Source: a virus
Reading direction: 5' to 3' (one strand)
Virus record (IMG/VR): IMGVR_UViG_3300042197_003579
Span: 1 to 40,684 of that record
Length of the DNA stretch: 40,684 nt
Shown: positions 1 to 40,684 of the stretch, piece after piece
How positions within the stretch are numbered: position 1 is the first letter of the stretch
Layout of the letters: each line of letters begins with the position of its first letter
The notes under the pieces: model-generated
Databases searched by the model: none
What the model was told of the DNA's origin: nothing
What the model saw: only the letters and a program-made list of their open reading frames with translations
Program-made: the position numbers and the translations under genes

Positions 1-77
1 TGTTTGAAGTGGCCTGGAACACTCCCGCTGACTATGATCTCGGCACCGGCACCATAAACCTAGATCGCGGCGTATGA
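1..77 (+). CDS. 3' end of an upstream gene, product unknown (5' partial)
   Basis: An open frame enters from the left edge (first full codon at base 3) and stops at TGA 75-77. It encodes 24 residues ending in LGTGTINLDRGV. The codon style matches the downstream genes, and the next gene starts 25 bases later, so it is very probably the end of a structural gene of the same block. In related phages a baseplate gene often sits here, but these few residues do not identify it. Confidence 0.55.
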   Translation, partial: FEVAWNTPADYDLGTGTINLDRGV

Positions 78-102
78 TACATCACGGACACTGGACCTAC
101 TC

Positions 103-1281
103 ATGGTGTTAGATCCCTACCGCAACACTCCTGATCGAGACCTCGTGTATCGCGGTGATGACTTCATTGTCTGGGATCGCATCAACGCCGAACGCTTACG
201 TCGAGGTCTGCCCGGGCTCGCGGCCATCGGTATGCCAAGACCTGTGGAAAGTCCCGGTCCCGAGACCGACTCATCAGGCGCTATCGTCACCGAAGCCAGT
301 GCGGCTCAAATTCCCAACGCCAACTCATCAAATCCTCCGCTGCCACCCGGAGTCATTGATCCCAGAGGCTCGATCGTCCCGGTGCCGGGACAGGTGCCCG
401 GAACTAATGCAGTAAACAACGGTGTTCAGATACCGAATATACAAGGAGCACCACCTCTTTTACCAGGAACGACGGACACTGGTTCTACTCCCGCTTCCGG
501 TAGCGGAGGAGGATCTGCACCGGGTGTTGGTACCAGCGCATTGCAACCCGCCCAGGTCAGCACCGCGCTGCAATCCTATCTCTACAAAGCGACCAAGGTA
601 GTGAGTAGATTCCGCAGCGGTGCTTTCACCCAAGATCTCGAAGGCGCGCTGATGATCTTCCCACCAAACATGTTGGCTGCAGCCGAGCAAGAAAACACCA
701 AAGAATCTCAGACTCAGACTGCAGGAGCCACACCACAGACCAATCCCGCGGCCGCTGATGCATCACGGCGAAACACACAGGCCGAAGTCCGGCGCGTAGA
801 CAACGCCCTGGCACGGGAATCTGTTGGCGCGCTGGGATCTACCAATGTTGATTTTTCTGGCAGCGAATTTGGCGCGTTCTTCAACAGCGGAGCCACTGGT
901 GGCCCGGTCAACTACAAACCCGCAGATCTCGCCGGTGTCATTGATCGCGGCGTCGGTGCCGCGGTGCCCAGCGCACTGTCATCGCAAGGTCTTACCAATC
1001 CCACGGACATAGCGCGCGCGGCTTCAACAGTATCAAATGGATCCGTGGTATCATTGCCCGGGCTGCAGAATTTTAATGTGCGGCCAGTTAGCATACAAGT
1101 GGTCTTGGAAAACGGTCAGACTACCACGGTGAATTCAGCACAGCAGGTACAAGGTCTGCAGAATCAAGGGCAATTATCTCAGATCAAAGCCTCGGCCGCC
1201 TTGGTCTCTCTGCAGGCCTTGACAGCATCACAACAGACACCGTTGACCACGACACGACAAGTCATTAGGAAAGATGATTAA
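103..1281 (+). CDS. Virion-type structural protein, Pro/Gly/Ser-rich, function unknown (392 aa)
   Basis: The protein opens with a compact segment (residues 1-47, containing DRINAERLRRGLPGL and ending IGMPRP). A long low-complexity Pro/Gly/Ser/Asn linker follows (about 50-150), then a mixed helical part (about 150-390). I recognise this N-terminal style from proteins encoded just before the gp5-like gene in marine T4-like phages, where they are usually listed only as structural or hypothetical. There is no signal peptide or membrane segment. The stop overlaps the next start (TAATG at 1279-1283), which suggests translational coupling to the spike gene. A baseplate or tail-tube accessory role is inferred from position alone. 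The start at ATG 103 fits the conserved-looking N-terminus. Confidence 0.7.
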   Translation: MVLDPYRNTPDRDLVYRGDDFIVWDRINAERLRRGLPGLAAIGMPRPVESPGPETDSSGAIVTEASAAQIPNANSSNPPLPPGVIDPRGSIVPVPGQVPGTNAVNNGVQIPNIQGAPPLLPGTTDTGSTPASGSGGGSAPGVGTSALQPAQVSTALQSYLYKATKVVSRFRSGAFTQDLEGALMIFPPNMLAAAEQENTKESQTQTAGATPQTNPAAADASRRNTQAEVRRVDNALARESVGALGSTNVDFSGSEFGAFFNSGATGGPVNYKPADLAGVIDRGVGAAVPSALSSQGLTNPTDIARAASTVSNGSVVSLPGLQNFNVRPVSIQVVLENGQTTTVNSAQQVQGLQNQGQLSQIKASAALVSLQALTASQQTPLTTTRQVIRKDD

Positions 1282-4133
1282 TGGGAAATAACATACAACG
1301 CAGTCGCGGACGTCCACAGAATTATCAGTTTGATCGTGGAGGCATGCCCGCTGAGTTTGGACCATTTGTTGGAGTGGTCAAGAACAACATCGATCCCACG
1401 CGATCAGGACGCTTGCAAGTCTACATCGAACAGTTTGCTGGTGATAATCCCGAAGACAAGACCCTGTGGCGCACAGTGAACTATGTCCCACCATTCTACG
1501 GCGTGACTCCGCGCAACAATGCCACGGGATCCAGTGGAGACGGTACCTACAAAGGAAACCAGCAGAGTTACGGCATGTGGTTTACGCCACCTGATATCAA
1601 CGTACAGGTCATCTGCTTTTTCGTCGCAGGCGACCCAAATCAAGGATATTACATAGGTTGCATACCCGATCCCGGCGTCACGCACATGATCCCGGCCATC
1701 GGCGCCAGTCGCAAGTTCACTGCCAAGAATCAGCAGCAGAGTTCAGAGATAGCAGCGGCCGAAGCCGAGCAGATGCCAGTGGTAGAGATCAATCAAGACA
1801 ACCCCGCGATCAATGACAATCCTAGATTTTTTGATCAGCCCAAACCAGTGCATGATTATGTGTACAGCATCTTGTACAATCAAGGCCTCTTGGGAGATTA
1901 CATACGCGGGCCCATCAGTTCCAGCGCCCAGCGAGAAAGTCCCAGCGCAGTGTATGGTATATCCACACCGGGGCGACCCATCTATCAAGGTGGACTCAGT
2001 GAGCGTGATATCAAAACCAAAGTACAATCGGGCAGCTTGAGTCTCGCTGACGTCAAAATCGAGGGACGCAGGGGAGGCCATAGCTTGGTCATGGACGATG
2101 GCGACCTACAAGGCCGAGATAATCTCATACGCATACGAACGGCCAAAGGACATCAAATCACCATGAGCGATGAAGCCGATTGCTTTTACTTCATACACGC
2201 CAACGGACAGATCTGGATCGAGCTAGGTAGCGAAGGTACGCTGGATGTCTACAGCACTAACTCTGTGAACATACGCACGCAGGGCGAGATCAATCTGCAC
2301 GCAGACAAAAACATCAACATCAACGCCACGGAAAATCTCAACATACGCGCTGGCAACATCAAGATCGAAAGCCAGAATACCACGGAATTTTCTTGTACCA
2401 GCGATTTCACTCTGCATTCCAAGACCAAGCTCGGTTTGGTCAGCGATGATCTCATCGCCTTGGATGCAGCGCGTGGTGGGTGGCGCAATTCTGGTGCGCT
2501 GTCACTGAAAGCTTCGCGCATAGACCTCAATGGTGGTAGCGCACCCGAGTCTGTGACCAAACCCAAACCCCTGCAGGAATACAGTCTCGATGATACCAAG
2601 CTTGAACCCGGCAAAGGTTGGCAAGTACAGCCAGGAAAACTCGAGACCATAGTACAACGGGCACCTACGCATGAGCCATATCCGTACCACAATCGCGGAG
2701 TTCCAGTAGAGATAGAGCTCGTGGCCGAAGCACCAGCTCCGCCTAGCCCGGCTGTGGCCAGCACATTGGAATCTACGGCCGATGTTCCTGTGCAAGCTCC
2801 ACCAACCGCAGTCCCGGAAACTCCTGTAGTCTCCGCGGCCACAGCATCCACGCCGGGAACTGCCGTCGCAACACCGCCGACCATACCATCAGTGGCCTCG
2901 GCCACGAGCTTGGCACAGTCATCAGTGGCTTCGGCCACGCGTGCTGTGGGAGTCGATGCTGCTTCGGTACTCAAAACGCCAGTGGCCGACATCAAAGTCG
3001 GAAATCTCAGTAAAGCTGATGTCACGGGTCTGTTGGCGCAGGCACAATCCGCAGTGGGGCAAGCCAGTTCGGCAATTTCGGTCGACAAAGGCATAGGATC
3101 GTTTGGTCTGCAACCAGCTCAGCTCGAAAGCGCCGGTTTCCTGAAACCTGGTACACTGTCACAATTACAATCAGGTCCGGCACCGGCTGTGACCGAGGCC
3201 GACATCGCCGAAGCCACCAAGATCAACGGCGAAGGTGGGGATATCACTCCCGAACAAGTAGCACAAAATCGCAAGATCAATGCTGCGTTGTCATCGCCCA
3301 TGATGTGGACTGGCAAAGCCGGTGTCGGGGGCCTTGATAATCTCTTGTCCAATCCCAGCCTGCAAAACACCGCACAACAAGTACTCATGGCAGCGAGCTT
3401 GGCGGGCTTGCAGTCGTCGGGTCTAGCCACCGGCAAAGAAACAGCACAGAGCCTTGGACCGCTGGTGCAGACCGCTACCACGGCCGGAGTCGCGGCCCTG
3501 GGTAGCTTAGTAAAAGGAACAGCATCACCTGATGCAGCTGCCAAGCTAGTTGGAACCATCAAAGGTGCTCAGTTCGCCACAGATTTCATGGAAAAAAATT
3601 CTGCCCAACTGGGAACCTTGACCCGACAAGCTCAAGCCGCGGCCAACACAGTAGATAGGACACAACTCGATGCACAGGTAAAAGCAGCTTTGGGTGATCC
3701 CAAGATACCAGCACCGGAGTTCAAACCCGCGGAACGAGAGCCCGATGTTCCCACGGCCGAAAGCAATCTCCGCGATGAAGCCCGGGCTATCGTTTTAGAA
3801 ATAGCAAATTTCTTCAACGAAGTCAAGGTCTTGGCCGATGCTGCCATCGCAGAATCTGCCAGGCTTGACGCGCAGCAACCATTGACTGCTGCGCAGATAG
3901 ATGCGTTCGCGGCCATGCGAGATGAGTGGCGCGCCCTTTACAACAACAGGTTAGATGATAATGCGGCCAAGCTCGAAGAACTAGGAAGCGCCAAGTATGA
4001 TCCCATACGTGAGTTTATCAACGCACAAGTCTCGTCATTGAATCGATTGTCTAGACTCTTGAGGGGGATAAGCGAAGCCCAGAAAGAACTCATAGCACAA
4101 TGGCGAGCCAATGCCGCTGCGGCCAACACATAA
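1281..4133 (+). CDS. gp5: Baseplate hub/central spike protein, gp5-like, without lysozyme domain (950 aa)
   Basis: Residues 1-130 look like the OB-fold domain of T4 gp5: a GPFVGVVKNNIDPTRSGRLQVYI segment split here as GPFVGVVKNN then DPTRSGRLQVYI, later YGMWFTPPDINVQVICFF and a YYIGCIPD strand. Residues about 284-393 form the beta-helix needle, with short alternating strands such as INLHADKNININATENLNI. In this family the trimer sits at the tip of the tail tube and pierces the host envelope. The T4 protein carries a lysozyme between these domains; I see no such domain or its catalytic arrangement here. After a THEPYPYHNRGVP segment near residue 470, about 480 residues are Ala/Pro/Thr/Val-rich, ending in a charged helical stretch (about 830-950). 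That extension has no counterpart I recognise. The gene overlaps its predecessor by one base. Confidence 0.85.
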   Translation: MGNNIQRSRGRPQNYQFDRGGMPAEFGPFVGVVKNNIDPTRSGRLQVYIEQFAGDNPEDKTLWRTVNYVPPFYGVTPRNNATGSSGDGTYKGNQQSYGMWFTPPDINVQVICFFVAGDPNQGYYIGCIPDPGVTHMIPAIGASRKFTAKNQQQSSEIAAAEAEQMPVVEINQDNPAINDNPRFFDQPKPVHDYVYSILYNQGLLGDYIRGPISSSAQRESPSAVYGISTPGRPIYQGGLSERDIKTKVQSGSLSLADVKIEGRRGGHSLVMDDGDLQGRDNLIRIRTAKGHQITMSDEADCFYFIHANGQIWIELGSEGTLDVYSTNSVNIRTQGEINLHADKNININATENLNIRAGNIKIESQNTTEFSCTSDFTLHSKTKLGLVSDDLIALDAARGGWRNSGALSLKASRIDLNGGSAPESVTKPKPLQEYSLDDTKLEPGKGWQVQPGKLETIVQRAPTHEPYPYHNRGVPVEIELVAEAPAPPSPAVASTLESTADVPVQAPPTAVPETPVVSAATASTPGTAVATPPTIPSVASATSLAQSSVASATRAVGVDAASVLKTPVADIKVGNLSKADVTGLLAQAQSAVGQASSAISVDKGIGSFGLQPAQLESAGFLKPGTLSQLQSGPAPAVTEADIAEATKINGEGGDITPEQVAQNRKINAALSSPMMWTGKAGVGGLDNLLSNPSLQNTAQQVLMAASLAGLQSSGLATGKETAQSLGPLVQTATTAGVAALGSLVKGTASPDAAAKLVGTIKGAQFATDFMEKNSAQLGTLTRQAQAAANTVDRTQLDAQVKAALGDPKIPAPEFKPAEREPDVPTAESNLRDEARAIVLEIANFFNEVKVLADAAIAESARLDAQQPLTAAQIDAFAAMRDEWRALYNNRLDDNAAKLEELGSAKYDPIREFINAQVSSLNRLSRLLRGISEAQKELIAQWRANAAAANT
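2887..2939 (+). repeat. Imperfect direct repeat, 20 bases at 33-base spacing, in the spike gene
   Basis: The 20 bases at 2887-2906 (catcagtggcctcggccacg) recur at 2920-2939 with one change (c to t). The period is 33 bases, so the repeat adds 11 residues and encodes two copies of SVASAT-type sequence in the Ala-rich C-terminal part of the gp5-like protein. This looks like a small slippage or duplication product within a linker. Confidence 0.75.
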
Positions 4134-4140
4134 ATATCCT

Positions 4141-4515
4141 ATGCCTACATTTATCGGATTCAATACCCAAGGTCAGAACAAGAAATTTACTCTGACTGAT
4201 TTTGAGCTGGTCAAACGCGACCTAGCCAACGCGTTCAACATACAGCAAGGTCAGCTACCGGGCCGCCCCAATTATGGTACCACGCTGTGGAGTTTTTTGT
4301 TTGAGAATCAGAACAGTGACACCATAGAACAGATATTGGCCGAAGTGCAGCGTGTAGCCGGTGGTGATCCGCGACTGTATGTCAGCGACGCACAGGTATA
4401 CCCACAGCAAAATGGCATACGCATAGATATACAAGTACAGATAGTCAACAGCAGCACAGCCGAGCGCCTGGCGATATTTTTTGATCAAGAGACGCGTCGC
4501 GCCAGCTTCGTGTAA
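4141..4515 (+). CDS. gp25: Baseplate wedge protein, gp25-like (124 aa)
   Basis: The sequence starts MPTFIGFNTQG and continues FTLTDFELVKRDLANAF, RPNYGTTLW and a DPRLYVSDAQV segment. This matches the gp25/W family, which forms the inner ring of the baseplate wedge with gp6 and has relatives in contractile injection systems (TssE). The length is close to T4 gp25 (132 aa). An in-frame ATG at 4111 lies inside the spike gene, but family members begin at MPTFIGF, so 4141 is chosen; it is 7 bases after the upstream stop. Eight of its nine isoleucine codons are ATA, which is unusual for a genome of middling GC. Confidence 0.9.
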   Translation: MPTFIGFNTQGQNKKFTLTDFELVKRDLANAFNIQQGQLPGRPNYGTTLWSFLFENQNSDTIEQILAEVQRVAGGDPRLYVSDAQVYPQQNGIRIDIQVQIVNSSTAERLAIFFDQETRRASFV

Positions 4516-4553
4516 AACTACACAGATAATAAACTCGGTAAATACACAGAAGC
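4505..4553 (+). other. Possible alternative RNA stems between gp25 and gp6 genes
   Basis: GTGTA (4510-4514) can pair with TACAC at 4519-4523 across a 4-base loop. Alternatively, GCTTCGTGTA (4505-4514) can pair with TACACAGAAGC (4543-4553) with one bulged A. The two pairings exclude each other and span the gp25 stop and the leader of the gp6-like gene. A regulatory role is speculation; no U-run follows, so it is not a standard terminator. Confidence 0.3.
4537..4544 (+). promoter_or_regulatory. Late-promoter-like box GGTAAATA before the gp6-like gene
   Basis: GGTAAATA matches the T4 late consensus TATAAATA at six of eight positions and lies 21 bases before the ATG at 4566. It sits in one of the few intergenic gaps. 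The same 8-mer occurs before the small gene at 22566. A TAAATA core fits known variation in marine T4-like late boxes, but the motif is short and also turns up inside genes. Confidence 0.4.
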
Positions 4554-4565
4554 AGGCGAGGATCC

Positions 4566-7500
4566 ATGGCAAAAACCACAAGACAGACAGCTATTTTTGG
4601 AGTCGAAGACTGGAAGAGGCTCTATCAGACTTACCGCGAAGCTGACTTCCAGAGCTACGATTTCGAGACTCTGCGCAAGAGTTTCGTTGATTATCTCCGC
4701 TTGTACTACCCCGAGACATTCAATGACTATATTGAATCTAGTGAATTCATCGCTTTATTGGACGTCATGGCATTCATGGGGCAAGCCCTGGCTTTCCGCA
4801 ACGACCTCAATGCCCGTGAAAACTTTTTGGACACAGCTGAACGCCGGGACTCGGTGGTACGCCTGGCCAATCTCGTCAGTTATACGCCCAAACGCAACAC
4901 CGCAGCACAGGGGTTGCTCAAGGTCAACAGCATATCCACCACAGAGAACGTGGTGGACTTCAATGGAATAAACCTATCCAACACCACGATAACGTGGGAT
5001 GACCCCGCCAATCAGAACTGGTTTGAACAGTTTGTATTGATACTCAATGCTGCACTGGTTGACAGCCAGAAGTATGGCAGACCAGCCAACGAGCAATCGA
5101 TCCTGGGCATTGACACAGCAGAATACACCTTGAATCTCGTGCCGGGTTTCTTGCCTGTGGTACCTTACGGCGCCATCGTTGACGGAGTCAACATGCCTTT
5201 TGAAGTAGTCAATGCCAGCACACAAGGCGAAAATTACATCTATGAACCCAGCCCACGACCCAGTGGTGCTTTCAACGTGCTGTATCGCAATGATGGCCTG
5301 GGGTTTGGCAGCAACGACACTGGCTTTTTCTTCTTGTTCAAGCAAGGGGTGCTGCAGAACCAAGATTTTAACTTGTCACAGGCCCTGCCCAACCGCACAG
5401 TAGACATCAACATCGAAGGTTGTAACGATCAGGATCACTGGTTGTATCAGCTTGACGATGTGGGCAGCATAGCTTCAGAATGGCTGTATCGTGAAAGCAT
5501 CTATGCCGGTGCGGTAGAACAACTTGAACTCGAAGCACGGAAACTCTACAGCATCACTAGCCGTGCCAATGATCAGATCACTCTGACTTTTGGTGATGGT
5601 GTTTTTGCCGAAGTTCCCGTGGGCATCTTCCGCGCATATGTGCGCGCCAGCAACGGACTTGAGTATATCATCAACCCCGAAGAGATGAACAACATCACGG
5701 TGCCCATCAGTTATGTCTCTAGGCTCGGCCGCCTAGAGACAGTGACTTTTGTCTGCGCGCTGGCGACACCGGTGTCTAACGCACAGGCACGAGAGACCAT
5801 CTCCGAGATCAAACAACGCGCACCGGCACGATACTACACACAGAACCGGATGGTCAACGGCGAAGATTACAACAACTTTCCATTCACTCGATTCAACAGC
5901 ATCATCAAGAGCAAATCCATAGTCAGATCCAGTGTAGGCACATCGAGATACATCGATCTCACTGACCCCACTGGCAAGTATTCCAGCACAAATATTTTTG
6001 GCAGCGACGGTGTGCTATATCGCCAAAACGTACTGAATGACTTCAGTTTTGAGATCGCCAGCCGCAATGACCTCGCTGATACCATTGACAATCGCATAGA
6101 ACCTTTGTTGGCATCTCGCAGCATGCTGCAGTTTTATTATGGCAATAGCCAAGTCAGTGCCAACCCCACGGCGCCTAATGAATATTGGCCAAGACCTAGT
6201 TTGCTGGGTTTGCAATCCACTTGGAATCAGAGTACTGCGTTGGTCAACGAGACCACGGGTTATTTTTACGTGGGATTACCTACTAATCCATTGCCTATCG
6301 GACCCACTGCCAGTACCGTGGCGAGATACGTCCAACCCGGTAGCCTCGTGAAGTTTCGAGCGCCCACGGGTTTTTACTTTGATGCCAATCGAAGGCTCGC
6401 GGCCGGTACACCAGTGCGCGCCAACGAAACTCTCACCGTCTGGAGTACCGTCAGTGCTTTGATTGGCAACGGTACTAATCAAGGTCAAGGTAATCTGCTT
6501 GATGGGTCGGGACCAGTGACGCTTAATAATTTTGTGCCCAGCGATGCCATACCCGAGCTCGTGATACCTAAATTTGTTACCGATCTACCTGCGAGTCTGC
6601 AGCAGAGTATGTTGCAACAACTAGAACTCAACAGGAATTTTGGCATAGGTTATAATAACCTCACCAGCACATGGTATGTCATCACCAGTACTAATCTCGC
6701 GACGGATGCAGAATTCAGCCGCATCAATGCACAAGATACTTCTGGTGCTAATCTCGACGCGTCCTGGTTGGTACAGTTTACCACTGATGGTGTGACCTAC
6801 ACCGTGATAACCCGTGGGCTAGATTATGTTTTTGCCAGCGTGATACAGACGCGATTTTTCTTTGATGGTAGCCAGCGTGTGTACGATAGTCGCACTGGTT
6901 CAGTGATCAGCGATTTCGTCCGAGTGCTTAAAACCAACAGCCGGCCCGATGACAACAGACCTCTTCCCAGTGACATAACCATGGAGATCATTGATCAACC
7001 CATACAGAGCGATGGATTCGTCAATGACTATGAAGTCCTGGTGAGTTATCAAGACAGTGATGCCGATGGTGTGGCCGATGATCCTGATTTCTTTGACACC
7101 ATAGTAGAACCCAATGTCAATCCCGCACAGAAGCTGGTGTTCCTACAGCTTACCACAGACTTTGACAATCTCGAACGATATTTGCCCACAGCACCGGGAG
7201 TAGTCAACAGCGTATATCCCAACCTAGATGCCATAGAGTTGGCAAAATCAGAATACCCCAATGGACAGTTATTCTATGCATATCAGCAGGTAAATCCAAA
7301 CAGCACCGTTGGGGCGTTCTATAGACTCACGGTGACCACGGTCAACGGCGTGATACAACGCATCATAACCCCGGCCACGGGACTCCTGGCCAAAGTCGGC
7401 CGACAGGATCTTGGTTTCCAGTATCGTCACAACAGCGCGCTGACCAATGTCATCAATCCCGGTGTCACCAACATCATTGACATTTACGTGGTGGTAGAAG

Positions 7501-8099
7501 AATACTATAATGCCTATCAGAACTACATCAGAGATACCACTGGCACGGTTCCCGAACCTCCAATACCCACGATCAGCGAGCTCAATGTCGCTTACAATTC
7601 TCTCAATCAGTACAAAATGATCAGTGACAACATAGTTTTGAACAGCGTGGTATTCAAACCACTGTTTGGTAGCAAAGCGCCAGAAGAACTTCGTGCCACG
7701 ATAAAAGTAGTGCGTGCGGCCAACAGCACTGCCAGCAACAGCGAGATACGCAGCCAGGTCATCGCTTTTACCAACAGATATTTTACCATAGACAAGTGGG
7801 ACTTTGGTGATAGCTTTTTCTTCTCAGAATTAGCCGCATATCTGCACCAGAATCTTGGCAGCATCGTGAGCTCTGTGGTGTTGGTACCGTTAAATCCCTT
7901 GAAATCGTTTGGCGACCTCTACGAGATCAGATCCGCACCCAACGAAATATTCGTCAGCGCTGCCACGGTGTCAGACGTGGAAGTCATAGAAGCTCTCACA
8001 CAGAGCAACATACGTAGCCAGACTCCGGTTTCGGGTTTATATGACGTTACCAGCATCGGCGCACCAGGCCTACAAACCAGCACCTCGGGCAACCTCTGA
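4566..8099 (+). CDS. gp6: Baseplate wedge subunit, gp6-like (1177 aa)
   Basis: The N-terminus (FETLRKSFVDYLRLYYPETFNDY, here cited by FVDYLRLYYPETF) and the following helical region with FMGQALAFRNDLNARENFL are typical of phage gp6/J-type wedge proteins. A GDGVFAEVP motif lies near residue 342, and RMVNGEDYNNFPF lies near 427. gp6 forms the iris-like ring that opens when the baseplate contracts. T4 gp6 has about 660 residues; this version is nearly twice as long, the extra length being beta-rich sequence after about residue 500. The stop overlaps the next start (TGATG at 8097-8101). Identification as gp6-like rests on the N-terminal half and on order after gp25. Confidence 0.87.
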   Translation: MAKTTRQTAIFGVEDWKRLYQTYREADFQSYDFETLRKSFVDYLRLYYPETFNDYIESSEFIALLDVMAFMGQALAFRNDLNARENFLDTAERRDSVVRLANLVSYTPKRNTAAQGLLKVNSISTTENVVDFNGINLSNTTITWDDPANQNWFEQFVLILNAALVDSQKYGRPANEQSILGIDTAEYTLNLVPGFLPVVPYGAIVDGVNMPFEVVNASTQGENYIYEPSPRPSGAFNVLYRNDGLGFGSNDTGFFFLFKQGVLQNQDFNLSQALPNRTVDINIEGCNDQDHWLYQLDDVGSIASEWLYRESIYAGAVEQLELEARKLYSITSRANDQITLTFGDGVFAEVPVGIFRAYVRASNGLEYIINPEEMNNITVPISYVSRLGRLETVTFVCALATPVSNAQARETISEIKQRAPARYYTQNRMVNGEDYNNFPFTRFNSIIKSKSIVRSSVGTSRYIDLTDPTGKYSSTNIFGSDGVLYRQNVLNDFSFEIASRNDLADTIDNRIEPLLASRSMLQFYYGNSQVSANPTAPNEYWPRPSLLGLQSTWNQSTALVNETTGYFYVGLPTNPLPIGPTASTVARYVQPGSLVKFRAPTGFYFDANRRLAAGTPVRANETLTVWSTVSALIGNGTNQGQGNLLDGSGPVTLNNFVPSDAIPELVIPKFVTDLPASLQQSMLQQLELNRNFGIGYNNLTSTWYVITSTNLATDAEFSRINAQDTSGANLDASWLVQFTTDGVTYTVITRGLDYVFASVIQTRFFFDGSQRVYDSRTGSVISDFVRVLKTNSRPDDNRPLPSDITMEIIDQPIQSDGFVNDYEVLVSYQDSDADGVADDPDFFDTIVEPNVNPAQKLVFLQLTTDFDNLERYLPTAPGVVNSVYPNLDAIELAKSEYPNGQLFYAYQQVNPNSTVGAFYRLTVTTVNGVIQRIITPATGLLAKVGRQDLGFQYRHNSALTNVINPGVTNIIDIYVVVEEYYNAYQNYIRDTTGTVPEPPIPTISELNVAYNSLNQYKMISDNIVLNSVVFKPLFGSKAPEELRATIKVVRAANSTASNSEIRSQVIAFTNRYFTIDKWDFGDSFFFSELAAYLHQNLGSIVSSVVLVPLNPLKSFGDLYEIRSAPNEIFVSAATVSDVEVIEALTQSNIRSQTPVSGLYDVTSIGAPGLQTSTSGNL
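5714..5741 (+). other. Perfect 11-bp inverted repeat inside the gp6-like gene
   Basis: TGTCTCTAGGC (5714-5724) and GCCTAGAGACA (5731-5741) are exact reverse complements separated by six bases (TCGGCC). The stem would be stable in RNA. It encodes part of a VSRLGRLETV segment. No clear U-run follows immediately (TTTT begins a few bases further on), so it does not look like a strong terminator. It may be chance or an mRNA processing or attenuation structure. Confidence 0.6.
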
Positions 8100-11000
8100 T
8101 GGCACAGAAAAGAACACTAGATTTATTACCAGAAATATTCCAGACCGATACCAATCGTAAATTCCTGTCGGCCACTCTGGATCAGCTCACGCAAGAACCA
8201 CGCATCGACAGAATCCGGGGATTTGTGGGTCGACGGGTAGGCCCCGGGGTCAACCCCAATGATAGCTACGTCACCGAGCCCACAGAGACGCGCACTGACT
8301 ATCAGCTCGAACCTGGTGTGATCTCGTTGAAACCTGGCACTCAGGCTATCATGGATGCCATCACTTATCCGGGTATGTTGGATTCTCTGGGCATCGAAAA
8401 TAGCGCCACGGATCAACAGGATAGATTATGGCAGAGTGAATTCTATTCTTGGGATCCGTTCTGTGATTTTGACAAATTCGTAAACTACAGCCAGTATTAT
8501 TGGCTACCCGAGGGACCCGAGGCCGTAGATGTCAGTTCAAGCATAGTCCCACTCACCGATGATTTCGTGGTAGACAAACAACGGCTCACTTACAAGATCT
8601 CGGGTTTCGCTGACGAAAACCCTGAGATAACTCTTGTGCGTGGTGGAAACTATGGATTCATAGTAGATCAACCCGGATCGGGGTTTTTCATACAGGCCAC
8701 ACCGGGCACTTCGGGAAGATTACCTTTTAGCCCCAACATATCTAGCCGAGACGTCCTGGGCGTCACCAACAACGGAGCTGACACGGGCACAGTAACGTTT
8801 GATGTACCACTGCGGTCTGCGCAGGATTTCTACTATCAGATGCCCGACGTGGGCCCCGTGGATCTTATCTGCACTCTGAAGTTTGATCAGATCAATAACG
8901 TCTTTGTTGACACTTTTTTACAGCAAAATCCACAAGGCATCGACGGAGTCACAGATCTCAATGGACGTACCCTGATATTCATCACATCGCCTAATCTAGA
9001 GATTGGTGGATGGCAGGTAAACTCTAGGTTTGATCCCTTGACGCAGGGTCCAGAAAACAACGATCTACCCGGTAGTTTTGACAGCATACCTTACGCCGAA
9101 TATTTCAACATCGTTGATCCCGATGTGCAATTCAGTATCTGGCGAGTGCAATACAGCGAAGGTCCGAGGCCGTTCATGACCCTGCTGAGCATCCAGCCCG
9201 TGCCAAGATTGTCAAAATTTTCCATAGCGTTTGGTACAGAGTATAGCAATACCCAGTGGTACAAAAATGCCTCGGGTGTGTTTGAGCAGATACCACTGCT
9301 GACTGCCATACAGGATATACTGTACTATCAGGACAGTCGCGATGCATCGGCATTTGGAATCATCAGGCTAATTGATCCCAGCCAGTCGGATCCCCTAGAT
9401 ATCGAGTCTATAGTTGGTGCCAAGACGTATATCTCTCCCAATAAAGTAAAATTTACCAATGGTCTCAAAGTGGTATTTCGTGGAGATGTGAAGCCGGAAA
9501 GTTTCCGTGACCGAGAGTTCTACGTCGAAGGCGTGGGCACCGGACCCGGAGTTACTGAACGCGTGGGATTTGTTGATGGTGAAGCTTATTATGGCCCCTG
9601 GCACTTCGTCGAAGGCCGCCGTGTCACGGGGTTACCTGGTACTGAATCTTATCAGCAGTATATCTACAACTCTCTGGAAGAAAGCCAATTAAATCGTGGC
9701 CTGGGAGCACCGGATCTAGCACCGTTGCCGTCTTTGGGCGTGCCCGGTGTGGTCATGGGCAATGGTATTAAATTATTGCCTGTAGAAGATTTCGTAACTC
9801 CTGAACCCTATATACGCGAACAAGATGTCTATCAAGATGTAGATGCCGCTATTCCACTGGTACCCGACTACATCACGATCAATCGCGCAGCCAACAACCA
9901 CAATGCTTGGAGCCGCAGCAATCGTTGGTTCCATATTGATGTCATAACTGCCACGGCCGAATACAATAACAATCAGATCCCAGTGCTTGACAACAACACA
10001 CGAGCCAAGCGTCCCATAATCGAATTCCGAGCTAATCTGGCACTGTATAACTCAGGTGCGCTGGCCAAAGTTCCTGTGGACGTGATAGATTTCCTGGAAA
10101 CTGACGCACTCAGCAACATAGCCGGCCAAGAAGGCTATGATGAATGGGACGGGTATGCCTTCCAGCAGGGTAGCTTGGTCGTTTTTGCCGCGGATCAAGA
10201 TCCACAAGTCAGAAATAGAATTTATCGTGTGGATTTTATTGATCCCGACGGATCGCCTGGCACGCCACCTGTCATAAATCTGGTGCCCATAGAAAACAGC
10301 ACGGCTTTGATCAATGACATGGTAGTGTGCCTATCAGGTGACACACAAAAAGGTGAGAGCTATTGGTTTGATGGCATCGAATGGAGCCTGGCGCAACAAA
10401 AAACCGGGGTGAATCAGGCGCCGTTGTTTGATGTGTTTGACTCTGCTGGTCGGAGCTTTGGTGACTTAGTAACATACCCAAGCTCAACGTTCCGTGGCAG
10501 CCAGTTATTTGGTTATGCTGTGGGTGGATCAACGATCAGCGATGACGTATTGGGATTCGCCCTAGAATACTTCAACATCAACAACATCGGTGACATACTG
10601 TTTAACAACTATTTTTATACCGATACGTTTGTTTTTATCCGAGACAACATCGGGCAAGAACAACAAGTCAGCGAAGGCTTCGCCAGGCAGTATATCAATC
10701 GTGTGAGTTTTGGTGATCTCATCGGCTGGGTACCTGCGGCCATGGAAAACCGCAGCCGGCAGCAGTTCCGGTTCGTGTACGATGGTAGTGCTCTGATACT
10801 CGACGTAGCCATAGATCAAGACAGTATCTATGAACCACTGCAAGTTTTTGTCAATGGAAGTTTTGTGCCTCCTCTGAGTTATTCTGTGACGGTGACCAGC
10901 AACAATACTACAATAGTGATGCCTGGATCTACAGTGCAGGGAGCCAACATAGAAGTGCAGGCGATATCTGATCAGACGAGCCGTGTAGCGTTTTATCAAG

Positions 11001-14000
11001 TGCCGCTGAATCTCGAAAACAATGCACTCAATAAAAATAGCCCAAGGTTGACTCTGGGTAGCATACGCAATCATTACGAAGGCCTGGCACAAAATCTCCG
11101 TAATCTACAAGGCGTCGTGATTGGCAGCAACAACACACGAGATCTCGGCAATATCCTTCCCTGGGGAGACATTGTCGTGCAGCAAAGCGCACCAGTGTCA
11201 TTGGCGGGTGTTTTCCTGGGACGCAAAGAATACAATGTGTTTGATGCCATAGCATTCAACAGCCAGGAATATCTCAAATACAAAGCCAAGATGACGGATC
11301 TTGCCGGTCGCGGAGATTTCGTGAATTTTACCGCGACAGAGATACTGGATCAAGTCATAGATGAGATGAGCTTGGGTAAAAATGAACGATCTCCATTCTA
11401 TTGGAGCGATATGCTGCCAAGCAATGAGACATATGACGAGAACATCTATACCGTTACTCCCATTACTACACCAGTGTTTGATACGCTGCGAGTCTATGAT
11501 TTTGAATCCAGTAACTTCCAGAGTATCTTGGTGTATCAAAATGGCGAGATACTGACTCGAGGATATGATTATGAAGTCGGTGTAGATTCGGCCACAGTGA
11601 CTCTCAACACAGTGTTGACTGTCGGCGACCAGATCGTGATCCGTGAATACAACACTACCTTTGGCAGCTATGTTCCCAACACACCCACCAAATTAGGACT
11701 GTATCCAGCATATCGTCCTGCGATATACACAGATGAAACCTCGATACCGGCCACGCTGGTGATACGTGGTCATGATGGTAGCATCACGCGCGCCTATGGC
11801 GACGCCAGGGACGAAGTATTACTTGAGTTCGAGATCAGGATATTCAACAATCTAAAGGTCAGTAGCGCAGTGCCATTGACTTTTGATGAAGTCATCCCCG
11901 GACAGTTCCGGGACACTGGATACAGCCTAGCCGAGATCAACAATCTCTTGAGCACTGATTTTCTAAATTATGTGGGATGGAACAATCTAGATTACGTCAC
12001 GCAGGAGTACAAGCGCGACAACCAGTTTACTTACAATTACACTCGCAGCGCCAACAAACTCAACAATCAACCGTTGTTGGGCGCTTGGCGTGGTATCTAT
12101 CAATATTTCTATGACACCACAGCACCGCATACTCGGCCCTGGGAGATGCTGGGATTCAGCCAAGAGCCATCATGGTGGGAGAGCCAGTATGGTCCCGCGC
12201 CTTACACTTCGGGCAACCTGGTGTTGTGGGAAGATCTAGCCAACGGCATAGTAGCAGATCCGCAGAATCCCAAGGTGCTGCCGAGATTCCGACGGCCCGG
12301 CCTGCTGGATACGATACCAGTCGACAGCGAAGGCAACCTCCTGCCACCATTCCAGACCGTCATGGGTAACTTTGATGAAACCAGCTTCCGCAAGAGCTGG
12401 ACGTTTGGTGATGGTGGTCCGGTAGAAAGCTCATGGCGAGCCAGCTCGGCCTGGCCTTTTACCGTGATGCGATTGCTGGCTCTGACGAGACCTGCCAAAT
12501 TCTTCTCGCTGTTCGCGGACCGCGATCGTTATCAATTCAATGATGCCTTGCAACAGTGGTTATGGGATGACAGATATAGATTAGATGCCAGCGCCATGGC
12601 CCCGCTGTATGGAGATGACGTGAGCAAAGCCAGTTATATTGATTGGATCATAGATTACAATCGGCAGCGCGGTGTTGACAGCACTGTCAATCTCACCGCA
12701 GATTTAGCCAACATAGACATACGCCTGTGCTGGAGACTGGCCGGATTCAGTGACAAGAATTTCCTGAAAATATACACGGAAAAATCCACACCGGGCAGTG
12801 CCAACACGAATTTCCTTCTACCCGACGAAAGCTACCAGCTGCTGCTGTACAAGAACAAACCATTCGAATCGGTGTCGTATAGTTCGGTGGTGGTACAGAG
12901 AGTCGAAGATGGTTGGAGCGTACAAGGTTACAATCTCAATGACCCTTACTTCGAGATCCTGGTAAGCCGTACTCGTGGAAGGACAGAGACCATAACCGTG
13001 GCCGATACTTCGGTCAGTGTCAATATCGAATATACCAATAACGTAGCCAAAGTTCCCTATGGATTCGTGTTTACCAGCGAGGCCGCGGTCAGTGATTTCC
13101 TGCTGAGCTATGGCGAACTTTTAATCCGCCAGGGATTCGTTTTCAACACCCAGGAAAATGGATACATCGTCGATTGGCGACAGATGGTATCCGAATTCCT
13201 GTATTGGAGCCAACAGGGATGGGATGTTGGCAGCTTGATAAACCTCAACCCCACAGCCACAAAGGTATCTATCACGAGACTCAGAGCCGTGGCCAACAGC
13301 CTTGCCCCAGTCACTCCCAGGAACATGGTGCTGAATCAGAATCGTCAGCCCATAGATCTCAACAGCCTCGTGATCAACAGGTTTGACAATGAATTCTCGA
13401 TCAACACCACGGATTCAAACACTATCAATTTCCTCACCCTGGATTTTGTGTCTTACGAAAACATCATCGTGTTTGATAATGCTAGCCTTTTTGGGGATCT
13501 CATATTTGAACCCACCACAGGCGCCCGGCAGAATCGTCTGCTGGTATCGGGTATTTTGTCTGCGGACTGGAATGGCACGGTCAACGCTCCAGGATTTGTC
13601 ATCAATCAAGATACTGTGCGCGAATGGCGTCCAAATCAGATCTACACCAAAGGCGAGATCGTGTTGTTCAAAGACGAGTACTGGAGTGCTTCCACTATAA
13701 TCCAACCCAGCGAGACCTTTGATTACACCCTGTGGCTCAAGAGCGACTATCAGGACATACAGAAAGGCCTGCGGCCCAACGCAGCCAATGATAGTACCCA
13801 GCTGGCCAATGCCTACAGCACTTATTCGGCGAATCTAGAAAAAGAGATAGATCTGTTTAGCTATGGCTTGATAGGATTCCGTCCAAGACAGTACATGCAG
13901 GCTTTGAATCTCGATGATGTCAGCCAAGTCAACTTGTATCAACAGTTCCTAGGCAGCAAAGGTACTTTACAGTCTGCTGAGATCTTTACTCTGGCCGATC

Positions 14001-17000
14001 TTGGCAAAGAGAGTGCAGAGTACAACGTCTATGAGTACTGGGCGATACTCAAAGGCACCTACGGAGCCACGGCAAATCGCAGTTATATAGAACTGCTGAT
14101 GGATCAATCCCGGCTCAACAGCGATCCCAGCATCATGCAGGTGATCGAACCTGGACAGACCAGCCAGGCTGATCAGACCGTGTTTGTTGATGGTATATGG
14201 AAAGAAAGTTACAAGATAACTGATCCAGAAATCTTGCCCACGCTGCAGGCAAAAAACCCTGATCGGTCATTGCCCACGGCTGGTTATGTCAACATCGATG
14301 ATGTTGATTTTACGGTTTTTAATATCGACGCGGTTGAGCGATCAAATCTCCCAGTCAATGATATCGGTATTGGCAGCACTGTGTGGGCGGCCAAAGTCAA
14401 TGCCTATGATTGGTCCGTGTATCGCAGTGAAGTGCTGCCGGCGCAGATCATACAAGTCAGTGACAATCTCAATGGTCGGAGCCTGGTGAATTTCCGCGGA
14501 CAACCGGGATTGGTCCTGGGTGCTATACTGATCATAAAATATTTTGATGACAGCATTGATGGCATATATCGGGTGCGATCCGTGGTCAACCCCACATCTC
14601 TGATCATCGACTATGAGTTCACGGGCGATCAAACCACGATCACTGGCATTGGTATAGCGCTGACACTACAACCTGCTAGAGTGCGGCAACCCAGTGATAT
14701 CGTGGACCTACCTTACTCTAAATTATTAGGCACAGGTGCCAGGGTCTGGGTCGATGACAACGGTCATGGCCAGTGGACTATGCTGCAGAAAACAGCACCA
14801 TTTGTCAATTCAGAAAATCTAGATCCCCAAGCACCCGTGGCAGATGTGGGTTACGGATCTGTGGTGGTGCAGGGGTTACAGAATCTTACAGCCCTTGTGG
14901 CAGCACCAGGCTATGCTGGCAACAAAGGTGGAGTCTATACTTTCAGCAGATCACCCCAGGGAAAATATGAACCCACGGGTATGATAGACTTGTCGGCCAA
15001 TTCGGTATCGGGATTTGGATCGTCAATTGACATCGGAGCTCAGAACTGGGCCATAATTGGCGCTCCCGACAGCGACAGCGGTCGTGGTTATGCTGCAGTG
15101 ATATTCAATCCAACCAGCAGTGACATTTTTGAACAACGGCAGATCTTGGTAGCACCCGATGGAGACGGTTCTACGCAGGCAAGATTTGGATCAGCAGTGA
15201 CCACAAGTCTCGACGAGCAGTGGATATATGTGTCAGCGTCAGGGCTGGATCAAGTTTATGCGTATGGCCGAGTGGACGTGCAACAACAGAGAAAAACCTA
15301 TGCCACTGATGGCTCTACGTTGACATTTAACTGGAGCGATTATGTTAGGATCAACGCTGCACGCCCCAATCAGCTACAGGTATTGTTAAACAATGGTATA
15401 CTCTATGGTTCTTCCCCCAACCCCGACTATCAGATCGTGGGTGGATCTGTGCAACTCCTAGATGAAAATGGAGATGCCTACGCTCCGGCGGCCGATCAAG
15501 AATTGACTCTGAGCCGCCGTTCATTGGTGCAACTTGATCGTAGATTATATTACAACGTACCACAAGAATCCGTGACACCTTCGGGTGGATCTGGCGCCAG
15601 ATTCACTGTGGATGTCACACGCGGTGTACGTAGTGCCACGGTAGTATCGGGTGGTACTGGTTATTCCGTGGGTGATATCATTACCATCGACAGCGCTAGG
15701 ATTGGCGGCGGTCCAGATGATCTAGAGATCCTGGTCACACAAGTTGGGCTTGAATATGCTACTCTAGAAGACGCAGATGCGGGCGAAAGCATCATCACCG
15801 TCACTGATACCACGGGTCTAGTTCCTGGTCAAGATCCTCCTCAAGAATTACAACAGATCGGGGGGACGGGATCTCTTGCAGCTGGAACCGAAATAGTCAA
15901 TGTCGTCCCCGCGACTCGACGAGTACTACTAGATGTTCCAGTGGTATCTTCGGGATCATTGATATTCTTGGCTACTCCGGGACCAATCACTGCGATATCG
16001 ATCTTTTCGGGTGGAACAGGAATCGATGATCAAACTACATTCGACGTGAGAGATCTCCTGGCTACAGCCAATACCATCGATAGTTTTACTATTCGAGTAG
16101 GTAGCACGATCTACCGCCCTGACATAGATTATACTTTTGATGTAGAAACTGGAGTACTGGTTTTCGCGACAAATCCAGCACCGGGCGCAACGATCATAGC
16201 AGAAAGCATCACTCATTTTGAACTATCGGGAATTCTTTCGGTGCCTTCGCTCACCGAGACTGATCAATTTGGCTCTAGGATTACTTGCACAACCGACGGC
16301 CGACAGATCATCGCAGGTGCACCGGGCAGCACAGTCAACTCGCTCGTGGGTGCCGGCAGGTCTTACGTGTTTGATCGCAGCGTACAAAACATCACAGTCA
16401 CAGATGCTGATCAGACCGCTTACCCCACCGATGAGATCTTAGTAGAACCAGTTTCCGTGAAAATAAACGGTCAGAAAATACTGGATTCCGCCACCAACAT
16501 CGGTGGAGGGTATACTATAACTGGCCCTAGATCGATATCAATCACTGCTGATCTCGCAGTGGGCGACATTATCACTGTTGACACAAATAAATTTTCATTG
16601 CTACAAACTTTAGAATCCCATGAAGCACAGAGCCGGGCCAACTATGGATCAGTAGTAGATCAATGCGTAAATGATTGTAGTTTGTATGTAGGATCACCCA
16701 ACAGTGATTATACCACGAGACAAGGTGGGTTAGTAGAATTCCTGCAGAACCAATCAAGGGTCTATGGCACTATCATGAGTACTGTGGCCAACCCTACGCT
16801 GGATCCTTTGATAGATTCTAGCTTGGCTGACATCAGGATCAACGACGTTTACGTGCAACTCAGCACACCGGCTCTTTGGACCCAAACATCATCTTATGAT
16901 AAAGATTCATTTGTAGCATACCTCGGCGCGTTGTTTTCCAGCACCCGGGCAGTGCCAACTGACATTGACATTTCTGATCGCAGTTACTGGAAACCCACGT

Positions 17001-20000
17001 CATGGTGTGCAGTGCTGGCACAAGATATCAATGATCAGACCACTAATGTCACCGCTGCAACAACGCCTGATTTAGAATTCATCGGAGATGGCATCACTCG
17101 TGAGTTTCCAGTAGGGGACATCTATAGTTCAGCAGCGTCGTATACCGCCGTGGTCTTTGTCAACAACATATTACAGGCGTCCGGTTTGGAGTATGTCTAC
17201 AATGATCAAGACAAGATCGTACGATTTTCGCAGGCTCCCGCAGCGGGTTCTGTGATCACAGCAGTGTCTGGTCGACTGATAGTCACAGTCACAGATCTAC
17301 AGGCCGCAGCGCCGCTGAACCTCTTGACTGTGTTGCCAGGATCGGGTACGATGTTTGATGTATTGGGATTCGATACTTACGTATGGCAACAGAACATAGA
17401 AAGCCCGGTAGCAGTTCAACAGGCGAGATTTGGATCATCGATATTCATCAGTGATGATTTTACGAGCCTGGTGATCGGCGCTCCCGAAGGCAATACTATA
17501 TTGGCCACTACGTTTGATTCAGATCGGACGTTGTTTGATAGCCGCAGCACGGTGTTTTCAGAGATACAAGCCATCAGCGGCGCTGTCTACGTCTATGATT
17601 TCTTACCTGCCAGCAATGCCAGCGTCAACAATCCCGGACAGTTTGTTTTTGGGCAGCAGATAAATCGTGTGCTGCAGAGTTTTGACAGATTTGGTGCATC
17701 AGTAGATCTCACCACGGGAGTTTTGTTGATTGGTGCACCCGGAGCCGATGCCGGAGACAGTCAGATAAACTTTGGTACTGTGTATCAGTCACGCAATTTA
17801 AACAACGCGCCGGCTTGGGCAGTGACACGGCAGCAAACACCAGTGGTGGATGTCAATCTTCTCAATACCGTATTCATCTATGATCGTGTCACTGGGGGCG
17901 CAAAACAGTATCTAGATTTCTTTGATCCTTTGCAAGGAAGATTGCTTGGTGCAGTACAACAGAATCTCAACTATGTCAGCGGTGTGGATCCAGCTGCTTA
18001 CAACCAAGGTGCGGTCAACAACTGGGGCGGAAACTGGGGAGAAAATCATGTCGGCGAGATATGGTTAGATACCCGAGATCTACGATTCGTAGATCCCAAT
18101 CAGAACGATCTCGTGTATGCCAGCCGGAGATGGGGACAACTGTTTCCCGGTAGTTCCGTAAATGTTTATCAGTGGATCGAAAGCTCAGTGCCCCCCGGCG
18201 AATATATCGGACCGGGCGCGCCCAAAGACGTCAGATCATATTCTATCGTGTCGGAGATCGACAACACCGGGCTATTCATCACCAAATATTATTTCTGGGT
18301 ATCAGGTATCAACACAGTGTATCGGTCTGCCGCCAAGACCTTGAACATCAACACCATCGCTCGATACATCGAAAATCCACGCGGCAGCGGCATACCTTAC
18401 ATAGCACCGCTATCTTCCAGCGCTGTAGCTATCTATAACAGCTTGCCTTATATCTCTGGGCTTGACAGCGTGATACACATAGAATTTGATCAGCAATTTA
18501 CCGATGATGCGATCAATGTCGAATACCAGCTCATCGCGGAAAATCGCGAGGATGGTTTCCTCAATGACGGACTCTATAACAAATTCGTGGACAGTCTCAG
18601 TGGTATCACGGCCAGCGGTGCGGCCGTGCCCGATATCACTCTACCGCCCAGCGAACTCTATGGTGTGCAGACACGACCGCGACAGAGCATGTTTGTAGAC
18701 AGGCTCTTGGCTTTAAAAAATTATCTCACCCGAGCCAACACCGTGCTGGCACAGATACCCGCAGCAGAGAATCGCATATTCAATCTGCTCAACAGCCGAG
18801 AGCCCGAGCCCACTGCAGTCAGTGGTGAATGGAATATGCGTGTGGCCAACAGCATCGAACTGTCATATCAAGACATCGATGCAGTGCCCCTGGGATATCG
18901 GTATCTAGTACAGAACGACAGCGCCAACGAGGGACTCTGGGCGATCTACTCGGTAGAAACAGGCGATCTACCTGGTAGCCGCAGGCTGCAGTTGTATCGT
19001 GTGCAGACCTATGACACACGCCAGTACTGGGATTTCATAGACTGGTACGAACCCGGGTACGATCCGCTGTCGCGCATAGTACGTACCGTACCTAATTTTG
19101 CCGCGTTGTCATCGATATCGGTGCCCACGGGTAGCTCGGTGAAAGTACAGGTTAATCCACAGAATAAATTTGAGATCTATGTGCGCACGGCCAACAGCTG
19201 GCGTCGGGTGGCCCTGGAATCTGGCACCATAAGATTCAGCGAACAACTCTGGAATTACAATCTAGGTAGATACGGGTTTGACAGCGAAGTGTTTGATGCG
19301 AGATACTTTGACCAAGAACCCGTGATCGAGACTCGCAACATAGTGCGCGCTATCAACCAAGAGATTTTCATCGACGAGCTGGCCATAGAGCGTAATCGAC
19401 TGCTGATTTTGATGTTTAATTTCATCTTGAGCGAACAGATAGCGCCTACGTGGCTCACGAAGACCAGTCTCATTGACGTGGATCATGTGATACGAGAACT
19501 GTTGCCATTCCAGATCTATCGACAGGACAACCAGGATTTCGTACTGGATTACATCAAAGAAGTCAAGCCCTACCACACGCAGATACGAGAGTTCAATCTC
19601 AAGTATCGTGGCAGCGATCAATATCTAGGCAGTGTCACTGACTTTGACGTACCGGCATTCTGGGATGCCGCGCAGAATCGATTCATAAGCCCGGTATTAG
19701 ACAACACCGGTACCCTGAGTGTCACCAGTAGCACACCGTCTGACAGCCCCATATGGCAGACTTTCCCCTACAATCAGTGGTTCTATAACTATCGGCTTGA
19801 AGTTGAATCTGTGGACGTCATTGACGGAGGCAGTGGATATCTGGTTCCGCCACAAGTCGAGGTCACGGGCGAATGCCTGCGTCCGGCCCGGATGCGTGCG
19901 ACCATCAACGCCGAGGGAGAAGTCAACGCCATCATCATTGAAGATCGTGGTGAAGGGTACACTACCACGGCCATCATCACTATAGATGCTGGTGGTGGTA

Positions 20001-22546
20001 CAGGAGCACGGGCCGTGGCTCGCATGGGCAATGATCTCGTGCGGCACATAACTACAACCATCAAGTACGATCGTTATCAGTATCGCAGCGACATCACTGA
20101 TTGGGTGCCCAACGTGATTTATCATGTCAATGATCAAGTCAGATATGAGGATAGAGTGTGGCAAGCAGTATCTACATCTACTGGATCCGTGTTTGATCCC
20201 GACGATTGGACCGTGGTCCCGGCTGCTGATCTTTCGGGTGTCAATCGCACACGTGGATATTATATCCCATCAGATCTGCAACCAGGTATAGACCTGGCCC
20301 AAGTTATCGCAGGACTAGATTATCCCGGAGTGCAGGTATATGGTCAAGATTTCCTCATGCTCACTGAATTGGATGCCGAGTACGCCAGCGATTTCGTAGA
20401 TCCTTATCTCGGAGTGTTGCCCACCAGCATCAACGTCGACGGTGGTGCGTTCATTGATACCTATTCCAGCCATGCTCCAGAAGAATTGGTGCCTGGTTCG
20501 GAATTTGATACCTTGGATCTCCGGGTGATCTCTACCCCGGGGTTTGACGCCAGCGTGGGATTTGGTTTTGGATTTCCATTGGCTGCGATCTCCTATGTAT
20601 TTGATACTTTGTCGCCGGTATACCCTTACAGCCAAGAACTCGAATATGCAGTAGAGATCAACGTCTGGAATCAAACCACAGGACTCCAACTCGTGCAAGG
20701 TATCAACTATTCAGTGGATTGGTTCGCCAAGACTGTCACGGTGAATTCAGGTGCTGCACCGGGAGATTCCCTGCAGATATTCACCTATGAACTGGGCGGC
20801 GGTAATCAGTTATACCGGAATCGATACCTTGGATCTGAGTTTGATACCACTGTATTGATTCCCATCAATCGGGATTTGATATTTGGAGTAGTGGCATTCG
20901 TTAATGGTGTGCAGACCAACATCAGGTTGATATCCGAGATTACTGCAACCGTGACCGGCATAGAATTTTTCTCATCATTTGCCCCCGAAGATGTCATAGT
21001 CATCACTGTGTTTGGTGGAAATACCGATGACGTGAACTATTCCTGGAGCGTTCCTCTGACACAGGATTTTGTCAGTGTTGGTTCCTACGCCTTCCAACTT
21101 ACCAACAGTCTCCAAGGTACCAACATACCCAACATCATAGTCAACGTCAACGGCAGTCGCGTGACACCGGCCCAATCTATCACTTACACGACCACTGGAA
21201 CTGGTCTGTTATTTGCGTTACCCGTACCATCAAACTATCTCAATGAAGACGTAGTTCAAGCTGATGTGTCGCTGTACCTCGATCAGACTCTGTTGACACC
21301 AGGAACAGCTTGGGTATTAGATCCCGATGATGGCAGTTCAGATCGAACCATCACATTGACTGCGACTCCGCCAGTGGGCAGCGAATTGTTGATAAGCGTG
21401 GCCACTGGTTGCTCTTATCGCGTGGTAGGAACAGCCCTACAGTTCGATCCTTCGAGGATAGCCATTCTCTCCGGGGACAGCATATCTGTGACCACGTTCA
21501 ATGATACATCGCAGCAATCAATCCGCACTGCAGTATGGCAAGGACCTATTGAGATCACCGGACCTACCTTGGTCGATAGATTTGATCAAGGAGCACCATT
21601 TGGTACGGTACCGTTTGATGAAGGCGATGTTTCGGGAGAACCTGGGTCGTATGATTTCAGCGCTGGTTCGATAGTTCGAGTCAATAGGTTTGATACCGGA
21701 GTTGATATCAGTGATAGCCAGAGACTCACTGTGACTCTGAACGGTAGATATCTTTTTCCCGAGCAAGAATATACTACTGACGGGTCTGCTGTGATCGTCT
21801 CTGGACCCACGCTCAACAACAATGACATCGTAGCGATTACCAGTTACACTATGTTTGAAGTCCCGGGATTCGTGGGATTCAGGATCTTCCAGGACATGCG
21901 TGGACTACAGTTAAGTTATCGTATCCTAGATAATACGATCACGGTGTTGACCCAAGAATTACTCAAAACTGATGATGTTATGCATGTGCTGGATGCTGCC
22001 AAGATGCCAGTGCCTGATCTCGTTGCTGGAAAGTTTGGGGTAGTGACTGTCAACGGTGAGCGTATCACTTATCGAGAAAGAAACACCTCATCCAATACTT
22101 TGTCGGGACTGCGTCGCGGTACTGCTGGTACAGCAGCAGCAGATCATGTTTTAGGCAGCGAAGTGCTAGACATGAGTGTTGGTAATCTCATACCAGGGCA
22201 ATATCAAAATACTCTAGACAAACAGGATTTTCTAGCCGATGGAATCCAGACAGAATTCACTGCAGAAAATATATCTGTGTCAGGATTAGACAGTACCGAG
22301 CTCACAGAAGCTGTGAGGGTCTGGGTCGGTGGCGCTGATGTCACTGCCGACGCAGATGTATACACCGTGCAATCTGCCGGACCGGTATCGATAGTGTTTA
22401 GCACACCACCCATTGATGGAGTTGAAGTCACGATAGGAGTGGTACGTGGACGATCTTGGTATGCCCCAGGACCCAGCACTCCCAGCGATGGGCTACCGCT
22501 ACAAGAAACAGACACAGTGGCCGCTAGGTTTATCCAAGGTGAATAG
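8099..22546 (+). CDS. Giant baseplate/tail protein, probable gp7-position wedge protein (4815 aa)
   Basis: This is one uninterrupted frame of 14.4 kb. The N-terminal 150 residues (MAQKRTLDLLPEIFQT, DAITYPGMLD, WDPFCDFDKFVNYSQYYWLP) match the style of very long structural proteins of marine T4-like phages, sometimes listed as baseplate wedge initiator. Its place directly after gp6 fits gp7. T4 gp7 has 1032 residues. Visible modules are chitin-binding-like WxxNxxYxxxDxVxY units near residues 1842, 2927 and 4002; seven FG-GAP-like blades between about 2251 and 3233; four GGxGY-type units near 2516, 2634, 3905 and 3945; and about twelve short beta modules (list in findings). The mostly beta content suggests an extended arm or fibre-like structure that may contact host glycans. 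No signal peptide and no membrane segment are seen. Function beyond being a virion protein is inferred. Confidence 0.75.
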   Translation: MAQKRTLDLLPEIFQTDTNRKFLSATLDQLTQEPRIDRIRGFVGRRVGPGVNPNDSYVTEPTETRTDYQLEPGVISLKPGTQAIMDAITYPGMLDSLGIENSATDQQDRLWQSEFYSWDPFCDFDKFVNYSQYYWLPEGPEAVDVSSSIVPLTDDFVVDKQRLTYKISGFADENPEITLVRGGNYGFIVDQPGSGFFIQATPGTSGRLPFSPNISSRDVLGVTNNGADTGTVTFDVPLRSAQDFYYQMPDVGPVDLICTLKFDQINNVFVDTFLQQNPQGIDGVTDLNGRTLIFITSPNLEIGGWQVNSRFDPLTQGPENNDLPGSFDSIPYAEYFNIVDPDVQFSIWRVQYSEGPRPFMTLLSIQPVPRLSKFSIAFGTEYSNTQWYKNASGVFEQIPLLTAIQDILYYQDSRDASAFGIIRLIDPSQSDPLDIESIVGAKTYISPNKVKFTNGLKVVFRGDVKPESFRDREFYVEGVGTGPGVTERVGFVDGEAYYGPWHFVEGRRVTGLPGTESYQQYIYNSLEESQLNRGLGAPDLAPLPSLGVPGVVMGNGIKLLPVEDFVTPEPYIREQDVYQDVDAAIPLVPDYITINRAANNHNAWSRSNRWFHIDVITATAEYNNNQIPVLDNNTRAKRPIIEFRANLALYNSGALAKVPVDVIDFLETDALSNIAGQEGYDEWDGYAFQQGSLVVFAADQDPQVRNRIYRVDFIDPDGSPGTPPVINLVPIENSTALINDMVVCLSGDTQKGESYWFDGIEWSLAQQKTGVNQAPLFDVFDSAGRSFGDLVTYPSSTFRGSQLFGYAVGGSTISDDVLGFALEYFNINNIGDILFNNYFYTDTFVFIRDNIGQEQQVSEGFARQYINRVSFGDLIGWVPAAMENRSRQQFRFVYDGSALILDVAIDQDSIYEPLQVFVNGSFVPPLSYSVTVTSNNTTIVMPGSTVQGANIEVQAISDQTSRVAFYQVPLNLENNALNKNSPRLTLGSIRNHYEGLAQNLRNLQGVVIGSNNTRDLGNILPWGDIVVQQSAPVSLAGVFLGRKEYNVFDAIAFNSQEYLKYKAKMTDLAGRGDFVNFTATEILDQVIDEMSLGKNERSPFYWSDMLPSNETYDENIYTVTPITTPVFDTLRVYDFESSNFQSILVYQNGEILTRGYDYEVGVDSATVTLNTVLTVGDQIVIREYNTTFGSYVPNTPTKLGLYPAYRPAIYTDETSIPATLVIRGHDGSITRAYGDARDEVLLEFEIRIFNNLKVSSAVPLTFDEVIPGQFRDTGYSLAEINNLLSTDFLNYVGWNNLDYVTQEYKRDNQFTYNYTRSANKLNNQPLLGAWRGIYQYFYDTTAPHTRPWEMLGFSQEPSWWESQYGPAPYTSGNLVLWEDLANGIVADPQNPKVLPRFRRPGLLDTIPVDSEGNLLPPFQTVMGNFDETSFRKSWTFGDGGPVESSWRASSAWPFTVMRLLALTRPAKFFSLFADRDRYQFNDALQQWLWDDRYRLDASAMAPLYGDDVSKASYIDWIIDYNRQRGVDSTVNLTADLANIDIRLCWRLAGFSDKNFLKIYTEKSTPGSANTNFLLPDESYQLLLYKNKPFESVSYSSVVVQRVEDGWSVQGYNLNDPYFEILVSRTRGRTETITVADTSVSVNIEYTNNVAKVPYGFVFTSEAAVSDFLLSYGELLIRQGFVFNTQENGYIVDWRQMVSEFLYWSQQGWDVGSLINLNPTATKVSITRLRAVANSLAPVTPRNMVLNQNRQPIDLNSLVINRFDNEFSINTTDSNTINFLTLDFVSYENIIVFDNASLFGDLIFEPTTGARQNRLLVSGILSADWNGTVNAPGFVINQDTVREWRPNQIYTKGEIVLFKDEYWSASTIIQPSETFDYTLWLKSDYQDIQKGLRPNAANDSTQLANAYSTYSANLEKEIDLFSYGLIGFRPRQYMQALNLDDVSQVNLYQQFLGSKGTLQSAEIFTLADLGKESAEYNVYEYWAILKGTYGATANRSYIELLMDQSRLNSDPSIMQVIEPGQTSQADQTVFVDGIWKESYKITDPEILPTLQAKNPDRSLPTAGYVNIDDVDFTVFNIDAVERSNLPVNDIGIGSTVWAAKVNAYDWSVYRSEVLPAQIIQVSDNLNGRSLVNFRGQPGLVLGAILIIKYFDDSIDGIYRVRSVVNPTSLIIDYEFTGDQTTITGIGIALTLQPARVRQPSDIVDLPYSKLLGTGARVWVDDNGHGQWTMLQKTAPFVNSENLDPQAPVADVGYGSVVVQGLQNLTALVAAPGYAGNKGGVYTFSRSPQGKYEPTGMIDLSANSVSGFGSSIDIGAQNWAIIGAPDSDSGRGYAAVIFNPTSSDIFEQRQILVAPDGDGSTQARFGSAVTTSLDEQWIYVSASGLDQVYAYGRVDVQQQRKTYATDGSTLTFNWSDYVRINAARPNQLQVLLNNGILYGSSPNPDYQIVGGSVQLLDENGDAYAPAADQELTLSRRSLVQLDRRLYYNVPQESVTPSGGSGARFTVDVTRGVRSATVVSGGTGYSVGDIITIDSARIGGGPDDLEILVTQVGLEYATLEDADAGESIITVTDTTGLVPGQDPPQELQQIGGTGSLAAGTEIVNVVPATRRVLLDVPVVSSGSLIFLATPGPITAISIFSGGTGIDDQTTFDVRDLLATANTIDSFTIRVGSTIYRPDIDYTFDVETGVLVFATNPAPGATIIAESITHFELSGILSVPSLTETDQFGSRITCTTDGRQIIAGAPGSTVNSLVGAGRSYVFDRSVQNITVTDADQTAYPTDEILVEPVSVKINGQKILDSATNIGGGYTITGPRSISITADLAVGDIITVDTNKFSLLQTLESHEAQSRANYGSVVDQCVNDCSLYVGSPNSDYTTRQGGLVEFLQNQSRVYGTIMSTVANPTLDPLIDSSLADIRINDVYVQLSTPALWTQTSSYDKDSFVAYLGALFSSTRAVPTDIDISDRSYWKPTSWCAVLAQDINDQTTNVTAATTPDLEFIGDGITREFPVGDIYSSAASYTAVVFVNNILQASGLEYVYNDQDKIVRFSQAPAAGSVITAVSGRLIVTVTDLQAAAPLNLLTVLPGSGTMFDVLGFDTYVWQQNIESPVAVQQARFGSSIFISDDFTSLVIGAPEGNTILATTFDSDRTLFDSRSTVFSEIQAISGAVYVYDFLPASNASVNNPGQFVFGQQINRVLQSFDRFGASVDLTTGVLLIGAPGADAGDSQINFGTVYQSRNLNNAPAWAVTRQQTPVVDVNLLNTVFIYDRVTGGAKQYLDFFDPLQGRLLGAVQQNLNYVSGVDPAAYNQGAVNNWGGNWGENHVGEIWLDTRDLRFVDPNQNDLVYASRRWGQLFPGSSVNVYQWIESSVPPGEYIGPGAPKDVRSYSIVSEIDNTGLFITKYYFWVSGINTVYRSAAKTLNINTIARYIENPRGSGIPYIAPLSSSAVAIYNSLPYISGLDSVIHIEFDQQFTDDAINVEYQLIAENREDGFLNDGLYNKFVDSLSGITASGAAVPDITLPPSELYGVQTRPRQSMFVDRLLALKNYLTRANTVLAQIPAAENRIFNLLNSREPEPTAVSGEWNMRVANSIELSYQDIDAVPLGYRYLVQNDSANEGLWAIYSVETGDLPGSRRLQLYRVQTYDTRQYWDFIDWYEPGYDPLSRIVRTVPNFAALSSISVPTGSSVKVQVNPQNKFEIYVRTANSWRRVALESGTIRFSEQLWNYNLGRYGFDSEVFDARYFDQEPVIETRNIVRAINQEIFIDELAIERNRLLILMFNFILSEQIAPTWLTKTSLIDVDHVIRELLPFQIYRQDNQDFVLDYIKEVKPYHTQIREFNLKYRGSDQYLGSVTDFDVPAFWDAAQNRFISPVLDNTGTLSVTSSTPSDSPIWQTFPYNQWFYNYRLEVESVDVIDGGSGYLVPPQVEVTGECLRPARMRATINAEGEVNAIIIEDRGEGYTTTAIITIDAGGGTGARAVARMGNDLVRHITTTIKYDRYQYRSDITDWVPNVIYHVNDQVRYEDRVWQAVSTSTGSVFDPDDWTVVPAADLSGVNRTRGYYIPSDLQPGIDLAQVIAGLDYPGVQVYGQDFLMLTELDAEYASDFVDPYLGVLPTSINVDGGAFIDTYSSHAPEELVPGSEFDTLDLRVISTPGFDASVGFGFGFPLAAISYVFDTLSPVYPYSQELEYAVEINVWNQTTGLQLVQGINYSVDWFAKTVTVNSGAAPGDSLQIFTYELGGGNQLYRNRYLGSEFDTTVLIPINRDLIFGVVAFVNGVQTNIRLISEITATVTGIEFFSSFAPEDVIVITVFGGNTDDVNYSWSVPLTQDFVSVGSYAFQLTNSLQGTNIPNIIVNVNGSRVTPAQSITYTTTGTGLLFALPVPSNYLNEDVVQADVSLYLDQTLLTPGTAWVLDPDDGSSDRTITLTATPPVGSELLISVATGCSYRVVGTALQFDPSRIAILSGDSISVTTFNDTSQQSIRTAVWQGPIEITGPTLVDRFDQGAPFGTVPFDEGDVSGEPGSYDFSAGSIVRVNRFDTGVDISDSQRLTVTLNGRYLFPEQEYTTDGSAVIVSGPTLNNNDIVAITSYTMFEVPGFVGFRIFQDMRGLQLSYRILDNTITVLTQELLKTDDVMHVLDAAKMPVPDLVAGKFGVVTVNGERITYRERNTSSNTLSGLRRGTAGTAAADHVLGSEVLDMSVGNLIPGQYQNTLDKQDFLADGIQTEFTAENISVSGLDSTELTEAVRVWVGGADVTADADVYTVQSAGPVSIVFSTPPIDGVEVTIGVVRGRSWYAPGPSTPSDGLPLQETDTVAARFIQGE
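14849..17797 (+). repeat. Seven FG-GAP/integrin-like repeats within the giant protein
   Basis: Blade starts are GYGSVVV (residue 2251), GFGSSID (2305), RFGSAVT (2361), QFGSRIT (2721), NYGSVVD (2847), RFGSSIF (3109) and RFGASVD (3196). Most are followed about 10-14 residues later by a hydrophobic strand with GAP, AAP or GSP (AIIGAPDSDSG, IIAGAPGS, YVGSPNSD, VIGAPEG, LIGAPGADAG) and then a YxxxF-type strand. This is the pattern of FG-GAP beta-propeller blades. Long insertions separate blades 3/4 and 5/6. Seven is the blade number of integrin-type propellers. Confidence 0.65.
20642..22445 (+). repeat. Cluster of six short beta modules near the C-terminus of the giant protein
   Basis: Residues about 4182-4785 hold six units of about 45 residues. 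Each has a V-x-V-x-(N/D)-G-type turn, an aromatic Y/W about ten residues on, an I/V-x-F/V strand, then P-x-x-G/N-D/E and a closing I-x-I strand. Examples are VAFVNGVQ, VNVNGSRV, VTLNGRYLF and VWVGGADV starts, with ends such as PGDSLQIF and PVGSELLIS. Six more copies lie upstream near residues 914, 1143, 2426, 2663, 2785 and 3015. Confidence 0.55.
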
Positions 22547-22550
22547 GCAA

Positions 22551-22558
22551 GGTAAATA
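22551..22558 (+). promoter_or_regulatory. Late-promoter-like box GGTAAATA before the 50-aa gene
   Basis: The 8-mer is identical to the one at 4537-4544 and lies just after the stop of the giant gene. The ATG at 22566 is only 7 bases downstream, so a late transcript starting here would have almost no leader. Treat this as a weak candidate. Confidence 0.3.
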
Positions 22559-22565
22559 ATTGACT

Positions 22566-22718
22566 ATGGAAAATCTACAGCCAAAACCCAGCAGCGATGT
22601 CCGAGATCAGCCTGAACCAGCGAAAAAACCCAACGAAAACGGGTATGTACACGTAGATGGGTTCGTTAGGATCTCGGATCCCAAAACCCAAAAAATCTTC
22701 GTGGAGATACGCGAATGA
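22566..22718 (+). CDS. Small conserved-looking virion-region protein (50 aa)
   Basis: ATG 22566 opens a 50-codon frame ending in TGA 22716-22718, which overlaps the ATG of the next gene (ATGA at 22715-22718). The first 25 residues are charged and proline-rich. The second half (VHVDGFVRISDPKTQKIFVE) resembles the N-terminus of the downstream protein (VAVQGHIKIYDPNDHEIFVD): both show V-x-V-x-G-(F/H)-(V/I)-(R/K)-I-x-DP, four residues, then IFV-(D/E). This similarity, the ATGA coupling and the filled gap make it a real gene. The function is unknown; a small baseplate or tail-fibre connector is possible. Confidence 0.8.
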   Translation: MENLQPKPSSDVRDQPEPAKKPNENGYVHVDGFVRISDPKTQKIFVEIRE

Positions 22719-23320
22719 CGATCATGGTACCTGTGGCTGTACAAGGGCACATAAAGATCTATGATCCCAATGATCATGAGATTTTTGTTGACAAAAAGAA
22801 CGCCATACATTACGAAAACATGAGCATCGCTCTGGCCCAGGGTCTAGGCAATACCAACCTGGGTTTCGTGTATGCCATGGCGTTTGGCAACGGGGGCAGC
22901 AGTGTAGACCCCACGGGCGTCATCACTTATCTACCACCCAATGTCACCGGGCTCAATGCTGATCTCTACAACCAGACCTACCTCAAAGTAGTTGATGCTC
23001 AGAGCGCAGCCAACACCGATCCCTTGCGTAATAATGTCACTATTTTACATACTCCGGGCACGGTGTACACCGATGTGCTGGTGAGATGTTTGTTGGACTA
23101 TGGAGAACCTCCCGGGCAACAAGCGTTTGACAACAGCACCAATTTTAATGGTGATTTTGTGTTTGATGAACTTGGACTCAAAGCCTGGGAAGGAAACAGC
23201 GCTGAACTCATGCTGATAACGCACGTGATATTCCACCCAGTACAAAAGAGCCTGAATCGGCAGATACAGATAGATTACACAGTGAGGATACAGACACTGA
23301 CAAATCTTAGTGCAGCATAA
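22715..23320 (+). CDS. Virion structural protein of unknown role (201 aa)
   Basis: The N-terminus contains QGHIKIYDPNDHEIFVDKKN, followed by a mixed alpha/beta body and a C-terminal FVFDELGLKAW segment, then LITHVIFHPVQKSLNR and a closing beta strand (IQIDYTVRIQTL). I recognise this pattern from proteins between the giant wedge protein and the tail fibres of marine T4-like phages, where the usual description is only structural or hypothetical. It lies in the slot where T4 has gp8-gp10 wedge and adaptor proteins, but I see no sequence match to those. The start at 22715 overlaps the small upstream gene by 4 bases. Another in-frame ATG at 22724 (third codon) is possible. Confidence 0.72.
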   Translation: MTIMVPVAVQGHIKIYDPNDHEIFVDKKNAIHYENMSIALAQGLGNTNLGFVYAMAFGNGGSSVDPTGVITYLPPNVTGLNADLYNQTYLKVVDAQSAANTDPLRNNVTILHTPGTVYTDVLVRCLLDYGEPPGQQAFDNSTNFNGDFVFDELGLKAWEGNSAELMLITHVIFHPVQKSLNRQIQIDYTVRIQTLTNLSAA

Positions 23321-23323
23321 ATA
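23316..23323 (+). promoter_or_regulatory. Secondary late-promoter-like box CATAAATA
   Basis: CATAAATA (seven of eight to TATAAATA) overlaps the stop codon of the 201-aa gene and lies 25 bases before the exact box at 23341. It may be a second start point for the same late transcript. A CATAAATA also overlaps the stop of the spike gene near 4129-4136. Confidence 0.4.
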
Positions 23324-23340
23324 TGCTTAGAGAATTTGAT

Positions 23341-23348
23341 TATAAATA
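23341..23348 (+). promoter_or_regulatory. T4-type late promoter TATAAATA for the tail-fibre genes
   Basis: This is an exact match to the T4 late promoter box, which is read by phage sigma gp55 with gp33 and the sliding clamp. It lies in a 49-base gap and 21 bases before ATG 23370, leaving room for a short leader with a GGAG ribosome site. It is the only exact TATAAATA I found in the window, and it precedes the genes most likely needed in large amounts late (tail fibre and the following virion gene). Confidence 0.75.
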
Positions 23349-23369
23349 TCAGAACGGAGTGAACGACAC

Positions 23370-25094
23370 ATGGCTTATACCATAAATTTAACTGACGGTA
23401 GTATTTTCGCTACCATCCCAGATGGTACCATCAACACCGGATCTAGCATGGTCCTGGTGGGGAAAAACTACGCCGGATACGGAGAATTCCTAGATGAAAA
23501 CTTCATCCATCTCCTGGAAAATGGTAGCAACACCATCGCTCCCAGCGCGCCATTAGTCGGACAGCTATGGTGGGATAAAACCAATAGCCTGATGAAAGTC
23601 TATACTGGAACTACGTTCAAAACTATATCAGCAGCCACAGCTTCGAGTAGCCAACCCACCAGCAATGTCATCGGAGATCTATGGTTCAATACGACTAGCC
23701 AGCAACTATTCGTCTGGAACGGTAGTTTATTTACTCTCATCGGACCATCCAGTACAGCTGGCCAAGGCACAGCTGGCGCCATAGTAGCTACCATAACTGA
23801 CAACCTAGGTAGCGATCACGTTGTAGTAGAGTTGTTCAGCGCCAATACCATCGTGGCCATAGTCAGCAATGACTCTTCGTTCACACCAGCAGCACCAATA
23901 TCGGGATTTACGACCATAGGCCCCGGCGTACAACTCAGCACGGCCGTGACAGGAGCACTGTTCCGTGGATCTGCAACAAACAGCCAATCACTAAATGGAT
24001 TAAGCAGCACGCAGTTTATCAGGTCCGATATCAATTCTTCCACTGTTGGTACGCTTTCAGTGCAGAACGATTCGGGCCTGAACGTCGGGGTTAGCAATGA
24101 TTTTGTCGTCAATGTCAATGCTGTTTCCAGCGCAGTGTCAATCCGTAATTCCACGCAAGACGCAAACCTGCTGTTGCAAGTCAATGATGGTGGGGTCAAC
24201 ACCACTGTTTTCTTTGTCGATGGGGCGACATCTATCGTAACGATACCCACCACTCTCAACGTCAGCGGCAATGTCACGGCATCAAATTTCATTGGTAACG
24301 TCACTGGCAACGTCACTGGTAACTTCAGCGGTAATATCATCGGCAACCTCACAGCGCCCGGAGCCAACACCCAGGTAATATTCAACGACAACAACGTCGC
24401 CAATGCTGTGTCGACCATGACTTTCAACAAAGCCACCAATGTGTTTACCGTGGCCGGCAACGTCTCGGCCACTAACGTCCTGGCATCGGGATTGACCAGC
24501 ACGTCAAGCATCTCTAAAACCGGTGCCACTGGAGTAGGAAATATCGGTGCCAGTACCAATATATTTGGAACTGTTTTTGCTAGCACTGGTCAGTTTACTG
24601 TAGCATCGGTGGATTCTATAACTAAAACAGGCGCCAATGGTGTGGGCAATATCGGTAGCTCTACCAATAGTTTCAACACCATATTCGCCCGGGCTACATC
24701 AGCACAGTATGCTGACGTCGCAGAGAGGTTTGCAGCGGATCAATTCATTGAACCCGGAACAGTGGTAGAACTCGGTGGTTCGGCAGAAATCACGGTTTCT
24801 CGCAGCGAACTCAGTGAAAACGTATTTGGTGTAATAAGTACAAGAGCTGCGTATCTCATGAACTCAGCCGCAGGCGACGACAGCACCCACCCCGCTGTGG
24901 CCATGACTGGTCGGGTCCCAGTCAAAGCTGTTGGTATAGTAAGAAAAGGCGATAGATTGGTATCTGCTGGTGATGGATGGGCTAGAGCAGCACTGCCCGG
25001 AGAAGCCACACCATTTAATGTCATCGGTCGCGCTCTGGAAGATAAATTAACACAACAAGATGGCATGGTCGAATCCATAGTCACGATAAAGTAA
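23370..25094 (+). CDS. Tail fibre protein with C-terminal G2-peptidase-like domain (574 aa)
   Basis: Residues 1-75 (INLTDGSIFATIPDG, GKNYAGYGEFLDENF, GQLWWDKTN) form a capping or attachment domain that I know from marine T4-like fibres. Two GxLW(W/F)-type modules follow in tandem (residues about 63-92 and 101-129). The shaft is low-complexity beta sequence with five GNVT-type repeats near residue 309, then two copies of an SI-(S/T)-KTGAxGVGNIG segment. Residues about 447-574, starting ADVAERFAAD and including a VFGVISTRAA stretch, resemble the C-terminal autoproteolytic (peptidase G2-like) domains of other phage fibres. Fibres bind host receptors. The receptor is unknown. The exact late promoter at 23341 drives this gene. 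Confidence 0.82.
   Translation: MAYTINLTDGSIFATIPDGTINTGSSMVLVGKNYAGYGEFLDENFIHLLENGSNTIAPSAPLVGQLWWDKTNSLMKVYTGTTFKTISAATASSSQPTSNVIGDLWFNTTSQQLFVWNGSLFTLIGPSSTAGQGTAGAIVATITDNLGSDHVVVELFSANTIVAIVSNDSSFTPAAPISGFTTIGPGVQLSTAVTGALFRGSATNSQSLNGLSSTQFIRSDINSSTVGTLSVQNDSGLNVGVSNDFVVNVNAVSSAVSIRNSTQDANLLLQVNDGGVNTTVFFVDGATSIVTIPTTLNVSGNVTASNFIGNVTGNVTGNFSGNIIGNLTAPGANTQVIFNDNNVANAVSTMTFNKATNVFTVAGNVSATNVLASGLTSTSSISKTGATGVGNIGASTNIFGTVFASTGQFTVASVDSITKTGANGVGNIGSSTNSFNTIFARATSAQYADVAERFAADQFIEPGTVVELGGSAEITVSRSELSENVFGVISTRAAYLMNSAAGDDSTHPAVAMTGRVPVKAVGIVRKGDRLVSAGDGWARAALPGEATPFNVIGRALEDKLTQQDGMVESIVTIK
24294..24353 (+). repeat. Five tandem 12-base units in the fibre shaft
   Basis: Units begin at 24294, 24306, 24318, 24330 and 24342, the first two being GGTAACGTCACT and GGCAACGTCACT. 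They encode GNVT, GNVT, GNFS, GNII and GNLT. The first two differ by one base and later ones have drifted. Such repeats lengthen or shorten fibre shafts by slippage. Confidence 0.85.
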
Positions 25095-25104
25095 GGAAAA
25101 ATAC

Positions 25105-26109
25105 ATGACCTATTCTGCTGGATCACTGATAGAAGCTGTTGATTATAATGGATTTGCAGCCAACAACGTCAATGCCAACGTCAATGACATCTGGGCCACT
25201 GGCAGCACCGATCGTGGTTATGGTCAGACTGCACTGGCCACAGTATCCGCAGCTGGTACGGTCACAGCTACCCAATGGGCCGGTTTAGTCAACACCATAG
25301 CCAGTCTAGGGAGCCATCAAGGTACCTCGATAACAGCTCGTACTGCTCCCGTGGTAGGTGATACCATCACTATCCTCAACGCCATCAATACTGATCTCAC
25401 CACACTGACCACTAACCGCGGCAATGCCGCAGCATCGGGCACCGCCATAGGAACATTTACAGGATCTGTGTCAAAGACCACGGCCACGGGATCAGGCCAA
25501 AGTGCCTGGACCATCACGTTTACGCAGACCGTGACCTTCGCTTCGGCCGCGGCCGCGCGCTACTTCTTCAACGCGGGCGGCATCGTGAGATTGCTGTACG
25601 GCAAAACCAGCACCGGCACAGACCACGACGCTGATTGGAATACTCTGGCAGGACAATGTGGATCAATTAATTTCACCGGCAGGGTCAATGCCACCACCAA
25701 CACCATCGCTGCCCAGGCCTATACCGGTACCACGCGGCTCAGCGGATCGGGTGGTACACAAACTACCTTGGCCACTACCACAGGTTTTTACAATCTCACA
25801 GCCGGTGGTGCAGCTACCACCATATTCCAGCTCAACAACGCCACGGCTCCTTACACTCCAGAATTTATACGCACCCAAGTGGCTCTCAATGCGGGTGCAA
25901 CTGTACTGACCTTTACCACGGTATGGTCGGATGATGGTACAGGAGTAGCAGGTGCTACATCCAACATTTCGGGCGGAACAGCCACAACCAGCCCGGCTAC
26001 ATCGATATCTGGCACAGCGCCCACAACCCTGCTCAATCTTATACCTCCCAGCACCACGTATCTCACGGCTTCTTGGGGAACACCCGCTATTGATTCTTCG
26101 GTGGCCTAG
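25105..26109 (+). CDS. Tail-associated virion protein, Thr/Ala/Gly-rich (334 aa)
   Basis: A good ribosome site (AAGGA at 25093-25097) precedes the ATG. The protein starts MTYSAGSLIEAVDYNGFA and has a VNDIW motif, a helical N-terminal 100 residues, an AARYFFNAGGIVRLLYG segment near residues 149-165, and a beta-rich C-terminal half with many Thr and Gly. The FFNAGGxxR pattern recurs in fibre-linked proteins of marine phages. It is probably a second fibre, fibre tip or baseplate-fibre component. There is no signal peptide and no enzyme motif. The gene is the last before the terminator at 26124 and shares the late transcript starting near 23341. Confidence 0.72.
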   Translation: MTYSAGSLIEAVDYNGFAANNVNANVNDIWATGSTDRGYGQTALATVSAAGTVTATQWAGLVNTIASLGSHQGTSITARTAPVVGDTITILNAINTDLTTLTTNRGNAAASGTAIGTFTGSVSKTTATGSGQSAWTITFTQTVTFASAAAARYFFNAGGIVRLLYGKTSTGTDHDADWNTLAGQCGSINFTGRVNATTNTIAAQAYTGTTRLSGSGGTQTTLATTTGFYNLTAGGAATTIFQLNNATAPYTPEFIRTQVALNAGATVLTFTTVWSDDGTGVAGATSNISGGTATTSPATSISGTAPTTLLNLIPPSTTYLTASWGTPAIDSSVA

Positions 26110-26123
26110 CTGATTTGATTTTG

Positions 26124-26154
26124 GATACAGGGCTGGTTGCACCAGCCCTGTATC
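26124..26154 (+). terminator. Strong hairpin terminator ending the structural block
   Basis: GATACAGGGCTGG (26124-26136) and CCAGCCCTGTATC (26142-26154) pair perfectly over 13 bp around a 5-base loop (TTGCA), 15 bases after the stop of the 334-aa gene. The following TGTGTT is only moderately U-rich. It is the clearest transcription boundary in the window and separates the virion genes from the modification-type genes. Confidence 0.85.
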
Positions 26155-26171
26155 TGTGTTAAAATACCTAG

Positions 26172-26477
26172 ATGGATACTGATACAATCGTCGCCCATGC
26201 CAGAGCTAAGTTCGATCACGCCGCTGCACGGCGATTATTACGAGAAAAATACCAAGCCAAACTGATTTTTAGCCATGCTGGTGGCATGTTCCGTGCCACC
26301 CCTGAGATGATCACTTTTCTCGGCCTGTACGATGATCAGCGCATAGTCATACAAGATCTCTATGAAAATCCCATAGAAGTCAGTGCCCGAGAACTAGGCG
26401 ATCTGATGCGCCAACGCTGGCAAGAGCAGATGACAGCTTGGTATTTAGAACACGAGCAACTAAATCAACAGAGATGA
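26172..26477 (+). CDS. Small conserved-looking phage protein, function unknown (101 aa)
   Basis: Basic N-terminal helix (AKFDHAAARRLLREKYQAKL), a middle with GGMFRATPEMI and a QDLYENPIEV segment, and a helical C-terminus (MRQRWQEQMTAWYLEHE). I recognise this arrangement from short hypothetical proteins of T4-like marine phages but know no function. It is the first gene after the terminator and may have its own promoter: TTAAAATA just upstream is a weak box with a leader of under 10 bases. ATGA overlap (26474-26477) couples it to the glycosyltransferase-like gene. There are no membrane segments or cysteines. Confidence 0.7.
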   Translation: MDTDTIVAHARAKFDHAAARRLLREKYQAKLIFSHAGGMFRATPEMITFLGLYDDQRIVIQDLYENPIEVSARELGDLMRQRWQEQMTAWYLEHEQLNQQR

Positions 26478-27277
26478 ACTCAGGTGCGGTGATCGTGGCC
26501 CTGCGCAACGCGCAGATAGATTACATGGCTTTGGCGGCCTGGAGTGCCGGCAACATACGACGCCATCTAGACTTGCCAGTGGCCGTGATCACAGACGACA
26601 CCCAGGCTGATACATCGATGTTTGATCGGGTCATTGTTGTCGAAACACCACAGGACGCGGGTTTCAGGAATCTAGATAACACACAGCCCGCGATCTGGCA
26701 AAACACCAATCGTGTGGACGCGTTTGATCTATCACCATGGGGTCGCACTCTACTACTAGATGCTGACTATGTAGTGGCCAGCGCAGACTTGCGAGTGATC
26801 GTGGACAGTGCTGCAGCGATATCCACGCATCGCTGGGCGTATGATGTCACTGGCGGTAATGATCTCTCTGGTCTTAACTGGTTTGGAACTTCACGCATGC
26901 CGCAGTGGTGGGCTACGGTCATGGTATTTGATCGGTCTGATCGGTCCCGGATGGTGTTTGACTGCATGCGCATGATACGTGACAACTGGCCCCATTACGA
27001 GAGGATTTACGGTGTCAGCAAAGGACTGTATCGCAATGATCAGGCCCTGAGCATAGCATTGAACATAGAAAACGGACATACTCTGGAGACCACGGACATA
27101 CCATGGCGACTCGCTACAGTGATGCCAGAATGTGATATAAGAGTCATGGCGCAGGATCAATACCACATATCGTATCAAGATGGTCAAGGTCGAGACCGAT
27201 ACATCGTCACCAAAGGTCAAGACCTGCATGTCATGGCCAAGAAAGCACTAGAGGTCATTGTTGCCAATACGTCATGA
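26474..27277 (+). CDS. GT-A-fold glycosyltransferase-like protein (267 aa)
   Basis: A GT-A-like Rossmann start (GAVIVALRNAQIDYMALA) is followed by LPVAVITDD and by LLLDADYVVA, whose DAD (residues 96-98) fits the metal- and nucleotide-sugar-binding DXD motif. The DQALSIAL stretch near residue 190 resembles the DQ motif found before the catalytic end in several such transferases. In this fold a sugar from a nucleotide-sugar donor is moved to an acceptor; donor and acceptor are unknown here. An upstream in-frame start (26438) lies within the previous gene; ATG 26474 with the ATGA overlap is preferred. It heads a set of glycosyltransferase-like genes leading into the radical SAM series. Confidence 0.65.
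   Translation: MNSGAVIVALRNAQIDYMALAAWSAGNIRRHLDLPVAVITDDTQADTSMFDRVIVVETPQDAGFRNLDNTQPAIWQNTNRVDAFDLSPWGRTLLLDADYVVASADLRVIVDSAAAISTHRWAYDVTGGNDLSGLNWFGTSRMPQWWATVMVFDRSDRSRMVFDCMRMIRDNWPHYERIYGVSKGLYRNDQALSIALNIENGHTLETTDIPWRLATVMPECDIRVMAQDQYHISYQDGQGRDRYIVTKGQDLHVMAKKALEVIVANTS
27250..27254 (+). promoter_or_regulatory. Ribosome binding site AGAGG deciding a TTG start
   Basis: AGAGG lies 6 bases before TTG 27261 and 3 before TTG 27258. The frame of the next gene has no ATG upstream of its conserved-looking region and is closed by TAG at 27249-27251, so one of these TTG codons is the likely start. Confidence 0.5.
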
Positions 27278-28022
27278 GCGTGGATATCTTATCCCAGCTG
27301 TCAATACCTCAGATGTTGATTATGAAACCTGCGCCAGGCTGCTGCGCGAAAGCATACTGGATCATCACCCCGATGCACACGTCACCATCATTGACAGTGA
27401 CATGTTGCCAGATTATGCTCCAGGTGGATTTGCCAATGATTGGCTGTGTTGGCGACTGACTCCCTATCGACAGACCATAAAGCTAGAAGCCGACATGATC
27501 GCAGCGAGTCCTATAGATCACTGGTGGACTTTGTTTGAAAATAAAGATGTAGTGGTCAGCCAAGGGGCCAGAGATTTTTATGATCAAGTCACTGATTGCC
27601 GTCTTTATCGAAAGACGTTTGACGACAACGATTTACCTGATGTCTACAACGCCGTGACTTATTGGAGGAAGAGCCCGCTTGCTCAGGAGTTTTTTGACTG
27701 GACACGGAAGATTTTCCAAGATTGGCAACAGTATCGGAGTCTGCTGCGTTTTTCTGATGATGACCCAACCACCGACTTAGTCTACGCCATGGTGGCAAAA
27801 ATAATGGGAGCCGAAAACGTAACCTTACCTCCAGGCATCGGGCCCACGATAGTACACATGAAAGCTGGTATTATACCCTTGCGAGGGAGAGACTGGACCC
27901 GAGAATTGACATGGGAATCAGATCCCGTGAGGATCAACACCATCGCACAGTGGGGACTGGTACATTATCACGTGAAATCGTGGGCACAACAGTATCTAGA
28001 TGAACTCAAACAAAACCACTGA
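27261..28022 (+). CDS. Second glycosyltransferase-like protein, TTG start (253 aa)
   Basis: The N-terminus (RGYLIPAVNTSDVDY) leads into a Rossmann-type pattern: HVTIIDSDML, then LTPYRQTIKLEADMIAASPI. The E-A-D near residues 76-78 sits where GT-A enzymes have DXD. A YNAVTYWRKSPLAQEFFDW segment and a late DLVYAMVAKIMG helix are seen, and VHYHVKSW ends the domain. It is probably a sugar transferase related in fold to its neighbours but with a changed metal motif. The gene overlaps the previous one by 17 bases; no ATG fits, and the ATG at 27274 is in another frame, so TTG 27261 is chosen from the ribosome site. Confidence 0.6.
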   Translation: MPIRHERGYLIPAVNTSDVDYETCARLLRESILDHHPDAHVTIIDSDMLPDYAPGGFANDWLCWRLTPYRQTIKLEADMIAASPIDHWWTLFENKDVVVSQGARDFYDQVTDCRLYRKTFDDNDLPDVYNAVTYWRKSPLAQEFFDWTRKIFQDWQQYRSLLRFSDDDPTTDLVYAMVAKIMGAENVTLPPGIGPTIVHMKAGIIPLRGRDWTRELTWESDPVRINTIAQWGLVHYHVKSWAQQYLDELKQNH

Positions 28023-28356
28023 CAATTTCTGGGAAGTATGGCGTACTTTCCAGTGGCCTGATCATCTCGAACCAGAATACCGACTCTATTACAGCGATGA
28101 TGGTAAACCCATAATATACACCATGGAATCTCTGCCCGGTAACTACATCACAGTGAGCCAAGAGATCTATGTATCATCCCCTTACGACGTAAGAGTCAAT
28201 GATGGAAAGATTGAGTTCTTGAAAAAAACCAAGCCTGTGCCGAAGTTAGTACCTGACTTGACCGACGGGGTTGACTGCTGTGTCCGCGACGTATGCATAG
28301 TAACAAACCAAGGCCAAACGAGAAAATGGAGACTCCAAACACATGAAATCAGTTGA
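28000..28356 (+). CDS. Phage protein of unknown function (118 aa)
   Basis: The sequence is acidic and aromatic at the N-terminus (FWEVWRTFQWPDHLEPEY), then RLYYSDDGKPIIY, LPGNYITV and a VRVNDGKIEF strand. It ends with DCCVRDVCIV and a WRLQTHE strand. It looks like a small all-beta domain. I recognise the FWEVW...YRLYY pattern from hypothetical proteins of marine phages, always without a function. The paired Cys near residues 93-94 with another at 99 could bind metal, but the spacing is not a known motif. It overlaps the glycosyltransferase-like genes on both sides (23 and 14 bases), so it probably belongs to the same process. Confidence 0.65.
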   Translation: MNSNKTTDNFWEVWRTFQWPDHLEPEYRLYYSDDGKPIIYTMESLPGNYITVSQEIYVSSPYDVRVNDGKIEFLKKTKPVPKLVPDLTDGVDCCVRDVCIVTNQGQTRKWRLQTHEIS

Positions 28357-29269
28357 CGTCGCAGATCTAGATTGCATCTATCTCACTTATGATGAACCAC
28401 AGAAAGAGGACTTCTGGGTGAAAATACGCAACATGATTCCCTGGGCACGACGGGTCGATGGCGTCAAGGGATCTGATGCCGCGCACAAAGCCGCTGCTGC
28501 TGCCAGCAACACCGAACGTTTCATACTCATAGACGGAGACAACTTACCCGATCCGGGATTTTTCAATCTCACATTAAACATACCACCCGGTGACTGGGAA
28601 CGAGCAGTGTTCCGTTGGCGAGCGCGCAATCATGTCAATGGCTTGATGTATGGCAACGGTGGTATCTCGTCATGGACGCGTGAGTTCGTTGATTCCATGA
28701 GAACCCACGAGAATACCGATGGACGTGATGAGACCGTGGTAGAATTTTGTTTTGATCCCCTGTACTGGGCCATGCATGACTGCTACAGCACTACCTATCC
28801 CAATGGGTCAGCGTTCCATGCCTGGCGCGCTGGTTTCAGGGAAGGTGTCAAGATGTGCCTCAACAAAGGTTCGCGTCCCAGCCTCGCAGAATTCCGTGAT
28901 CGCGTGCATCACAGGAACCTAGATCATCTCACCATCTGGCACAACGTGGGCGGTGATACGGAACACGGAGAGTGGGCCATGGCTGGCGCTCGGCAAGGAA
29001 CTTACATGACCATGCTCACTGACTGGGACTATCGAGAAGTACAATGGTTTGACGCACTGCAAGAGATATGGAACAGGGTAGCACCACTGGCAGCCGAAGA
29101 TGTCGCGGAACAGTATGCCGGGGGCCTGAGGCAACAGTTGGATCTACCCATGATCTCAATGACTGCTGATCAGAGTGAATTTTTCAAACGCCACTATCGC
29201 AGTAATTGGTCGAATCAAGGTGTGATGGTCCGAGAGATTGATGTCATACGTCGGCAAGAAGGATGGTGA
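28343..29269 (+). CDS. Third glycosyltransferase-like protein (308 aa)
   Basis: It starts MKSVDVADLDCIYLTYDEPQ, then FWVKIRNMIPWARRVDG, which resembles the start of a GT-A fold. FILIDGDNLPD (residues 60-70) holds a DGD in the place of the DXD motif. The middle has FRWRARNHVNGLMYGNGG, which could line a donor pocket, and the C-terminal half has a histidine-rich HHRNLDHLTIWHN stretch. The family seems frequent in marine phage genomes but is, as far as I know, uncharacterised. The stop TGA overlaps the next ATG (TGATG at 29267-29271). Sugar transfer is inferred from fold-type motifs only; donor and acceptor are unknown. Confidence 0.55.
   Translation: MKSVDVADLDCIYLTYDEPQKEDFWVKIRNMIPWARRVDGVKGSDAAHKAAAAASNTERFILIDGDNLPDPGFFNLTLNIPPGDWERAVFRWRARNHVNGLMYGNGGISSWTREFVDSMRTHENTDGRDETVVEFCFDPLYWAMHDCYSTTYPNGSAFHAWRAGFREGVKMCLNKGSRPSLAEFRDRVHHRNLDHLTIWHNVGGDTEHGEWAMAGARQGTYMTMLTDWDYREVQWFDALQEIWNRVAPLAAEDVAEQYAGGLRQQLDLPMISMTADQSEFFKRHYRSNWSNQGVMVREIDVIRRQEGW
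29258..29263 (+). promoter_or_regulatory. Ribosome binding site GAAGGA for the first radical SAM gene
   Basis: GAAGGA ends 5 bases before ATG 29269. The alternative in-frame ATG at 29263 would overlap this site, so 29269 is the better start. Confidence 0.6.
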
Positions 29270-30339
29270 TGAGCTACTTCAATATCCCACCATCGTATAC
29301 TTTTAAATTGAAATCTATGCCGCGTGGTAAAAAACATTCGAGCACGATAGAAAATTCTTGTAATGCTCCATATCGAAACATCGTGATAGATTATAATTCT
29401 AATTGTTTGATTTGTAGGTGTGATGGATGGTTGCCGATACCAGTAGGGCAAGTACAAGATTTTGATACAGTTGAAGAAGTATTGTCGAGTCCTGTGGCTA
29501 AAATTTTACAAAAGGACATCGATGACAAAAAATTTACATGGTGTGCTGTAAATCATTGTGGGATAATAAATGGAAATGTCATTGATAACATATATCATCT
29601 ACAGATTAATATAGACGAAAGTTGCAATCTATGGTGTCCGAGTTGTCGTAGACAGCAAATTATGCATATCAACGGACCTGAATTCGAAAAAAAACATCAA
29701 GATTTTAAAAAAATATTACAATGGTTAGATAGATTCCAAGAAAAAATATTGATCACCCTATCGGGCAACGGTGATCCTTTGGCCAGTCTAATAGTCAGAC
29801 CAATGTTTCATGATTTCCGGCCCAAATCAACTCATAAATTACTTCTCAAGACTAATGGTCTATTGATCAAGAAACAATTATCAAAAAGCGATATTTTTCA
29901 TAACATCGTAAATTTTAGTATCAGTGTTGATGCTGGGACCGAAGATGTCTATCACAAAATCAGACGTGGCGGAAAATGGTCTTCGTTGATAGAAAATTTG
30001 GATTTTTTAGCTGAAAACAATAAATCAAAAATTACCACACTAAATTACGCCATACAAAATTCAAATTTTCGAGACATTGAGAATTTCGTAGCATTGTGTG
30101 AGAGATATGATTTTTCGGGTGTCGTACACGAGTTAGACGATTGGAGTACATGGAATTCTTCAGTGGTCGTTGACCCCGATTCCTGGACCATCAACAACGG
30201 CATATTTCCTGACCACAATGTTTTAGACAAGGAACACAAAAATTTCCTAGTGTGTAAAGAATACGTCAACAAAGTCGTTGATAAAAAAAATATTCGCATA
30301 ACACCGAGAGTTTTGCAATTGCTTGACATAAGAAAATAA
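29269..30339 (+). CDS. Radical SAM protein 1, divergent, AT-rich gene (356 aa)
   Basis: The [4Fe-4S]/SAM motif is CNLWCPSC (Cys 119, 123, 126). The usual GGE motif is replaced by SGNGDP (165-170); KTNG and SISVDAG strands follow as expected for a radical SAM barrel. Before the barrel, Cys 31, 46, 49, 51, 92 and 97 form a SPASM/Twitch-like auxiliary cluster region. Enzymes of this type make 5'-deoxyadenosyl radicals to modify peptides, sugars or other substrates; this substrate is unknown. Its DNA is much more AT-rich than its neighbours (14 G/C in 29701-29760), with many A-runs, which suggests a separate origin. It lacks the EYxRxG and tail motifs shared by the other six. Confidence 0.8.
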   Translation: MSYFNIPPSYTFKLKSMPRGKKHSSTIENSCNAPYRNIVIDYNSNCLICRCDGWLPIPVGQVQDFDTVEEVLSSPVAKILQKDIDDKKFTWCAVNHCGIINGNVIDNIYHLQINIDESCNLWCPSCRRQQIMHINGPEFEKKHQDFKKILQWLDRFQEKILITLSGNGDPLASLIVRPMFHDFRPKSTHKLLLKTNGLLIKKQLSKSDIFHNIVNFSISVDAGTEDVYHKIRRGGKWSSLIENLDFLAENNKSKITTLNYAIQNSNFRDIENFVALCERYDFSGVVHELDDWSTWNSSVVVDPDSWTINNGIFPDHNVLDKEHKNFLVCKEYVNKVVDKKNIRITPRVLQLLDIRK

Positions 30340-30342
30340 TCA

Positions 30343-31728
30343 ATGATAGAAGAATCAAAAAGCCAATTTTTATCTGCTGCAGAATCGATAAAAAATCGAC
30401 TAGACTCTGTTAGTCCCAGCCTCTGCCTCGCCAAATGGAGGCAGGTCAGTTTGCATCTCGCCACGGGCATGAACAACAGTTGCTATCATCCCCCGTTGCA
30501 TCGTATACCCATCAGCGAGATCGCTCGGACACCATCGGCGCTGCACAATACATTGTATAAAAAACAACAGCGTGAGATGATGCTGCGCGGAGACCGCCCC
30601 GCAGAATGCCAGTATTGCTGGAACATGGAGGATCTCGGTGAGATGAGCGACCGTCATTATCGGTCGGGTGAACCTTGGGCTAGCCGACATTTTGAGTCAA
30701 TCGCACACAGTTCGGGTCATGAAGATGATGTCATACCCAGTTATGTCGAAGTCAATTTCAATCATGCCTGCAATCTCCGTTGCAGTTATTGTAGCCCGCA
30801 ATTCTCGTCTTCGTGGCACGATGAGACACAGCGCCATGGTGCCTATCCCACCAGTACTCCCCACAACGCGCCGGAGCATTTCCAAGGAGATCGCCGGCCC
30901 ATACCCTCGAGGGAATACAATCCCTACGTAGAAGCTTTCTGGAAGTGGTGGCCTGATCTCTATCCCGAGCTCACGCACTTCCGCATGACCGGGGGAGAAC
31001 CTCTCATGGACCGCAACACTTACCGGGTGTTTGACTATGTGCTAGAACATCCCAAACCCGACCTACATCTCTGCGTGACATCTAATTTTTCTGTAAAAGA
31101 CGCGCTCTGGCAGCGGTACAAAGGTTATGTGCGACAACTCTGTGATCGTGACCGTATCGAGCATTTCATGCAATATGTCAGTGTCGATGGGTGGGGACAG
31201 CGTGCTGAATACATGCGGCACGGTCTTGATTTTGATCTCTTATGGTCTAGGGTCAACGAATTCTTAGAAGAGAACCCCTACGTCAACAGCCTGACGTTTA
31301 TCATCACGATGAACAATCTATCAGTCACGAGCTTAAAGGAACTGTTCCAGGGAATACTGGACCTACGCCGCAAGTATACCAAAACCTATCAAAAGATATG
31401 GTTTGACACACCTGTGTTGCGACAGCCCACATGGCAGAGCCTGCAGATCCTACCTGAAAGTTATGCGCGTATCCTGGAAAATATCTCCGTCTGGATGCAA
31501 GACAACAAAGATGCTGATCATGGATTCCGTGACTTTGAAGTGCAGAGGTTGCAGCGAGATATCGCGTGGATGAGGCGCGATCAATCACATGATCATCGAC
31601 AAGCCCGTGCTGATTTTTACAGATTTTTTGCCGAGCATGATCGCCGTCGTGGCACTGATTTCATCGCTACATTTCCTGAAATGCGAGCTTGGTGGGAGGA
31701 ATGTCGGGGACATGCTCAACGGTCGTAA
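30343..31728 (+). CDS. Radical SAM protein 2, N-terminal Twitch-type, class A (461 aa)
   Basis: Cluster motif CNLRCSYC (Cys 143, 147, 150); TGGEP (216-220) binds SAM in this family. Upstream Cys 28, 47, 89 and 92 (the last two in CQYCWNMED) would hold an auxiliary cluster. The barrel carries SVDGWGQRAEYMRHG, and the C-terminus carries EHDRRRGTDFIATFPEM. The KW....SxCxHPPxH and CxxCWxxED segments are shared with the proteins at 32848 and 34179 (class A here). The gene follows protein 1 by 3 bases and overlaps the GT-B-like gene by 17. Oxygen-sensitive radical chemistry is expected; the substrate is unknown. Assignment as radical SAM is firm. Confidence 0.88.
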   Translation: MIEESKSQFLSAAESIKNRLDSVSPSLCLAKWRQVSLHLATGMNNSCYHPPLHRIPISEIARTPSALHNTLYKKQQREMMLRGDRPAECQYCWNMEDLGEMSDRHYRSGEPWASRHFESIAHSSGHEDDVIPSYVEVNFNHACNLRCSYCSPQFSSSWHDETQRHGAYPTSTPHNAPEHFQGDRRPIPSREYNPYVEAFWKWWPDLYPELTHFRMTGGEPLMDRNTYRVFDYVLEHPKPDLHLCVTSNFSVKDALWQRYKGYVRQLCDRDRIEHFMQYVSVDGWGQRAEYMRHGLDFDLLWSRVNEFLEENPYVNSLTFIITMNNLSVTSLKELFQGILDLRRKYTKTYQKIWFDTPVLRQPTWQSLQILPESYARILENISVWMQDNKDADHGFRDFEVQRLQRDIAWMRRDQSHDHRQARADFYRFFAEHDRRRGTDFIATFPEMRAWWEECRGHAQRS

Positions 31729-32860
31729 CCTGGTACTAGACACTCTCAGTGAAGTCTATGGTTTGTTGCTGCCCTGGCGTACACATGAATTCTGGAACTA
31801 CGCATCTCATCAAGACATACCCGATTCAATCTATGTGTTTGGGCGAGCACAGCTGATAGAAAATCTTGACAGGGTCCGCGAGCTCTGCCATGACCCGAGG
31901 TTCGTCGTGGTGTTTGGTGACAGTGCCGAAGGTTCCACTACCATAGAAAGCCAGTTGCGGGCATTGGGTCTAGAAGATCTAGTGATGTCGGGTAAAATGT
32001 TGTTGATATCTGGTGGAGAACAAGATCCTGGGTATCATTACATACATCACGAACATTTCCTGATACGCGTACTAGATTACGAAGAAAATCTCCAGGAGAT
32101 ATCTCGCTCGGAGGAAATTTTCACGAAAAAACCAAAACCCTATAAGTTCTTATATCTCAACGGACGAAGCCGCCCGCACAGGAAATACCTATGGGAAAGA
32201 TTCAGAACATTGGGTATCTTGGATCACGCACTGTGCAGCATGCTTGACGGTCGGAGTAGCGATGATTCGGTTTTCAGCATCATCAAACATGGACAAGAAC
32301 TGATGCGTACCAATACTCCAATCCAGTTGCTACCAGATCAATACGAAGTACCCATGTTTCGTGGATTCCGACTCACTGATCAAGGAAATCCACAACAAAA
32401 TGTCAAGAACGAATTATTCCAGTCTACCTGGGGAGATATCTACCTACAGGCCGATGCTTACATCGATACATACTTTAGTTTGGTCACCGAGACAGTGTTT
32501 GAAACTCACTACAGTTTCCGCACGGAAAAGATCGCCAAACCCTTGGCCATGGCACATCCCTGGATAGCAGCAACCAATGCAGGGTTTTATCGAGACATCA
32601 GGAATCTAGGTTTCCAGAGTTTTAGCACGCTGATTGACGAGAGCTTTGACACCATCGATGATCACCGGGATCGCATGGATCGTATCGTAGCAGTGGTGCG
32701 GGATCTCTGCGATCAGGATCTTGACAGTTTCGTTGCTGCTGCCAAAGATATCTGTAAATATAACCAACAACATCTCCAAGAATTAATCCCAGATATAAAA
32801 AAGAATTTTCCTGGTGATTTTTTTAGATTCGTAGAAAAACATAGGCTATGCAAGATCTAG
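31712..32860 (+). CDS. GT-B-like glycosyltransferase candidate (382 aa)
   Basis: The C-terminal half has TETVFETHYSFRTEKIAKPLAMAHPWIAA (cited as TETVFE and TEKIAKPLAMAHPWI; about residues 258-290), then LGFQSFSTLIDESFD. This E-K-x-x-K-P-x-x-x-x-H-P pattern is typical of GT-B donor-binding domains such as GT10-like enzymes. The N-terminal half has a YKFLYLNGRSRPHRKYLW segment. There is no signal peptide. A longer frame begins at 31589 inside the previous gene but adds only antisense-looking hydrophobic residues, so ATG 31712, with GGGAGGA 11 bases before it, is chosen. It sits between radical SAM genes, which ties sugar transfer to them. Confidence 0.62.
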   Translation: MLNGRNLVLDTLSEVYGLLLPWRTHEFWNYASHQDIPDSIYVFGRAQLIENLDRVRELCHDPRFVVVFGDSAEGSTTIESQLRALGLEDLVMSGKMLLISGGEQDPGYHYIHHEHFLIRVLDYEENLQEISRSEEIFTKKPKPYKFLYLNGRSRPHRKYLWERFRTLGILDHALCSMLDGRSSDDSVFSIIKHGQELMRTNTPIQLLPDQYEVPMFRGFRLTDQGNPQQNVKNELFQSTWGDIYLQADAYIDTYFSLVTETVFETHYSFRTEKIAKPLAMAHPWIAATNAGFYRDIRNLGFQSFSTLIDESFDTIDDHRDRMDRIVAVVRDLCDQDLDSFVAAAKDICKYNQQHLQELIPDIKKNFPGDFFRFVEKHRLCKI

Positions 32861-34182
32861 AATTCCGACAGCAAGTGCTGGATCCAATCTCTGACAGTTT
32901 CTGCGGTGCCAAATGGTACAATGCCACTATATGGCTGGGATCGGGCATGACTACCAGCTGCCATCACCCCCCGGCACACAAGGTAAATATAGAAGATGTC
33001 ACGGCCAACCCCAGAGCGCTACACAACACACCGCAAAAGAAACAAGATCGCGCGCAGATGCAACAGGGCGAAAGGCCACCAGGCTGCGAGTATTGCTGGA
33101 AGATCGAAGACATGGGGCGAGATGCTGTCAGCGACCGTGTTTACAAGAGCCGGATATACCCTATTGCAGAACTTCAACGAGCCGCAGCGACACCCCAGGA
33201 TCAAGACGTCAATCTACGCACTCTCGAAATCTCCTTTGACCGCACTTGTCAGTTTGCTTGTAGCTATTGCAATCCTGCTTTTTCTAGCACCTGGGTTAAG
33301 GACATCCGTGCTAATGGTGCATATGCCGATCTTGTATCCGATGGCCGTAACCATTTTACTCACACTCATGATAGCGCTCAGCTGTTTCGCTTTGGAGAAC
33401 GCAATCCATACGTGGACGCGTTCTTCCGGTGGTGGGAAACAGACTTGCACGCCACGCTAGATGAACTCAGGATCACCGGGGGCGAACCTTTGATGTCGGG
33501 TTACACATGGCAGCTGATAGATTGGTTCCGCGATAATCCTGGTCGGAGCCGCACTCGCCTGGCCATCAATTCTAATCTCGGCATGGAATGGAGCGTGATA
33601 GAACGCGCCATAGACAGTTGCCATGGCATAGATCTTGATATCTACACCAGCCAGGAAAGCCTAGGACCTCACGCTGAATACATCCGCGACGGATTAGATT
33701 ACACGGAATGGTGCATGAACATGCAACGTATCATGCAGGGCAAAAAACTGCGGGCTTTGCATGTGATGTGTACCATCAATGCCTTGTGTTTAGAAAGCCT
33801 GCCGGAGTTCCTGAGCTATCTCATGTTGTGGAAACAAGAATACGGCCGAGATTTTCCAAATTTCACGCTAAACATCTTGCGGTTTCCCAGTTTCCAGAGT
33901 CCGTTGGTGCTGCCCGATGACATACGCATACATCACCGTGATAGACTGCAGGCTTGGCTGGATCAATGGCAGCACAATGTCATGCTGCAGCCACACGAAC
34001 GCAATCAGGTGCGGAGATTAATAGATTATCTGGACGTGGTGAAAACCCCACATAGTGATGCGTTTGATCTACCGTCCCTGCACAACGATTTCCGTAGATT
34101 CTACGAACAATACGATCAACGTCGCGATAAGAATTTCGCGCAGACATTTCCTAACCTAACGGATTGGTACCACACACTATGA
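32848..34182 (+). CDS. Radical SAM protein 3, class A (444 aa)
   Basis: Motif CQFACSYC (Cys 134, 138, 141) and TGGEP (210-214). Auxiliary cysteines precede it at 19, 38, 80 and 83 (CEYCWKIED). It is a clear paralogue of the next protein: both share FCGAKWY, ALHNT.QKKQ, FDRTCQ.AC.YCN, ITGGEP.MSG.TW and a final YDQRR....F..TFP. Where most SPASM enzymes have SxD, it reads TSQES before LGPHAEYIRDG. It overlaps the GT-B-like gene by 13 bases and the next gene by 4 (ATGA). A radical modification of an unknown substrate is expected. Confidence 0.87.
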   Translation: MQDLEFRQQVLDPISDSFCGAKWYNATIWLGSGMTTSCHHPPAHKVNIEDVTANPRALHNTPQKKQDRAQMQQGERPPGCEYCWKIEDMGRDAVSDRVYKSRIYPIAELQRAAATPQDQDVNLRTLEISFDRTCQFACSYCNPAFSSTWVKDIRANGAYADLVSDGRNHFTHTHDSAQLFRFGERNPYVDAFFRWWETDLHATLDELRITGGEPLMSGYTWQLIDWFRDNPGRSRTRLAINSNLGMEWSVIERAIDSCHGIDLDIYTSQESLGPHAEYIRDGLDYTEWCMNMQRIMQGKKLRALHVMCTINALCLESLPEFLSYLMLWKQEYGRDFPNFTLNILRFPSFQSPLVLPDDIRIHHRDRLQAWLDQWQHNVMLQPHERNQVRRLIDYLDVVKTPHSDAFDLPSLHNDFRRFYEQYDQRRDKNFAQTFPNLTDWYHTL

Positions 34183-35555
34183 GCGATCAAAAATTTAAAC
34201 CTGTACGACAGATACCTATCCTGGATTATAAAAAACAAGTGTTAGATACTAAATCGGCGAGTTTCTGCGGCGCTAAATGGTATCATGCCAGCATGTGGTT
34301 GAACGCGGGTTGGACTACGAGCTGCTTCCATAACCCTACGCATCAGATTGATCCCGAAGCTATCAAAATCAACCCCAAAGCATTACACAACACTGCCCAG
34401 AAGAAACAAGAGCGACTGATGATGCAAAAAGGTGAAAAACCCATTGGCTGTCAGTTTTGCTGGGTCATGGAAGATCTAGATCCCAACAATGTATCTGATA
34501 GAGTGTGGCAAAGTACTCAGTTTGACGAATCTCTATTAGACAAGGCATTTGAAAACAGCCACGAAGATGACTATGACTTGGGTTATCTAGAGATAGCGTT
34601 TGATCGTACCTGCCAGATGGCCTGTACCTATTGCAACTCAGCCATATCAAGCACTTGGGCCAAAGACATACGAAAAAATGGTGCTTACCAAGGTTTGGTC
34701 ACTGATAACCGCGGACACTATTTAGGCACTGCTGACCAATTACAGCTATTTGTTTACCCTGAAGAAAACGTCTACACCGAAGCTTTTTTTAAGTGGTGGA
34801 ATTCGGATCTGCATCGGACCCTGCAGCAGCTCAGGATCACCGGTGGCGAACCCATGATGAGTGGATGGACCTGGAAGTTGTTGGATTGGCTGAAAAACAA
34901 TCCCAACAAAAGCAAGACAAGGATAGAGATGACCACTAATTTGGCTTATAGCCATGATACGTTGTTGCGATTTCTAGATAGCATCAGTGGTCTCACCCAA
35001 CCAGTCTGGATTTATACCAGTGGAGAATGTGTGGGCGAAAAAGCCGAATACATCAGAGACGGTCATGATTGGGAGCTCTGGCAAAGAAACATTGAGACAG
35101 TGTATGAGAGCAAACTGATCGAAAACGTGTCAGTGATGGCTACTATGAGTGCCCCGGCCACTGATGGATTCATGGATTGGTTGAATTTTTTGCTTGATCA
35201 GAAAAAACAGCGTGGTTCAAAATGGATGATGATGAGCGTGAATCCTGTGAGATTCCCAACTTTTCATAACGTAGCAGTTTTGCCTATGAGCATGCGTTTG
35301 GACTATAGTCAACAGATACTAGAGTTTATGTCCCGTGACGATGTGCAAACTAACTTCATCCCTTGGGAGAAAGAGAATATCAATAGATTCGCAGTGTACC
35401 TAGAAAAAATGGACGTGCCGCATAGAGAATACGAATACGATGTCGCCCAGTTACCAGGAGATTTCAAGAGATTTTATAGCCAATACGATCAGCGGCGAGG
35501 TAAAGATTTTGTCAAGACTTTTCCGAGGTTAAAATCTTGGTACGATTCACTATGA
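34179..35555 (+). CDS. Radical SAM protein 4, class A, tandem paralogue of protein 3 (458 aa)
   Basis: Motif CQMACTYC (Cys 145, 149, 152), TGGEP (221-225), auxiliary Cys 30, 49, 91 and 94 (CQFCWVMED). The TSGEC before VGEKAEYIRDG replaces the common SxD sequence, as in protein 3. The C-terminus is YDQRRGKDFVKTFPRL. Similarity to protein 3 runs end to end, so the pair arose by duplication, perhaps to act on neighbouring positions of one substrate or as a heterodimer. The start at ATG 34179 (ATGA overlap) is preferred to an in-frame ATG at 34164 within protein 3. Confidence 0.87.
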   Translation: MSDQKFKPVRQIPILDYKKQVLDTKSASFCGAKWYHASMWLNAGWTTSCFHNPTHQIDPEAIKINPKALHNTAQKKQERLMMQKGEKPIGCQFCWVMEDLDPNNVSDRVWQSTQFDESLLDKAFENSHEDDYDLGYLEIAFDRTCQMACTYCNSAISSTWAKDIRKNGAYQGLVTDNRGHYLGTADQLQLFVYPEENVYTEAFFKWWNSDLHRTLQQLRITGGEPMMSGWTWKLLDWLKNNPNKSKTRIEMTTNLAYSHDTLLRFLDSISGLTQPVWIYTSGECVGEKAEYIRDGHDWELWQRNIETVYESKLIENVSVMATMSAPATDGFMDWLNFLLDQKKQRGSKWMMMSVNPVRFPTFHNVAVLPMSMRLDYSQQILEFMSRDDVQTNFIPWEKENINRFAVYLEKMDVPHREYEYDVAQLPGDFKRFYSQYDQRRGKDFVKTFPRLKSWYDSL

Positions 35556-37252
35556 CCAGAGATGATTTTTTGGTGGAATGTCAGCGACGATATGACGTGA
35601 TATCTGTTATCGATTTGGATTTCTGGACTGATGATTATGAATCATCAAAAAGAAGACTGAAAACTATCTGCGAAGAAAACTACAAAGAAAGTTATGCTCC
35701 CAATGAAAAGATAATTTTCCTACATCAACATGACATTTATGTAAAAAATAATCCAGCTGGATTGATCTTGCGGAACTTGCAAGTCATTTTAAATGAGACG
35801 GATATAACCAGTTGCTTTGTCATCGTCGCATCGACTAATCCACGAATCCATGACGAAGTGTTGGAAATAAAAGATATTAATTTAGATGGTAATAATATGT
35901 CAATCGAAAAAATTCAAGGTACTTGGACTAGCCAAGAAATAGAAAATCATCCTTACTCCCAGGATGAAGTTTATCAGTATGGGTCAGTAAATCCCATCAA
36001 GATCAAACTACAAGACATCAGTGAACGCAAAAAATTTCTCTTGGCAGAAAGCAAACGATTCTGCATATATCCATGGATACATCTGCATGCTTACCCTACA
36101 GGAGAGGCATGGCCTTGTTGTCATGCTGAAATGGCCGCAGGACCAGTGGGATCTGCTAGGCAACGCACTCTGCAAGAATTATGGAACAGTGATCGTATGC
36201 GAGAACTCAGGCTTGACATGCTCAACGAGCAACACAATAATTATTGTGTGAGATGTTATGAGCAAGAGGAGGCGGGGTTTTTTGGTGGTCGGCAAAGCGC
36301 TAACAAGCATCATGGACATCTGATCGACAGGATCGATAAGACCAAGCCAGATGGTAGTTACGATGACTTCCAGATGACTTATTGGGATATAAGATTTAGT
36401 AATCTATGCAATCTTCGCTGTCGTAGTTGCGGACACATTTTTTCCAGCCAATGGTATCAAGATCAAGCCAAGCTGGCCGGAGATGACTGGAAAAAGCGCA
36501 ATCAAGTCCTAAATTATGCCGGACGTTATGAGACTGACATGTGGGAGCAGCTACTAGAGCATATTGATTACGTTGAGCAGATTTATTTTGCCGGCGGCGA
36601 ACCCTTGCTCATGGAAGAGCATTATAATATTCTTGAAGAACTAGAACGACGAGGTAGATTCGACGTGAGGTTGGTTTACAACACTAATTTCACAGAGATA
36701 AACCTCAAGGATCGCGTAGTGTTTGATTATTGGAAAAAATTCAAATCAGTAGCAGTAGGAGCTAGTCTTGACGCATCGGGTGAGAGAGCCGAATACATAA
36801 GAAAAGGTACCCACTGGGAAAAAGTCGAATACAATCGACGGATGATGTTAGAGATATGCCCCGAAGTAGATTTTTATATATCTCCTACCCTGTCGATAAT
36901 GAACGCTTGGCACCTGCCGGACTTTCACAGAGATTGGGTAGAACGAGGGTTTATCAAAGCACGTGATCTGAATGTAAATGTTTTGCAAGATCCAATACAT
37001 TATAGGGTAGATATCGCCACAGGAGAATACAAGGAAAAATTGTTGAAAAAATATCAGGAACATTTAGAATGGCTGCGTCCACAAGATGATCTGAATCGAG
37101 CCACCCAGGGTTTTGAAAGCATAATAAATTTTATGATGGCCACAGACAATGTACACCTTATTGATCAGTTCTGGAAAAAAACTCATCAGCTCGATGACAT
37201 TAGGAAAGAATCGATACTTGATGTAATACCAGAGCTCGGCGAGCTAAAATGA
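35552..37252 (+). CDS. Radical SAM protein 5, class B, with an extra N-terminal domain (566 aa)
   Basis: The radical SAM motif CNLRCRSC (Cys 286, 290, 293) and AGGEP (347-351) follow a SPASM-like region: CIYPWIHLHAYPTG with CC at 189-190 and CVRC at 232-235. Residues 1-135 form an additional alpha/beta domain (HQHDIYVKNNPAG, then CFVIVASTNPRIHDEV) that I cannot name. Its DNA is AT-richer than the rest (18-20 G/C per 60 bases at 35641-35700 and 35881-35940). SLDASGERAEYIRKG lies in the barrel, and QLDDIRKESILDVIPEL ends the protein. It is the longest of the seven. It overlaps by ATGA on both sides. Confidence 0.87.
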   Translation: MTRDDFLVECQRRYDVISVIDLDFWTDDYESSKRRLKTICEENYKESYAPNEKIIFLHQHDIYVKNNPAGLILRNLQVILNETDITSCFVIVASTNPRIHDEVLEIKDINLDGNNMSIEKIQGTWTSQEIENHPYSQDEVYQYGSVNPIKIKLQDISERKKFLLAESKRFCIYPWIHLHAYPTGEAWPCCHAEMAAGPVGSARQRTLQELWNSDRMRELRLDMLNEQHNNYCVRCYEQEEAGFFGGRQSANKHHGHLIDRIDKTKPDGSYDDFQMTYWDIRFSNLCNLRCRSCGHIFSSQWYQDQAKLAGDDWKKRNQVLNYAGRYETDMWEQLLEHIDYVEQIYFAGGEPLLMEEHYNILEELERRGRFDVRLVYNTNFTEINLKDRVVFDYWKKFKSVAVGASLDASGERAEYIRKGTHWEKVEYNRRMMLEICPEVDFYISPTLSIMNAWHLPDFHRDWVERGFIKARDLNVNVLQDPIHYRVDIATGEYKEKLLKKYQEHLEWLRPQDDLNRATQGFESIINFMMATDNVHLIDQFWKKTHQLDDIRKESILDVIPELGELK

Positions 37253-38475
37253 AAATACCACATGATAAATTTTGTGTGCTGCCTTGGGTCAGCCTAGAAA
37301 CTTCTCCCATTGGCACAGTAAGGCCTTGCTGTCTCGCCGAAGAAGAGATCACAGACGATCAAGGAGAGAAGTTTGATCTCATGACCGCAGATCTCTTAGC
37401 GGTGCAGAATAGTCAGTACATGAAAAAATTACGTGAGGATTTCTTGCAAGGCAAAAAACCCACTACTTGTCGTAAATGTTGGAACGAAGAACGAGCAGGG
37501 CGCACCAGCAAGCGCATGCATACCCTGGATCGGCTCAAGCACATGGTCGCAGACGAGTCATGGACCAGCGACGCCAAACCTCTGATGTTTTTGGATCTCA
37601 AACTAGGCAACATCTGCAATTTAAAGTGTCGCATCTGCGGTTCTTGGAGTAGCAGCACGTTCGCAGTAGAAGAACTCAACTATCTTAGTCGAGAAGAAGA
37701 GGTAAAGAAAAAAAGCTTCCACTATACCATGCTGCGCAAAGGGGCATGGCCACGCGAAAACGAAAATTTCTGGGACCAGATAGATCAGATCATAGATCAG
37801 ATACAGTATATCGAGTTTACTGGCGGTGAACCGTTCATGATACGCGAGCATTTCCGATTACTGCAGGGTATAGTGGATCGTGGTCGGGCTGGATCGGTGG
37901 AGATACACTATAACACCAATGGCACGCATTGGCCCGAGGAAGCCGAAGATATCTGGCGCCATTTCCGTACAGTGGAGATAGCTTTTAGTATCGACGATGT
38001 CGGTGATAGGTTTGAGTATCAGCGTACCAATGCTGTCTGGTCAGAAGTCCTGGCAAATATTGAAAAATTCAGAGCTTTACGGGAAAAATACCCCGGCAAG
38101 ATACAGCTACAAGTATGCAGCACTATCAATGTTTTCAACGTCATGTATTTGGAAACACTGGCCAGTTGGATCGACCAGCAGGGATTTGATTTCTGTTATT
38201 GGAACATGATGCATGAGGCTTACTATTTCTCGGTGAGCACTCTACCCGACACCGCAAAATCTGTGGTGATTGATGGATTGAAATCTGCACAGGTAACCGA
38301 ACATCATCGACGGGAGTTTGATCGAGTAGTGGGATTCATAGAAAATGGAGCTAGCCTGGATGGAAATATCCTTCGCATGAAGATACAAGACTTAGACTGG
38401 CGCCGTGGCCAAGATCTCCGAGATCATCATCCTGAGTTGGCCGAGGCCATAAATTATGCAGGCCCCCAGTCATAA
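37249..38475 (+). CDS. Radical SAM protein 6, class B (408 aa)
   Basis: A compact protein that begins almost directly with the SPASM-like part: Cys 9 in CVLPWVSLETSPIG, CC at 27-28, CRKC at 74-77. The radical SAM motif is CNLKCRIC (Cys 123, 127, 130), with TGGEP (191-195). The barrel has SIDDVGDRFEYQRTN; the tail has DLDWRRGQDLRDHHPEL. Together with proteins 5 and 7 it forms class B, marked by CxxPW...CC in place of the class A cysteine pattern. It overlaps the previous gene by ATGA and the next by 20 bases. The substrate is unknown. The absence of any extra domain makes it a good model for the minimal architecture of the set. Confidence 0.88.
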   Translation: MKIPHDKFCVLPWVSLETSPIGTVRPCCLAEEEITDDQGEKFDLMTADLLAVQNSQYMKKLREDFLQGKKPTTCRKCWNEERAGRTSKRMHTLDRLKHMVADESWTSDAKPLMFLDLKLGNICNLKCRICGSWSSSTFAVEELNYLSREEEVKKKSFHYTMLRKGAWPRENENFWDQIDQIIDQIQYIEFTGGEPFMIREHFRLLQGIVDRGRAGSVEIHYNTNGTHWPEEAEDIWRHFRTVEIAFSIDDVGDRFEYQRTNAVWSEVLANIEKFRALREKYPGKIQLQVCSTINVFNVMYLETLASWIDQQGFDFCYWNMMHEAYYFSVSTLPDTAKSVVIDGLKSAQVTEHHRREFDRVVGFIENGASLDGNILRMKIQDLDWRRGQDLRDHHPELAEAINYAGPQS

Positions 38476-39757
38476 ACCCGAAACACTGTGCATGGCACCG
38501 TGGACACACACCTACCTCTCGCCACAGACTGAGCGTAGGATGTGTTGCGCCAGCCGCGAACCAGCACAAAATTTTCAGCAATATATAGACACACAATCTG
38601 GCACAGGTCGATATATCCCCATGACCTTAGACCAGCATTGGAACAGCGAACATATGCGTTCGGTGCGACGCAGGATGATGGCCGGAGAAGAACTAGCGGA
38701 ATGCCAAGTCTGCGACAAAAAACTACTCAACACAGATGTGTACCGCAGCTATTTCTGGCATCTGTTCCAGCACCGATATCCGGAAATATGGGACACCACT
38801 GATGACACTGGATACACTACCATGCTGCCTGTGAGCTGGGATTACAGATTCAGCAATCTCTGTAATTTTAAATGTCGTACCTGCGGCGATATGTTGAGCT
38901 CGGCCTGGGAGAGCGAACAGCGGCAGCATGACATGATAGACTGGACCGACCCAAAACATAACTGGATGCGACCTGAAGTCAAACGCGAGATTGTTAGATT
39001 CCAGAATACTGTCATCGAGGAAGAATTCGCAGCAGCGGTAGAACAACATCGTGTGGAAGAGATTTACTGGGTTGGTGGAGAGCCTTTGATGTACGAGCAG
39101 CATTGGCGTTATATGCAACGTATTATAGAACTAGGAGATGGAGATAAACTTTATGCTAGATACAATACCAATCTTTCACGTATTAGCAGTGGTGGGTGTG
39201 ATTTGTTTGATGATATTTTATGTAATATTCGTGATTGGCAAATCTGCGCGTCGATCGACGGAACAGGACAAATCGGAGAATATATCCGAACGGGCCTTTC
39301 TTGGTCCGTTTTTCTAGAAAATTTCCAGCACGGATTGGCGAGGTGTCGACATCCGCGACAGATGAGATTGGATTTTACTCTGACGTTGCCGGGACTATTT
39401 GAAGTAGTGAACATGCAACGGTTGTCAGATCAGTTGGGTGCAGATTTGCTGGTCAAAGTAATTTTCGGGTTCACACCTGATATCATCATGAGTCCCTTGG
39501 CATTGCCCAGGTCGATCCTAGATCGTAAAGTCAATGAATTACTCCCGCACACGCGTGGCGCACTGCAAGACGTACTGAGGCAATTACAGCAACGGCCGAA
39601 CTTCCAAGAGTCTTGGCCTAACGAATACGAAGCTGCCTTACGGCAGGGAAAATCTCGTATACAAAAACTAGAACAGATACGCGGTGACAAATTTTGCATG
39701 GAACATATATTGGCCAATGACAAGGAGATCTATGACTGGTGGCAAGATATTAGATAG
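38456..39757 (+). CDS. Radical SAM protein 7, class B (433 aa)
   Basis: SPASM-like front: Cys 12 in CMAPWTHTYLSP, CC at 30-31, CQVC at 83-86. Radical SAM motif CNFKCRTC (Cys 136, 140, 143); VGGEP (206-210). SIDGTGQIGEYIRTG is present in the barrel; the C-terminal tail is a weaker version of the shared motif (KLEQIRGDKFCMEH). A patch near 39121-39260 is AT-richer than the surrounding DNA. It overlaps protein 6 by 20 bases and the next gene by 26. The first ATG (38456) is kept, since the conserved cysteine follows at residue 12. Radical chemistry on an unknown substrate is expected. Confidence 0.87.
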   Translation: MQAPSHKPETLCMAPWTHTYLSPQTERRMCCASREPAQNFQQYIDTQSGTGRYIPMTLDQHWNSEHMRSVRRRMMAGEELAECQVCDKKLLNTDVYRSYFWHLFQHRYPEIWDTTDDTGYTTMLPVSWDYRFSNLCNFKCRTCGDMLSSAWESEQRQHDMIDWTDPKHNWMRPEVKREIVRFQNTVIEEEFAAAVEQHRVEEIYWVGGEPLMYEQHWRYMQRIIELGDGDKLYARYNTNLSRISSGGCDLFDDILCNIRDWQICASIDGTGQIGEYIRTGLSWSVFLENFQHGLARCRHPRQMRLDFTLTLPGLFEVVNMQRLSDQLGADLLVKVIFGFTPDIIMSPLALPRSILDRKVNELLPHTRGALQDVLRQLQQRPNFQESWPNEYEAALRQGKSRIQKLEQIRGDKFCMEHILANDKEIYDWWQDIR

Positions 39758-40684
39758 AATCGTGATAAATCTACGGGATCGGGACGCGGGCGATCTACTG
39801 CCTTTGTACATAGACATCCGTGATAACTCCCTCAGCCGGAAATGGCTACAGGCTATCAATGCGCTCTTACAAGATGGATATCATCTAGAAAAAAATTATT
39901 GTTTCCTCGGATTCGTTGATCATGCCCGGGACGGTGATTACATCTTAGATCAGGTCAATCGCAGCATAGCGGCCATAAATGACGCGAAACTGGGATACGT
40001 GATCGATGAACATTTCTCCATGGGCAATGCCATCACCGATGCGCCCATGGGCGATCGGGTGGCTGGTAGGAACATAATACACAGCAAGCTCAACTGGCTA
40101 CATAGATATTTCGAAGATCTACAAGGAGTCAGTGATGCCATCAGTGAATTTTATCTCAAGGCAGATCCCACCACTCGTTGGCACATACGCCAGTTGAATT
40201 TACTGTGCCATGAGTTTGAATGCTGGGCGTTGAGCTATCGTAAGCAGATCGAAGCGCCTGAATGGCAGAGGCCTAGCCAGCTCATGTGCTGGCTAAACGC
40301 ACCTAGATTCGTGATTGACGAGGATGATCTAGAATTGTTTGGGATAGACACCATAAATCGTCCCTTGGGTGGAGTATTTGTAGGCGTGAACAAGGCCGTG
40401 GGAAAACATCATTGGGAAGTGTTCAACGACGAAGGCCGGGACAGCAAGATCGGTAAGCTGGTATCAACCACGCTGAAGAGCCAGACCGAAGCCGCGGGAG
40501 ATTTTGATATAGAATGGGGCAGGGATCCCGGGGAGTATTATTGGCAGAAGGTCAGGCTGCAGGAGTTTGCCCAATGGTTAGTTGACAATGGGTTTGATCC
40601 ACAGGATCGGAGCCTCACCATAGGTCATCCACAGATAGGACAGGTAGATCTATCAGCTTCATTTGGCAACAGCGATCACTGGGC
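39732..40684 (+). CDS. Unknown phage protein, cut by the window end (at least 317 aa)
   Basis: ATG 39732, inside the end of radical SAM gene 7, opens a frame that stays open to the last base. The product begins MTGGKILDRIVINLRDRD, then has LPLYIDIRDNSLSRKWL, IDEHFSMGNAITDAP, IRQLNLLCHEFECWALSYRK, GVFVGVNKAVGKHHWEVF and AGDFDIEWGRD. It appears mixed alpha/beta and acidic, with His and Asp/Glu clusters that might bind a metal. I do not recognise a characterised family. The 26-base overlap places it in the same transcript as the radical SAM genes, so it may be a partner protein or an enzyme of the same pathway. Its C-terminus is not in view. Confidence 0.72.
   Translation, partial: MTGGKILDRIVINLRDRDAGDLLPLYIDIRDNSLSRKWLQAINALLQDGYHLEKNYCFLGFVDHARDGDYILDQVNRSIAAINDAKLGYVIDEHFSMGNAITDAPMGDRVAGRNIIHSKLNWLHRYFEDLQGVSDAISEFYLKADPTTRWHIRQLNLLCHEFECWALSYRKQIEAPEWQRPSQLMCWLNAPRFVIDEDDLELFGIDTINRPLGGVFVGVNKAVGKHHWEVFNDEGRDSKIGKLVSTTLKSQTEAAGDFDIEWGRDPGEYYWQKVRLQEFAQWLVDNGFDPQDRSLTIGHPQIGQVDLSASFGNSDHW

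Follow-up and report, generated by a model that had tools for sequence, protein, structure and literature searches.

What does a phage do with a run of seven radical SAM (rSAM) genes? The DNA analysed here, a 40,684-nt stretch that we call the window, covers part of the genome of an uncultured T4-like jumbo phage, and the window's gp5/gp25/gp6-like baseplate genes rule out a host-gene origin of the string. The seven rSAM open reading frames, all complete and, like every window gene described below, on the + strand, occupy positions 29263-39757, and the string lies directly 3′ of the fibre genes w6 and w7, with overlaps of 4-20 bases between its genes, some of which abut by 3 instead. An earlier note on this DNA had assigned CxxxCxxC plus a GGEP or SGNGDP motif to all seven, which we confirmed, and had proposed a phage modification pathway, which our analysis supports.

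Six of the genes combine CxxxCxxC with GGEP: w14 (30343..31728; CNLRCSYC), w16 (32848..34182; CQFACSYC), w17 (34164..35555, starting at TTG or at the 34179 ATG; CQMACTYC), w18 (35537..37252; CNLRCRSC), w19 (37249..38475; CNLKCRIC) and w20 (38456..39757; CNFKCRTC). The same six pass the curated cut-off of 170 bits, a full-length model score, of the NCBIfam N-terminal twitch rSAM family NF033640, scoring 325, 292, 267, 405, 342 and 282 bits, respectively, and in all of them the N-terminal part supplies auxiliary-cluster cysteines (C...C(C)...CxxC), a feature absent from the earlier note. The outlier is w13 (29263..30339), which differs in having CNLWCPSC with SGNGDP and reaches 36 bits against the NF033640 cut-off of 170, with 35 bits for PF04055; a DNA-level search matched PF04055 to six of the seven genes (E 7.8e-15 to 2.4e-6). 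NF033640 is a family name without a function; here it divides into at least five ancient families of orthologues that are deployed jointly, and whole records of the lineage hold 5-19 rSAM genes of this kind.

Across relatives, w14, w16, w18, w19 and w20 form the lineage core (core rSAM 1 to 5), and the order w12-w14-w16-w18-w19-w20-w21-carbamoyltransferase is fixed in 52 of the 53 relatives spanning the region, followed next by an amidinotransferase in 50/51, with w12 and w21 each present in all 53 spanning loci. An independent sample drawn by the baseplate gene contained the string in 20/20 informative contigs, namely those reaching the site; in 15 of these the carbamoyltransferase is found, and the rest stop close to its position or short of it. 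Four contigs of the baseplate sample lack the family, but they break off within the giant gene and so do not count as counter-examples. The genes therefore co-occur rather than being scattered singly in relatives. The battery of seven described in the earlier note is real in the window, but w13 and w17 are optional extras outside the conserved core: close orthologues of w13 occur in few loci only, and w17, likewise with few close orthologues, forms its own clade beside its sister w16.

The seven cluster cysteines (auxiliary plus CxxxCxxC) are 100% conserved in the five core families, with 71-81 orthologues each, which excludes a chance origin of the seven genes and rules out chance motif matches. 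Values of dN/dS of ~0.04-0.16 in the five families indicate strong purifying selection; w19 retains 64-82% identity in 80 viral contigs, and w18 has an N-terminal extension of ~170 aa. The tree resolves five clades, every one with marine T4-like members, and marine T4-like contigs have a single representative of every core family; this recurrence of each clade in marine phages rules out gene-duplication noise. Marine contigs L168-L172 carry the core rSAM families of the string; these closest genome contigs have bacterial or archaeal titles but resemble phage contigs that ended up in MAG bins. Conservation of the five families is about on par with that of the baseplate gene, a level that speaks against a casual role in auxiliary metabolism. 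Each core family also has at least one further near-invariant cysteine. As rSAM epimerases use a cysteine as H-atom donor, these residues could, by analogy, be possible H-atom donors.

To the 3′ side, the window ends inside w21 (39732..40684, truncated; the frame opens at 39684, with a probable start at 39732 after AGGAG), the next conserved gene after w20, so that the carbamoyltransferase and amidinotransferase, invariant partners lying just outside the window in relatives, were invisible to the earlier note. The carbamoyltransferase of relatives scored 159+124 bits in Pfam, and their amidinotransferase matches the structures of SxtG, AGAT and StrB1 (1bwd). The AlphaFold model of w21 is fair (pLDDT 81) and found no fold match in the PDB.

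The 5′ part of the string is populated by glycosyltransferase (GT)-like genes, which are always present alongside the rSAM string. By motif, w9 (26438..27277, start codon uncertain) and w10 (27258..28022) are GT-A-like, the former with a DxD (LLLDADYVV) whose D108/D110 are invariant among 44 orthologues and the latter with KLEADM, whose E77/D79 are invariant among 53. The invariant string member w12 (28343..29269, ~72% identity) has a GT-A-like N-terminal half with a DGDN motif, and its model (pLDDT 79) gave weak Foldseek matches, mostly to GT-A enzymes (E 0.03, TM ~0.25). The gene interleaved among the rSAM genes, w15 (31712..32860 by its homologue-based start; longest ORF from 31589), has 57 orthologues at ~40% identity, and its RTEKI.KP...HP...GF..F pattern makes the GT-B-like label of the earlier note plausible rather than proven, as w15 has no Pfam, PHROG or useful PDB match. 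No GT assignment in the string reaches the cut-off of a family, w9, w10 and w15 being placed by motifs only; w9 had no Pfam or useful PDB match, w10 no Pfam or PDB match, and PDB profile searches with w12, w21, w15, w9 and w10 returned no usable match. Two small genes, w8 (26172..26477, 101 aa, conserved) and w11 (28000..28356, 118 aa), lie among them.

Upstream of these, w6 (23370..25094) is a tail-fibre protein with PHROG tail/virion hits and a peptidase_G2/intramolecular-chaperone-like C-terminal end, the Pfam Peptidase_G2 match being weak and below cut-off. The following gene, w7 (25105..26109), is always directly 5′ of the GT/rSAM string and is Ser/Thr-rich (29%), with a mean Ser+Thr of 29.8% over 35 orthologues against 7-23% in the other window proteins, making it a candidate substrate with a presumed role in the virion.

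Starting from the genes present and their order, conservation and purifying selection, the cluster ligands, the co-occurrence and the lack of membrane genes, all directly observed, we tentatively favour, with nearly even confidence, the reading that the string forms the heart of a soluble virion-decoration pathway of the phage's own, in which an unusual glycan on a fibre protein is made and edited; the substrate and virion target are what we infer. The glycan product is probably guanidinylated or carbamoylated. In such a pathway, the GT-A/GT-B-like w9, w10, w12 and w15 would glycosylate Ser/Thr residues of a fibre protein, w7 being the likeliest and w6 the alternative, and the five non-redundant twitch rSAMs would each perform one C-H step on the glycan or its precursor, such as epimerisation, dehydrogenation, dehydration or similar, in an order and with a chemistry that we can only suggest. 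The carbamoyltransferase would add carbamoyl groups and the amidinotransferase guanidino groups. Optional genes, including extra rSAM genes, sugar epimerases, aminotransferases, heptose-type nucleotidyltransferases and methyl- or sulfotransferase-like genes, may diversify the outer structure between phages, while in some phages MetK could supply SAM, an MTA/SAH nucleosidase could remove 5′-deoxyadenosine and SufT/PaaD could help load Fe-S clusters. Gene position suggests that all this would occur late in infection. In favour of the reading count the fixed string and its recurrence in the baseplate sample, the invariant cysteines and low dN/dS, the five clades with marine members, the place right behind the fibre genes, which other rSAM strings occupy in Atu_ph07 and Phosso, the Ser/Thr content of w7, the rSAM pairs beside fibre-like genes, the matches of the carbamoyltransferase and amidinotransferase, the sugar-pathway, MetK, MTA/SAH nucleosidase and SufT genes of variable slots, and the lack of polytopic membrane proteins. 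Counted against this reading were w7, which is without structural annotation and whose virion location is presumed, the weak GT support just described, and the fact that SPASM/twitch rSAMs act on peptides and nucleotides too.

The last point bears on a different use of the same enzymes, in which the rSAMs directly alter side chains of a fibre or virion protein through epimerisation, thioether formation or C-C crosslinks, with the GTs and group-transferases acting separately. SPASM hits in the Pfam search point to an auxiliary Fe-S domain of the type found in peptide maturases, the peptide maturase SkfB is the closest rSAM structure by PDB profile, albeit weakly (E 4e-4), which was also counted against glycan decoration, and rSAM genes repeatedly adjoin fibre-like genes, as do additional rSAM pairs at other places in genomes of this lineage (L208, L210). 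However, no PqqD/RRE domain was matched in Pfam, no small variable-core ORF was seen, w11 being conserved along its whole length among 59 orthologues, where a RiPP precursor would vary in its core, and the enzymes invariably accompanying the string, an amidinotransferase and a carbamoyltransferase, are neither peptidases nor transporters. We consider direct side-chain chemistry unlikely, though the most credible of the alternatives. A RiPP cluster is rejected, as neither precursor, RRE nor exporter was found, in agreement with the earlier note, which saw no precursor, transporter or leader-binding domain.

The earlier note had left the target as a glycan, a virion protein or the host surface. 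An altered host cell-surface glycan (LPS or capsule), leading to superinfection exclusion or receptor change, would fit the sugar-pathway genes that occupy variable slots of relatives, as MetK, MTA/SAH nucleosidase and SufT genes also do, and pelagimyophage rSAM cassettes do lie within a host-recognition cluster (PMC7029224). Nevertheless, 81 neighbourhoods contained no polytopic membrane protein, flippase, polymerase and exporter included, with controls positive, and hence neither the membrane flippase nor the membrane GT of GtrABC-type O-antigen modification; the string sits among virion genes, and accessory genes vary while the core is fixed. The lack of polytopic proteins lowers this option, which we judge improbable, leaving a glycan or virion protein as the presumptive target.

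Just as improbable, in our estimate, is a soluble small molecule unrelated to the virion, whether a cofactor, an antimetabolite or a weapon against competitors or the host. The combination of amidinotransferase, carbamoyltransferase and rSAM enzymes resembles a natural-product toolkit, and SAM-cycle genes are present, as in Baikal phage VP_139 (PMC7678222), but the overlapping frames are embedded in the tail-fibre region, GT-like genes are always present and an exporter is lacking. Hypermodification of phage DNA is very improbable. Some phage DNA hypermodification pathways do use rSAM enzymes, carbamoyltransferases and glycosyltransferases, and QueD- and QueE-like genes occur elsewhere in the G018 record; against this, thymidylate-synthase-type hydroxymethylase (PF00303) was found in 0/14 jumbo records, QueC gave no convincing match in 21 records (two marginal hits only), and the neighbours are tail genes, not nucleotide-metabolism genes.

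Returning to glycan decoration, its most specific form, a new protein modification in which a glycan on a tail-fibre protein is edited in five radical steps, guanidinylated and carbamoylated, made entirely by phage-encoded enzymes and older than the divergence of jumbo and marine T4-like phages, is a bolder and rather unlikely proposal. If the decoration model is true, virions would be modified in a way that constitutes a new class, and the string would offer new glycan- or protein-acting radical enzymes. That a phage may carry many rSAM enzymes had drawn comment in 2010 and again in 2017, without an explanation; here the enzymes fall into five orthologous families whose partners are fixed. 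The cultured Sinorhizobium phage Phosso, Atu_ph07 and Vibrio phage K566 have analogous strings and make the model testable. Searches by tblastn in cultured phages with w12, w17, w21, marine w7 and marine w12 gave no match.

In Atu_ph07 and Phosso, w6 orthologues (E 4e-53 and 2e-57) also lie 5′ of rSAM strings, with 3-4 rSAM genes directly after the w5/w6 orthologues and interleaved with small unknown genes. These rSAMs belong to other families, none above the NF033640 cut-off, and neither phage matched w7-w12, w15 or w21. The enzyme classes of the string are also those of aminoglycoside-type pathways, in which rSAM, amidinotransferase and carbamoyltransferase toolkits act on sugars (NeoN, BtrN, StrB1, TobZ); the amidinotransferase matches StrB1 itself, and the rSAM likeness is by class only.

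The idea that phages were known to carry rSAM genes only singly is wrong. In Campylobacter, phages CP220 and CPt10 carry 11-12 rSAM genes each, published in 2010, including an interchangeable module of five rSAM genes and a glycine amidinotransferase beside baseplate genes; the authors called the two modules dissimilar and likely non-essential (PMC2853527). Like the present phage they are T4-like, with five rSAM genes and an amidinotransferase near virion genes, the window's own amidinotransferase being presumed from relatives. By contrast, their rSAMs score at best 31-35 bits against NF033640 and so are not members of that family, they gave no carbamoyltransferase match, and the five genes here are orthologues, keep one order and evolve under strong purifying selection. 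TARA_ERS488813_N000010, a marine T4-like genome that has PaaD as well as 12 rSAM genes (PMC5332604), and the pelagimyophages (PMC7029224) are, compared by description only, alike in their many rSAM genes, a SufT/PaaD companion and a position by tail-fibre genes; the accessible parts of these accounts give no orthology, order, partners or mechanism. Multi-rSAM phages were thus already known, and the lineage described here is a new and far more conserved variant.

The window, a 40,684-base IMG/VR virus record whose genes are numbered here w0–w21, encodes gp5-, gp25- and gp6-like baseplate proteins, which place it among the T4-like jumbo phages. Its gp6 protein shares 33–36% identity with those of Phosso, Atu_ph07, XaC1, 121Q and RaK2, and gp6 is followed by a giant virion gene (8099–22546; 4,815 aa), as in Phosso, Atu_ph07, RaK2 and 121Q. 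The genes w6 (tail fibre) and w7 (25105–26109; Ser/Thr-rich product) precede a string in which adjacent genes abut or share 4–20 bases, the overlapping arrangement described in the earlier note, and the seven radical SAM (rSAM) genes claimed there (29263–39757) are all real. Six of them scored 267–405 bits against NF033640, the NCBIfam model of N-terminal twitch rSAM proteins (cut-off 170 bits), and all six have an auxiliary Fe-S domain at the N terminus; unlike these six, w13 falls outside NF033640. The rSAM gene w18 has a ~170-aa N-terminal extension (35537–36050) ahead of its twitch domain, and its length differs between relatives from about 420 to 575 aa.

A scan with the rSAM gene w19 retrieved 80 viral contigs (64–82% identity) with the constant order w7, w8, w9, w10, w11, w12, w14, w15, w16, w18, w19, w20, w21 and carbamoyltransferase, interrupted by variable insertions, beyond which an amidinotransferase gene and two glycosyltransferase (GT)-like genes lie on the opposite strand. 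All eight marker genes occurred in the same order in 52 of 53 loci spanning w12 to the carbamoyltransferase, so the rSAM genes co-occur in relatives rather than being scattered singly; in the 53rd, w18 was present at 73% identity but its coverage was too low for the filter used. The amidinotransferase came next in 50 of 51 loci. Five rSAM genes were present in most spans and six or seven in some, indicating that w13 and w17 are optional additions in the window's phage and that the proposed battery of seven comprises five constant, ordered members and two extras. Whole records contained 5–19 NF033640 matches, with 19 lying within 156 kb in the record of contig L059. In the L059 record (819 aa; G015:C1:63352–65715) and the L154 record (939 aa; G043:C1:7905–10598), a single open frame encodes two NF033640 domains, either through natural fusion of adjacent rSAM genes or because of a sequencing join. 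In G024, G025, G037 and G045 (L195–L200, L203–L206), a further group with rSAM-type genes is found on the opposite strand, upstream of the genes for the baseplate hub; in two contigs it includes w15-like genes.

Given that this locus set was found through an rSAM gene, a second sampling was made with gp6. The NF033640 cut-off was exceeded in 19 of 24 contigs, a twentieth (G025) held w5–w14 before being cut at the contig end, and the remaining four stop inside the giant gene, short of the site, placing the string in 20 of 20 informative contigs. Fifteen of these 20 contained the carbamoyltransferase; in the other five, rSAM matches lie at or near the contig end, suggesting truncation ahead of its position. 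Identity to the window in five contigs with both genes was similar for w19 (66–72%) and gp6 (63–73%).

In alignments of 71–81 orthologues for each of the five core families, all three cysteines of the rSAM motif were 100% conserved, as were the auxiliary cysteines, which for these families bears out the cluster cysteines read earlier. Each family also kept at least one further near-invariant cysteine and a distinct, strongly conserved signature, as would be expected for five different substrates or steps. Core-gene dN/dS between related phages was about 0.04–0.16, values that are approximate because dS is high. The five families separate in a tree of 104 rSAMs, with w16 weakly supported and w18 paraphyletic to marine members. 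Marine T4-like contigs from MAG bins contain a member of each family, indicating that the set either is older than the split of these phage lineages or moves as a block. Although they were assigned to MAGs of bacteria and archaea, the string-bearing contigs L168–L172 look like phage DNA, and NF033640 matches in such MAGs may therefore be misassigned to cells.

The downstream partner is a NodU/TobZ-kind carbamoyltransferase (Pfam, 159 and 124 bits), and the opposite-strand partner matches structures of SxtG, L-arginine:glycine amidinotransferase and StrB1 (E 1e-15 to 1e-10), with which its catalytic His and Cys regions align. Variable slots hold sugar epimerases, a PseC-like aminotransferase, a heptose-type nucleotidyltransferase, an FkbM methyltransferase and extra rSAMs. 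Of greatest significance for rSAM chemistry, these slots further include MetK (431 bits), SufT/PaaD and an enzyme resembling MTA/SAH nucleosidase. MetK occurs in 5 of 24 whole records and the nucleosidase family in 6 of 24, consistent with helpers rather than fixed parts. Low-scoring GT-A matches were obtained for w12, and motifs hint that w9, w10 and w15 may be GTs; a search with the predicted model of w21, the window's last gene, found no fold match. Some relatives carry in a variable slot a signal-peptide gene resembling a periplasmic substrate-binding protein (L075:1249–2169, L076:1249–2169).

As to substrate, chemistry and target, we infer a phage-encoded decoration pathway acting on virion fibre protein. 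A membrane-protein test that detected known polytopic proteins among controls was applied to 81 neighbourhoods (1,470 ORFs) and found none, apart from a 116-aa ORF that is probably spurious and a single borderline case, a result that disfavours a lipid-linked host-surface glycan or an exported product. Modification of phage DNA by the string is unlikely; one relative does have QueD- and QueE-like genes away from the string (L209:267–791 and 4326–5171, in the 349-kb record G018), but no convincing QueC was found in G018, and the two possibly represent part of a 7-deazaguanine pathway that is distinct from the string. Regarding fibre decoration, extra rSAM pairs elsewhere in the lineage adjoin fibre-like genes (L208, 1059–3135 then 3610–5891; L210, 13200–14000 then 10661 to 9465), and the presence of different rSAM families at equivalent sites suggests a recurrent link of rSAM chemistry with tail proteins. 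The Ser/Thr-rich w7 (29% Ser+Thr; orthologue mean 29.8%) is a candidate substrate.

The cultured relatives Atu_ph07 and Phosso likewise carry 3–4 rSAM genes at this position, behind w5 and w6 orthologues, but these belong to other families and, unlike six of the seven in the window, none exceeds the NF033640 cut-off. In Campylobacter phage CPt10, a module of five rSAM genes and an amidinotransferase lies right behind the baseplate genes, and many rSAM genes were already known in CP220/CPt10 (PMC2853527). Two further papers describe a marine T4-like genome with 12 rSAM genes (PMC5332604) and multi-rSAM pelagimyophages (PMC7029224). In a Baikal phage, rSAM occurs together with MTA/SAH nucleosidase and methionine adenosyltransferase (PMC7678222). 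In open-licence papers, no description of the five-family module was found, nor any of its gene order or partners. Phages with many rSAM genes are a known, unexplained phenomenon, of which the ordered five-family module with its partners is a new variant.
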